This document shows, one piece after another, positions 1 through 64,000 of a DNA stretch of 64,000 nt; the stretch's first letter is position 1; every line of letters starts with the position of its first letter. The stretch is taken from contig JAACJO010000047.1 of NCBI GenBank assembly GCA_013368445.1, forward strand, positions 57,587-121,586, read 5' to 3'. The DNA comes from Leucocoprinus leucothites (Eukaryota > Basidiomycota > Agaricomycetes > Agaricales > Agaricaceae). The position numbers and the translations under genes are program-made. A model generated the notes under the pieces. It saw only the letters and a program-made list of their open reading frames with translations. It ran no database searches and had not been told where the DNA came from.

Positions 1-1188
1 GATCTGCAAAGGTAGATCATAATTCCATGGGAACCCATCACAGTACAAGCTAGTTGAATCAGTTATAGCCAGTGCAATAGGTGGGCTTGCTTACTCAAAT
101 TTGAGCCACAATCACTGGGTGGGAGTGAGATATATATGAGATTATAAATTGACATGTTGGGTGTGAGGAAGTTGGACTGATGTATATCTGGGATTACCTT
201 GAGCCAAATAGGGCAGATAAGTATACATTTCAGGAAAGCATTTTCTACATACTAGATACAATGACTCAATGTCATCAAAAAGAGGGCCCTGTATTCTGAA
301 TATTTCGAAAAGGCTGCTACTAGCATCAGTAGAATCATAGTTTGGTCGAACCACAGTCAAATAGCTCAACAGTGCGAGCAATGCAAACAAACATAGGATT
401 GCACTTCCACCATGTGCACCTTGGGAGACTATTGTATCAGATCTGGTTTGAAGTTGATCAGCTACCATGAAATAAAGTCTAGTATAAAATTTGACCTGAA
501 TCGTCTTCTCCATGGTGTTGCACCCGTGAATATTGTCCATCAACTGGGATACAGAGTATAGGCATCATAACAAGACAAGTATCTGTACGGGCGCATGAGG
601 CTTCCCTGGCCAGCTCTCCACATCTCAAGTGCCAAATAATAAAGTATGAATCCACAAGAAAGAGTGAGAACACACAAAAGGAGTGTTTCAATTCGAAAAA
701 TCCCTGACATTCTCAAACTCCTAAGGTAACCATAATAATAGGTTGAGGGATCAGGCCAGTCCTCTGGTCTTATGTAAAGGATATAGGGACAAGAAATCTG
801 GAGGATTACTAGAAAGAGATAAATATATGGGGTATATAAAGTCTCAAAGCTGACATGCCTATTACCAGCTCAATTAGGCCATAAAGTATTTCGAAGCCTG
901 CTACCCAGAACTTTGCTGGTTTCACCCTGTGTTGGGCTCTAATCAGTCGAGCTCTCATATATTTCTGGGCTCTCACCTCCATATGCTGTGTAGTAGAAGG
1001 GAGATTGATGGGATATAATTCACTGCATGCCCCAAAATTACATTTAAGGAATGGCATTTGACCGCATACATGAATGCCAGCGAGTCAAAGGGGTAAATGG
1101 AACATATGACCAGGTAGGTGATCAAAACTGCAAGAGAAGTTCGAAGTGCATATAAAATCAAAGAGGGGGGCCCAGCTGAGGGAGTCAT
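1..1188 (-). pseudogene. Multi-pass membrane protein gene, copy 1, partial
   Basis: The first exon starts at 1188 and encodes 71 residues beginning M-T-P-S-A-G-P-P-S; equivalent exons of the same length open copy 2 (19800) and copy 3 (47525). A following block encodes a basic stretch and a hydrophobic segment (RVKPAKFWVAGFEILYGLIE), and a block at 142-543 holds another hydrophobic segment (GGSAILCLFALLALL). The coding blocks lie in different frames and are probably separated by short introns, but I could not close a complete model. The family is a multi-spanning integral membrane protein of unknown function seen repeatedly in this window. The 3' end lies outside the window. It may be a pseudogene or an intact split gene. 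Confidence 0.5.
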
Positions 1189-4100
1189 GGGGAAGGAAGG
1201 GAAGAATGGTCAAAATTCTTCACATTACCATATATATATGGGCAAGATGGTATATCCAAACTTGGGATAATGGAGTCCAAGGTCTAAGAAAATCTTCACA
1301 CCCCAATGAACACATCATGGTTGCTGTACCAAATGACATCTCAGTTGTATTGCTTACCTTGATTGCATCGGAGTGAATACTTGATCAATGCCTGGACATC
1401 CAAACTGGTATTGGTTATGAATCTTGATAGCTTCATCAAGACACACCGAAAGGACAGTCTCAACAGAAATCCTTTTTAGAGGTTGGTAACAGTGGTAACT
1501 CCCGGGTTTGCCTAGCTTTGTGTTATTACTATTGTATCCAAGCATCCGAAGAATGAGGTGTTAGAACTCAGAAAAGAGACCCAGCAAATGATTATATTTT
1601 ATTATTAGTGCGAACCCCCCTATCAAACCACAGGCGTATATATTCCAATGCCTATTTATAGGAACTATAGAATGATATGTTTGAGAAGTATTTGTTTGAC
1701 AAAATCACCAGCAAAATCAGCTGTAGTGATTTCGATTGACTACCTCGATTGTGTCAAACACTTGATCAACACCTAAATATCATTGGGATGGATAATAAAC
1801 CCCCACAAACTGAATATTCTGTCATACCAAGTTTAAGATGCCGCTCTGGCCAAACCATAAGAAAATGCTGTAAGGTTCCGATTGTGGAGTGACAGTAAAT
1901 TGTTCTGATGTTACTTCAAAAATATCAGTCCTTGTTCGTTGTTCACAGTAGCCACTCCCATATGATGGAGCTGAGTGCTGCCAAATCATGGATTCTTAGA
2001 TGTGACCTCATGGCATAATGAAGTGATATTCTTTGATAACACGCTGATTTATCTGGATTGATGCTGGTAACAAACAGGAACAAACTGGGTCTGCACATAC
2101 TTGCCTATTCCAGAAAGCTACTTTGCTCATTAGTGTCACCAAACTAATCGATTAATGTTCAGACCCATTCCAGGTGACTCGTTCCAATGCCCAATGGAGA
2201 TTGAGGATGCATAAGCCATGGTCACTGTAGTCTCACTAATCAAACGGGGACTGAAAACGATCAAGGTGTTGAGTTATAAAGGTAGCTGAGTATATTTTCT
2301 ACACAGGAGCCGTACGCTGTTGGGATATATCTTCACTTTCAACGGAACTCATCCTCAAATTCAGCAAATCAGCAAGAGAGATGATCACATTCACCGAAAA
2401 CAAGGCACTTTCTTCAATGACAACATACTCCTTCTACTCTGCCAGCCAACTGCCCTGTTAATCTAATCCTTTCCGACTGTTCCATAGCATGATTATCTAA
2501 TAAAACAGCTGAATTTGGTGAAAGATATTGAGGGGAGGGATGTATCAATAGTCAACTGTGTTGGTATGATTGGGGGATGTGTGAAATAGAATGTTTGCAT
2601 GAAGACATGTCGAGCTATTGTGGGAGGAAGTTCTGGGTGTGAATGATAAAGAAAGGGAGGGAATGGGGGTGGAAGTAATCCATACCTGATATGATGTTCA
2701 TTGCCTTCAAACCTAGCCCCTATTCAGCAATGTCGGACATTGATCATGAGCTGATGGAGGTCCATCCTTCTTCATGAGCACCATGCAATACTAAACGAAA
2801 GGCCATGAGCATACTGAGTGATCGAAAATTGTTTCCCTATGCTGTCTAATATACTTTTGAATGTGATACCACCTTCACTACAAAGTAACAGCCATGAGGG
2901 CACAGCTCTCATTAATTTCGATGTTTCCAGAGAAAAGGGTGAGTTAGGTGATTGTTAGAGGGCTGCCAGGGAGGTCGTAATAGTGTGTGCGACAGCTATA
3001 GGTAGTGCTTCAGTGGGATTGAATGGGATATGAAGACAGCTAGTGTACTAAAGGGAACACTCTGTGCTCGAACCCACTCTGGCAATCGAAAAACCAGTTG
3101 CAGATGTTCCTTGTACTCCTGCATATATCGATGCCAAGACACCAGTGGTGTGTAATCTAGATTTTCTTGATGACATACAGTTCTCTGATGATGAATTAGG
3201 TCCACAGGTGCTGGAGGGTAAGCAAGAAAGACTAGTTATGATTTAGGCACTTGGGAGGCAGCTCTAGTGTGTCACACTGCTCATGATGTTATACCTGTCA
3301 CATTTGAGTTGACTGCTGTGGACCGTGATCAACAAGTCTTCTCCAATGAAATGTGCAGCATGACTTCAACTAAGGCACTGTTGTACCAGCCACTACAAAT
3401 CTTCCCTCATACTAATGCCAGTTCAGTACCCCAAATACTCAGTGGACTCGAGCCACAAGCTACATGCCCAACAGTCCACAGCCACTTCATCTTCTACACT
3501 TACTACTCAATCACATACACTGTCGCTTCAATATCTCACTACTCTCTGACATCACCTCTCAATCTACCACATTAATGAAAATCGAACTTTCTCTGCGCTT
3601 ACTCTTAGGACATGGCCTATGCTCATGCCCAAGCACAATCTTGAAACCTCTTCTGTGCTTCAGATACTACTTGCACTCCAAGTGGGGCACATGGGGGTAT
3701 ATACCAGCTTTCCAGCACACATGTACACCCCTTCAACGAACCTTGATCCCTGATCACCAAACAAAACACACTGCAAGCAATGCACTGGCCCAGCCCTAGG
3801 TGCACTCTTGCTTTCATGGAAGATTATTATGGGTTGATCTCTGGTTATGTCGCTATCTCTGCGAATCATTTACTAGGTATGCCATGCATAATGAAGTGTA
3901 TTTTCAAAACCTCTGATGACCTTCCTTAGGTATCATATACCAGTTACATTTGAACACCGAACTTTGCAGTGCATCGGGTGAATGTTCCAATGGGGTGAAC
4001 ATACCAACCATATAGAATTCGTGTGAGTGTCTTTGACAATATATAATGACTGGATAGGACTCAGAAATGCATTGCAGTGATTAGGATGACCCTGCTACTC

Positions 4101-5050
4101 ATCCACAAGCTGGCACATGCTCAACCCAATTGAGTATGATGGAGTATGAAGCTACTCCTGTAGCTAAAGTCGCACAAGGAAATAGGAGCACATGGGAGAG
4201 TGTTCGAAGAATGCCATGCATAATATCTTAGGACTCAAACGCTGCAGCTGCGCACCCCCAACAGGAATGTCCCAGGTCACTGAAGAGGACCAGTAATGAA
4301 GTACTCCCAAAACTGATGGAAAGGAGGCTGTTAGTGAATGTTGAACCTCCATGCACCACTGAAGGGTGTGAAGCCCCTCTAGATCGCACTCTCATTGGAA
4401 TCTAGCTCAGGAAGGACCTCAGATGTAACATCATTTTCGTTATCCAAGCAGTCATCAATATGATGTTCATTTGAACAACATCCTGTATGGACGACTATTT
4501 TTGTATGCCTGCTCCATCTTCCCACTCCTCAATTAGAGCCATAACCAATGGCTGTATGAGCTTAGCATGAGTATGACCCAAATCGTTCCATCAGTTTCAT
4601 TCCTATTACTGCTCTTGCGTTCGCATGGTTTCTCAAGATGGCTCCAGCACCACAATACCCTGGTTCATTTTATTCTTTGCCCCAATAGTTCAATATCGAA
4701 TATACATGTGTGATTGCATCAGCTCTATGAATTCCTACTTAGATACATTTGTCTCTAGCCCAGCTCTCCAAAATATGATGCTCAGTTGGTCCTTATCCCA
4801 AGCATCAATAGTTTCCCACTTCACCTTGTAATATGCAATCCTGGTCATGATCATCTATATTTATCCTCTACTACAGTAAATGCATAGTTGGCACAATTAC
4901 AACAAAGTCTACTCTGGTAACGAGAAAGGTAAGTCACTAAGAGATGTGTCATGTACATGTGACAGATGTTGATGAAAAAGGCTAGATAGTTGGGCCCTGA
5001 AGGCTTGAACAATCCTGATACCTAAACAACTATGCACTATGTCAGAAATA
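1..5050. repeat. Genomic repeat, copy 1 (membrane-gene unit)
   Basis: This stretch matches, with many small differences, the sequence at about 18620-20379 continued at 26866-30470 (copy 2), and in its first 3 kb the sequence at 46570-49659 (copy 3). It holds the 5' part of a membrane-protein gene on the minus strand (1-1188) and about 3.8 kb of upstream sequence (1189-5050) without a convincing gene. A degenerate minus-strand stretch at about 4160-4440 resembles the equivalent piece at 29640-29880 and may be the 3' end of a neighbouring copy of the same gene. The contiguous site around 1770 shows the state of the repeat before element C inserted in copy 2. Left end lies outside the window. 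Confidence 0.8.
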
Positions 5051-5413
5051 GCCGAAATTCATTATAACACTGGCATTAGTAATATCCCCTGTTAGATTGC
5101 CGAGCTTTAGTTATATCAGCGTTATCATGGCCAGAGCATGGTTATGACATGTTGGACCCTGTCACAACCATTCTAGGGCCGTCATTACCAAATTGAGCTA
5201 GTTCTAACTGGCATTATAACAATTGTAGTGTCTAAAGGCTACCATTCAACACAAAGACTTTGCTACAACCAAGCTACAGTCAGATAGCACTCAGATATGA
5301 ATGGTATAGGGCTCACAACAAATGAGGACCAAGAAAATAGACATAATAACCACCTAATAATAATAAAATTCGGATATAACAATTAATTAAGCATGCTATA
5401 AACTGAGCACAGG

Positions 5414-8400
5414 TTATTGGAAGTATGGGCGTATATGAAGGAACATGTCAGTATCAATGACATCAAACACAATGAACCCTCCCGCTCGTGCATTACTACC
5501 ATATGCTGGAAAAACTGGAACCCCTTGAATGATTGATCGCACAAATATGATTTCTGAATGGGTGGGGGCAAGCTGTTTCAGTTGAAGAAGCTGAAGGTCA
5601 TCATCCTTCATTAGGCAGCATTGTTGGCTGATAATATCATAGGGGCAGATGAGGCAAAAGGGGATGATGTCATCATTGAGCTTGACTGTAAAAGCCATCT
5701 GCAGCTTTGCAAACTTCATTTCACCACCATAGTTATAGATTATTGTATTGTAGTGCGGGTAGCCCTGGAAGTTCTCAGTGCATCGCAAATAATCAGTTTC
5801 TTGCTTCCAATTGACCTCTGAGGGGTAATGAACTTTGATAAATGTATACTCCATGTACTAACCACAATCAGAAGTGAATCACCGCAAAGAAGATGAAACA
5901 TACTGTGAAATAGGGCTGAATAAATTCAGTTGCCTCCCCAATCTGCCTCTTCAAGCCATACTCTTCGGCATGTGCCTTATAAAAATTGTTGACCTTTTTG
6001 GTGAGATTCTTGAAGCTTGCCAGCCCTTTGTGATCTTGAGTGGCATTACCAAAGACTGGTTGCTTCAAGTCTGAGTGAGCAGCCCCAAACTCTACCTTAC
6101 TGAAATCTGTGGACTTTGACTGGACAAATTCAGCATTTTCATGTTGCCATGACAGATCTTTCACATCAATCTGAGCTTGAATAAAATTCATCCCATCAAG
6201 TTGATTGATTTTATGGAGGATCTGACAAATTGATTAGCCCCCTTAGTGACGTATTAGAAAGTAGCAAACCTGAGGGGCAATGTCGTGGAAATTTGTTCTT
6301 TGCCATGCATTCTTGAGCTCACAATGCTTTGATTCACTTGGCTGTGTGTTTGCATTCTTTGTTGCACCCATATTTCGTATATCAGAGAAGAGGTGTGAGA
6401 GCATGTGGAGTTTAACAAACTCCCACACTTTCCGGTCCTCCTGATTTAGTGTTGCAGCAATGTATGCCTGTAGATTAGAGGTAAACCAAGAGCGTGTTGA
6501 TTGGTGTCAAGGGAGAGCTATACATACCTGAAGAGACTTCTGAAACAGCTCAATCTCGCACTCTCCAGCTTGAATCGTCTGTTCGGTCTGTACATCAAGT
6601 GCCACATATATGTTGATATTAAGATAATGTTGAACAAGACACAGGAGAAGGTAACTGGTGTGGTATGTCTGGGATAGAAACAAATCATGTGTGATATACA
6701 ATGACAGCTACCAAAGCAAACATATTTGAACATTAGATGTTATACTGAACCCCTAACTAGACTTAATGACATATCTTGACAATGTCTTCAAATTTTTTGG
6801 CATCAGTGAAGTGAACATGAAGGATCTTGTTGAAGTGATTGATACTGTGCCATCGTGGTACCATGGCTGCTCTGGGTATGGATCAGTATGAGATATATGT
6901 CAGATTGGAGACACATACCAATCATCAACCTTTGTCATAACAACACAACCCAGTTTCTCGACAGCTTCTTGAAGTAATGGCCATAGATGCCTTCCACCTA
7001 ACCCATGAGAGTTATTGTGCATCCGGTCAAAAGTCAAGGCTTTGTGGGGATCGGAAAATAGCACAGTCCAAAATGTGTTCTTTCCAATAATAAATGAGCA
7101 TATGGTTTTCAGCTGAAATGTCATGGTGGTACTCACATTCACTCGACACAGTCCCTTTTCTTTGAGAATTTGCTTGGCTAGCACTTTCATGATCCTGCCC
7201 ACCATTACTCTCCTTACTGTATCCTGAGAATCTACCTGCATCCGTAATGTATATCATGTTGTGAGATTCAGTTGACTCCCAGATGGAACAAGACAAACTG
7301 GGCATGGAAATAAACCCTGGAAGCCGCAAATCAATGCCATGACCAATCTCAATGCATATTTGTAGACTACATGGCTCAAAATATGAAATACACACTACTC
7401 TTCATAATCAGCTGACAAGATAAGGATGGCAGGAAACAAAAATCGATCCCTACAATCACTGCACTGGACATACTCACTGTTTTCCCTCTGTGCCAAAGTT
7501 TGGAGTAATTTAATGAACAAATCATGCCAAACGACTTGTTTGAGATCAACAAAATACCTGTGCCCCTTCTGGTCTTCACCACCTTCAATCTAGGGTAACG
7601 GTGAAGTGATTCATAGATTATTAGATGATTAACACTTACTATAGGCAACCAGCCAACAACATAACTTCCACTATGCCCACTCCCATTCTGAACATGGACT
7701 GGCAGGTTTGCAAGCTGCACCATGACCAGATAAGCCATCTGACTACCAAATGGCAAGAGTTGAGTTTTGTCAGCATAGAGGATGAACCCAAGGAGGTGCG
7801 CATTTTCAGGAAGTTCATGCTTGTAAGCATACATATCCGTACTATAATTCATTCATGTGCAAGTAAACAAATCTACCAAAACTCACTTGGACTTCATGCC
7901 ATTGGTCAGCAGTCCAAGGCTCATCATAGAATCAAACATAAGAGTCACCATCATACTTAAATAGCTTCTCCGGATCCCATGTAAAATCGGAAGCCAGCAG
8001 TGGACTACAAACAAGGTGCATTGCCCACTCCCATAGGTCCATACACCAGAAGTCATATTCAATCTCAAGATTGTCAAAGCTTGATTTCATAGTGTACTCG
8101 TTAAACTACAGCCAACTGGGGCTGAGTAACAATTTTATTCAGAGAAGCGGTAACAGAAATGTACTCACAGAGGGCAACAAAGTGTTGACATTGTTGAGAC
8201 GGCGCTCAAGATCAGCAGGAGTTTTGATGCCAAAGTCATCTATGCTGGAATGGGTGTGATCAATGATTTCACAGAGAGATTTGACATGGGAGCAGGTGAG
8301 TGAGGCCTCAAGCATGATTTGGCAAACTGATATTCGGATTTGTTGTCAAACAGGGACTATGGCAAGAGCATTGTTGAAGCAGTGGGAGGCAGAGAAGTAG

Positions 8401-9244
8401 CAGGTTGTGAAGCAAGTGAAGGAGTGGCTGGGGGTGAGGCCAGTGGAGGTGGGGCAAGTTCTGAGGTAGGGGGAATGGCAGCAGATTGCAAACGGGGTTT
8501 GGAGGATCAGAAGTCCTCAAGGAAGGCCGTTTCAGGGCTTTATTTGGCGCTAGGATGATATTCAATTCGTATATCAGGTACATGAAGTGGCTCTTCTGGT
8601 CCCGGAGTATTGACGCCAGAAGGCTCATTGCTGAGCTCCACAGAATCTAAAGAAATAAAGATCAGATATTGGGATGGACTATGATAAGATATAATAACTA
8701 TACCAGCAGTTTGCTTTGATTGGGAGGAAGATTGGGTACCAGCATGCTTGAGAGGACGCTTTGAGCCTGCTGGCCTCAGGTTCTCCCATGGCATTGGCTC
8801 AAAAACTGGCATTACTCACACATTGGCAGCTGAGGAATGTTGACAAATTAATAAATAGAAAATGAGTTATCATGGAAAAATCAGACCTTTCTCTTCAGCT
8901 CTAGCCTTCATCCTTGCTGAGCGATGGGCTTGAGCCGCTTGTAATGTTCCATCTCAAGAGGAGCAGGTGTGTTCATGGGTAGGGAGACTATGGGGGACGA
9001 ATGTTCAATTACAAAATTGACACAAAACCTTAGGATGGGATTGGGCAGGGGGGTTCTGAGATAAGCCTGAGGCATTGCATCCATAGTGAGCAATTGACCA
9101 TAAATTGTTGGTGGTGGATTTAAGATAGTGAGTATATGTGGATATAGGTGATTGATGATACTCGCCTTCTGGAGTAGTGGGAAGCCTCTGCTTTACTGTT
9201 GCTTTCTTGTTTTTTTGGGACTTTCTGGTCACTGGCATTGGCAA
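5414..9244 (-). pseudogene. Decayed Plavaka-type transposase gene
   Basis: A series of minus-strand blocks reads like the basidiomycete Plavaka transposase family (relatives of CACTA elements). From 5' to 3': a region with D-I-R-I-E-Y-H-P (about 8570), a block with F-Y-D-E-P-W-T-A-D (about 7950), a block with Y-A-D-K-T-Q-L (about 7770), a block with N-T-Q-P-S-E-S-K-H and R-T-N-F-H-D-I-A-P-Q (about 6300), and a C-terminal block at 5414-5854 with V-H-Y-P-S-E-V-N-W-K-Q-E-T-D-Y-L-R and F-D-V-I-D-T-D-M-F-L, which I recall as the domain that commonly ends these proteins. Frames change repeatedly and stops are present, so it is dead, apart from whatever introns explain. I found no terminal inverted repeats. 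The assignment is from memory of the family. Confidence 0.65.
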
Positions 9245-10134
9245 GCAGGTGAGTGTGTAGGGAGTGGCTGGTGAGGGAAAAACTGAGTAGAAGGGTAAGT
9301 CAGTCAGTTCAAAAGGTTGCTGAGTGCAACTGATTTTGATGATGTAATTTGATGGCCAGCAATCAACAAAGTCACAAGTCTTTTTCCAATAATGGGGTCT
9401 TCAGATAACACAGCTTCATTTGCAACTTCACATCTTCTTCCTCCTTGTGTCTTTCATATATTCAGCTTGTTGTACATCCAGGTATCTGTGCCTTGCTGTC
9501 TACGATCTTCCCTTCATCAGTCACCACATACCTCTCTAGAGCCATGCAATCCTACCCTTCTCTGTCCAAAGCATGCGACTGCTAACCAGTTTAAATAACT
9601 CAGAAACCTATTTGCTGTAGGACTATTCAGCCATTTGAATATGCAACTCTATTCCTGCTATTTTATCTGATTGATCAGCACTCATAGATCAGGTCACCGA
9701 GCTTTCTCCCATATTTTATGTCCAGGAGATACACCTTCTGTTTTCTTGACACTATCATGCACTCGTAGCTACCCTTGGGTACAAATTTTTATCAGTCTCA
9801 ACCTACACTTATCCCCCTTTTACAGGCTCAACCTCACTCATATCAAACCATCTAGATCTCCATAGCACATCGCCCCATCAAAAGCTTTGTTCACGAGATC
9901 ATTCTTCCTCTGTGTGCATCTCACTGTATTCTTGTGACAATTCTGCAGTATATCAGGTGGGATTGCACATGTTGATACTAAGATCACTGAACTGATACCT
10001 ATGATGGACATAACTCAATCTCAAGAAAAAGTAGCTTTAGTTGGAGGTGTGCAGCTTCAAGACCTTGCTTACTCCTCCTTCCCAAACTCTAGCTGAGCTA
10101 TTAGCCTGAACAGAGTTAGGAAATACAGCTAGGT
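9245..10134. other. No gene seen
   Basis: Between the Plavaka-type remnant and the tandem array I see no ORF with protein-like character, no repeat ends and no RNA gene. The plus strand is pyrimidine-rich. Confidence 0.5.
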
Positions 10135-10189
10135 ATGTCAACGGTACTCTTGTTGTATAGATACATTAATCCCCCAATATATGCCTCAT

Positions 10190-11100
10190 CTTACCCTCTT
10201 CTCCGTCCTCATCGTATATTTTTCCTTCACTTAATAATCCTCACCCCAAAATGTGTAGACATTCTCCTTTCAAATGTAGACAAGAACACCACCAAGTGCC
10301 TTGCCTCAGCATTCGTCTCCTCTCAAAGCACCAATATTGATTGATACATGCCTCTTCTCCACTGTGGTGCCCCTGCTGCCCTTTCCTTGCTTCACCAACC
10401 CACACCCCAAAGATAATCAAAGCTTATGTACTCCAATTATAGCTGATAACACTGCCAAGTGCCTCTATGCAGCATTCGTTTTCTCTTTAAGCGCTATTTC
10501 CCAAGTTCCTGACTTCTCCATCCTTGCTGGACCTTCCTTACTTTACCAACCCTTGCTTCAAAGTTCATGCAAGATAATCAAAGGTTCTACCCTCAAAACA
10601 TAGACGAAAATATTGCCAGGCACTGTGGCGCAGCATTTTTGTCCTCTCGAAGCATTGATATTTATCACAACACACCTCTCCTTCCCTATTTTGCCGTCCT
10701 CACCACACTTCACCAACCCTCACTTCAAAGTTCACACCAGATAATCAAGAGCCCTACCCTTTTGATATAGACAAGAACACTTCAAGTCCTTGCACCTTCT
10801 CAAAGTGTCAATAATCTCTGATATACACTTTCCCTTCCCTGCTTCTCTGTCCCTACCACACTTCTCCTGCCTTACCTATCTTCATTTTGAAGCTCACACA
10901 AGATAATCAGTACTGACACTCTTTAAATACAGACAAGAACGCCACTGAGCACCATAAAGGAGCATCTGCATCCTCCAGAAGTACTGATACTATCCGATAT
11001 ATGTCACTCTTTTCCTGAACCGGCCCTCCTTACTGTACTTTCCTTACTATCCAAATACATTTTTGCTTTGAGATTTGTCCCAGATAGCTGCTAATTAGCA
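10190..11100. repeat. Diverged tandem array, period about 163 bp
   Basis: The anchor AGATAATCA recurs at 10411, 10572, 10739 and 10901, spacings of 161, 167 and 162 bp. A second anchor related to TAGACAAGAACACC recurs near 10275, 10441, 10602, 10770 and 10931. About five units plus partial ends are present, each diverged by many substitutions and small indels. The strand as written is C/T-rich. ORFs here repeat the same amino-acid flavour because of the repeat and are not genes. Confidence 0.8.
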
Positions 11101-11236
11101 ACCTTCAAGCATAGATGAAGATATTCACCATCAATTGCAGCATGAATACAACTGATTCATGCTCAGGTTTATTTATTTTTGACCTGTTGTAGCCTTCAAT
11201 ATAAATATGATCAGTTAGTGTCCACCTCTTGCAACC

Positions 11237-13679
11237 ATGGCTTCTCAACAGGCAGCTAAGAAACGTCCAAAAGCCCCTCAAAAACAAGCCACTCCTTTGC
11301 AAAATGTTCCCCTTCCTCCTCCAACTATTATTCATCAGCTGACTCAATGTGCTGTAAACATCAGTCTACCGTTCCAACATTATGTGGACCCTCGCCACTC
11401 CCTCCAAGCCTTTCACGGTTCACTTCCTCAGGTTCCAGCCCCTGTAGACCCTCGATTGCAACCCTGGCTGCAGTTACAATCCTCACAGCAGCCATTCCAA
11501 GTCATGTACTGTATACAGAGGTGAGTCTCTTGAGTCTCAACAGTGATCCACCCAGGCCAGCTTGATCTCATCACTTGGGTAATTAGCCTGTGCACAATCA
11601 AATCCCATATAATCCAGCTTGTGATCAGGCTCTTGCAGAGCATGTCCACCTTGTCGTAGAGAACAGCATAGCCACAACTCAGAAGGGGCCACTCACAACC
11701 CTCCAGTCCAACCAAGATAATGACCCAAATGCACCAAGGCAGCCATCCAATGGTCCTAGGATGGGGGACGAAGCCGATGATAACAACAATATAATTGATG
11801 ATGAAAGCAACAAGGAAGGTAATAACTGGCAGATCAAGCTCATTGGGAAAAAGTTCAGTGATGAATGAGATGTTTATTGCACCCAGCGTCTAGCCTCAGC
11901 GACGCATCTATATTTCGACCATCCCTACTGCTATCACAGATCCCCTTCAGTACAGCACTCCAGAAAACTGGGACCTAGGTGCTCAAGCAGAGCTCTACCA
12001 GGCAATTCCACCTGAATTTTACACTGACCTGGAGGGCGATCTGCAATTCAGGAGGATAGTGAGTTACCTTATCTACAATTTTTGAACTTTAGTGCTCATG
12101 ATCAGTTCACGAGTGCCTTTATATTGAATCGCTGTATATTCATTCATAATGCAAAGATACTCGCACCCTACATCTGGCCAGGATTTCTTGCATATGCAAA
12201 TATTGACCTGGATGCGCCCACAAAATGAATTTTTTATTGGAGCAACCTTAGTTCCCAGTGCAACAAGGTATTCCAAGTTCATGCCTCTCCTCTTTGAGGA
12301 CTTGGACACCACGGATCCCGAGAAGTTTCTTATGTGCAGGAAACTCCCTCTTGTGAGTGAATTCTGCTCATTGATAAGATGCGTGTCTGCTACTGAGCTC
12401 CATTGACCTAGCTACTTCGGGGTTTACTTTTTGGGCTGGGATCTGTTTCACAGGGTAGGCAAGCTGACTCACATGACACATATGGCGAGCTTTGGAATGT
12501 CACTGAAGTTACTCCTAGATCAATCGCATTCACAGCTGTCTTGGTATGTCAACAGGGTGTGGCCAGTATACGATCTAGTGCTGATTTTGGTATTTCTTTA
12601 TAGGCTGTCTTCATGCACTCCTGGGACAATGAGTTTCTTGCAAAAGGCAAGACCATGCAGTGGGACTATGCCAAGTGGTTCCATGCATACAAACAAACTA
12701 TTTTTGTGAATGCTGCACACTCTGATCCAGCTGTTGCCATCAGGCTTTTTACTTTCTGGAACAAGACTGTATTCACTGATGATATCAAGAAGTCGAATGA
12801 TTCAATGGGCGATGAAGAGGATAGCAATGGGAACCAAAGCAATGACAGTGGTATTATGGGAGGCCTCATAATGGCAACCCAACAGCTCAGTACAATCGAT
12901 CCCGATAATAATCAAGAGCAGCCTGAGTGGGATACAGGCAGTGTCCTTCAGTAGTCCGGTATGAATTAATCTCTGAATCTCAGAGTGTAACTCTTCTGAT
13001 TGTGGACTAGCAAACGACAACAGGCATGCCAATGATGAAGCAGACACTGCATACAACAGCACAGATGATGATGACAACACTGTTGAGTATGTCTGCACTG
13101 GTGATAGCATTATGGCCGATGTCATAGTGCAGTCAAACACCAGACCACAATCAAAACCTTGATCCCTTTGAAGGACAGCTTTCCTTGTTTTTCAGAATGT
13201 GGATCGAGCGTTTGCAGGCCCCACCACCAGTTCTCAGCTGCCACCAACCCTTGATCCCCCAATTGATCAGGTCACATAGCCTATTGATGGCAATTGGGAG
13301 AGCGATGAGACTTGGGTTGATGATACCACCCTGCCTGTTCTGACACCCCAAAATGCTGACAGTAATCCAAGCACAGATCCAGAGGTGGGTGGTAATAATC
13401 AGGGATGGGGTTGAGGTGGCAAGAGAGGCAGGGGAACTTCTTAAGGCAGTCACAGTGGTCAGAGTGGCCATGGCAGTTGGGGTGGCCATAGCAGTTGGGG
13501 TGGCCATGGTGCTGCTATTGCTCCAGGCACTGGCACTATCAACTTTGGGGATGGTTCCAGTGGTACATCATCTGAGGCTGCCTAGGCTGGCTTCTTGGGG
13601 CTCATCCAGCCTTCCAACCTCTGGTTCTTGTCCCTCTACTCACCTGAACAACTGAAAATGGACTTTACCCCTCAGATTC
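11237..13679 (+). pseudogene. Decayed multi-exon gene, unknown family
   Basis: A run of plus-strand coding-like blocks starts with ATG at 11237 (M-A-S-Q-Q-A-A-K-K-R-P-K, basic then proline-rich), continues through acidic and asparagine-rich blocks (11590-11868), a block with Y-I-W-P-G-F-L-A-Y (about 12160), a block at 12613-12954 (W-D-Y-A-K-W-F-H-A-Y-K), and ends in a glycine/histidine-rich tail (G-H-G-S-W-G-G-H) near 13460-13600. The blocks need several frame changes and contain stops, some of which may be introns. It is loosely reminiscent of transposon-associated basidiomycete proteins of unknown function. I do not recognise a domain with confidence. Confidence 0.4.
13465..13509. repeat. 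18-bp minisatellite, about 2.5 units
   Basis: The unit TGGCCATGGCAGTTGGGG occurs at 13465 and, with one change, at 13483, followed by a half unit at 13501. In the plus-strand frame it encodes a Gly/His/Ser/Trp repeat in the tail of the decayed gene. Confidence 0.75.
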
Positions 13680-13924
13680 TTTTCTAATGATTGCTAAAAT
13701 GTTCAGAAGCTAGTGCTTTGCTTGTATCTTTCTCACTTGTCACCGCTCGAGATTCTGCCTAGCTTGTAACACCATTGTAATGCATTGTGACATTAGTACC
13801 TGAGTTGTCACATAGGCTAAAAATAATAACTCTTTTGTTTGGTTATATCTGTGTGACGGTATGGGTTAAAACGGACTGATCATGATGTAATTATGGAATT
13901 TAACACCTCTTTTCGCGTTTGGAG

Positions 13925-14532
13925 CTAATAGAGCATGGGAATACATAATATTACATTATTATGGTCCTCGGGAATTTCCGACATAGACAGGTGACTGCGC
14001 ATCAATGGTGATGAAAGCGCATACTCTCGCACCTCATCAGTTGCAGAAGTGTCTTGGCCCAGGTCTGGGTTATCACTGGTGATATCCATCAGGTGCTCTT
14101 GCAACAATGCAATTATTCGAGCTTGTTCTTCAGCTGAAATATCATGATCCCCTTCTACTAGGGAAATCCGACGGCCTGAGAATGCATATACCAAGCTGTA
14201 GATGGAGAGCAGTTTGATACCTGATATAGAGTCTACTTCAGTTCCATATATACAATAAATGGGAACATGTAGCATACCAAATAGGACTAATAACAAAGTA
14301 CTTCCAAAAACAGCAGCATAGAGGCCACTGATGAATGTCCACATGCCACCAAGGAGTGCAAAGCCACTCCAAATTGTGTGGTCATAGGATTCTTGCTCCA
14401 ATATTGTTTGTGGTACCATGTGTGTACCTGGCAATCTTGTCTGTATTGTTGCGGTTGTGTCTTCCCTTCCAGAGAAATTGCAGGAGTTCAAATAGCTATA
14501 GTGGTAAGACAAGAAATTATATAGATCTGGTA
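13925..14532 (-). pseudogene. Membrane protein gene copy 2, C-terminal part
   Basis: This is the last coding block of the copy-2 membrane gene, cut off from its 5' part by the hAT element. It encodes a hydrophobic span (W-S-G-F-A-L-L-G-G-M-W-T-F-I-S-G-L-Y-A-A), a second span (F-G-S-T-L-L-L-V-L-F-G), a tail beginning L-S-I-Y-S-L-V-Y-A-F, and an acidic C-terminus. The glycine/aromatic pattern resembles the C-terminus of multi-pass membrane proteins common in Agaricomycete genomes. An apparent Met start at 14560 is created by the hAT terminal repeat and is not real. Before the insertion the frame continued into 18216 and above. Confidence 0.7.
14525..14532. repeat. 8-bp target-site duplication (left) of hAT
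   Basis: ATCTGGTA directly precedes the left terminal repeat and is repeated exactly at 18208-18215. Confidence 0.93.
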
Positions 14533-17500
14533 TAGGGACTGTCACGGATGGATCTGTCACATATCTGGGTCACATCCACCAGATATGCTGTGTGACGGAT
14601 GGATAGTGGATGGATGATGCGGGTTTTGAGTGCATCCATAGTAATAAATCGTTACCAATTGTATTCAGTTATTAATATGACATTAATCAACGCATTTTGG
14701 TGTATTTTTGGAGAGAAACTGCCCAGAATTAACCCCCAAATAAAATTGTCAATTATATTCTTATTTGGGCCTATTTGCAATGAGTTCACCTATGCTACCC
14801 ACAAAGGTATTGATGTATCTCGGTCATTTCTGCTCCGATTTGCACGATTTTAGGCTCGTTCAATACACATTTTTGTACAGATAATTCAGGCGATATTCTC
14901 ATATGGTTCTCAACTGCTGATACAAATACAGATACATACTAGTTGTCTGAACACTAACTCAAGATCCATCCTCTTCATCTGACTCAGATTCTCCAATCAT
15001 TTCAGCAACTGCCTTGACTCCTGGGAATAGTGGAGTATTGGACCAAGATCCCATAGCCATTTTTGCACAGAAGGTGAAAGAGCTCATGTTCTGCTGCATA
15101 AAGTTGATCTGTCATCGACCAACTGAAAATGCTCGTTCAGCATCAACTGATGAGGCTGATTGTCTTGTTAGTACTCATTAAATGTCTATGCCAGTAGCTT
15201 ACTCACCAGGGGCACTGCAATAATCCATGGCCATCTTTGCAACTGACTTCCGAGCTGAAGATGAAGTATACCACCACTTCATATATCCACCTGCAGCTTG
15301 GATATCAGTGGAGGGAATAGCAAGCTCGTCAAGATATATCAGAATATGATCAACAGGGTAGTTCATCTTGGCTGCTTTGAGTGTGACCTTGAACCGATTC
15401 TTTTTTCCCTTCTAAACAACTGTTAGTGATAGAGATAAGCCATTATAATAAAATGAACCACTGGCTCTGAATCTACAAGCTGACTTTCATCATCACCAGA
15501 TACATACAATGCTTTCCAATGTTCAACAACCATATCCTTGATCTTCTTGACATGCTGAGTCATGAACTCCAGTGCAGACTTGAACCACTGAAGCTTGCGG
15601 TCAGGACACATAACTATAAAACATGTAAGTTAAACATCATACTCATGCATAGAGACCACTCACCAATTGAGATGTAGTAAATTTCACAGTCCTCAGTGAA
15701 GATTGTATACTTATCAATTACTAGAATTACTGCCTGAGCAGCAATACGAGTGATGTCATGTGCTGGGTCATCATCAGTATCAGAATCACGAATTGCCTGC
15801 ATAGAGAGCTTCAATTCAAGAAGCATAGGCAATACATCAACAATAAGTGGAACTCCTTTTTGAGAAAACTGCCAAGTTGGTTCCTCAAATAACTACAAAA
15901 TGGGTGAGAAAAATCAGTTTAATTAGAATATTAAATTGTACCTCAAGTGCCTCAGCCAAATCTTCCGCAAGCTCCCACTGTTCATCAGTCAATCAGTAGC
16001 AGCCAAGCTTATCTGCAGTTGAGCAAGTAATTATTTCGACTTTGTCTCGGAAATCAATATGCGCTCGAAGACAAGCTTGATCTGAGTTCCAGCATGTTGG
16101 AACACGTCGGGGAAGAGCTCGTTTTTGACCACCATGATCGGGATGACTGATAACTAAGTCTTCGAACTGCTCATGGAGTTTGGGAGACTCATTGATCCGA
16201 CGAGCAAGCCCAGCAACCTGGGCAGGGATTTAGTCACACTATATAGTAAAAAGACTTTTAACTTACTCGGGGCATGATTTGCTGTGCCATCTGCAACTCA
16301 TGAGCAGAAATGGTAAAACCTTCATTCTGCATCAGTAGAATTGCCTGGTCATGAAGTGAACGGGCAGTAGCATGATTGAATGCTCCATGTCCATCATCAT
16401 CAACCAAAACATCATCGTCCTCATCCATCTCCTCTGCAACAACATTGTCCAGCACAGTCTCTCTCTCCTCAACAACTAATGCTCCATCCTTTAAAATGGC
16501 ATTGGTCTTCTTTGCTGACTTCTTAAAGAAAAATGACATAAAAGCCTATCAAAATAAGATTAATAATTAATTAATAAATTAAACTCAGATTTACCTTGGC
16601 AATTAGATTCAGAATATGGGCAATACACCGAACATGCATCTTAGGCCCACGAAATATTGGAATATAAGTCGGAAGATGGACTGCCAGCTTGTCACAGTTT
16701 GCTGCATTATCCATTGTAACTGAAAATAACTAAAGTAGACTTTGAGCTATAGTATTTAAAAATAGAGCAAATAATTACATACAAGATGTTGGAGTCCAAA
16801 CTGCTTGAGACAGGCTGCAACCTCCTCTGCAAGATATTCACCAGTGTGAGACTGTTTTAAACTTCACTGATTCAATACAATATTCAGAAATTGAGTTAGG
16901 TATACTTACCATATAAATTCTAAAATAGTTCGGTGAATTTCACCTTTGTCATACCAAACAACAACAAGACCCAGATATGATGCAATAATTGGGGCAGTCC
17001 ATCCATCAAGTACAATATGGAGTGCTTGGTCCAAGTCCTGAAATAGCAATTAGTTGACACTATAGTAATATTATATATACTTACCTGAAAGTATTTGCGG
17101 ACACCACCACTCATTAAAGGATACAGCCGCCACGTGTCACAACTAACCATCTGTGGAGATGGTGGTACAGCCCCTGCTCATAACATCTCAACTTCTACAA
17201 GATACCAAAAATCTCCTTGCATGTTGAATGGCCGCTGACTATCAGAGCAATGTAGAACAGCCACTACATGGTGTAGTGCTCTTGAATAAGGAAATGAAGT
17301 TGATTCGGATGAAGTGGACTTGATCAAGCCAGACGACTCCCTGACTACACCCAGCCTTCTGTCACATGCTTGGATGGAGTTAACAAGATTACTTGTACCT
17401 AGACTAGTCTTTGCACGTGCACGTCACTGAACTGGATATCCTTCTGGGTCAACCTTGCATGTAAACAAGTAGATAATCTCCTTTGGATCATCCTCCTCAT

Positions 17501-18207
17501 CAAATGTGCACTCGACAGTGATATCGAAATGAGTATAGGCTGCTGATTTAAGGTGAGTGAAGGTCCCAGCTGATTTATGCATTAGATATACTGATGTTAC
17601 ACAATTAAATGATCATGCCCTCACCAATAATGTCACCATCATTGTAGTCCCAGACCTCAAAGTCCGACATTTTCTGTATTTCCTTAGTGGCCTGCCTCTT
17701 ACGAGGCTTAACTGGTGACTGGATAACTGGAAGCCTGTCTTCTTCATTATCCGAAGCCTCAGGAGTAACAGGGACAGATGGCTGAGGTGTCAGAGCAGGA
17801 CTACTGCCAGGTGTTGATTGAGCAGTGGATTTCCCAGGTTTTTTGGCCTTTCCCGGGGGCCCAGCAGAGGAAATAGGAATTTTTGACGCTTTTTGGGATG
17901 ATTTCGAGCCTTTAGCACCCTTCGGAGGCATTTTCGGAAAGTGGAGTGTACTTGCAGTGTTCAGTAGGCAGGGGCAGGGGTAAGGAAGGCTCACAGAAGC
18001 ACAAAACTCAGGGTCAGTCCCATTATGTGGCAGAGACCAACCAAAACATCGGAATTGTCCGTCAGAGTTTAATTAATTTCTAAATTAGGTACGGATGCCT
18101 ATATTTATCCAGATTTAAGCCCAATCCAGATCTGATCTGATCCAATCCATGATTCATAAGTGGATTCCGGGTAATATCCGGAAGTCACATATCCATGACA
18201 GTCCCTA
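14533..18207 (-). mobile_element. hAT DNA transposon, complete, decayed
   Basis: The element starts TAGGGACTGTCACGGAT and ends with the inverted counterpart having one mismatch in 16 bp. It is flanked on both sides by ATCTGGTA (14525-14532 and 18208-18215), the 8-bp target duplication typical of hAT transposons. The internal minus-strand gene encodes a hAT transposase with stops. The element is 3675 bp and interrupts the copy-2 membrane-protein gene. A sub-terminal region near each end carries repeats related to GGATGGAT and ACATATCC. Confidence 0.95.
14959..17931 (-). pseudogene. hAT transposase, multi-exon, with stops
   Basis: The reading starts at 17931 (M-P-P-K-G-A-K-G-S-K-S-S, a basic Ser/Pro-rich N-terminus). 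A core block carries D-L-D-Q-A-L-H-I-V-L-D-G-W-T-A-P after an intron near 17040-17090; the next gives V-T-M-D-N-A-A-N-C-D-K-L (about 16700). The C-terminal dimerisation block near 15120 reads S-S-V-D-A-E-R-A-F-S-V-G-R and ends at 14959. These are hallmarks of hAT transposases, which cut and paste DNA via a D-D-E site. In-frame stops occur, for example at a conserved Trp after the A-F-S-V-G-R motif and at an Arg codon near 17430, so this copy is very likely inactive. Short introns separate the blocks. Confidence 0.88.
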
Positions 18208-18215
18208 ATCTGGTA
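18208..18215. repeat. 8-bp target-site duplication (right) of hAT
   Basis: ATCTGGTA directly follows the right terminal repeat and matches 14525-14532. Confidence 0.93.
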
Positions 18216-19800
18216 TTAATGACTGGAAGTGAGTCGCATAGAATGTTCTATACTTTGTGTCTATGAGTGCCATTGAGGTTACTCGAGCATCAGGGACAAA
18301 CTTACCTCTGGGAATCCCATAGCTGCAGCTGCATAATTGGACATGTGCTCATGTCTGGTGAGTACTGAATATCCATGAAGGTGAGTTCCTGGAGAAAGGA
18401 TCACAGGCTCGGCAAGTTGAGATAGGTCATTTGCAAAACCAGCTGCTATTCCGAGGTAGAGCAGGGCTTCAAGTGGTACTAGTGATTTCTTTTGGAATCT
18501 TGCTGCCAGTCCTGTAAAATTCAGCATGACCATTATCTGTTGTGCCCAATAGACCTCATGATACCATGGATAGTCTGTGCCATGATGGGACAGGGGACAG
18601 GAGATCTGTAGAGAATGTCTATCCTCAGATTTAATAGTACAAGCTAATTGTATCAGCTGTGGCTAGTGGGATAAGTGGGAGTTACTTACTAATGTTTGAA
18701 CCACAATCATTAGGGGGTAATGAGATGAACACAAGATCATGAACTTGTTAAATGAGGTAGGCAGAACTTGAAAGATTTTTATTCACAATTGACTTGAGCA
18801 AAGAAGGTAAATAAGTATATATATCCCTGGAAAACAACTCATCACATACTAGATGCAACAACCCATGGTCCCTGTAGCACTCCTGAGAATCAGTAGCCAT
18901 CCTAAAGCTTTGGATAAAAGTTCTGCTAGTAATAGCAGAACCCTCATCATAACTTGGTCAAACCATGATCAAAAGGCTCAACAATGAGAGCAGTGCAAAC
19001 AGACATAGGATTGCACTTCCACCTCTTGCACCTCGGGAGAGCATTGTATCTGACCTGGTTTGAAGTTGATCAGCTATCATGAAATAGAGTCTAGTATAAA
19101 ATTTGACCTGAATCATCATCTCCATGGTGTTGCACCCGTGAATATTGTCCATTGACTGGGGTACAGAGGGTAGGCATTGTAACAAGCCAAATATCTGTAG
19201 GGGCGCATGAGGCTTCCCCAGCCAGCTCTCCACATCTCGAGTGCCAAATAATAAAGTATGAATCCACAAGAAAGAGTGAGAACACACAAAAGGAGTGTTT
19301 TAATTCGAAAAATTCCTGACATTCTCAATTCTTCAAGGAATTCATAATTATAGGTTGAGGGATCAGGCCAGTCCTCTAGTCTTGTGTAAAAAATATAGGG
19401 ACAAGCAATCTGGAGGATTACTAAAAAGAGATAAATATATTGTGTATATAAAGCCTCAAAGCTAACATACCTATTACCAGCTCAACTATGCCATAGAGAA
19501 TTTTGAAGCCTGCTATCCAGAACTTTGCTGGTTTCACCCTGTGTTGGGCTCCAATCAGTCGAGCTCTTGTACATTTCTGGGCCCTCACCTCCATATGCTG
19601 TGTAGTATAATGGAGATTGATGGGACATAATTCACCATGAGATTTCCAACTACATACATAGGATAGTTTTTGACCCAAAACGCAAAATCCACCAAGTCAA
19701 TGTAATAAATGGAAAATAAGAGTGGGTAGGTGATTGAAACTGCAAGGGAAGTTTGAAGTGCATATAAAATCCAAGAGGGGGGACCAGCTGAGGCACTCAT
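18216..19800 (-). pseudogene. Membrane protein gene copy 2, N-terminal and middle part
   Basis: The first exon starts at 19800 with M-S-A-S-A-G-P-P-S-W and contains a hydrophobic span. The next block (about 19421-19680) encodes V-K-P-A-K-F-W-I-A-G-F-K-I-L-Y-G and another span. The block at 18958-19287 has D-N-I-H-G-C-N-T-M-E and the span G-G-S-A-I-L-C-L-F-A-L-L. The block at 18279-18533 encodes L-V-P-L-E-A-L-L-Y-L-G-I-A-A-G-F and S-N-Y-A-A-A-A-M-G-F-P-E. The gene continued into 14532-13925 before the hAT insertion. It is an integral membrane protein of unknown function and the most complete of three copies here. Confidence 0.65.
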
Positions 19801-20379
19801 GGGGAAGGAAGGGAAGAATGGTCAAAATTCTTCATGTTACTGTGTATATGTGGGCAAGGTGGCAGATCCAAACCTGGGATAATGTAGTCCAAGGTCTAAG
19901 AAAATCTACACATATCAACGAACACATCATGGTTGCTGTACCAAATGACATCTCAGTTGTATTGATTGTCTCAATTGTGTCAGAGCTAATACTTGATCAA
20001 TTCCCAGACATCTAAATTGATACTGGTTATGAATCTTGATAACTTCATCAAGACACTGAAAGGACAGTCTCAACACAAATCCTTTTAGAGGTTGGTAACA
20101 GTGGTAACTCCTGGGTTTGCCTAGCCTTGTGTTAGTACTATTGTATCCAAGCATCTGAAGAATGAGGTGTTGGAACTTGGAAAAGAGACTCAGCAAGTAA
20201 TTAGGTTTTTACTACTAGTATGGACACTCCTATCAAACCACAGGCATATATATTCTGATGCCTGTTCACAGGGACTATAGAATGATATATTTGAGAAGTA
20301 TTCATCCAACAAAATCGCCAGCAAAATCAACTGTACTGGTTTGGATTGATTACCTTGATTGCTTCAAAGCGAACACTTG
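19801..20379. other. Upstream region of copy-2 membrane gene
   Basis: This stretch is homologous to 1189-1770 and to about 47526-47800. I see no gene in it. It presumably held the promoter of the minus-strand membrane gene. Confidence 0.5.
20375..20379. repeat. Element C target-site duplication (left)
   Basis: ACTTG precedes the 5' LTR and also follows the 3' LTR at 26866-26870. Confidence 0.92.
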
Positions 20380-20645
20380 TGTTACAACTTTACCCGGTTC
20401 CAGTACTTCCCATGTCAACTTCTATTTTTACAAGCTACCCCACTCCTGCATCATAGTCTACATCATGGTATATGTCATAGTTACCTGAGTCCCCTGACTC
20501 ATACTTACCCAGGTCCGCTTCCTTCTCATATATATAGACTCCCAGGTAGAGTGTACCCCTCACACTTTACCAATTGTATCTTTCCCTTTCTCATCCTCAA
20601 GTCTTTGCCAGAGTTGCAACCTGAGTTCCGATGAAGGTCATAACA
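20380..20645 (+). repeat. Element C 5' LTR
   Basis: 266 bp, begins TGTTACAACTTTACC and ends GGTCATAACA. It holds a TATA box at 20529-20536 and the likely transcript start near 20562. Confidence 0.95.
20529..20536 (+). promoter_or_regulatory. TATA box in element C LTR
   Basis: TATATATA lies about 30 nt upstream of the 12-nt stretch that matches the primer site, as expected if that stretch is the transcript 5' end. Confidence 0.65.
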
Positions 20646-20646
20646 T

Positions 20647-20658
20647 TTGGTAAAGTGT
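20647..20658 (+). promoter_or_regulatory. Predicted self-primer binding site of element C
   Basis: TTGGTAAAGTGT, one base after the LTR, is the exact reverse complement of ACACTTTACCAA at 20562-20573 inside the LTR. This is the arrangement of Tf1/sushi-type elements, in which the RNA 5' end folds back to prime cDNA synthesis. A tRNA primer starting at TGG is the alternative. Confidence 0.65.
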
Positions 20659-20752
20659 CCCCACTCACTTTGCAATGGAGTATCACCAATGTCACAAGTG
20701 ATACCAATTACTCGAAGAAGTAACCGAATGACAACAATGGTTATGCACAATA

Positions 20753-21864
20753 GTGTCTAACGCTGAAGAAGACTTCCTTGCGGAAGAAAATGCCCAAAGA
20801 GAATGCGAAGCCAAACAAACAGAAGGACCACTGATTACAGACAAAGAAGAATCCTCAGACAAAGAAGAGGAAGCAACTGACAATGGTGAAGAAACAACAG
20901 ACAACAAAGAAGAACAACCCACACCACCCAGAAGCACATACCTCAAACAAGAGGTAGAAAGATTAGAAGAAGGACTCAGATCACTGCGAATCAGCTGAAG
21001 AAACTCGAACAAAATGACGGACACCACTACCCCCTTGTTTAACACCAAATCCTTGGTCCCAGAACCAGGATTCTTTGATGGAACATGATCAAAGTTCGAA
21101 GACTGGTGGAGATCAATGCTCCTCTACCTCAAATTCAACAAAGTCAATGATGCGGATGACAAAGTAACAGCCATAATATCACAGCTCAAAGGAGGCATAG
21201 CAGGAGACTTTGCTCAAATGGAATTAGATGCCCTAAACAATAGGGCAGACACCACAGACTGGAATGTATGGAAAACAAACTTCAAAAGACTCTTTAGTGA
21301 TGACGCACTCAAAGTCAATGCAGAATGGAGAATCGAGAGTTTTAAACAAAACAAGAAACACACAGCCGACTTCCTAATCAAATTTGAAGTCCTCAACACA
21401 CAAGCAAAAACCGACAAAACCCATGCCATATTTTTCCCAAAGAAAAATATGCACGCCAATATCAAAGCTATCCTAGGGTACCCTCCCGAGTCAATCCCAA
21501 AAACCTACACAGCATGGAAAACAGCCGTACTTTCTGTAGGACAGGGCTTTGAATCTACAGAAAGGAGTGACACCCACACTGGTACAGGAATAACATATGG
21601 GGGAGCAGGCCAACCTATGGAAATAGGTTGCTAATTCGGATGATCTCTCCCAAAGTACAACAAACAAGGAAAACCCAAATGCTACAACTGCAACAAGTAT
21701 GGACACATGGCGAAAGAATGTAGACAACCAAAGGCAGAGGGATACTACAACTGTGGAAAGAGAGGTCACAGAGCCAAGGAATGTAGAAGTCCAAAAACAA
21801 AAGTTAGAGGAGTAGAGGTGGAAGAAAAGGAGGAAAAGGAGGATTTTCAGAATGGCTTGGAGTA
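20753..21864 (+). pseudogene. Element C gag (capsid-nucleocapsid), broken
   Basis: The frame begins V-S-N-A-E-E-D-F-L-A at a GTG that probably replaces an original ATG. A capsid-like region follows, with E-P-G-F-F-D-G and F-E-D-W-W-R-S-M-L-L-Y-L. Near the end are two zinc knuckles: CYNCNKYGHMAKEC is intact (CX2CX4HX4C), while the second reads YYNCGKRGHRAKEC and has lost its first Cys (C to Y). Stops lie at 20996, 21086, 21632 and 21641. Gag would coat the RNA in cytoplasmic particles. The frame runs into a stop at 21862 and pol continues in the -1 frame. Confidence 0.85.
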
Positions 21865-24800
21865 GGTGCAACCTTATGAGCCCATGTAACTAGAGGACCA
21901 AAAATGAATCGTTATACCATCCCCCAACAAAGGAACTCTAAGCGCAAACTAACAATATGACCAACGATCGAAACAAAAAACAAGAAAAGGATCAAAGTAA
22001 CAGCCCTAGTGGACTCAGGCTGTTCACATACAGTGATCAATGAAAAACTAGTTGAAGAAGAAAAGATCCCAACAGAACAAATAGAACAACCTCTACAAGT
22101 TTTCAATGCAGATGGTACACCAAACAGCCAAGGAATGATCGTGAAAACAGCTCCTATCGCACTAAACTCTAATAGACACCAAGAACATATCCACGCAGTA
22201 GTCACTGACTTGGACAATGTGGATATCTTCCTGGGAAACGACTGGCTAGTCAAACACAATCCAGAAGTAGATTGGAAAGAAGGAATGGTACGCTTCACAA
22301 GATGCCCAGAAAGCTGCAAAATCAACCATCAAACAATCCCATTCACCACACACAACCGATGATTATTCCCAAAAGAGCTCACCACAGAAAATGACAACAT
22401 GGAGAAGGAACCAGACCCAACCAACCCTGAAGACCTACCAGACTACATACGACCATTCACACACCTGTTCAACAAGAAGAAATTCAAATCACTACCAGAA
22501 AGGAGAGAATGGGATCACGAGATCAACCTACTGGACAACACACCCAAGGAACTAAATGCAAAGGTTTACCCCATGACACCAAAGGAAGAAAACAAACTAC
22601 ACACTTGGATTGATGAACAACTCAGAGCAGGACTGATCACAGAATCCAAGTCCCAATATGCCTCTCCATGCTTTTTCATACCAAAGAAAGATAGATCACT
22701 ACAGCTGGTACAGGATTACTGACGATTAAACCAACATACAATCAAGGACAAAACACCACTACCCCTGATAGGAGAAGTCATTGACAAATTGAAAGACGCA
22801 AAGTACTTCAACAAGCTTGACCTCATCTGGAGATACAACAACGTGCGGATCAAAGAAGGAGACAAATGGAAGGTGGCATTTTTAACAAACAAAGGACTCT
22901 TCGAACCAAAAGTCATGTTCTTTGGAATGTGCAACTCCCCAGGAACATTCCAGAGAATGATGACAAGCATATTCTGGGAATTAATCCATGAAGGAGTACT
23001 GGCCAACTACATGGATGACTTCATAGTACTGGCTTCATCCACAAAACAACTCCAAGAATGAATGATCCGATTCCTCAAGGTTGCAGAGAAACACAACCTA
23101 TGCTTCAAACGGTCCAAATGCGAATTCAACACCACAGAAATACCAATTCTTGGAGTACGAGTAGGAGGGGGAGAAGTGAAAATGGAGTATGACAAGGTCT
23201 CAGCAGTCAGAAATTGGAAAACACCAAAAAACACCAAAGGCGTCGAAAGCTTCCTAGGATTTGTCAACTTCTACAGATGATTCATATGAAACTTCAGCAA
23301 CATTGCAGCCCCACTCAACAAACTCATGGGGAAAGGAAAATGGAAGTAGGAAGAAGACAAACAAAAAGTGTTTGATGAACTCAAAAGACTAGTTACAGAA
23401 GAACCAGTCCTTGCCCTACCACAACGAACAGGACAATTCAGAGTAGAAGTGGATGCATCAGGACATGCCATAGGGGGGGTACTATCACAAGAACAAGACA
23501 ACAAATGGAAACCTGTTGCATTCCTATCATGAACTATGAACCCAGAAGAACAGAATTACGAGATATATGACAAGGAACTTCTAGCAATTGTGGAAGCATT
23601 GAAAGTATGGAGACAATACTTACTAGATGCAGAAACCCAATTTGAAATATGGTCAGACCACAAAAACCTGAAATACTTCAGGGAACCCCACAAACTAAAT
23701 AGACGACAAGCACGATGGTATCTCAAACTTCAAGACTACGACTTCACAATCAAACACATCCCAGGAAAGACAAACACAAAAGCAGACATACTCTCATGAA
23801 AAATGGGTTTCAACACAAGAGAGGACAATAGAGACATTGCGTTACTAGGGGAGAAAACATTCATCTGGGGAATAACAGGTGAAGAAGAAACCACAATGGA
23901 AATTGTCATACTGTGCAACACACACTTCCAAGTGAAAGGGGATGAAAACATCCTGAAAAGGATCTGAAACCACATAACATGCGAAACAATGTTCCGAGAA
24001 GCCCAGAAAGATCCAAAAACAGCCTGGGAAGAAGACAGAATCCCTTACTTCAAAGGATGAATATATGTACCGAAACTCGCTGAATTACGAGAAGACATCA
24101 TGATCACACACCACAACAACCCAGACGCAGGACACCCAGGCCAGCACCACATGATCGACCTAATCAAAAGGACCTTCTGGTGGCCATCATTACGAAGCGA
24201 TGTCAAGCAATTTGTCAAAGGATGCCACACATGTCAGCAAAACAAGGCATCATACACCTGATCAGTGGGACCATTACATCCACTGTCCACACCATCACAA
24301 CCATGGGAAGAAATCAGCATTGACATTATCGGACCACTCCCACCATCACAAGAAAAGGATGCCATTCTAGTGGTAGTCGACAGGTACTCCAAAATAATAT
24401 GACTCATCCCACAACAATGAACCTGTCATCAGGAAAACTAGCCAAAATCTACAGAGATGAGATTTGGCAACTCCACAGGATGCCCCAAGGCATTGTCAGT
24501 GACAGAGGACCCCAATTCACATCAATGTTCATGAAAGAACTATGCAAAGCATTGGGAACGAAACAAAATCTCTCAACAGCCTACCACCCCCAGACAGATG
24601 GACAAACAGAACGAATTAACCAGGAAGTTGAAACATTCCTATGACACTACATCAACTACAAGCAGGACAACTGGGTAAGGTGGCTTGCAACAGCAGAATT
24701 CCAGTACAACAACAAAGCACATTCAGCGACAGGCCAATCTCTGTTTTATATCAACTATGGACAACACCCATAGAAAGGAACCCTGACAGTTAAAACAGAG

Positions 24801-25391
24801 ATACCATCCCTGGAAGAATGGTTAAAGCAGCTGGAAGAGACAAGAAAGGAAGTATCGGTGGCATTAAACAACAACCGAGAGGCAATGGAAGACCAACACA
24901 ATTGGTGGAGAGGACAAGCCCTTAACCTCAGGGAAGGAGAACTTGTGTGGGTTGAAGGTACCCACATCACAACCAGCTGACCCACAAAGAAACTTGATCA
25001 CAAGAGATATGGACCCTTCAAGGTCAAAGAACCAATCGGAGAAGGAGCTTATTGACTAGAACTCCCAGAAGGATGGGTAATACATGATGTGTTCAACGAG
25101 AACCTGCTGACATGTCACCATGGACCGGAGTTTGACACACAAAAACTTCCCACTCCACCACCACCTGACCTCATTGATGGAGAAGAGGAATATGAAGTTG
25201 ACGAAATCTGCAGCCATCGGAAGAAGGGATGTGGCATCCAATACCTGGTACACTGGAAAGGGTATGGGAATGAACATGACCAATGGGTAGTGAGGTCAAA
25301 TTTAGAACACGCAAAAGACGCAGTCGAGGATTACTATCAGAAGGTTCCAGGACAAAAACCTTTAAAAGAGGGGGGTAAAACACTAAAGTAA
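21841..25391 (+). pseudogene. Element C pol with chromodomain, broken
   Basis: Order: protease (L-V-D-S-G-C-S-H-T), RT with Y-M-D-D near 23010, RNase H (I-W-S-D-H-K-N-L), integrase H2C2 zinc finger (H-P-G-Q-H...C-H-T-C), catalytic stretches S-I-D-I-I-G-P, V-S-D-R-G-P and G-Q-T-E-R-I-N, and at 25190-25340 a chromodomain (Y-L-V-H-W-K-G-Y-G-N-E-H-D-Q-W). A chromodomain marks chromoviruses and in other systems directs integration to heterochromatin. The frame runs in frame 1 to about 24400, then frame 0, so one indel exists. At least ten TGA codons interrupt it, many replacing conserved Arg (D-Y-R-R-L-N, F-Y-R-R-F-I, L-S-R). Not functional. Confidence 0.93.
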
Positions 25392-26502
25392 TGCATCCCA
25401 ACCAGACCACCACAACGCTACACACCAGCTATATCTACACTCTAACAACCTACCTCGACTCCAACCAAGCTATCATGTACCCAACCACCACCTACCCCTC
25501 TACAGATGCAGTTATCCGACAAAACACAGCCATGAGGACAACTCACACCACCTCCACCACTAGCACAACCTCCAACCCCATCGCATACCTCGACATAGAT
25601 GACATCAACAAATGCAATGAGGCACAAAAGGACGGCCTCATGGAATACAATGCGACTATTGACACAATCTAGAAGCTCATAGCCATTGAGGATCGCATCA
25701 ACTCAATCAATGAAATAGCTACAGAAGCAGTATCCCTCCTCATTGGCATTGAACCCTGACTTGTTCAACTCCTCTCCCTCGAAGATGTTAATAAGAATGC
25801 CACACGGACCATTAACAGACTACAAGGCTTGCGTTCCCACAACGACACTGAGTACATGCATGAACTTCAGTTCAAGCTTGTCCAGCAGTTGGGGAAATAC
25901 TGGTACCTTGGTATCACCAACATCCGTGATCACATCGACGAAATCCAAGCCTCTTACTCTCACACCAACAGGATGAGAGAACCGATACTCACAGCAAGGT
26001 GCTCCCCACCATCCACCACAGTCAACGAACACAAATGCCCTCACTCCCCTACGCCATCTGCATCCTCAAGCTCTTATTCTCAACTATCATACAAGTCAAC
26101 TGATGAACCTACTGTATGCTCATGCACCCACCTGCCAACAACTTAGCAGAACCCCCAATTGAACCAGCATCAGAACCCGCCTTATCCCAAGAAGCAGAAC
26201 ATCTCATGAAATACCTATGCACCTACTGACACAATGGAGGGGTCACCTGGTTCCAACCAATGGGATTCAACACCATAAAGGATGATAGTGAACCTGATGC
26301 TGCCTATTGGGAAGACGTCATGAACACCTTTATAGCCACCCATGGCAACATCGAGATCTCTCATAGTGGATACTCTGTCAAAGGCTTCCAAGGTGGTCCA
26401 CCAAATACCCCTTTCTTCATAGTCGCCGTACCTGACAATGGAGGGTTCATTGTTGGCCCCACCAAGAAAGCAATGGCCCACGCTGCCATTGAAGGTGTCT
26501 AA
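25391..26502 (+). pseudogene. Element C third ORF, unknown function
   Basis: The ATG overlaps the pol stop as TAATG (25389-25393). The frame runs from M-H-P-N-Q-T through a Thr-rich N-terminus, an alpha-helical charged region (about 25680-25960), and a Ser/Pro-rich stretch. After one frame change near 26110-26150 it continues in frame 1 to 26502 with G-F-N-T-I-K-D-D-S-E-P-D-A-A-Y-W and ends G-P-T-K-K-A-M-A-H-A-A-I-E-G-V. Stops include 25670 (TAG) and a TGA near 26229 that again sits where an Arg codon would fit. It lies between pol and the purine tract, so it belongs to the element. I do not recognise the protein. Confidence 0.6.
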
Positions 26503-26587
26503 AAAGGACTTATGACTCACTGCTTACACTTCCATATGCTATATCTTACATGGACATTTACATTAGTTCACGAGGACTTGAACCATA

Positions 26588-26599
26588 GAAAAGGGGTAA
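26588..26599 (+). promoter_or_regulatory. Element C polypurine tract
   Basis: GAAAAGGGGTAA immediately before the 3' LTR is the likely plus-strand primer. Confidence 0.75.
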
Positions 26600-26865
26600 T
26601 GTTATGACTTTACCTGGTTCCAGTACTTTCCATGTCAGCTTCTGTTTTTACAAGCTACCCCACTCCTGCATCATAGTCTACATCATGGTATATGTCATAG
26701 TTACCTGAGTCCCCTGACTCATACTTACCCGGGTCTGCTTCCTTCTCATATATAAAGACTCCTAGGTAGAGTGTACCCCTTATGCTTTACCAATTGTATC
26801 TTTCCCTTTCTCATCCTCAAGTCTTTGCCAGAGTTGCAACCTAAGTTCTGACGAAGGTCATAACA
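26600..26865 (+). repeat. Element C 3' LTR
   Basis: 266 bp, about 94% identical to the 5' LTR. The primer-matching stretch has changed here (CTTATGCTTTACC against CTCACACTTTACC), so only the 5' copy keeps the self-priming match. Confidence 0.95.
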
Positions 26866-29800
26866 ACTTGATCAACACTAAAATATCATTGGGATTGATA
26901 GTAAACCCCCACAAACTGAAGATTCTGCCACACTAGCTTCACAATGCCATTCCAGCTAGTTTCTTGGGAAAATGCTATGAGGTTCCGATTTTGTCATCTA
27001 TGGAGTGACAGTAAATTGTTCTGATATTGCTTCAAAAATATTGTATCTTGATCTCATAGTGGCAACTCTCATATGGTGGGGTTGGGCACCGCCAATTCAT
27101 GGATTCTTAAAACATCATGACATAATGAAACAAGATTCTTCAATAACAAGCCAATTTGTCTGTATTGATGTTGTTATCAAACAAAAATAAACTGGGTCCA
27201 TTCTTACATGCACTGCAAGCCTCTGCACATACTTGTCTATTCCAGAAGATCACTTAATTCATGAGCATCATCAATCTAACCGGTTCATGTTCAGATCTGT
27301 TCCAGGTCGCTCATTGCAATGCTAATGGGGATTGAGGAGGCATAAGCAATGATCCCTGTAGTCCTCATTGGACCCAGGATCAACATCGAGCATGTATATC
27401 TTGTAGTGGGCAGAAGGAACTTAGACCAGTGCTAGCTCTCTGATAAATGGTACTTGTCAGTTTAGTAGGCTCAGTCCTCAAACAATTGGCCTGCTGCACT
27501 GGAGAATGTATATATACCTAGTAGGTTGTATTGTGATCGTCACAGTCTTTGAGCCTCAGGACAAGCAATCAGAAGGCCACCTGCGAAGCAATTGAACATA
27601 CTAGTTATGTGTTCCAGCAGAGCACTGGTACTGCCATGATTAAGAGAACCCTCAGACAGCATGACCAATAATGGGTATTTACTGTATGCACATGACTTGA
27701 GGTCAAGAGACAGTTGGATAGAGCAGTTGTTGAGGAAGCAGAGAAAAAAGTGGGACCAGGTGTTTGAACACTATAGTGCCACTGGATTAATGCGAGTGCT
27801 CATCATTAAGCTAGGAAGCATCTGATGAGACGAAACCTGTCTCACCAATTGAGCGGAGATGAAAACAATGAAGGTGTTGAGATATATAAAGGTAGCTGAG
27901 TACATTTGCTATGCAGGAACCATATGCTGGCGGAAAATGATTTCAATGTCAATGGAACTCATCTCCAAATTTAGCAAAACAGTGGGAAAACGCTCACATC
28001 AGCTAAGCACAAGGCACTTTTGTGAATACTGGTGTATTCCTTCTGCTCTGCTAGCCAACTGCCCTGTCGATCTAACCCTCACCTAGTGCTTCACAGTATG
28101 ATCATCTAATAAAACAGCCCAGATGCATGAAAGATATTGAGGGGAGGAATGAATTGACAGTCAGCTACATTGGTACTACTGGAGGTGTGAAATAGAATGT
28201 CTGTGTGAAGACATGTCAAGCTATTGTGGGCAGTAGTGGGAGGGTTGTTGAGTGGGAGGTTATGTGTGTGAATGATAATGGAGAGGAGGCAATTGGGGAG
28301 GGGTAGATTCATACCTGATACGATGTTTATTGCCTTCAGATGTAAGCTCTTATTTAGTAACCTCAGCTTTGATCATGAGCCAATGGAGGTCCATCTTTCA
28401 CCATGAGTGCCACGCAATGCTATAGCCATTTAGCTATAGTTCAAAATGAAGGACGATGAACATACTAGATAGTCCAAAATCTTCTCCCTACATTGTCTAA
28501 CATGTTCTCCAATGCAAAGCCACTTTGACTAAGAAACTCTCATTGATTTTGTCATTCAGTGAGGAGGATAAGTTAGGTTGTTGTGAGTGGGGTTGGGTGT
28601 GGGGGAGTTGCAGCAGTGCATGCAGCAGCTATAGGCAGCATGTTAGTGAGATTGAGTGGGATATGAAGACAGCTGGTGAACTTAGGGGACATTGTGCAAT
28701 TAATTCCACCTAAACAGTCAAAAACCAGGTGGAGACACTCACTGTATTCCTACACAATGTTTATGTGAAATGCCAGTGGTGCATGCTCCAGATTTCCTCG
28801 ATGGCATATAGGTCTCGAGCAATAAATTTGACCTCAGGTGTTTGAGTATCCAGTCCCCTAGTATTGGGAGAAGAGGCAAGAGAGACTAGGTATGATTTAG
28901 GGCACTTGCCACAAGCTTGAGTTTGTCATACTGCTTGCAATGTTATGCTTGTCACATGCCAACAAGATCACCACCAAATCTTCTCCAATCAAGTTCAGCT
29001 AAGGGCACTGAATTTGTACTGGCCTCTACCAATTATCCTTCACACATGCCAGCTAATCACCAGGAATACTTAGAGGACTTAAGCTGTGAGCTACACGTCC
29101 AACTATCTGCAGCTCTCCACTGTCTTTGCTCTTCAAATACATGCATTGTCACTTCAACCCCCCCCCCCCCCCTCACTCAGGCCAAATGTCTTAATCTATT
29201 GAATTCATGAGCACCAAAATTTCTCTATGTTTACTCTTAGGACATAGGCCTGTGCTCACCCCCAAATACAATCTTGAAACCTCTTCTGCCCTTCAGATAT
29301 TACTTACACTCCAAATGGGCACACATATGGGTGGGGGAGAATACACCAGCTTTCCAGAGTACAGGTATGCCCCTTCTACAATTGTCAATCCATGGTCATT
29401 GAATGAAACTCACTTCTAGGCAATGCATCGACTCAGCCCTAGATGCATTCTTTCATTCATAGAAAATACCAGATGCACACCACAGGCCAATCCCCAATTA
29501 TGTTACTGTCTCTCCACCAATTCTTTACTGGGTGTGTCACACATGCTCAACCCAACCGAGTTTGATGTAGTACAAAGCTACTCCTGTCACTGAAGCTGCA
29601 CAAGGAAACAAGAGCACGTGTGAGAAGTACTCAATAAATGCCACATTTAATCTCTTGAGACTCGAATGCTGCAGTACGCACTCCCATCAGGGATGCCCCA
29701 GACCACTGAAGGGGACCAATAACAAAGCACTCTCAAACTGACAGAAATGAGGCTATTAATAAACTCCCATGCACTGCTGAAGAGTAAGAAATCACTCCAG

Positions 29801-30480
29801 GTCATGTTATCATTAGAATCTGGCTCAGCAGGGACTTCAGGTATAATACCATTTTTGTTATCCAAGTAGTCATTATCAGTATGGCATTCGCCCTAATGAC
29901 AGATGCTACAACAACCATTTCTTGTATGTCCCATTCACCCTCCCACTTTCTAATTAGAGCCATATCTAATAATGATCTGGCTTAGGTGCTCTATGTTTTT
30001 GTTGCGTCCAAACATCAATTTCAATGAGATATGGGACTAATGCCTGTAAGAGCATAGCGCAAGTATTGTCCAGATTGTTCTGTCAGTTTTGTGCATGTTA
30101 CTGCCCTTGATATGTTCACATTGTCTTCCAAGATGCCTCTACAACTGCAATATCCTGGTTCATTTTCTTCCTTGCCCCAATAGGTTGACATTGAACATAT
30201 ATGTATAATTGCATCAGCTCTATGAAGTCATACTTAGAGACACTTGTCTAGCCTAGATCTCCAAAATCTGGTGCTCTATTGGTCCTTATCTCAAGCATGA
30301 ATGGTTTCCCACTCCACCATTGTAATATGAAATCACTCATGATTGGCATAATTACAGCAAAGTCTACTCTGATAGTGAGAAAGTTAAATCACTAAGAGGT
30401 ACCTCATGTACGTGTTATGGATATTGATGAAAAAGGTCAGATAGCTAAGTCTCAAGCAATCTGCATACCTAAGCAACTAC
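26866..30480. repeat. Genomic repeat copy 2, upstream part
   Basis: After the element C target duplication the sequence resumes the match to copy 1 (from about 1770 to 5040). It contains no convincing gene. A 15-bp poly-C run sits at 29158-29172. A minus-strand stretch near 29640-29880 (S-A-W-E-F-I-N-S-L-I-S-V-S-L) resembles a decayed 3' end of another membrane-gene copy. Confidence 0.75.
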
Positions 30481-30489
30481 ATACTGGAT

Positions 30490-30675
30490 GGGTGACCTTG
30501 CATCAACAGTGATGAAGGTGCATGCTCTCACACCTCTTCAGTTGCAGGAGCATCTTGGCTTGGGTTTGGCTTATCACTATTGACATCCATCAGGTGCTCT
30601 TGTAATAATGCAATTATTCAAGCTTGCTCCTCTGCTGAAATATGATGGTCCCCTTTTAATAGAGAAATCCTTTGC
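30490..30675 (-). pseudogene. Membrane protein gene fragment, C-terminal
   Basis: This short stretch matches 13980-14170, the C-terminal tail of copy 2 (H-D-I-S-A-E-E-Q-A region), with many changes. It lies just past the end of the copy-2 upstream region, as if gene units were once arrayed in tandem. Confidence 0.6.
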
Positions 30676-33600
30676 TGTGGGAACTGCTTTGGTATCATAA
30701 CAAGTCATATTCTGCAAACATATAGAAAAGCTTTACATTTAGTATAGACCCCAGCACAAATTTCAATCACAACCTGTTGGTCAGCAATTTTCATACCATC
30801 GCCATTTGGAAAAGACTGGTCCAGAGTAATGGATAGCATGAGCTCACCACCGATCTTGTATATGCCATTGAAACTGAAAACTTTTGTAGCTAAAAGAGGG
30901 CAGTAGGGATTCAGGACCATTTTTGTTTGTGGTCATCTGGGATGATGCTGAAAGTCATCGGGTTACAAGAGGATCCTTAGATCTATTGATTGAGCATCAA
31001 ACCAGATCAACTTCAGTCCCTGATTTAGAACACCACAGAGCTAAGTTCCTAGATCTTGATGATGTCAGGTTAGTTAGCAGGTCCGAACTTCAAGGCATGC
31101 CAGTATCTAAGCCCAACTGATATCGACTTACAGAACAAACAAAATGTAGGATGCTTTGAACAAGAGATAAAACAGTGAACTGCATATATCTATGCCTCGG
31201 TTACTCAATAGAGCTGTCTTAAAACAACAAGCATTTGACACAATGAACCAGACAAGGTCACTTGTGAAAAGCTTCAGTAACAGCCATGGTTGAATCTTCT
31301 CCTTCAGTTCATCTGTTTTTGGGCTTGACTCTTCCACAGGATTGCTTGAGGTATCATTGGACCATAGAATAGCCTTGACATCTAGTAATACTTCATGCTC
31401 CTTTATAGCAGAACTATACAAACTGAAGAATGCACTTGCAATGCCTAGAAAGTAGTCAATAGTCAATACCTAAACCTGTGCAAGCCTGGAGAAATGGATT
31501 GAGTAATGCATCACTTGATTTGATTCTGAAATCAAGTAATACTACAATGGTCAGCTACTCTAATACAAAGAATGTTGCTAGAACAAAGGTGAGATCATAC
31601 ATTTGGCTGTAGTCACTAGATTGATTATCAATGTGGATGAGCATGGCAGCTTCTGTGATGACATTTACAACTGTTGATGTGTTCATGGGTTTCAAACAGA
31701 ATACAGTATCAGGTGCTCTATTGTGAACCTAATGCCAAAACAACCAGGCTCAGTGGTGTTGTATGCTGAGGTTGAGTGTTAGGCACATTTGGAGTTTCAT
31801 TTCATCAGTGTGCTTTCCTAGCAGGTCCCGATGACTTCAATCAGGAATGTCCTTGCAGTGATATCTGTAGTGTGGAATGTTGACAATACTGCAATACCCT
31901 ATTAAGCCAAGACAGCAAGATCAAATAGAAGGTTGAATGCATATGCAACAGCCTTCATTAAGACCAGAGGTCCACATTCGCAGGGAGAACTTTGTCAAGT
32001 AGTATTGTGTGCTGCTTGCAGAAAGAGAGCCACAGAATATGGGGGCAACATATTGCACATCAGTAGTTAATGGTGATGTGAGCTATACCACTCCTGGCAT
32101 ATATTAAAGTGCTCAAATATAGGCTATTGTATACAAAAGGGCTCTCAATACTGATATTCTTTTTCTCAGAAATAAGGGGAGGAGGCACAATATATCATGT
32201 GACAAGCTTGCCCTAAAGCTATGTGGCTCATGTGCCCACCAACTGGCTCTGTGGCTTTCTTCCACAACTACCACAGCAGGCAGGGTGGTGGGAGGATGGA
32301 CATTCACCCTGAGCTCTAACTGAGCACTTTCAGTAGCTTTCCAATCCCAAGTGCATGCATTATTGTATTTCTTGCAAGAACACACCATATGTTGTTAGGC
32401 TGACATATCCATTACAGACAAGCAACTCTGGAAACATGTCATGAATGTGTCGGAGACATACTAGAAATATTCAAGCAACATGAATCATAAGGTACTGTGT
32501 CTCTTTGTTGAGTGTGTCTGCTCTTCATGTGACTGACACATGTGAAGGTTCCAATCACCCAAGATTGAATGGGTCAGCCATTGAAGACTAGTAATTCCAA
32601 TAGACGCATGTTGAAATATGTGTACTGCTTGTCCTTAATCAATAAATCGCTTTGCCAGCCCACATGCTCCCTTGAATAAGTGTGGGGACATGTTATAAAT
32701 ATAAGTGTCTAGTGCTTTCTTCAACTGAAATCCTGAGTAGATAGTTTTAACTGATCAAGCTGTAGCATTACAAGTCTTTTTTGGGCTATAAGGCATTTTT
32801 ATACTGCCCAGCTGGTATGTGGTGCTACAACAGTCCAACCAGTCAACTAGCTGGTTTCATGCCTGGGTCTGTTGCCATACCTGCCAATCCTATTCACAAG
32901 GACTATATAGTGTGCAAAGTAAATGTTTCCATTTAACCAAGATAAATTTCAGAAAATAAATATACTGAATAAAAGGGTAATACTGGATAGAACAGGACCT
33001 AGGAAGCTGAGAGTAAGTGTAATGCCAAGTCCATGATCGAGTATTAACACTTTCATTTCTACTACTGTCTGACTGTGTGGATGCTTTATTGGCCTCTTCC
33101 ATAACTGTCATTGCCAATTTGACCCAATGATGCTCAGAGTAAATCTTGCTCAGTGGGAATGGAGGCTTTTTGACATCTTTATACCTCACAGCACTGGTGT
33201 ACTCAATCTCAGATTGAGTCTAGATCGCCATGTCAGATTTATTCTGATAGGTATATAGTTGTTATTTTCTTTTGAATAATATGGGACACCTCCCCTAGAA
33301 TATAATAGAACACAACAATGCATTATGTCATAGCCAACATTCCCGTGATTAATGTCATTGTTTGTTAATTGGTCACAAGGCCAGTCTACCCTAAAGCTTT
33401 GTCCCTCAGGTCACTAATGATTTACACTGTAACACTTTCTTTTCACCTATATTATGGTGCCCTCTATAATATTTAGGCATGAATAAATGTGTCAGAGATA
33501 CATACACCAGACTGATCACACCATCAGGAAATTGTAAGACTATGGTAGCTATCGCAAGAGTCTCATAATGTGAGATTGACAAAATCCTGAATTCTATCAA

Positions 33601-34563
33601 AAATGCTTTAGTCTGATAGAGGGTAACTATAGGACAGAATCAACAAGCATCTTATGTATCAAGATATTTAGTTTTGTACACTGAAGAGTTTGAACATGAC
33701 AAGTAAAGGAATTAAAGAGCCATGAGGTAAGTGTCAGTTGTCCAGGCACAGTGCTGACAAGTATGATTTTAGGGGTGTGAAGATGTAGATGTATTCACCT
33801 CCAGTACACTGTTGGGCTGTGGAGTAATGTCAAAGGCCAAGGTGAGTTATTATCAGATATTAGGAACTGCATGTACTCACAACAGCTTCAGACCCTTTTA
33901 ACAGGCATCTTACTGTACTTCCTTTCCCTCCTGGTGCTCCTTGGTCGCCTCCTACCATAGATTCCTGGCCCCTTCTCCCTCATGTCTAGCATAGCATCCA
34001 TGGTTGCACACCACTTGTTGGAACCAACTTCAGGCATATTCTCCCTCTTTCATTTGCAGGTGCCATCTACTTCAAAGAGATCCTCAAGAAATCATTGTGG
34101 CATGAGTTGTCGAGGTGGCTCAGGCTCAGGCTCACACAACCATGTAGAAATGAAGGGCAGTAAGTGCATTGCCAATTCAACCAACTGCTCGATCTGACTG
34201 ACAAGCTCAAAGCAGTCCCTTTTAGGCAAGGCAACAGGTTTTGTGATGAAGTGGGGATACCAGGTGCACTTTGGATAAGTAGCGCCAGTATGTAAGGGAA
34301 TGAATTTGCCTTGATAGATGTTGTAGATTTCCTGGCCTCTCTCTGGCCAGTTTGTGAAGTCCTTGAATTCATCTGCAGCCCAAAACCAGATTGTCTACTT
34401 ATCTTTTATTCTTGTGTTTCTCCACTCATACTTATCTACACTTCGATCTGAGATGAACTTATGTACCTTCTAATTATTTGACTACTGGCTTCCAAAGTTT
34501 AGTTGCTTTTTGCTCAATATATATTAGGCTTTGTAGCTCATCTGACTGAAAGGAGCATGTGTG
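30676..34563. other. No confident gene
   Basis: The longest ORFs (31128-31466 minus, 112 aa; 32890-33189 minus, 99 aa; 34067-34372 minus, 101 aa) carry no motif I recognise and may be exons or remnants of a minus-strand gene. No terminal repeats, RNA genes or tandem repeats were seen. Confidence 0.4.
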
Positions 34564-35121
34564 TGTCACGAGCCGAGCCTCAATACTGGCTCACGGTTCG
34601 GACTTGGTATATTTTCATGAACTCCTATCCATTTTCACATTTCGGTTACATTGGTTTTTATCGGTCTTTTGCCTTCAGACTTATTCTAACATCTTCCATC
34701 TTATTAATTCATACTGCCTTATCGAAATTTTCTGACAACCGTTTAATAGTAAATTTTATATCTTCTAGCCTTGTAAAATTTGCGGAATCCACTTTGATTA
34801 TTTCTCCGTTTACTACTTTGCTTGTTTTCCTTATCCGATCCTATATTCCGCATCGTATATAAGTACCACGACTTTGTATTCGGATTCCTCAGTCTGATAA
34901 TCAACTTAGCGATACACTACTTTCCTCTGCTCTCTGTTTGTCCTCTGCTCTCTTATCTTGTCTGAAATCCGGGTCAAGCGTCAGTAGTCGGCACAACACA
35001 TAAGTTGAGGCCACGACCCGCTTTCGCGTCCAATGATCGGTTGCTGCTTTACCTCTGTCCCACCTCTGTCCATCCTGTCCTAGACATCGGCTCCCCACCC
35101 ATAGCATTTGCATGCTTAACA
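34564..35121. repeat. Solo LTR, 558 bp
   Basis: The segment begins TGTCACGAGCCG and ends CTTAACA, with GTGTG on both sides (34559-34563 and 35122-35126), which fits a 5-bp target duplication. It is visibly richer in CpG than its surroundings, has a TATA-like TATATAAG near 34856, and has no internal retrotransposon sequence. Recombination between two LTRs of a full element would leave exactly this. It is not the LTR of elements A, B or C. Confidence 0.8.
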
Positions 35122-35634
35122 GTGTGTAAAATATTCGAAACACTTTCTCTTCAGTAATTATTTATGGACTTGAGGTCAATCTGACCTGTTCAGCTCTCTA
35201 AATGTAGTTTTCCTGTTTGCTTCTTTTTTTTCCATTCCAATCTATTATGCCATTCCATAAAGTGTTTCAGGGTATCCAAGTTATCCCAATCTATGGGTTA
35301 CTGGAACTCATCTCCCTGCTACATCCCTGTAGGCCCCTGCTCTCTAGCCAGTACCGATTGGTGGATCTCATGTGAGTAGACTGAGTAAGATTACATCTCA
35401 CATTATTATTACCTAGAACTATCCTCTTGGGTTTCATGTTTCAAACCTTGGTGGCCAGGTTGATTGAGATTGGCTTTCAGCTTGGGAGTTACACATATAC
35501 CAAGCATTTTACTTCTTGGTGAGTATCTTCCCCTCTTCCCGAGCCCTCACTCATGGTTCTACCCTCACATCACTCTCACTTCCTCACAGACTTCAAGAAG
35601 CCCCTCACTGTTGCTAGAGACCTTGCCCTGCAAT
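35122..35634. other. No confident gene
   Basis: I see no repeat ends here. Plus-strand pieces may be exons of the gene split by element A, but none is convincing. Confidence 0.35.
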
Positions 35635-36158
35635 GAGGAAAGTTCAACATGAAGGAGTGGGTCAGAAATGAGGTCTACCCTCCTTATGTCAATAGATTCA
35701 CCAGAGATAGCTCCAATATGAGCAGTACAGAGAGTGAAGAGGAGGAACTCCGAGATGAGATTCCCAAGACAGAGCTTGATGTTGGTTCTTTCCTTCTCTT
35801 TGAAATATATTAATGTTTAATTCTCTTTCTTTCCCCAGAAAGTCTACTATTATTTCTGAAACAATTGTAAAGTGTCAAAATCAAGCATTAAGCCAAGGTC
35901 ACTTCTCCATCTTCTCACCACTTATCTCCTTGCCATTCATCTCCTCATCCTTTGTCAACTTCTATCATCAATGATAGTGATGATGATGATGATTTTGAGG
36001 ATGGTCCAGATATTGAGGAGGACAATCTCCTTCCTTCCCGGCACACTCGTGGTTGGAGGGAAATTATTGCTGAGGACTACCAAGAAATGATTAATACTGA
36101 GCTTCACCCTGGAAGTGAGAAACTCAGACAGAAAATATTTTTTAGGAAGTGGAATGAT
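35635..36158 (+). pseudogene. Unrecognised plus-strand gene, 5' side, split by element A
   Basis: Coding-like blocks at 35650-35780 (E-W-V-R-N-E-V-Y-P-P-Y-V-N-R-F) and 35952-36158 (acidic, then L-P-S-R-H-T-R-G-W-R-E-I-I-A-E-D-Y-Q-E) run into the element A target site. The frame resumes after the element at 43283 (D-I-I-T-K-I-I-K-D-M-P-Q-K-K-L). The join across the target duplication is open. I do not recognise the family; the acidic stretch and short introns suggest an ordinary fungal or transposon-derived gene. Confidence 0.5.
36154..36158. repeat. Element A target-site duplication (left)
   Basis: ATGAT precedes the 5' LTR and is repeated at 43278-43282. Confidence 0.93.
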
Positions 36159-36821
36159 TGTTATGTATATTGATTATATCTAGCATTTGTTCCATCTATA
36201 ATACGAAGTCGATATTAGCTTTACTTAAGTAATATCGCAATTATGTTTCTTTATATTTGTTCTTGTATTTTCTCGTTTGTTTTGACTCATTTACTTTGCC
36301 TGGTTACGACTCGTTATGACTTGTTTAGTTTTGTTTGTATTTTGATGACATGTGATTGTTAAATATAGCAGCGCTATATTTGGACTTATCTTGTGATCGA
36401 TCAAATGATCAAAGAAGAACTTCTTTAGAAGAACTTCTAAAGCTTCTTTGACAGATCGCATCTTATATAGTTTAATTAGCGTTAAGGAAGCTGTACACTT
36501 CTCTTCTTTCATTAGAAGCCCTTAGCCCTATTTAATAATAGATACCGACTTGTATCGTATATAAGTCGTCGACATCTACCAAGGAGAAACATCGTTTCTA
36601 CTTGGTTAGGTGGAGACTCAATACGAGCCTTTATCTATACAAAGTCGAATTGAACTTAAGCTCTAAGATCTCAATTACTAAAGTCTTAAACTCTATAATC
36701 GCCGTATTATAACTCTGACTTAGTAAACGACTTTGTCGCTTACCGAGAAGGAGTCCCCTTTGATAAGATCAACTCGATACTTATCGCGCCAGCTTAGGAC
36801 CGGGCCGGCGTCACTATAACA
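36159..36821 (+). repeat. Element A 5' LTR
   Basis: 663 bp. The U3 holds a 9-bp inverted repeat at 36361-36381, two copies of AGAAGAACTTCT (36413 and 36427), a TATA box at 36558, and the inferred RNA start near 36591. Differences from the 3' LTR are at 36457, 36460 and 36497, all involving CpG. Confidence 0.97.
36558..36565 (+). promoter_or_regulatory. TATA box of element A
   Basis: TATATAAG lies 26-33 nt upstream of 36591, the inferred transcript start. Confidence 0.75.
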
Positions 36822-36823
36822 TT

Positions 36824-36836
36824 AAGTAGAAACGAT
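36824..36836 (+). promoter_or_regulatory. Self-primer binding site of element A
   Basis: AAGTAGAAACGAT, two bases after the LTR, is the exact reverse complement of ATCGTTTCTACTT at 36591-36603, which begins where a transcript from the TATA box would start. No tRNA-type TGG start is present. This matches the self-priming mode known for Tf1 and sushi-type elements. Confidence 0.82.
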
Positions 36837-38337
36837 CCTTCTCTGTTAGCACAGAGCCGTTACTTTGCCCAGTAACCCAACAACATTGCAAACACTGTCG
36901 ATTTGGGTTATCACGGTTATCGCACAAGCTGTCCCAAAACTATTGTGCATAACAACGAAGAGAGGGTCGACACACATTGCCAACTAGTGGATTAGTTGAG
37001 GATCACTCTTATTGATCTGAGCGAATACCCACGCTCTTAAAACATTTGGAGGCTTGTGAGAGCTAAGGTCGTTGTACCTGAATCTCAAATAAGATACCAG
37101 ACCCGAGGGTAGATACTCGGAAGGGAGAAATTTGCCAGAAAAGTTTGGCATATCTCTGAAGAATACCAGACCCGAGGGTAAATACTCGGAAGACAGTTTA
37201 TCTGTTGAAAGTCTTAAGAGACTATAAATACACAGTCCTAGTGACTATAAGGTGAGTCCATAGCGACTATAAACTAATTTTCCAACCACGGCAGAATCAA
37301 ACTGCAAGTGTGATAATTGTCTTAAGGACAATTTACCATTTAAGACCATACCAGGTGTCTCTATAGGCACCCATAAACATAGTCCACAACGGACCCAGCA
37401 GAGTTTGCAAGACAAGTTGAAATCTTCGCAAGAAGAGAATTTCCAGAAGAATCCTACAGTACCTACTACAGTGAAACCCGAAGAACAAGGTTCTATAGAA
37501 GTAAAGGATCAGGAAGATTTTATTACATCAAAGAACACGAAGGGAAAGTTGCCTACGTTCCAATCAAGAAAGAACAAGAAGGAGTCCTTGAAGCTGAATA
37601 CGCAGCAGTTGGTCACAAGCAACTTCACAGAACTGTCAAACAACAAATTGAAAAAGGAGCTGGTCTTGAAGAACTTCAAGACGTTACCGAAGAACAGTAC
37701 ATTGAAGAAGCAAAAAGAAGACAAACTCCATTTCCAGAAACCCCTGCAGAATCTAGCAGGACCATCGAACCAGAACCAATCCTTGACATTACCCCAAGAA
37801 TTGAAGACACCTCACAAGACAATCATTCAGAGCCCAGAATTGACACTCCAAGTTCAGAAGAATCTGAATTTGACGAAGAAGACGAAGAAGAAGACGAAGA
37901 AGGAACAGATAGTGGAGAAAGAAGCCAAGAAGAATCTGAAGGAAATCGAACAGAAGAGGAAGCAGAAGCACTCGCAAGGGCAATCGATAATCTCAAACTT
38001 AAATCCCCAGAGAAACCCAGACTCGATAGACCCCCTTCTTACTCCTCGAGCCCAGCCTTTGGACATAGCCCAAGGTTCCTCAGTCCCATTACGAACCCTA
38101 TCCCCTTTAGCTTTACCAATTCCCCCACCGGTATTGCCAGTACCAGTACCTTACCAACAACCAATCCCAACATTACTACAGCCAGTACCACCATCACCGT
38201 ACCCACTAACACCCAAACAAAAGGGAAAGCAAAGGCAGTTGTCACCAACACAGGAGGTTCTTCAAACCGAAGAAGTCCCACACCACCACCACCAAATCCT
38301 CAAGGAGGACCACCAAGTCCCGGAGGTAATCCGCCTG

Positions 38338-38393
38338 GAGGACCAGGAGGACCAGGAGGACCAGGAGGACCAGGAGGACCAGGAGGAGGACCA
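38338..38393 (+). repeat. 9-bp GGAGGACCA tandem repeat
   Basis: About six units of GGACCAGGA encode a Gly-Gly-Pro repeat in the gag frame, just before the first ATG. Confidence 0.9.
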
Positions 38394-38426
38394 CCAAATC
38401 CTAATCCAAACCCCCCGCCAAACCCA

Positions 38427-39623
38427 ATGGCACAACCTCAAGCAGGATTCCAGCTTAAGTACCCAAAGCCCAACAGGTTTGATGGCAACCCAAGCTATTA
38501 CAGACCATGGATGGCCGAAGTCGAACTCTACTTCGACTCATATGGTGTCACAGATGACCAATCAAGAGTCAACTACACCCTTGGATTACTCGATGGAGCT
38601 GCCAAGTTATGGCAACAGGATTACAGACTTAGTCAAGCAACTGCAGCTACCCAAGCAGGATACACCCCACACACCTTCGATCAGTTCAAGAATGCGCTCG
38701 AACAGTCATTCGCTCCAACACAACAGAGCTTTGAGGCTGAAAGAGAGCTCCGCTATTATAGACAACGAAACAAATACATCGAAGAATACATCGCCAATTT
38801 TTCCGTCCTCGCCTCACGTGCAGGACTTACTGACAGCACTTCTCTCCGATCCTACTTCGCCGAAGGACTTGACAACGACGTCAGATTCGAAGCAATCCGA
38901 GCTGACCCCCAAACCCTTGCAGAATGGAAAACAGCTGCAAGACAAGCATACAAAGTTGTCCAAGAGCAAAAGAGATACCGCATTGGAAATTCTAATCCAG
39001 GATCTTCAAATAGATCAAGAAAGACCAAAAAGAATAGTAGACAACACGGATCCCAACCACGATATAATGACGTCTATAGTCAACCCCTATCTAGACCCAG
39101 ACGATCCGAGTGGGACATGGATATCGACAGAATATCAAGAGGAATATACCGATTATCAATCGAAGATGATCGGGAAGCAGACGACGGAGGTATATACGAA
39201 CTTGGCGCAGAGGATGATGATAATCCTGAAGAGGAGGAGAGTGAAGGAGAAGACATCAATCAAACGTACAATGAAGGACCAAGCAACACAGACAGAGATG
39301 TCTATGGGTCATTATACTCCCACATCATCAATAACGTTCTCACCGACGAACAAAGAATTGCACTCAAGAGAGGAGAATGCTTCTTCTGCCACAAGAAAGG
39401 ACATTTCGCTAAATCTTGTCCGGCAAGGAAGGTTTGGTTTAAGTCAAGAGGAAAGACAAACATGGGATCGAAGCAGACGCAGAAGTCCCAGTCCAAACCG
39501 AAACAAGGGAATCGTAGACCTTTCAAGCCTAAAAGGAAAGATCCAGACGCCATGGTTTACGAAATAGAACAAGCTAGTGATGAAGACGACCCGTTTCAAG
39601 AATACTCAAACGAAAATTTTTAA
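38427..39623 (+). CDS. Element A gag (capsid and zinc knuckle)
   Basis: From the first ATG this gives 398 aa starting M-A-Q-P-Q-A-G-F. Residues about 10-190 resemble the Ty3-type capsid (F-D-G-N-P-S-Y-Y-R-P-W-M, and F-D-Q-F-K-N-A-L-E-Q-S-F near 90-105). After a basic and acidic linker, a zinc knuckle CFFCHKKGHFAKSC (CX2CX4HX4C) lies near residue 318. Gag packages the element RNA. The stop at 39621 is preceded by the slippery heptamer AAATTTT and pol follows in the -1 frame. The open frame extends upstream to 37383. A second frame (37405-39567) is also open across this region but looks like a shadow. I chose 38427 because it is the first ATG in the transcript. Confidence 0.93.
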   Translation: MAQPQAGFQLKYPKPNRFDGNPSYYRPWMAEVELYFDSYGVTDDQSRVNYTLGLLDGAAKLWQQDYRLSQATAATQAGYTPHTFDQFKNALEQSFAPTQQSFEAERELRYYRQRNKYIEEYIANFSVLASRAGLTDSTSLRSYFAEGLDNDVRFEAIRADPQTLAEWKTAARQAYKVVQEQKRYRIGNSNPGSSNRSRKTKKNSRQHGSQPRYNDVYSQPLSRPRRSEWDMDIDRISRGIYRLSIEDDREADDGGIYELGAEDDDNPEEEESEGEDINQTYNEGPSNTDRDVYGSLYSHIINNVLTDEQRIALKRGECFFCHKKGHFAKSCPARKVWFKSRGKTNMGSKQTQKSQSKPKQGNRRPFKPKRKDPDAMVYEIEQASDEDDPFQEYSNENF

Positions 39624-42541
39624 GTACTCACGAAGATCAGATAGACATCATCGATCTTCAATCAAACAAAGGATTAACAGTACATGTACCAATATTGCTC
39701 CATACAACTAGAGCAAAACACAATCTACAAGCACTACTAGACTCAGGAGCTAGTGGAGAATTTATCGACCCACAACTAGTCGATACCTACAACTTGCCAA
39801 AATTCAAGATGAAAAAGGCAATCAAAATCCGTAACGCCGATGGAACACAAAACCTATCAGGAAGTTGTACTCACTATACAAAATTAAAAATAGAAGTGAA
39901 CAACAAAATTATGACGATCTCACCAAGAATAGTCAAACTTGGATCAAACCAACTATTCTTAGGAATCACATGGTTAAAGAGATTCAATCCCAACGTTGAT
40001 TGGCAGAAACTGTCATTACGTTGGCGAGATGAAAATTCTCATACAATCAAATTAACCAAAGCGAAAACGGATTCCATCAATCAGTTGTATTATGAAATCA
40101 ATGTGAAATCTAACACATCACAACAACTTCACAACTCGGCTACTAAACCTAAAAAGGAATCAGACCCTGTGAAAGCCGTACCTAAGAAATTTCATCAGTT
40201 TCTCAAAGTCTTCAACAAAGATGAATCTGAGAAATTACCACCTAGACGTCCTTGGGATCATAAAATCGAGACTATACCTGAATTTGAACCCAAACGAATG
40301 CCAGTTTATCACCTGACACCTCAGGAAAGAACTGAACTTGACAAGTTTATTTCCGAAAATCTACGAAAGGGATATATTCGGAAATCCAAATCACCAATGG
40401 CCTCTTCTTTCTTCTTTGTAGGAAAGAAAGGAGGAGACTTACGTCCATGCCAAGATTATCGATTCCTTAACAAGAATACAATAAAAAATGCTCACCCAAT
40501 ACCGAGCATATCACGAATCATGGATAAACTCAAAGGATCTAATTGGTTCACCAAGTTAGATGTCCGACTAGGATATAATAATGTCCGAATCCATGAAGGA
40601 CATGAATGGAAAGCGGCATTCCGCACTCCAAATGGGTTATATGAACCCACAGTCATGTTCTTTGGAATGACAAATTCCCCTGCTACTTTCCAATCCATGA
40701 TGGATCACATCTTTAAAGACCTTACTGAGAAAGGCGGGGTCATTATTTACATGGATGACATCCTTATCCATGCAAAAACAAAAGAACAACTCGAAAGACT
40801 TACTAAACAAGTCTTGAAGATTCTACAACAGAACGAGTTGTATTTAAAGACTGAGAAATGCGAATTCGAGAAGCAACGCCTAGAGTACCTCGGAGTTATC
40901 ATAACTCCTGACTCTATCGAGATGGACCCCATTAAACTTAAGGGAATACAGGATTGGCCTGTACCCAAGTCTGTCCGAAATATCCGACAATTCATTGGAT
41001 TCTGCAACTTCTATCGCAAATTCATTCACAACTTCTCAGCTATCGCACAACCACTTAACGCATTACTTCGCAAAACAACGAAATTCGAATGGAACTCAGA
41101 AGCACAGAAAAGTTTTGAGAAGCTCAAGGAACAATTCCTTAAGCAACCTATACTTCAAATAGTTGACGAATCAAAGCCATTCGAAATCGAATGTGATGCT
41201 TCCGCATTTGCTACTGGTGCAGTACTACTCCAAAGAGATTCAAATGGAGATAAGCACCCTGTGGCTTATTATTCACAAACCCTCAACCCTGCGGAACGAA
41301 ACTATCATGTGTCTGACCAAGAATTCCTTGCTATTATTAGAGCACTAAAGGAATGGCGACACTACCTTGAAGGATCAGCACACCCTATCATCATATGGTC
41401 TGATCACGAGAATCTCACCAGATGGCGAGAACCACAACAATTAAATCAAAGACAAGCTAGATGGATGCTATATATGACACGCTTCCATTACTCCATAAAG
41501 CACTTAGCTGGCAACAAAAATACTCTTGCTGATGCATTGAGTAGAAGACCAGACCTAGTCCCAGATGGAAAGGATAACGAAGATCTAGTTGCGATACCAT
41601 CAGAAAAATTCATTAACTTCCTTTCTGAGGAAATTAAAGAAGAAATTAAAAATAAACAAAAGAAGATCAACCCATCTGAAAGATTCACAGAAGATGATGG
41701 CATTTATAAATATCAGGGAAGACATGTGATACCTGAAGATGCCGAACTAAAAAGAAGACTTCTACAACGTGTACATGATCACGAGACATCAGGACACCCA
41801 GGAACAGCTGAAACGTTCCGTAAACTATCTAAATTAGTTTACTGGCCTGGAATGAACACATATGTTCAGAACTATGTGAAAGGATGCCCTATTTGTCAAC
41901 AGTACAAAATCAATCGTCTCGCCCTGGACGTACTAGTCGAACCTGCGACATATGTCACGGAATGGGTCATATCAAGACGCTTTGCCCGGGATATCATTGC
42001 ACCTGGTGCGACACTTTCGCCCCCGGCCATTTCACCAAGTATTGTTCCCGAAATCCTTATAAAGGAATTGCTCGACGGGATCTACCCCCAGTCGCCCTGG
42101 CAGCACTTTCGATTACCGAAGGAGTCGATGCCGCCAAGGCTCTTGCTCTGCAGTCCATCTCCGGATCTGCCAGAATACAGCCCCGACAGTCCGGTGTACC
42201 AACCGGCAATCACGACGCCCCCGTCACCGATGCCGTCGGACTTCGATCCGAACGACATAATCCAACATCCACGGCCGTTAACACCACCTCCCTCGGCCCA
42301 ACCTACAACCCTACTTTTACGCCGCGACGAGGTCGTAAACCTGCACCACGAGGAAGACAGTATGGTCGTCTCCAGACCTCAGTCCGTTCCTCCCATCCAA
42401 ACCATCAAGGACGCAGTCCGAACGGACGTCCCCATCACGGTCGAACTCCTCGCATCTATGAAGGAGAACGCCCCCTTACACCCCCATACGAAGATGGCAA
42501 TTACGAATCTCATTACGATGATGAGGCCAACTTCAACATAG
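39584..42541 (+). CDS. Element A pol (protease-RT-RNase H, integrase truncated)
   Basis: The frame is open from 39584 and is expected to be made as a Gag-Pol fusion. From 39695 it encodes: protease L-L-D-S-G-A-S-G-E-F; reverse transcriptase with K-L-D-V-R-L-G-Y-N-N-V-R and the catalytic Y-M-D-D at 40748-40759; RNase H with E-C-D-A-S-A-F-A-T-G, Q-E-F-L-A-I and I-W-S-D-H-E-N-L; and the integrase H2C2 finger (H-D-H-E-T-S-G-H ... C-P-I-C) near 41775-41900. The similarity ends around I-N-R (about 41915). The D-D-E catalytic core and C-terminal domain are absent and the remaining about 200 codons are read through unrelated sequence. RT and RNase H motifs are intact, so cDNA synthesis looks possible; self-encoded integration does not. 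Confidence 0.93.
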   Translation, partial: RRPVSRILKRKFLSTHEDQIDIIDLQSNKGLTVHVPILLHTTRAKHNLQALLDSGASGEFIDPQLVDTYNLPKFKMKKAIKIRNADGTQNLSGSCTHYTKLKIEVNNKIMTISPRIVKLGSNQLFLGITWLKRFNPNVDWQKLSLRWRDENSHTIKLTKAKTDSINQLYYEINVKSNTSQQLHNSATKPKKESDPVKAVPKKFHQFLKVFNKDESEKLPPRRPWDHKIETIPEFEPKRMPVYHLTPQERTELDKFISENLRKGYIRKSKSPMASSFFFVGKKGGDLRPCQDYRFLNKNTIKNAHPIPSISRIMDKLKGSNWFTKLDVRLGYNNVRIHEGHEWKAAFRTPNGLYEPTVMFFGMTNSPATFQSMMDHIFKDLTEKGGVIIYMDDILIHAKTKEQLERLTKQVLKILQQNELYLKTEKCEFEKQRLEYLGVIITPDSIEMDPIKLKGIQDWPVPKSVRNIRQFIGFCNFYRKFIHNFSAIAQPLNALLRKTTKFEWNSEAQKSFEKLKEQFLKQPILQIVDESKPFEIECDASAFATGAVLLQRDSNGDKHPVAYYSQTLNPAERNYHVSDQEFLAIIRALKEWRHYLEGSAHPIIIWSDHENLTRWREPQQLNQRQARWMLYMTRFHYSIKHLAGNKNTLADALSRRPDLVPDGKDNEDLVAIPSEKFINFLSEEIKEEIKNKQKKINPSERFTEDDGIYKYQGRHVIPEDAELKRRLLQRVHDHETSGHPGTAETFRKLSKLVYWPGMNTYVQNYVKGCPICQQYKINRLALDVLVEPATYVTEWVISRRFARDIIAPGATLSPPAISPSIVPEILIKELLDGIYPQSPWQHFRLPKESMPPRLLLCSPSPDLPEYSPDSPVYQPAITTPPSPMPSDFDPNDIIQHPRPLTPPPSAQPTTLLLRRDEVVNLHHEEDSMVVSRPQSVPPIQTIKDAVRTDVPITVELLASMKENAPLHPHTKMAITNLITMMRPTST
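39614..39620 (+). promoter_or_regulatory. -1 frameshift site, gag to pol (element A)
   Basis: In the gag frame the codons are GAA AAT TTT TAA. A AAT TTT fits the X XXY YYZ slippery pattern, lies directly before the gag stop, and a -1 shift enters the open pol frame (open from 39584). Confidence 0.8.
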
Positions 42542-42564
42542 ACGGTGAAGGTAATTTACCTTAG
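41884..42564 (+). CDS. Double zinc-knuckle ORF replacing the integrase core
   Basis: In frame 1 (pol is in frame 2) the region about 41915-42564 encodes 226 aa from the ATG at 41884. Two metal-binding motifs sit side by side: CDICHGMGHIKTLC (CX2CX4HX4C) and CTWCDTFAPGHFTKYC (CX2CX6HX4C). Then follow an Ala-rich stretch, an Arg/Gly/His-rich stretch (R-G-R-K-P-A-P-R-G-R-Q-Y-G-R) and an acidic tail. The base composition is visibly richer in CpG than the rest of pol. The motif order recalls a gag-like nucleic-acid-binding protein captured from elsewhere. How it would be translated is unclear: its ATG lies inside the pol frame. It ends 51 bp before the 3' LTR. Confidence 0.65.
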   Translation: MPYLSTVQNQSSRPGRTSRTCDICHGMGHIKTLCPGYHCTWCDTFAPGHFTKYCSRNPYKGIARRDLPPVALAALSITEGVDAAKALALQSISGSARIQPRQSGVPTGNHDAPVTDAVGLRSERHNPTSTAVNTTSLGPTYNPTFTPRRGRKPAPRGRQYGRLQTSVRSSHPNHQGRSPNGRPHHGRTPRIYEGERPLTPPYEDGNYESHYDDEANFNIDGEGNLP

Positions 42565-42601
42565 TGACTTAGATAGTTACTAAGATGTGGACATCTTAGC
42601 T

Positions 42602-42614
42602 AGGAAAGGGATAA
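42602..42614 (+). promoter_or_regulatory. Element A polypurine tract
   Basis: AGGAAAGGGATAA immediately before the 3' LTR is the likely plus-strand primer. Confidence 0.8.
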
Positions 42615-43277
42615 TGTTATGTATATTGATTATATCTAGCATTTGTTCCATCTATAATACGAAGTCGATATTAGCTTTACTTAAGTAATATCGCAATTAT
42701 GTTTCTTTATATTTGTTCTTGTATTTTCTCGTTTGTTTTGACTCATTTACTTTGCCTGGTTACGACTCGTTATGACTTGTTTAGTTTTGTTTGTATTTTG
42801 ATGACATGTGATTGTTAAATATAGCAGCGCTATATTTGGACTTATCTTGTGATCGATCAAATGATCAAAGAAGAACTTCTTTAGAAGAACTTCTAAAGCT
42901 TCTTTGACAGATTGCGTCTTATATAGTTTAATTAGCGTTAAGGAAGCTGTACGCTTCTCTTCTTTCATTAGAAGCCCTTAGCCCTATTTAATAATAGATA
43001 CCGACTTGTATCGTATATAAGTCGTCGACATCTACCAAGGAGAAACATCGTTTCTACTTGGTTAGGTGGAGACTCAATACGAGCCTTTATCTATACAAAG
43101 TCGAATTGAACTTAAGCTCTAAGATCTCAATTACTAAAGTCTTAAACTCTATAATCGCCGTATTATAACTCTGACTTAGTAAACGACTTTGTCGCTTACC
43201 GAGAAGGAGTCCCCTTTGATAAGATCAACTCGATACTTATCGCGCCAGCTTAGGACCGGGCCGGCGTCACTATAACA
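42615..43277 (+). repeat. Element A 3' LTR
   Basis: 663 bp, 660 of 663 bases identical to the 5' LTR, followed by the ATGAT duplication. Confidence 0.97.
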
Positions 43278-43405
43278 ATGATATTATTACTAAAATTATC
43301 AAGGATATGCCCCAGAAGAAACTGGACGAGTATATTGTGAAGGCGAACAAGTTCCATGATGAGAGTAAAAAGCCTCCGTTGAGGGAAGAGACTCTGCAGT
43401 TTGTT
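43278..43405 (+). pseudogene. Gene split by element A, 3' side
   Basis: Directly after the ATGAT duplication the frame from 36158 resumes and stays open to about 43410 (D-I-I-T-K-I-I-K-D-M-P-Q-K-K-L-D-E). Later exons may lie in 43430-44230 but are not clear. Confidence 0.5.
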
Positions 43406-46400
43406 TTATATTGATTCATTGGTTGCTCTCTGTCCTGATATCTTAACTCAGGTGGCAGAAGTACTTACCCATCACAGCCTCTATGTACTTGTGGAGACTT
43501 CTTGGGTGGAAGCACAAACAGTATGGCGATGCCATCATTTTTCTATCTACTGCTGTTTGTCAACCCTCTGGGAAGATCTCAACCAAGTGGTAAGTGGCTT
43601 TGCTAGCTTCTTTGAATATTGCTGAATCAGTTAATTTGCTAGTTACCTAATCTCAAATATTGGAAAGCATACTGATAACAAGGAAGACTTCTATAAAGTC
43701 TGGGATAATAATGGTCATGAACAGCTGGGGATTTTGGCCAAAGAATGGCTGCCACGTAAGTGTTTACCTCTTGTATTGATCCTTTCAGCTTCTCTGAACT
43801 TATGTTGAAGATCATGACAAGCAAGATGCCCCTCTTCTATCTCAGTCACTGAGTGGAAAATACTTTGTATACCCCTTTGATCCTGACACTGTGACTGCCA
43901 AGGAGATGAGGGCGGTACTTTCACAGTACATGACAAAAAATTGGGGTGCATGTCTATTAAACCTGTTTTATGCCACTAACACATTGTATTGTAGAGGCTT
44001 CAGGTCATGCTGGCTCTATTCCTTGGTCAACAATGGAGACTCCCAAGTCTCAAGCACCCTATTGTGTCAATCATAAAGCTCTCCACAAATACCCAAACCT
44101 GAATCCCAGTTCAATAAAATCAGAGAAGATTATCCCTCTTGCAGGTATCTTTTCTGCAAATCCCACCATTTCTCTTTTTGAAGGACCTTTGTACGTGCAT
44201 AGAAAATGTGAAACCATTACTTACTGATTATGCATCAGGAACTCTAACCTGACAAGCAGTCAAGATCAACCTATCATAAATCTACCTTCCGTGGCTGTCA
44301 CTCCAGATGACAGTGATACAGGAACCACCCAATATGGACCAGTGACTCCACTAGTTGCAGTGCTCAGCAATTACACTGATGGGTCTATCAAACCAGCAAT
44401 AACAGAGTGTAGAGAAGATCATATCACCAGTGTAAGTGATGGCCACACAGCTGGGTCAGCTACATTATCTCCTGACAAGATATCTCAACAAAGCTGGGAT
44501 CCCCAAACTGTGTCATCCTCACAAAGGACACCCTCCCTCCTGTCCAAAGCCCACTCTTCTGAGGGACCTCAGCATTCCCAAGCCCATCACTCACCCAAGG
44601 TCCAGTCACCTCTAGTAATCCATGCTGATTCTCCTCCAAAGACACCCTCTTCAACAAATGCTCAACAGCTGCTTTCAAAGACACCTTGAATGCCTAGTCC
44701 TAAACAGTGTCTTCTTGTGACAAGCCCCTGCATCTCTAGCCCTCTTCACTGGGTCCTTGCTGTTGGCAATCTGTCCCCCTCCCCCAAGAATGTGAAGTGT
44801 TTACTGTTGATCAGTTTTCATTTTATTAGTCTAATTAATGACATTTCCCCATACAGGGTGCATCTATGTGCCTTGCCCAAAGACCTCCAGCTGGCCCAGC
44901 TTTGAGATTAGTGCCTCTATCTCGGAGTGCTGATTGTTGGGGTGATGAATCAGCCGCCCAGAACAACCCTCCACTCTCTGGTCCCCTAGCTGACTGTGTT
45001 GCATCTGCACCACCAACACCAGTGGAAGCTACCACCCCCTTCAATGTGACACCACTGCTCACACTCAAAACTATGCCAAATGAAATTCAGACCAATATTT
45101 CAGTTCCGAAAAAGTGTAAAAGTTCACCCACTGAAAACAAGAGCAAGAAGTGAAAAATCTTCGCTGCCCCAGCCCTTACTCATCCTCATTCTGAGTGCAT
45201 GTCAAGGCCCCTACAACCAATTTCAGCCACGGTTCATAAAGGACAAGAGTCATCTAAAAGGTGTGTTGATTCGGCTGAATTGAAAACCTTTGTACTGAAT
45301 TGCATACCAGAAAACCTGGATATTATTACCAGGATAGCACTGGCGGTGTCGTTTTTGACTTGTCAGGTTTGTCTACTGCACAGCATGGGGTGGGTCAGAG
45401 TTGCTTGAAGGCTGTAAATGGGTCAACCAAGCCTGTTACAAAGAAAGTCCACTGCAAAATTTAACGCAAATGATTCACTTTCCATATTGTATACCATGTG
45501 CGCTTTTTCCACTTTATATATTGTAGAGATTAGACTCCCACTGATGTCACACCACTGCTATCAGCCACCCTCCCCTACTACTGACAATTTTTCCTTTCAA
45601 TGCTCACTCCCATTCATGACAGGCCTGTATTATGAGTAATTATTGTGTACAACCCTAGTACAAGGGCCCTACAATCAAATGCAGCTACTGCCTATGCCCT
45701 CTATCTCACTTCCTCTCTTTCCTTTCCTTCTCATTTCAAACCTTGGCTCTTATTTTTTCGTTACTATTTCCTTTGTCTCCCTCTGATACACTCTTTATAC
45801 TTGGCCTCAACACCACTGAGTTAGAGCTTATAATTCAACTGACTGAAGCTCATCCCTTAAATATTTGTTTTAGCAGTCATTCCACTTCTCATCTGACCAT
45901 TGCTCCTAAATGTCCATAGGTTACCACCTATGTTCCTCTTTTGCTTTCTTCCACCTTGTTCCTTTCTTTGATATAATAGTGTGGGTCCCAGTAACCATAT
46001 GAATATTTCTCTCTGCTTTGTTTCCCACCACTAGTATTTCCTAGATTTATCTTCTTACCCTCAACACCTATAATATCATCATGAAATCTACTTGTTTCTA
46101 CCCCTCTCCATCACCTCTGGCTTTTGTAGCTACTTGTAGGGATTTATGTATAGGATCTGCGATATTTGGAGGTTTTGGATTATACCATGCACTCAATCAA
46201 TATTTCCATCTTGCTTCCTTGTCCAGATTTTATCCGGATTTCCATCTAGTGGTACCTCATTGACTTGGCCAGATTGGCTTGAATTGAGATTAGGCATGAT
46301 AAATCTGGATTCTCTTCCATATGTCTCAATTGATCTACTTTAATACATTTTATATTTTATATGGCATTACTTGTATGAAGTGTCTTACTTCGATCTTCAC

Positions 46401-46569
46401 TACTGGTAAATCTGGATTTTGATTGATACACCTAGATATGGCAATACTACTACATACAATGTTAAATTGTTAAATTATAATCTGGATTTCATATGGCTAG
46501 ATTTTGGATTAATCTAATCCAGCCATATGAGTTTTTATGGTGGTGGATTCATCCAGATAACTGAGGTTC
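43406..46569. other. No confident gene; Ser/Thr/Pro-rich plus-strand ORFs
   Basis: Two plus-strand ORFs, 44291-44689 (132 aa, Ser/Thr/Pro-rich) and 44866-45153 (95 aa, basic C-terminus with K-K-C-K-S-S-P-T-E-N-K-S-K-K), could be late exons of the split gene. No domain is recognised. From 45660 to 46569 I see nothing. Confidence 0.35.
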
Positions 46570-47525
46570 CTGTTTTCACGTACAAGATACAATGACTCTA
46601 AGTCATAATGACCATTGGTATCAATCTTCATCCTGGAGTTCTGGATGAATGTTCTGCTATCATTGGTGGAATCATAACTTGGTCAAACCATAGTCAAATA
46701 GCCCAACAATGTGAGCAGTGCAAACAAGTATAGGATTGTACTTCTACCTTGTGCACCTCAGGAGAGTATTGTATCGGACCTGGTTTGAAGTCAGTCAGTT
46801 ACCCTGAAATAGAGCCCAGTATAAAACTCAACCTAAATCGTTGCCTCCATGGTATTGCACCCATAAATATTGTCCACCAATTTGGGTACAGAGTACAACC
46901 AGGATAACCAGACCAAAGTTTGTAGGGTTTTATAAGACTTCCCCAGCCAGCTCACCAGAGCTCACAAGCTAGGTAAAAAAGCATGAATACACATGACAGA
47001 GCAAGAACACTCAAAAGAAGGATCTCAATTCACAAATCTGCGGACTCTCTCAAATCTTCAATATATTGGGGATAAAAAGTTGAAGGACTGGGCCATTGTC
47101 CCTGGAAGCGCTGGAAGATATAAGGACAAGCAATCATGAGGATTACTATAAAGAGATTTCAATATCTGGTGAGTGTAAAGCTTCTCAAGGCCAGCATACC
47201 TGTTACTAGCTCGACAGACTATAAAATATTTTGATGCCTGCTATCCAGAACTTTGGTAGTTTAACCCTGTTATTCTCATTGAGTTGAACTCCTGTTAATC
47301 CTTGTGCCCTCACCTCCATATATTGTGTAGCAAAATGGAGATTAATGGGATATAATTCTCAGTGAGCCTCCCAACTACAGATAAAGGATCACTTTTGATC
47401 ACATTTGTGAATGTGGACCAGCTAGAGATGTAAATGGAAGATATGACCAGATATGTGATTGAAACCACAAGAGACGCTTGAAGTGTGAATAGAACCCAAG
47501 AGGGGGGCTCGGCTGAGGGGTTCAT
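46570..47525 (-). pseudogene. Membrane protein gene, copy 3
   Basis: The first exon starts at 47525 (M-N-P-S-A-E-P-P-S-W-V-L-F) and is the same 71 codons long as in copies 1 and 2. Downstream blocks are recognisable only by their DNA match to copy 2 (about 19680 down to 18850). It is more decayed than copy 2. Confidence 0.55.
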
Positions 47526-48299
47526 GGGGAAGGAAGGGAGGAATAATTGAAAATTCTTGTGTTACCTTTGTATATATGTGCAAGATGGCAGACCCAAACT
47601 TGGAATAACAAAGTCCAAGCTTAAGAAGACCTACACACATCATTATGTCTTCGGAAAATGCATCAATGTTTTCAATTGATTGCCTTGATTATGTCAGAAC
47701 AACCATTTGATTAGGATTCCATGCGAAATTTGGGTTTTTTAAAACATCGGTTTTGTCAACATGTAAGAAATATATGTCAGATGGAACCTACACTTGATTG
47801 ATGTTCAGACATCTAAATTGGTATAGATAGCAAATTTCTTGAATTGAGGATTCTACCATGTCTGCAATTTCAGCCAAAAAATATAGTCAGAGCTTCGTAA
47901 AGGCAAGCATGCTGTCTCTGAGAGCCAGAACTTGAGATAATGCTGAGAGAGACTTCTCTTGGCACCTGAGTAGCGACAATCAACTTCAGAAATCACGATT
48001 CTGATGCTATTTTAAAAATACCATAGACTCTCATTCTATGTTGGCAGTAGTCACTCTCATATGATGGCATGGAGTATGGTCAAGTCAGCTGGTTAGGGGT
48101 TTTGATACTGTCATGACTCCACAGCTAGGTGAGACTCTTAGTGTGAAAACTTTTCCAGAGGTTGATAATACTAGTAGCTCCCAGGTTTTATCTGGCTTTA
48201 TGTTGGGATTGTATCCAAGCATATGAATGAGGCATTTGACATCAGGAGAAAATAATTAGATTTTTCATTATAAGTGCCAACTCCCCTGTGGAAGCACAG

Positions 48300-48301
<2 letters not shown>

Positions 48302-48331
<30 letters not shown>
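48302..48331. repeat. (AT)n microsatellite
   Basis: About 15 AT units without interruption. Confidence 0.98.
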
Positions 48332-48334
<3 letters not shown>

Positions 48335-49860
48335 TACACCCTTGATGATCTGCAACTTCAACACAAATCCAGTGCTAGCAAAGCCATGGACTCACAGTCC
48401 TCAGCGACAGAATCATTTGATGAAGTAATGAAACTCTGACAGTAACATAAATACATCCGAAGCAACCATTATTGTTTTATCTTAGAAAGGTGGTGCCAGA
48501 GTTTCCTTCAGGTGTGGCAACATTTTTGGTAGCTGCCCTTTTACACATTCTCACCATCCTCAGCTGAAACTGTTTACTTGTTAGTAAATCACCACTTCTA
48601 ACATTGCCTCTCAATATCCTTCATCGGGTCGTGAGATCCATGAACCGATGAACAGGCAACTTGGTATTCTCTGGTATCTGTTCACAGGGACTATAGAACA
48701 ACACATTTGAGAAGTGCTCATGCAACAAAATCACCAGTGTATTAAATTGTACTGATTTCTGTGAGGCAAATACTGAGATTTCAGAGGGCAGAGTGAAATC
48801 TGGATGGAATACGTGCAAGCCTCCATACACCCATGCCTAAACTAGAAAACTATTTGGTTTACAAGTGTTGCTATGTGTTCAGGCACATTCCAGGGAGTTT
48901 GTTCCAATGCCCAATGGAAACTGAGGTATAAGCCATGGTCTCTGTAGTTGTCCTCTGACTTAGGGCTGGGGTCGAGTATGGATATCTTGTGGTGGGGAAG
49001 GAGAAATGTGGGGGAAGAATTCTGGCAATAGCTCTCTGGTGACTGGAACTTGTCAGTCAGCTCAGTCCTTGAACATTTGGCCTGATGCATTTTTGAATAG
49101 ATACATACCGAATTGGTCATACCGGGAATGTCACAGTCTTCAAACTTTAGGACAAAACATGGAAAAGTTGCCTGTGAAGTAAGTTTGTGTGATTCCTGGC
49201 CAAACCCCTGTATGATGATGGGGGTTATCAAATATACACAAGATGAGATTCAGAGGTGGGTGCACTAGAGAGTTTTTGAGGTAGATGAAGAGAAAAGTTG
49301 GACCAGATGATTAAATGCCATGGTGCCACTAGATGGGCTGGTGTGAGTGCTCATCATAAAGCTAAGAAATGTCAAATGAGTCCATACATGTCTCATAAAT
49401 CAAACACAGATGGGGAAATAAAGAGGGGTTGAGCTAGAGAAGCAATTGAGTACATTCACTACACAGAGGGCCATACTTCACTGCAAAAACCCTCCAATGT
49501 CAATAGAAGTTGTCAAATTTCATAAACAGTGAGAAAATCACTCACTTGAGGAGAGTCACGAGGGTGTATGTGAAGGCTTGGGTCACCTTTTAGCAAGATT
49601 GAGTGGGATGCACTTGAATCTGCATAGGCAATCAAGAAACCTGCTAAAGCCACTCTCGGTGTGACGCGAAAACCGAAAATAAACAAGAAATACTAATATT
49701 TTCGCGATTTCACACTTAGTATTATAAAAGAATAATGCTATGCCTAAGAGCCCTATAGTGCGATAGCGGTGTAGCTACAAAGCTACTTACTAAGAAGTAA
49801 TACGGTCAACCAATACGGCAGGCGAGACTGGTAATCTAGTACAGCTGTCCACTGTTGTGA

Positions 49861-49930
49861 ACCGTTCCGGGGATTCGAACCCTCGACTTCAGGGCACCGC
49901 ATCTCCGAATTACCGCTTTAGGATCGAGGG
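49861..49930 (-). other. tRNA-like patch inside the LTR
   Basis: Read on the minus strand, GGTTCGAATCC matches the eukaryotic tRNA B box, preceded by CTGAAG as in a Phe-type anticodon loop, and flanked by CGTTC/GAACG that could pair as part of an acceptor stem. The spacing and the T stem do not fold into a proper cloverleaf, so this is at best a tRNA-derived relic. The 3' LTR copy has extra changes. Confidence 0.3.
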
Positions 49931-50411
49931 AAACCTCCGCGCCGAGAACGATCCGAACGATCTAAAAATAAGGACCAAGGTCTAGAACCGGATCAGAAGA
50001 ACCAACGGACCGGTTAACAGACAACGATCCGCGTTTTCCACATGTACAAGACAGGAACCTAGCTACCCCGCTGCTTAGCTACGTCATTTCTGCACTGCTC
50101 AGTCATCCAACTGTACTGGCCAAAGCAAACCGATGGTCGCATTGACGTGTCAGGGGCCCTCGGTTAAAGAAAATATCACAGCCGAAATGCTTACCCATGA
50201 TTAAAAAAGGATTAATGAAAGAAACTCGCGTGGTAGCTACTCCGCTACCCATACGACAACCTAGCGATCGAACGGACCTACCGGTCGGCGTCGCATCGTA
50301 AAAGTATACCCAGTCGAATCCAGGACAATTCAGTCAATTTCTATTAGTCAATTTCGAGTCATACCTATTTCTTTCTAGAATATTTCGTCTATTTTCGTAT
50401 CTCTCAAATAA

Positions 50412-50418
50412 TATAAAA
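50412..50418 (+). promoter_or_regulatory. TATA box in element B LTR
   Basis: TATAAAA followed by AGGGCCC. A transcript start about 30 nt downstream (near 50445) is likely. The same box is present in the 3' LTR. Confidence 0.65.
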
Positions 50419-51000
50419 AGGGCCCGACAGCGTGCGGATAGGCAAGGAATCCTACGCCTCCGTAGTGCTATAGGGTGTGCAGACCACAAACTAAGCATTT
50501 GTTGAGTGAATAAGTGAGCAACCTTCTAAGAGAACTCTAACACGAAAGACTCCTACTAGTCAATCTAAGAAATATCCCAAGACGTCTCGAGTTCGACCTA
50601 GCGTCACAGCGAAGTAGCTACCAAGCTAAGAGAGCTTGTAGTTAAAGCGTATAGACCGCACCAGCGCCAGTGTGTGACTGAGTGGGTGATTATAGACAAG
50701 GTCCAGTTGACCTTAGAGGGAGACAGAGACGACTTCAGGATAAAAGATCTTAGCTATAGCAGTCAACTAAGAGTCGCAAACTGTGCACTTAATCAGGATC
50801 CTGGTACAGTGTTCGAGAATTTCCCAAAGTAAATAAAACAGCATTTAGTTCCCTCGCACCTTTCGCATTATTCAGCAGTAATTACATAAATCCTCATCAA
50901 CTACTCATACTTCCCCTCGAATTCGTTAGAGGTTACAGTCTAGCTACCTAGCTAGTACTCCACTTGACGTTATATCCATACGTCAAAGAATCTCTACATC

Positions 51001-51018
51001 TGGAGCCCACCGCGAGGG
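51001..51018 (+). promoter_or_regulatory. Primer binding site of element B (tRNA type)
   Basis: TGGAGCCCACCGCGAGGG starts two bases after the LTR with TGG, as expected for pairing with a tRNA 3' end carrying CCA. I cannot say which tRNA. Confidence 0.65.
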
Positions 51019-51480
51019 AAGTTTCAGATTTGTTGAGGACTTTCTTTTTATTGTTGTTTTCATTTATTATTTTACAAAACGTCTTGGGGACCTCCTCCGA
51101 AGTCTTCAACACCAAAAGGCTTAAGACAAAAAGCCACCTTAGGAAGTATCTCCCTTAACAAAGGAGCGACTTCTACCCATAAAAGAACAACCAAGACTTC
51201 TGCCAAGGCAGGGCTTGTGAAACCTTATACGCCTCCAAAGCGTGTTTCTAGAGTCAAGCGAACAGAAAAGCCAGGATCTTCTGCATCGACTGCCTGTTTA
51301 GCTAAAAAGCTACCTGGCCAGTGGACCGACGACGAGGACGAAGCTTCGTTGATTGAGAAAGAATTACTTGCCTTACCTGCCGATACTTCCGAACAGGAAA
51401 TATTATCGCATTTGCCGCCACCTGAGTTTACTACTCAGAAAGAACAATCCTCTATTTCGAACTCCACGATACCTTCAAAT

Positions 51481-52914
51481 ATGGTGAATACTCCGAATAT
51501 GCCCAGGATGCTCTCTAACGAGGCTCCTGCATGGGACGGAAAAGGAAATTCACTTAGGCAATATATTTGGCATGTTGAACGACTCTTATCGTTCTGCAAA
51601 ATTACGGACCCTAAAGAGAAGATTGACTGGCTGATAACATATTTGCCAAGTCCCGAGCACCGAGAAGAGTGGTTAGGATTTGCCTCTATAGCTGGGGACG
51701 ACTATGAAGCCTTTAAGGCTAAAATCCACGAGGAATATCCGGAAACGGTTTCCTATGAGCAAGGATCTGTCAAAAGGCTCAGAGCGATTTGCCAAGAATA
51801 TAAAGGGACTACAATGGATGATGAAGGTCGCCTGTTAGCTTTCAAGCGACGCTTTATCACTGAAGCCACCAAGTGTCTCAAGGTGCCGCCTCTAGTATCC
51901 AATCGAGAGTTAGTAGAAATGTTCACTAGTGCGTTGGACCCAGACTTCCAACGAGCACTGAACAATAAACTAAGTCTCCAAGGGAAAACGAGAACGGTCA
52001 TCGAGCAGAAAGAGCTTTGTGACGAAGATCCGTATGATTACCAAGAAGTAATTAAAGAAGCAGTCACACTAGTATCAGGGAAAACTCTGTTAAGATCTCA
52101 AAATTCGGAAAGGGTTATCCTACGATCGGATGTAGCTACGTCGCTATTCCCGAAGCACGAAGAAGTAACTTTGAATCGAAAGGTCGAAGATAAACTCGAA
52201 GCGCTAAACGGCGAGGTAGCTAACATAAAAGATAGTATCCAGATACAACATGATAATATAAAGTCCTTAATAAAAGAATTCGCTCAACAAGTTTCTAAGA
52301 CAAGTAACCAATCGAGCTATTCTAGGACTGCCCAATCTCAGTCTCAGCCTAATGGTAATCAGTGCAAATACTGTGGAGGCGACGACCACTATCTAAGAGC
52401 CTGTCCGGATAAGGAAAAAGACTTAGCCAATGGACGGATCAAATGGGATAGGGATAACCGGTACCTATGCTTCCCTGACGGGGTTAGCATTCCTAGCGGA
52501 CCCGGATCGATCAAGGCTAAAGTGGATACTTTCCACCGGAGCCGGATCGCCAATTTACACGTTGAAGCAGAAGAGGATATTCCGCTTTTGGATGAAATCC
52601 GGAAGAAGACTCCTTATTCCAATTTCGTGTGTGGGGTCTGGGATAACCGAGACAAAGTCATAGAGACACAGATGGGCATGATGAGCGATAAGGAAAAAGA
52701 ATTAGAAGAAACTAAGAGTCTGCTGGAGGTGTACAAACAACTTGTGAACGCGCGTCAGGCTAATAGCAAGGTAGCTACGTCGCAACCGGCACCCCCAGCA
52801 CCTGAAAAGGCAGCGGATCCACTGAACAATTTAAAAGACCAAATTGCGTTGTTACAGGCTCAACTTAATAACATGGCCATTAATAACAACTCCACTTCCC
52901 AACAGGGTTTCTGA
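51481..52914 (+). CDS. Element B gag (capsid and zinc knuckle)
   Basis: The first ATG of the transcript (51481, A at -3 and G at +4) gives 477 aa. The same frame is open from 51037, so a longer non-ATG product is possible (basic, Lys/Pro/Ser-rich). Residues about 10-200 look like a Ty3-type capsid (R-M-L-S-N-E-A-P-A-W-D-G-K-G-N-S, then I-D-W-L-I-T-Y-L). A zinc knuckle CKYCGGDDHYLRAC (CX2CX4HX4C) lies near residue 297. A coiled-coil-like C-terminus follows (E-K-E-L-E-E-T-K-S-L-L-E-V-Y). The stop at 52912 is preceded directly by GGGTTTC, and the protease frame is -1. Confidence 0.92.
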   Translation: MVNTPNMPRMLSNEAPAWDGKGNSLRQYIWHVERLLSFCKITDPKEKIDWLITYLPSPEHREEWLGFASIAGDDYEAFKAKIHEEYPETVSYEQGSVKRLRAICQEYKGTTMDDEGRLLAFKRRFITEATKCLKVPPLVSNRELVEMFTSALDPDFQRALNNKLSLQGKTRTVIEQKELCDEDPYDYQEVIKEAVTLVSGKTLLRSQNSERVILRSDVATSLFPKHEEVTLNRKVEDKLEALNGEVANIKDSIQIQHDNIKSLIKEFAQQVSKTSNQSSYSRTAQSQSQPNGNQCKYCGGDDHYLRACPDKEKDLANGRIKWDRDNRYLCFPDGVSIPSGPGSIKAKVDTFHRSRIANLHVEAEEDIPLLDEIRKKTPYSNFVCGVWDNRDKVIETQMGMMSDKEKELEETKSLLEVYKQLVNARQANSKVATSQPAPPAPEKAADPLNNLKDQIALLQAQLNNMAINNNSTSQQGF

Positions 52915-54008
52915 ATAGTTCTGTGAAGGTGTCCCGCTCGAAAGGGAAAGTCACCCCTTCGAAGAAGAGGGAACCGGAGAACCGTTCAGACAGTGACACC
53001 TCGGACGAAAGTGAAGAGGAACTGCCGCCTAAAAAGAAAAAGAATAAGAAAGTGGAATTACCGTATAAGAAGGTACCCCCTATGAAACCAGTGGTAGAAG
53101 TGCCACCCATTCCTTTAAGACATTTACAAAAGGAGAGGGAAAAGTTAAAAGAAAAAGCGCCTCCTAACTACAAACATGAAGCACCCATTGAGAGAGAAGT
53201 GGACGTCGATGACGTCCTTAACAAACTTCTTAAAGCTTCGACAGGAGTATCTGTCGAAGAAATAATGGCGCTATCACCTAAGTTACGGAACGCGTACAAG
53301 GAATTAATTTCAAAGAAAAGGGTAGCTACCCAGCTACAAGGCGTCCCAGCGTCTGAAGATGAAGAGGAAATCCCACGACAAAAAGATGTCGTACAGGTAC
53401 ACTTACACACTTTAGAGGAAGGGCGACTTGTAAAACGAGAATTGCAAGGAGTTCCGGGAGGCCCGACTGAAGCTTGGGTAGTACAGGACCCGATCACGCA
53501 GTACTTAGAGACGTTACCTAAAGAGGATAGAAATAACCAAGTGTTTGTGTCTAGGGAATCGGAAGCACTTCGCTGTATTACGGCGACTATAAACGGTGTT
53601 TGTAATGAAGAAGCATTGCTGGACAGCGGCTCCCAGATAATCTCTATGAGTCGCGAGGTAGCCATGGAGGCTCAGTTAACCTGGGACCCGGACATTACCA
53701 TCTTAATGCAAAGCGCTAGTGGCCATATGAAGCGAACTTGCGGACTAGCTAAAGACGTGCCTTTCCGTTTAGGGGGAATTATAATCTTCCTACAAGTACA
53801 TGTGCTGCCTGACCCACCTTATGGAGTGTTATTGGGAAGACCTTTTGACACCCTTACCCAAAGTCAAGTCCAGAATACTAAGGACGGAGGACAAACCCTA
53901 ATATTGACGGACCCAACTAGCGGGAATAGAGCGGTAGTACCTACCCGAGCACGAGGAGCTTGCCCTAGGATGCTAAAGAAGGCACAAGTGGCAAGCGAAA
54001 ATTTTTAA
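52887..54008 (+). CDS. Element B protease ORF
   Basis: This frame has no ATG-based start near its beginning and is expected to be read by -1 frameshift from gag. The N-terminal half is highly charged (P-P-K-K-K-K-N-K-K). The retropepsin-like core carries the active-site L-L-D-S-G-S-Q-I-I near 53620 and the later G-V-L-L-G-R-P-F, typical of Ty3-type and fungal retroviral-like proteases. It ends S-E-N-F-stop, with the heptamer AAATTTT before the stop, identical to the gag/pol junction of element A. About 370 codons. It matures Gag and Pol. Confidence 0.9.
   Translation, partial: QLHFPTGFLNSSVKVSRSKGKVTPSKKREPENRSDSDTSDESEEELPPKKKKNKKVELPYKKVPPMKPVVEVPPIPLRHLQKEREKLKEKAPPNYKHEAPIEREVDVDDVLNKLLKASTGVSVEEIMALSPKLRNAYKELISKKRVATQLQGVPASEDEEEIPRQKDVVQVHLHTLEEGRLVKRELQGVPGGPTEAWVVQDPITQYLETLPKEDRNNQVFVSRESEALRCITATINGVCNEEALLDSGSQIISMSREVAMEAQLTWDPDITILMQSASGHMKRTCGLAKDVPFRLGGIIIFLQVHVLPDPPYGVLLGRPFDTLTQSQVQNTKDGGQTLILTDPTSGNRAVVPTRARGACPRMLKKAQVASENF
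52905..52911 (+). promoter_or_regulatory. -1 frameshift site, gag to protease (element B)
   Basis: Gag codons are CAG GGT TTC TGA. G GGT TTC fits X XXY YYZ and directly precedes the stop. The protease frame is open from 52887, so a -1 shift joins them. Confidence 0.75.
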
Positions 54009-57000
54009 ACAACCTCGAGGAATTGAAAGAACAAGGAGAGGTGGTTTTAATTATAGATAAGATACCAGGACAGGCGCCAGTGGTTACCGAAACCTTGGCA
54101 ACTGCAGGAGAATTTACGGAGGATGAGATAAGACTACTCTATCTTCAGAAAGGATTAGAGGAGCGACCGGGGACATCTACTGAAGAAAAGGGATTATTCC
54201 AGAATTACCTATCTCAGGTAGCTACCCCACTAGCTCGTCAACACCAAGTAACCGCGGTCGAAGAGGTCGAAACGGCTGACCCGTTACAAGTGTTTGCAGG
54301 AAAGAAATATAAACCTGTAGCATTAAAGGTGAGACCAGTCCTAGGAGAACTCCCACAAGAATACAGAATCATTAGGAATATTACTGGTGATCCTTTGGCC
54401 GGAATGCCCGAGCTACCTAGCTACCCACCTACATTCGTTCCGAAGGGAAGATATACCCAAGAAAGAATGGAAGTGTTGGATGCCGGTCACTCAGGGGATT
54501 TCCTATGGCCTGAAGAACGAAAACTTATGCATCATCTAATTAGTTTACAAAATGAGGCTTTTGCTTGGGATGACACAGAAAGAGGGAGGTTCAAGGAAGA
54601 ATTCTTTCCGGCGGTAGAAATTCCAACGGTAGCCCATACACCTTGGGTAGAGAAAAATCGACCCATTCCACCAGCTATTTATGATGAGGTGTGTAAGATT
54701 ATTAAGAAAAAGATCGCAGCAGGAGTCTATGAGCCTTCAAATTCCTCGTATAGATCTCGCTGGTTTACCGTCATAAAGAAAGATGGAAAGAGCTTAAGAC
54801 TAGTACACAGTCTCGAACCTCTCAATAAAGTCACCATTGCACATTCTGGGTTACCTCCAGCAACTGAAGAGCTCGCCATGCACTTTGCAGGAAGAGCCTG
54901 TAATGGCATACTAGACTTGTATGTGGGTTACGACGAACGAGTACTAGCGGAAAAATCCCGGGATTTGACCACCTTCCAGACTCCTTTTGGGGCATTGAGA
55001 TTGGTAACACTACCTATGGGTTGGACCAACTCTGTACCGATTTTTCATGATGATGTTACAGATATTTTAAAAGAAGAAACACCTGAGTATACTATGCCTT
55101 ATATAGACGATGTACCAATTAGAGGACCCGCCACCAGGTATGAACAACCTGATGGTAGCTACGAAATGTGTAAACTGAATCCCGGTATTCGTCGTTTTGT
55201 ATGGGAACATATGAATACGGTAAATCGCATACTTCAAAGGATGAAATATGCCGGTGGTACCTTCTCAGGACCTAAGACTACCATCTGCGCTGATAAAATC
55301 ACCATAGTAGGGTTTGATTGTTCATATGAAGGACGGTCACCGACTACGGATGCAATAGGCGTCATCACTAGATGGGGACCATGTGAGGACTTCACCGATG
55401 TACGAGGGTTTTTAGGAACGGCGGTCAGGTGTAGACATCACGTACCCGGCTTTGCTTTACTAGCTACCCCGCTATATGACTTGCTTAGGAAAGGAAAGGA
55501 CTTCGAATGGGGACCTGAACAACAAGCGGCTCAAGACAGGATTAAAGAGGCAATTAAGAAAAGCCTTCCTATCAAAAAGCCCAAGTTCCCGAGTTCACAG
55601 CCTTTAGTATTGTCGGTCGACAGTTCGTGGAGAGCAGTCGGTTACTATATATGGCAACGTGACGAGTCCGATCCCAAGGTCATAAATTACATTAAGTTCA
55701 ATTCAATCCTCATGGACGAAAGACAACAACGTTACTCTCAGCCCAAGAGAGAGCTGTGCGGCCTGAAGATGGTGCTTGATGAAGAAAGATATTTATTCTG
55801 GGGATGTAGAAACCTGGTCATTGAGACAGACGCCAAGTACCTATTTGGTATGCTCAACAATCCAGGCAGACTACCGAACGCAACAGTCAATCGCTGGGTA
55901 GCTGAGATAAGAAATTATCAGTTTACCTTAATACATAAAGCAGGAAAAACGTTCGGGCCTGATGGTCTCTCCCGGAGGAAACGTTATGAAGGGGATAACT
56001 CGAATAGGAAATTTGATGACGGAACAGACGATGAGGGGGAGGAATTTGAATTAGTCAAGTTCGATCCTAAAGTGCCAGATCCGTTACCCCTAGAGGATTT
56101 TTTAGGAGATATAGATACCCGGACCGGGTTCGTCAATGAAATCGCCGCAGAAATCGGAGATTTTGAGTGGGAACTTAATTGGGCACTCGAAGGAAGGAGG
56201 GCAGAAGAGATGGCGCGTAGCAACTTAGCTAGCGAGCCACAATGCCCAAAACCTTTGAAAATCTTCTTGAGTGAAAGCCTTGGAGAAAAGTTAATACCCG
56301 ATTTCGATAAGGTAGATGCTTCCGACCCGGCATATGAATATGACGAAGAGATCAGATCTGAGGTTGCTCGAGAACAAGACGCTCGATTGCCCAGAATTAA
56401 AGATTGGCTCGCTTCGCGAGGTAGCTATACGGCTGACTCGTGGAAAAATCCCGAACTAATGAAACTGTCAAGAGCAGCGTCACATTTCTACTTAGATGGA
56501 GATGGGCGTCTATACCGTCGGAACGGAAAGGGATCACCTCAACTAGTAGTTGACAAGTCACACAGGATGTACATGATGACGGCGGCACACGATTGCTTAG
56601 GGCATCGTGGTATATATGCGACGACTCAGTTAATTACGCAAAGATTTTGGTGGCCGGACGTGGAAAAGGATATTACTTGGTTTGTCAGGAGTTGTCATAT
56701 TTGTCAAGTCCGACAAAAGGTAGCTACCGAGCTACCACCTGTAGTAACCCATACTCCGTCAATATTCCAAGTACTACATGCGGACACTTTACACATTTCG
56801 CCTGCCTCGAACGGTTGTAACTACTTAGTTCATGGCCGGTGTGCGCTGTCTTCATGGATGGAAGGGAGAGCCTTAAGAAAAGAGAACGCAAGAACCATCG
56901 GACAATGGCTATTTGAAGACATTATCTGCTGTTGGGGTGGTCTGGTGAAAATCGTGACCGACAATGGTGCACCATTCAAGAAAGCGGTTAAGTGGCTTGA

Positions 57001-57808
57001 AGAGAAATATGGTATTAAGGGAGTAGCTATCTCGCCATATAACTCTAAAGCAAATGGCACCATCGAACGCCCGCACTGGGATGTTCGCCAAATGCTATAT
57101 AAGGCAACCGGAGGCGACATAAAGAAATGGTTCTGGTTCTTACACCATGTCATGTGGGCCGATAGGATCACAATCAGAAAAGGGACGGGTTGTTCACCCT
57201 ACTTTATGGTCACGGGCGCCCACCCGACTTTACCTCTGGATGTACAGGAAGCGACGTGGCTAGTTAGCTACCCAGGGAAGATGATGTCCACAGATGAACT
57301 TATTGGATTAAGAGCGTTAGCCCTGGCGAAGCATGTGGCACATGTCGAGGCAATGCGGACAAGAGCAAATGAAGAGAAACTGGCTAGAGCCCTTAGATTA
57401 GAAAAAGAAAATTCTGCAAAGATCAAAGAATGGGACTTCAAGCCGGGTAACTTAGTGTTAGTTAGGAATACGGCCATTGAGTCATCGGCGGACCGAAAAA
57501 TGAAGCCAAGATATTTAGGACCCATGGTTGTGATCGCTCGCAACAAAGGGGGAGCTTATATCTTAGCTGAAATGGATGGGTCTGTCTGGCAAAACAAAGT
57601 GGCCGCGTTTCGAGTAATTCCATACTTAGCTAGGAAGACCATCCCTCTTCCAAAAGAGGTAGAGGAGGCCCTAGACATTAGCAAAGAAAGTCTAAACGAT
57701 CTTAAAGATAAGGAAGAAGAACACTGGATGCTTGAAGATGAATGGTCAGATGACAACATAGCGAGTTCGCACGACACAAGTTCGAAGGACAAAGAAAAGG
57801 ACTTGTGA
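53969..57808 (+). CDS. Element B pol (RT, RNase H, integrase)
   Basis: About 1270 codons after the frameshift. RT: R-L-V-H-S-L-E-P-L-N-K-V and the catalytic Y-I-D-D at 55100-55111 (Ile in place of the usual Met or Val). RNase H: L-S-V-D-S-S-W-R-A-V-G, K-R-E-L-C-G-L and I-E-T-D-A-K-Y-L. Integrase: H2C2 finger (H-D-C-L-G-H ... C-H-I-C), then catalytic L-H-A-D-T-L-H, V-T-D-N-G-A-P and N-G-T-I-E-R-P-H, so D, D and E are all present. A C-terminal basic/acidic region follows to D-K-E-K-D-L-stop. No chromodomain is visible. The frame is intact and probably functional. The stop lies 93 bp before the convergent antisense gene. Confidence 0.95.
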   Translation, partial: DAKEGTSGKRKFLNNLEELKEQGEVVLIIDKIPGQAPVVTETLATAGEFTEDEIRLLYLQKGLEERPGTSTEEKGLFQNYLSQVATPLARQHQVTAVEEVETADPLQVFAGKKYKPVALKVRPVLGELPQEYRIIRNITGDPLAGMPELPSYPPTFVPKGRYTQERMEVLDAGHSGDFLWPEERKLMHHLISLQNEAFAWDDTERGRFKEEFFPAVEIPTVAHTPWVEKNRPIPPAIYDEVCKIIKKKIAAGVYEPSNSSYRSRWFTVIKKDGKSLRLVHSLEPLNKVTIAHSGLPPATEELAMHFAGRACNGILDLYVGYDERVLAEKSRDLTTFQTPFGALRLVTLPMGWTNSVPIFHDDVTDILKEETPEYTMPYIDDVPIRGPATRYEQPDGSYEMCKLNPGIRRFVWEHMNTVNRILQRMKYAGGTFSGPKTTICADKITIVGFDCSYEGRSPTTDAIGVITRWGPCEDFTDVRGFLGTAVRCRHHVPGFALLATPLYDLLRKGKDFEWGPEQQAAQDRIKEAIKKSLPIKKPKFPSSQPLVLSVDSSWRAVGYYIWQRDESDPKVINYIKFNSILMDERQQRYSQPKRELCGLKMVLDEERYLFWGCRNLVIETDAKYLFGMLNNPGRLPNATVNRWVAEIRNYQFTLIHKAGKTFGPDGLSRRKRYEGDNSNRKFDDGTDDEGEEFELVKFDPKVPDPLPLEDFLGDIDTRTGFVNEIAAEIGDFEWELNWALEGRRAEEMARSNLASEPQCPKPLKIFLSESLGEKLIPDFDKVDASDPAYEYDEEIRSEVAREQDARLPRIKDWLASRGSYTADSWKNPELMKLSRAASHFYLDGDGRLYRRNGKGSPQLVVDKSHRMYMMTAAHDCLGHRGIYATTQLITQRFWWPDVEKDITWFVRSCHICQVRQKVATELPPVVTHTPSIFQVLHADTLHISPASNGCNYLVHGRCALSSWMEGRALRKENARTIGQWLFEDIICCWGGLVKIVTDNGAPFKKAVKWLEEKYGIKGVAISPYNSKANGTIERPHWDVRQMLYKATGGDIKKWFWFLHHVMWADRITIRKGTGCSPYFMVTGAHPTLPLDVQEATWLVSYPGKMMSTDELIGLRALALAKHVAHVEAMRTRANEEKLARALRLEKENSAKIKEWDFKPGNLVLVRNTAIESSADRKMKPRYLGPMVVIARNKGGAYILAEMDGSVWQNKVAAFRVIPYLARKTIPLPKEVEEALDISKESLNDLKDKEEEHWMLEDEWSDDNIASSHDTSSKDKEKDL
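53999..54005 (+). promoter_or_regulatory. -1 frameshift site, protease to pol (element B)
   Basis: Protease codons are GAA AAT TTT TAA. A AAT TTT is a canonical-type slippery heptamer next to the stop, and pol is open in the -1 frame from 53969. The same 10-base string occurs at 39612-39621 in element A. Confidence 0.82.
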
Positions 57809-57901
57809 TTTCTACTGGTAAAAAACCTTGGAAAGGAAAACCAGGTACAGCTTTGGACCAACTAAAGTACTATCCTACGAAGCAAGGTGGCTATCTAGCT
57901 A

Positions 57902-59295
57902 CTAAGCAGAGGTAACAGGAGAAGGCTGAAGGGACTGAAGAAGCTGTTCCTGTTCCAGTGCGAACGCTTGGTAACGACGGCCAACGGCATCCATCTCCAG
58001 CAGGCATTCGAGCAGGGAGCGGTTGACAGACAACAAATGAGTCTGTTTAGCTAGGGACTCACACGCATCGAAGTTCCTGACTTGGAGGGCGCGAGCAGCG
58101 ATTATAAGAGATTGAACGTCTTGAAGATAGGACGCTACTGAGCCAATTAGCGGAGTAGCTAACTTGGTAATGAAATACACGTACTTGGCAGAGGGGGACA
58201 TAAATAGCCTTCTGGGAAGCTCGAGGTGCCGGAGTTAGCCAGTAACTGGGTGGCCCGGTGATAAGCCCTGCTTTGAGTGTCCATGCCTGGAACGTGGAAG
58301 TAAGAAAGGCGCACCGTTTCCGGACGAGCAACGGTAGGAGAGCCGTTCTAGCCAAAGAATGATAAGACTTAAGTAATATTAACCGGTGATACTCCAATTA
58401 GTTACTTACCGAGGTAGCGACAGAATTCCTGCGCTTCGGAGTAAAAGACGACACAACTACAGGCTCATCGAAATGAACTGCAGGAGTGGTAGTGACGTTG
58501 GGAACAGCATTGGATTCGTTGATAGCGGAGGCAACAGCAGCAGGAGCACTGGCTTCGTCGTCAACAACCATAGCCTGTTTAATCGGAATTAAATAGCTAC
58601 ACAGCTGCCTGGCTGGAAAGGCGTACCGTTATGGTCACTTCATCGTCGGATTCCTCGACGGTTGCGGGAGACGTAGGTTGCTTCTTTTTTCGGGGCTGGT
58701 TGGACAACGAGTAAGACAAGAAGAAGGATAGGAGACTTAGGATTTGAGATACTTGCCTTTTTGGTAGTAGACGCCGGAGCAGGACGCTTCGATCCCGTTT
58801 TGGGACCAGCAGTTGAGTTCGACGGAGTGGTGTTATCCGTGGATGCTGGCTCAGCTGGAGTCATGGCGGTAGCCGTAGGACCACCTTCAGCGGTGCCCTC
58901 TGCACCTTCACCGCCTTTATTGGCGTTCTGAATGCAGTAACGGTTCAAGGACTCGAAGTAGGGAGGTGCCACATAGCCCGAAATATTGTTCAAAGCGTAA
59001 CGGACGTAGTGACGGATACGAAAAGCCCGCTCACGGGCTTCGCTGTCTTGAGCAAGGACAGGGTCAGTGGTCAGCTTTTTAACAAGCTCGGCCTGGAAGG
59101 CGAGTTAGCGACCTAGCTGCCATGCTAAGGGGGAGTACTCACAGCAAGGGGGTCGAGTTGCGACATCGAGAAGGACACAAAGGAAGGCATAATGTTGCCA
59201 TTCTTGTGACCTTGGACAGTCGTACGAATCGACATCGTGAGCTGGTCGAGTTCACAATAAGTAGCGGGTTCGGTGGAACCAGTGTTGGAAGACAT
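57902..59295 (-). CDS. Antisense gene 2 of element B (6 exons, 373 aa), unknown function
   Basis: Exons by plus-strand coordinates, 5' to 3': 59143-59295, 58757-59092, 58627-58695, 58410-58574, 58185-58347, 57902-58137. Introns are 47-62 bp with GT-AG ends, except intron 2, which reads GC-AG (AAG|GCAAGT). The joined frame is open for 373 codons and stops at 57902. Start M-S-S-N-T-G-S-T-E-P-A-T-Y. The N-terminal 100 residues look folded (A-F-R-I-R-H-Y-V-R-Y-A-L). A long disordered middle is Pro/Ala/Thr-rich with two basic patches (K-K-P-R-K-K-K-Q), then acidic. The C-terminal 100 residues are alpha-helical and may be a coiled coil (L-E-C-L-L-E-M-D-A-V-G-R-R-Y). No family recognised. Confidence 0.8.
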
Positions 59296-59991
59296 GATGC
59301 ACTAAGAGGACAAGGATTTCACGAAAGAGTGTTTAAGTTTGAAGAAGTCCGTGCTCGCATACCTTCGTTTTATAAGGGACGGCTAGGTAGCTACATAGCG
59401 ACAGGCTAAAAAGTGCGGAACGTGTTAGGGGCCGGATCACCACTGGCAGGTACAATCGGATATACCCCTGGGGATTAAACACCGATCCGACTCCTAAATG
59501 AAGAGGGTTGACCCGAGTGGCGTTTAGATCCGCCGAGTTTTCTGTACCAAGAATTTTTTCGCGTGCGCGTGACTCCTTGCCGGGTGGTCCAGGTTTGGAC
59601 TGACTTTGGTAAGGGGGAGAGGGTTACTCAGCAGTTCATGATACATGTTACCAAAGACAATCCTGCAAAAGCAACTCAGTTGAAACTGGCGAGGGCGAGG
59701 TTTTTCGGACTCTATTTCCCCTTAATAAGCCTGAAAGTCTCACTCACACCTCATGGGAAACCGGAGACAACAAGATAGGATTGCGGATAATAGGGGCAGG
59801 TGAAATATGTACGTGATAAGAGGTGAGAAACGGCGACAATGATGCAACAAGAAATCCAGCGAAAATAAACGTCCTACTCGAGTCCAACCTAAGCAGCTAC
59901 TAAATCATGAGTACCTCAAGAAAGAAGAAAGAAAAATGGTCCATAAAGATGGCCGCAACAAGAGATTGAAAATACAACATGAAAAAGATGA
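59296..59991. other. Spacer between the two antisense genes
   Basis: About 700 bp without coding potential. It should hold the promoter of antisense gene 2 and the 3' end of antisense gene 1. A GTAGCTAC motif is at 59387. Confidence 0.6.
59368..59375 (-). promoter_or_regulatory. TATA-like box of antisense gene 2
   Basis: On the minus strand TTATAAAA lies about 75 nt upstream of the ATG at 59295. Confidence 0.5.
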
Positions 59992-62191
59992 TTACTCAGC
60001 AGCCTTGCCTTTACCTTTATCGCCAGACGACGACTTCCTCTTCTTGCCTTTAGTCCCACGAGAACGGACTCGGGCGGCGAAATGAAGATCGGTGAGACCC
60101 GGACGCTCTTGTAGCCCAAGGGCTGCTCCTTCCTCAGCGGCTTGCTCAAGTAAAGCAATGACGTTCTCGTGGAGTGTAAAGGCTGTCTCCAGACGCTTCG
60201 AAAAATCAGAAGTCGCATCCGACGATTTGTAGATGGCCGTAGAGACCTCTAGAAGCTCGAGGAAGGCTTCGGGATTGTCCAAAATGCCGGTATTGACGAG
60301 GAAGTCGGGGCCGCGCATCTGAGCCAAGCAGTTGAGGTCGTACAGCAAATTTGCTAGTTGTAGGCGGTACTGCTCGACGGAATAGGTAAGCTGCTGCTGG
60401 GTAAAGACGACTTGAGCATGTGCGGCCACCAAAGTTTGAAGACGACGAGAGAAGTCTATCCAAAGAAAGATATGAGACCGGAAGAAGAAGATGAATCAAG
60501 ACAAAAAAGGCGTACCCGAGAAACCTGCGATCGAGAGACGATAAGTCTCGTTAGCATGCGTGAACAACGAAGTGTCCATGACGGAGAAGGAGCAGTGGCT
60601 CCGACTCTCCTTGCGGCATTCGTCGCAGGCTTGACCAGGGAGACGGGGGGTACAAGTACCGCGACTTTTCGTGATGCACCAAAGGCAGCGCGCAGGAGTT
60701 TCGAGCTACACAAGAAAAAAAAAAAAAAAAAAAAAAAGCCGATTAAATTAAAGAAAAAGAACAGGGTTAGTTACTTACTTTGCGAGCATCCGGGAGAACG
60801 AACATCTCCTTCAGAACGTCGAGAGAGGAAGAGAACTTGCCGCCCGAAGTAGCAGCAACCTCCGACGCTGACTGAGGAGCTGGCAAGTAAGGTAGCTAGT
60901 TTAGCAGCCAAAACACAACCAGAGGAACGAGGAAAAGGACTTACCACGAACCCAGAGCGTTTTCTTACCTACCTTACGGGGAACGAGACGGCGGCCATTC
61001 TCGTCGTAGCGTTCTTTGGATAGAGGTATGTCCTCTTCGGACGACTCTTCCGCGGCCTCCTCCATACGGACCTTCGAAGAAGAGGCTCTGGCTGGCTTGA
61101 CTGGCGCCTTCTTGGGCGGAGGTTTCTTCACCTGAGTCTTTCTCGTCGATGCGCAAGTTGGCTTTGGAGGCGGCGTTGGAGTTCGTTTGGACGCCGAACA
61201 TTTCGGATGCCGAGTCAGCAGAAGGCTCTACCTCTGAGCCCGAGATAGATGAAACCGTCTCTTGAGCAGGCCCACCCTCTTGATCAGAATCGGATTCAGG
61301 GGAATGGTCGGCCTCGGAAGCAGCTGATGGGGAAGAAGGAACAGGGGGAAGGGGCGGAGCTTTGACGGAGCTACGCTTCTTGGCAGTAGGGCGAACAGAC
61401 GAAGGAGAGGCAACGACCTCGGATTGACGGACAGCCTGAGGAGTGGCAGGTATAGGATACTCCCAGTTGGGAGGAATATGCGAAGGGCGAACAGGAACCG
61501 GAGCCGGGACCACTGCGTGGACCTGTGGCGCCCCCACGGTCAGAGCGGTTTCAGGTTCCAAAGTCGTGATCGGCGGCTGGGAAAGAGTTGGCGAGGGGAC
61601 TGAGGGAACTTGGCCTTCCAGCACCGAAGGATCGAGGGTAGCAGGCACTACAGCCCACTTAAGTAAGGAGGGAGTGAACGGAGGAGCTTCAGGCATCATA
61701 GCGAGCTGGCTGGAACACGGTCTCATCGACACAGGACTGTAGATGAGCGGTTGTGGAACAGGAGGCTGGGAGGGAGTAGAATCTTGACGAGCTTTCTTAG
61801 CAGTCGGAGCTGCTGGCGTGTCGGACGACGTGGCCTTGCGTTTTTTGGAACCCTTAGCCGGTCGTGGCTCAGGTTGAGAAGAAACTAGCCCTGTAAAGCG
61901 AGGAGTTAGGGCAAAACAAAGATGAAAAGAGAACGTAGCACACCAGCCTCCGCAGAGCTCGGTGACCCATCCTTGCGTAGCTTACGACGACCTTTAGACG
62001 AAGGAACTTTTTTCTGCTTGGAAGAGGAAGCACGAGTCGTGGGTCCGTCCTGCGATGACGCTGGAACATCCAGCTGCTTACCGCTCCGAGAAGAACCAGC
62101 CTTCGCTTTTGAAGAACCAGGTTGGATAGTACCTAAGAGTAAGACTATGAGTAACGAAAAATACAAGTTAAGATGATAACTTACGAGCCAT
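59992..62191 (-). CDS. Antisense gene 1 of element B (7 exons, 595 aa), zinc-cluster-like protein
   Basis: Exons, 5' to 3': 62185-62191, 61944-62132, 61232-61890, 60945-61131, 60779-60879, 60525-60705, 59992-60455. The six introns are 52, 53, 100, 65, 73 and 69 bp with GT-AG ends. The sum is 1788 nt, exactly 596 codons with the stop. The N-terminus is basic and Ser-rich, the middle disordered (Pro/Ser-rich, acidic, K-K-P-P-P-K-K). Residues 388-419 carry six Cys with spacing CX2CX7CX8CX2CX7C, close to the fungal Zn2Cys6 pattern. Residues about 442-500 look like a coiled coil. The tail is basic (T-K-G-K-K-R-K-S-S-S), a likely nuclear signal. A DNA-binding role is inference. Confidence 0.82.
60715..60737. 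repeat. Poly-A run (T run on the gene strand) in an intron
   Basis: 23 A in a row on the plus strand form the pyrimidine tract of the 73-bp intron 60706-60778 of antisense gene 1, just before its 3' splice site. Confidence 0.9.
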
Positions 62192-62266
62192 CGGGAAAGG
62201 CAGAGGACAACGATGATGGCGGAAGGAAAGAAAGGGCAAGACAACGGTCTAGCGACTAAGTTGTTC

Positions 62267-62276
62267 TTTATATATA
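62267..62276 (-). promoter_or_regulatory. TATA box of antisense gene 1
   Basis: On the minus strand TATATATAAA lies about 76 nt upstream of the ATG at 62191, nearly the same spacing as in antisense gene 2. Confidence 0.6.
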
Positions 62277-62657
62277 GCCCTGTAGCTTGCTGTCACGTTG
62301 ACGCGCTGGGAAAGACACGTGTCCCCAACAAGAAGCCCCAAATGACGTGTTGGGAAGTTCATCGTAATGATGGGCAGAAACTGCCAGCGAAGAAGTTGTG
62401 CTGCGCCAGTTCTGCCTAAGTACAACTTCTGAGGATTCGCAAACATGACGCATAGCTAAATAGTTTGATCGACGTTAAGCAGCGCCAAGATAATCAGGGA
62501 ACTAAGAATAGAAGCCACACGTGGGAACCGTCGATCAAAAATGCCCGGGTACTTCCTGAAAGAAGTCAGGCAGGTCGCGATAAATCGCCACAGCTGCGCA
62601 GGACGTCTAGAACGTTCTAGAACAATACCCATACATAGGCTGAGGACAGCCAGAGTT

Positions 62658-62671
62658 GGGTAAGGGGGAGA
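62658..62671 (+). promoter_or_regulatory. Element B polypurine tract
   Basis: GGGTAAGGGGGAGA immediately before the 3' LTR. Confidence 0.75.
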
Positions 62672-64000
62672 TGTGACGCGAAAACCGAAAATAAACAAGA
62701 AATACTAATATTTTCGCGATTTCACACTTAGTATTATAAAAGAATAATGCTATGCCTAAGAGCCCTATAGTGCGATAGTGGTGTAGCTACAAAGCTACTT
62801 ACTAAGAAGTAATACGGTCAACCAATACGGCAGGCGAGACTGGTAATCTAGTACAGCTGTCCACTGTTGTGAACCGTTCCGGGGATTCGAACCCTTGACT
62901 TCAGGACACCGCATCTCCGAATTACCGCTTTAGGACTCGAGGGAAACCTCCGCGCCGAGAACGATCCGAACGATCTAAAAATAAGGACCAAGGTCTAGAA
63001 CCGGATCAGAAGAACCAACGGACTGGTTAACAGACAATGATCCGTGTTTTCCACATGTACAAGACAGGAACCTAGCTACCCCGCTGCTTAGCTACGTCAT
63101 TTCTGCACTGCTCAGTCATCCAACTGTACTGGCCAAAGCAAACCGATGGTCGCATTGACGTGTCAGGGGCCCTCGGTTAAAGAAAATATCACAGCCGAAA
63201 TGCTTACCCATGATTAAAAAAGGATTAATGAAAGAAACTCGCGTGGTAGCTACTCCGCTACCCATACGACAACCTAGCGATCGAACGGACCTACCGGTCG
63301 GCGTTGCATTGTAAAAGTATACCCAGTCGAATCCAGGACAATTCAGTCAATTTCTATTAGTCAATTTCGAGTCATACCTATTTCTTTCTAGAATATTTCG
63401 TCTATTTTCGTATCTCTCAAATAATATAAAAAGGGCCCGACAGCGTGCGGATAGGCAAGGAATCCTACGCCTCCGTAGTGCTATAGGGTGTGCAGACCAC
63501 AAACTAAGCATTTGTTGAGTGAATAAGTGAGCAACCTTCTAAGAGAACTCTAGCAGGAAAGACTCCTACTAGTCAATCTAAGAAATATCCAAGACGTTTC
63601 GAGTTCGACCTAGCGTCACAGCGAAGTAGCTACCAAGCTAAGAGAGCTTGTAGTTAAAGCGTATAGACCGCACCAGCGCCAGTGTGTGACTGAGTGGGTG
63701 ATTATAGACAAGGTCCAGTTGACCTTAGAGGGAGACAGAGACGACTTCAGGATAAAAGATCTTAGCTATAGCAGTCAACTAAGAGTCGCAAACTGTGCAC
63801 TTAATCAGGATCCTGGTACAGTGTTCGAGAATTTCCCAAAGTAAATAAAACAGCATTTAGTTCCCTCGCACCTTTCGCATTATTCAGCAGTAATTACATA
63901 AATCCTCATCAACTACTCATACTTCCCCTCGAATTCGTTAGAGGTTACAGTCTAGCTACCTAGCTAGTACTCCACTTGACGTTATATCCATACGTCAAAG
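62672..64000 (+). repeat. Element B 3' LTR (cut by window end)
   Basis: 1329 bp present, in register with 49660-50988. Of about ten substitutions, seven are CG in the 5' LTR against TG here. Two single-base indels also differ. Confidence 0.95.

Follow-up and report, generated by a model that had tools for sequence, protein, structure and literature searches.

Two antisense genes in a Ty3/gypsy-type retrotransposon

We identified two multi-intron genes on the strand opposite gag-pol of an LTR retrotransposon of the mushroom Leucocoprinus leucothites, in a stretch of 64,000 nucleotides called the window here. Both genes lie on the minus strand between the pol stop (57808) and the 3′ LTR (62672), and they are almost certainly long-established accessory genes of a retrotransposon lineage in which they have been conserved. 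Two conserved multi-intron antisense genes, together with a dense candidate motif, make the question of their function directly testable. The features of the host element are as follows.

49660..50998, + strand: 5′ LTR (TGTGACG...TACA; eight TAGCTA words)
51001..51017, + strand: putative primer-binding site, read from the sequence (starts TGG, two bases past the LTR)
51217..52914, + strand: gag-like ORF (CCHC-type knuckle assigned by eye; Pfam zinc-knuckle match far under the cut-off)
52923..54008, + strand: aspartic protease ORF (Pfam PF13650, E 5.3e-8)
54023..57808, + strand: RT-RNase H-integrase ORF, stop at 57808 (Pfam RT_RNaseH and Integrase_H2C2)
62662..62671, + strand: polypurine tract AAGGGGGAGA, read from the sequence
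62672..64000, + strand: 3′ LTR, truncated where the contig stops

Judged by these features, the host element is a Ty3/gypsy (Metaviridae) LTR retrotransposon of the Ty3 type. It has paired LTRs, PBS-like and PPT sequences in place and the order PR-RT-RH-IN, in which PR, RT_RNaseH and Integrase_H2C2 were ordered by Pfam and the RT catalytic motif was recognised by eye only. The best-scoring protein match of the RT-RNase H-integrase ORF was from Agaricus bisporus, with 70% identity. The LTR pair of the window copy is 99.0% identical over 1330 aligned bases. Its right LTR ends at the contig end, so the TSD cannot be read there; for copy C19, no TSD of 3–10 bp was found at the LTR ends as drawn. 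The window also contains a second element (A), with LTRs at 36143-36821 and 42601-43277, against which the antisense proteins gave weak matches only (E 0.029 or worse).

Structures of the two genes

The exons and the candidate TATA boxes of the two genes are listed below.

62267..62276, − strand: gene 1 TATA box, 85 nt 5′ of the ATG
62185..62191, − strand: gene 1 exon 1, ATG at 62191
61944..62132, − strand: gene 1 exon 2
60945..61890, − strand: gene 1 exon 3, frameshifted in the window copy by a private 1-nt difference
60779..60879, − strand: gene 1 exon 4
60516..60705, − strand: gene 1 exon 5, with the six-cysteine motif CX2CX7CX8CX2CX7C
59992..60455, − strand: gene 1 exon 6
59368..59375, − strand: gene 2 TATA box, 80 nt 5′ of the ATG; TATAAA in 8/8 copies
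59143..59295, − strand: gene 2 exon 1, ATG at 59295
58757..59092, − strand: gene 2 exon 2; the intron after it is of the GC-AG type
58627..58695, − strand: gene 2 exon 3
58410..58574, − strand: gene 2 exon 4
58185..58347, − strand: gene 2 exon 5
57902..58137, − strand: gene 2 exon 6

Gene 2 (59295-57902, minus strand) is intact and encodes 373 amino acids and a stop; the original prediction had it close over six exons and 1122 nt, and the same model was recovered here. Both splice ends of its introns 1–5 were kept in 7/8, 8/8, 8/8, 7/8 and 6/8 copies, and intron 2 was a GC-AG intron in all eight. The spliced-ORF score of the gene 2 region was 68.1 on the minus strand and 11.9 on the plus strand, against a maximum of 52.8 in 60 Markov shuffles.

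Gene 1 spans 62191-59992 on the minus strand, and its conserved structure consists of six exons, which amount to 1890 nt in copy L003. It had been predicted to be intact and to have seven exons, and neither statement held. Exon 3 of the window copy differs by a private single nucleotide in length from the seven other aligned copies and is thereby frameshifted. The seven-exon model (1794 nt when re-modelled) was ruled out because it needs a false intron at this frameshift. Another private frameshift, of 2 nt, was found in gene 1 of L002, which is 99% identical to the window copy, and none of the eight copies has an intact gene 1. The spliced-ORF score of the region was 101.6 on the minus strand and 27.3 on the plus strand (maximum of 65.2 in 60 Markov shuffles), for a scored path that, given the frameshift, cannot equal the true gene throughout. 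Both splice ends of introns 1–5 were kept in 5/8, 4/8, 8/8, 7/8 and 8/8 copies, and the acceptor of intron 2 was retained in only four of the eight. The TATA box was present in the six copies that align at this position (L001, L002, L003, L005, L007 and L008), the stretch being two bases shorter in L005, L007 and L008.

Copies in the genome and selection on the genes

The antisense region was found at nine genomic places over most of its length, and eight copies (L001-L008, L001 being the window copy) were compared. The genes had been proposed to travel with the element, and the comparison bore this out: they lie inside the LTR pair, both were present in all eight copies, and the splice sites of the same antisense exons were largely kept, which excludes the possibility that no other copy carries the region.

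We also examined dN/dS among the copies for neutral decay, with a divided outcome: decay is seen in individual old copies but not in the lineage as a whole, where both genes are under purifying selection, as seen between subfamilies. With CpG sites excluded, dN/dS between L001 and each of L003-L008 was 0.14–0.34 for gene 1 (6/6 pairs) and 0.22–0.41 for gene 2 (5/6 pairs, the value of 0.67 for L007 being set aside because the end of gene 2 was misaligned). The values were 0.87 and 0.56 for the youngest pair, L001-L002, with CpG sites included, and 0.63 and 0.60 for the pair L005-L008. Furthermore, the exon gaps read as common to at least two copies all had lengths divisible by three (6, 3, 15, 27 and 3 nt). 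In gene 1, 14 of the 18 gap intervals in introns were not divisible by three, nor were 9 of the 15 in exons overall; we read these non-triplet exon gaps as confined to a single copy or, beside the 15-nt gap, as a private insertion column.

Conservation in a related family

Both antisense genes were found at the same place in all five examined loci of a related family, whose pol is 57–69% identical, depending on the piece. The gene 2 homologue has only 24% identity, with a pairwise E of 7e-11 over its length and a shuffle z of 12, and it retains the six exons and the intron phases 0,0,0,0,1. Automatic models of gene 1 in the relatives were unreliable and only the pieces of exons 5 and 6 were used, which gave shuffle z values of 7.0 and 6.9. 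The six cysteines of gene 1 were invariant in all four aligned rows, as was the spacing CX2CX7C, and the motif is retained at 21–24% identity. Within the related family (L069-L074), changes at codon positions 1/2/3 numbered 46/31/121 in gene 1 and 20/7/27 in gene 2, again with an excess at the third position.

Three loci of a group with 39–49% pol identity were also examined. On C13, which belongs to this group, a 972-bp repeat is 99.9% identical between its copies, and the 3′ one starts about 116 bases past the last aligned pol base, so close behind pol that there is no room for the antisense genes. The antisense proteins gave no match at E 0.05 against L070 and L076 and one match (E 0.034) against L075, where L070 and L075 were compared without delimited LTRs.

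A family-specific palindromic motif

49756..62296: palindrome TAGC-N4-TAGCTA-N4-GCTA, at least 10 of 14 bases, 51 sites (28 clusters)

The dispersed motif that had been noted in the element proved to be real and strong. At the threshold of at least 10 of 14 bases, 51 sites were found where 4.4 were expected, and at 11/14 there were 30 against an expected 0.56. The motif is 22 bp long, and its clusters occur about once per 460 bp in the LTR, gag-pol, the antisense introns and the promoters. Of the 16 sites in the antisense region, 15 did not lie mainly in exons (Fisher 5e-6), and the same was true of 9 of its 10 clusters (binomial 0.001). The exact pattern occurred at 58 places in the genome, and the control occurred at none.

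Motif columns in introns and upstream regions showed about 2 to 6 times less divergence than other non-coding columns in five of six copies, a comparison biased toward conservation since the columns were chosen from L001. In L007, the motif columns were not conserved at all (23/100 vs 22.1%), and at the pol end they were not clearly more conserved (2/57 vs 6.4% and 5/57 vs 8.3%). Six other sequence sets contained 0–2 sites at 11 or more of 14 bases (expected 0.08–1.1), so that among the scanned sets the palindrome is confined to the family of the window element; the related family that has both genes is without it. The motif is tied to the antisense proteins by co-occurrence alone.

Protein features and homology searches

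Both proteins contain basic clusters that resemble nuclear-localisation signals. The six-cysteine motif of gene 1 resembles a zinc cluster in its spacing, although the usual spacing is CX2CX6C and here it is CX2CX7C. Exon 5 of the window copy gave no match to PF00172 (fungal Zn2Cys6), and one relative gave a sub-threshold match (E 0.28, 11.8 bits vs a cut-off of 21). Structure prediction of exon 5 alone placed short helices behind each CX2C with a confidence too low for the model to be relied on (pLDDT 54.9, pTM 0.28).

Pfam searches with the gene 1 pieces and gene 2 returned nothing above the cut-off, only two sub-threshold DUFs, and the TRP28 domain PF04195 was absent from the matches at E up to 1. 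The VANC domains DUF1985/DUF287 gave no Pfam match, and the PDB gave no meaningful match by sequence. Larger searches used gene 2 and the C-terminal piece of gene 1. In a set of 5.8 billion proteins they found no homologue at E 1e-3; fungal proteins are present in this set, as a pol query gave 1467 matches among 7991 scored candidates, but such a search easily misses multi-exon genes and proteins of about 25% identity. In the genome, they recovered, from 25 and 39 scored candidates, copies of the element and a single short relic on C9. Searches of collections of viral contigs and genome contigs found no relatives of pol.

Possible function of the gene products

We consider that the gene products are probably nuclear regulators of the element; that they act through the palindrome is a more tentative suggestion, which we rate as less likely than not. 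The overall reading by analogy, namely nuclear accessory proteins that act in trans via the palindrome in a VANC/VANDAL-like manner, appears plausible, and we hold it with some reservation. Each gene would be read from its own TATA box on the strand opposite gag-pol, and both proteins would enter the nucleus and act in trans, by recognising the 22-bp palindrome in copies of the same element. The outcome would be activation or un-silencing of these copies, as with VANC, or the setting of their transcription. The antisense introns would be reversed in the genomic RNA, and intron-containing genes could survive reverse transcription because such introns stay unspliced there; the same genes in sense orientation would lose their introns. 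The explanation thus offers a reason for the antisense placement of intron-bearing retrotransposon genes.

VANDAL elements are DNA transposons. In VANDAL21 of Arabidopsis, a short family-specific motif occurs densely in introns and upstream regions, the accessory genes diverge faster than the transposase gene, and motif binding and demethylation by VANC have been shown (PMC5735166). The present element resembles this system in its fast-diverging accessory genes and in a family-specific motif of high density, again in introns and upstream regions. It differs in that the VANDAL motif is reported mainly in non-coding tandem repeats, whereas here it is also found within the coding part of gag-pol, where its flanks vary, and in that VANC was studied experimentally, whereas the present system is known from sequence alone (PMC5735166). 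A mushroom LTR lineage with its own sequence-specific anti-silencing, comprising two spliced antisense genes that encode nuclear factors, a family-specific palindrome spread over the entire element, coding regions among them, with antisense introns as landing sites, and genes and motif that change together between families, would be the fullest form of this explanation, and we regard it as speculative and rather unlikely. If true, it would mean that sequence-specific anti-silencing, as shown for a plant transposon, also exists in a retrotransposon of a fungus.

A different possibility, which we rate as doubtful but worth serious consideration, is that the proteins are nuclear accessory factors like those of plant antisense ORFs or HTLV HBZ, which would repress sense transcription or aid import or integration, while a host factor reads the palindrome. 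The closest described analogues share the position and orientation of the present genes, and nuclear proteins are among them (PMC7264820, PMC11963269); moreover, the related family keeps both genes without the palindrome. However, the near absence of the motif from the antisense exons and its density in their introns and promoters argue against this, and its confinement to one family among the scanned sets is easier to reconcile with a factor that evolves along with the family than with one of the host.

It is improbable that the antisense RNA itself is functional, with spliced transcripts pairing with genomic RNA to regulate it or to feed small-RNA silencing and the reading frames being secondary. 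For other elements, a regulatory role of antisense transcripts has been discussed in a review (PMC7264820), and CpG depletion in six of the eight copies suggests methylation-linked silencing, but the excess of third-position changes, the frame-preserving common indels and the persistence of the six-cysteine motif at such low identity need selection at the protein level; RNA as the sole function is thus disfavoured. Still less probable is a capture of host genes carried as passengers of a recent burst: with their short introns the genes do resemble ordinary genes of a fungus, but they occur in two families with strongly diverged pol, and the genome searches with gene 2 and the C-terminal piece of gene 1 led back to the element, apart from the C9 relic. 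The chance that both genes are an annotation artefact of fortuitous frames and splice sites is next to negligible. The seven-exon model of gene 1 does contain a false intron, but the shuffle and opposite-strand controls and the conservation among copies oppose this explanation, and it is refuted by the homologues that the related family carries.

Relation to known antisense genes

Antisense genes are already known in plant Ty3 elements and in the fungal element Boty. The brtn gene of Boty was reportedly described by Zhao et al. in 2011. Boty, from Botrytis cinerea, is of the Ty3 type and carries brtn as a single antisense gene between pol and the 3′ LTR (PMC7264820, PMC8365987). It is thus a fungal Ty3-type element like the present one, but with one gene and in an ascomycete, in a comparison made by description only. 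The original prediction, that the pair was undescribed in a fungal element, therefore applies at most to two tandem spliced genes, of which we found no case among the titles and abstract openings listed by searches of an open-access library.

In plants, antisense ORFs between pol and the 3′ LTR include Grande gene23, RIRE2, Retand TRP28 and PvRetro13 (PMC7264820, PMC11963269). They are alike in position, orientation and presence in most copies, and Grande has its own promoter and a nuclear protein (PMC7264820, PMC11963269). They differ in their plant hosts and in their proteins, with no TRP28 match found here, and the accessible parts of these descriptions mention neither a tandem multi-intron pair nor a family-wide palindrome (PMC7264820, PMC11963269). 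HTLV-1 HBZ is similar in being a nuclear protein from an antisense gene of an LTR element (PMC11963269); the HTLV antisense promoter is described in the 3′ LTR (PMC7264820), whereas the TATA boxes of the present genes are internal to the element. What antisense genes do in LTR retrotransposons is stated to be not known (PMC7264820). The placement of the aORF-3R type, an antisense gene between pol and the 3′ LTR, was found in all eight copies and in 5/5 relatives.

Element Architecture and Gene Models

The element is a Ty3-type LTR retrotransposon, and its two additional genes lie between pol and the 3' LTR, antisense to gag-pol. Its LTR pair is 99.0% identical over 1330 aligned bases.

Features of the element in the window copy
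G000:C47:57587-121586, window; the contig end falls within the element's 3' LTR
49660-50998, 5' LTR, 1339 bp
51217-52914, sense, gag-like ORF
52923-54008, sense, protease ORF (PF13650, E 5.3e-8)
54023-57808, sense, RT-RNaseH-integrase ORF (PF17917, PF17921)
59295-57902, minus strand, gene 2; six exons of 153, 336, 69, 165, 163 and 236 nt; 1122 nt; 373 aa
62191-59992, minus strand, gene 1; six exons
from 62672, 3' LTR, cut by the contig end

The protease ORF also has a weak additional match to DUF4100 (PF13352, E 9.1e-5), under its cut-off. In a set of 5.8 billion proteins, the top-scoring pol relative was from Agaricus bisporus var. burnettii (70% identical), which makes a related mushroom the probable host. 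The window holds a second LTR element (36143-43277; LTRs of 0.68 kb, 98.8% identical), in which no antisense genes were recognised.

The original prediction described two intact genes. Gene 2 does close, with six exons, 1122 nt and GC-AG ends at intron 2, whereas gene 1 is frame-shifted in the window copy (L001), where exon 3 carries a private one-nucleotide length difference relative to the other seven aligned copies. Gene 1 has six exons and not the seven proposed, because the seventh requires a false intron within exon 3 at that difference. In the 99% identical copy L002, gene 1 lacks two nucleotides at a different position, again as a private change, and in copy L003 gene 1 is 1890 nt, divisible by three, yet has two in-frame stops; an intact gene 1 was found in none of the eight copies examined. 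The gene 2 frame is open in both L001 and L002. When stop-free spliced frames were scored by dynamic programming with 60 shuffles per region (in the gene 1 region the scored path cannot follow the true gene throughout, given the frameshift), the minus strand scored 101.6 in the gene 1 region (plus strand, 27.3; shuffle maximum, 65.2) and 68.1 in the gene 2 region (11.9 and 52.8, respectively).

Conservation and Decay Among Copies

Other copies carrying the antisense region were indeed present: nine places in the genome matched most of the 4.3-kb region, some of them piecewise, and there were further fragments. Eight copies were fetched, including the window copy, to which L002-L008 were 99, 90, 87, 83, 81, 78 and 81% identical, respectively. 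Both splice ends of introns 1-5 were kept in 5, 4, 8, 7 and 8 of the eight copies for gene 1, and in 7, 8, 8, 7 and 6 for gene 2, L007 being misaligned at the last two gene 2 introns and L008 lacking the last one. The gene 2 length of 1122 nt was found in 5/8 copies (L001-L005). Among gap intervals of ≤ 60 nt, multiples of three accounted for 6/15 in gene 1 exons and 3/7 in gene 2 exons, and for 4/18 and 0/2 in the respective introns. The exon gaps read as common to copies were of 6 nt (L001, L002), 3 and 15 nt (L003, L006; the latter part of a 16-column gap adjoining an L001 insertion), and 27 and 3 nt (L005, L008). The remaining gene 1 exon gap lengths each came from a single copy, and the odd gene 2 exon gaps from L006 or from L007 and L008 where their gene 2 end is misaligned, one 5-nt interval there being common to the two. 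Further insertions lie within the antisense genes of two old copies, one of 711 nt (L004, gene 1 exon) and one of 1034 nt (L008, gene 2 intron 2). A near-identical copy on another contig (G000:C19:393864-408214) showed no 3-10 bp target-site duplication at its LTR ends as drawn, and may be a recombinant between copies.

CpG was mostly lost in L003-L008 (gene 1 counts: L001, 146; L003, 38; L007, 2), so dN/dS was also calculated without CpG-type differences. On that basis, L001 versus L003-L008 gave 0.25, 0.24, 0.14, 0.34, 0.21 and 0.14 for gene 1; for gene 2, L003-L006 gave 0.41, 0.22, 0.33 and 0.26, L007 gave 0.67 (misaligned end) and L008 gave 0.34 (270 codons). Pairs among L003-L008 gave 0.18-0.40 for gene 1, except L005-L008 (0.73), and 0.39-0.55 for gene 2, except L005-L008 (0.69) and five L007 pairs (0.54-0.72). 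With CpG included, the values against L001 were 0.17-0.40 (gene 1) and 0.30-0.44 (gene 2; L007, 0.53), and those for L005-L008 were 0.63 and 0.60. The youngest pair, L001-L002, gave 0.87 (gene 1) and 0.56 (gene 2) with CpG; without CpG, one difference remains per gene. The proposed comparison among copies thus revealed constraint between subfamilies and decay of single copies once inserted. With CpG excluded, pS of L005 and L008 versus L001 was ∼0.35 in gene 1 and 0.07-0.10 in gene 2, and this several-fold contrast between neighbouring genes suggests mosaic elements in which gene 1 was exchanged.

Homologues in a Related Family

Two groups of pol relatives occur in the same genome: one is 57-71% identical by piece (at least 12 loci), the other 39-49%. 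Homologues of both genes were detected by tblastn downstream of pol, and always antisense to it, in five first-group loci (L069, L071-L074). Gene 2 of the window matched directly in L069 (E 6.8e-5), L071 (3e-6), L073 (0.002) and L074 (3.8e-5); the gene 1 homologues were found via pieces of L069, the direct match reaching only E 0.14. A two-sequence comparison of gene 2 with the L074 exons spanned its whole length at 24% identity, with E 7e-11 and a shuffle z of 12.0, and L074 gene 2 has the same six exons and phases 0,0,0,0,1 as the window, its intron 1 being placed by homology with L069 and L072. For gene 1 exons 5-6, shuffle z was 7.0 versus L074 and 6.9 versus L071 (L071 versus L074, 14.4), and six cysteines, CX2CX7C-Xn-CX2CX7C, were invariant in 4/4 rows (including one pair of close relatives). 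Between L069 and L074, differences at codon positions 1/2/3 were 46/31/121 in gene 1 (215 codons) and 20/7/27 in gene 2 (248 codons); L072-L074 was similar, and the third-position excess was absent in L069-L072 (92.7% identical).

In the 39-49% group, the locus on contig C13 has no room for antisense genes, because ∼116 bases separate the last aligned pol base from the start of the 3' repeat copy (repeat pair 99.9% identical). Searched against the whole genome, gene 2 and the C-terminal piece of gene 1 matched element copies, along with one short relic on contig C9. This gene 1 relic (G000:C9:410971-411249) lies near a first-group pol, in an orientation inconsistent with that pol.

Promoters, Proteins and Possible Role

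Each gene has a TATA box: for gene 1 it is TATATATAAA, 85 nt before the ATG and present in the 6/8 copies alignable at this point, in three of which it is two bases shorter; for gene 2 it is TTATAAAA, 80 nt before the ATG, with TATAAA in 8/8 copies. A Pfam search with both antisense proteins gave no match reaching the cut-off. Both contain basic-residue clusters (KKRK, KKPRKKK) and would probably act in the nucleus. A zinc cluster in gene 1 is an idea from the cysteine spacing, and the exon 5 structure model is of low confidence. Introns in antisense orientation survive the RNA cycle, as in intron-marked retrotransposition reporters, and this orientation would likewise shield the introns of both genes. 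The CpG decay of the copies makes host methylation likely, so an anti-silencing role would have a target.

The Dispersed Palindrome

From 5' LTR to 3' LTR (13,012 bases), GTAGCTA occurs 33 times (1.8 expected; log10 P -29.5), and the aligned sites reveal a 22-bp palindrome, TAGC-N4-TAGCTA-N4-GCTA. Sites matching at least 10, 11 and 12 of its 14 bases number 51, 30 and 16 (expected 4.4, 0.56 and 0.08). The sites overlap at 8-bp offsets, giving 28 clusters in all, or one every 465 bp. The internal region has 41 sites versus 7 for the reversed pattern, and up to 200 shuffled palindromes of the same spacing averaged 3.7 sites (maximum 17, for one sharing the TAGCTA core). Genome-wide, the exact pattern occurs at 58 places (control, 0). 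In six sets from outside the family, sites of ≥ 11/14 numbered 0-2, near expectation.

Within the antisense region (exons, 3019 of 4863 bases), 15/16 sites (Fisher 5e-6) and 9/10 clusters (binomial 0.001; one half exon) are not mostly exonic. Non-coding motif columns, whose selection on L001 favours apparent conservation, differed in L003-L008 at 3/100, 3/99, 7/99, 11/99, 23/100 and 6/66, versus 9.3, 17.4, 20.5, 20.7, 22.1 and 21.0% of other non-coding columns. Of 23 sites, those kept among the alignable in L003-L008 were 14/20, 19/21, 18/21, 11/20, 5/18 and 5/9, respectively. At the pol end, motif columns lacked clear extra conservation in L004 and L005, the two copies compared there (the flanks of L003, L006 and L007 are unalignable as pol, and L008 has none).

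PMC5735166 places the motif regions of the Arabidopsis element VANDAL21 within VANC21 and VANB21 introns and upstream of VANA21, and describes VANC as more divergent than VANA. The dense family-specific palindrome, lying in antisense introns and promoters and avoiding antisense exons, parallels the VANC21/VANDAL21 system. Antisense genes at the same position are described for plants and for fungal Boty (PMC7264820, PMC8365987); the open-access literature searched yielded no tandem multi-intron antisense pair kept over deep divergence and combined with a dense palindrome. This palindrome was absent from the scanned loci of the related families, where TAGTGA/TAGCGA-type words (L071, L073) and TCGCGA (L069) were enriched, but the top L071 word was CCATCT. 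These words are suggestive only, and possibly represent CpG-decayed versions of motifs specific to those families.
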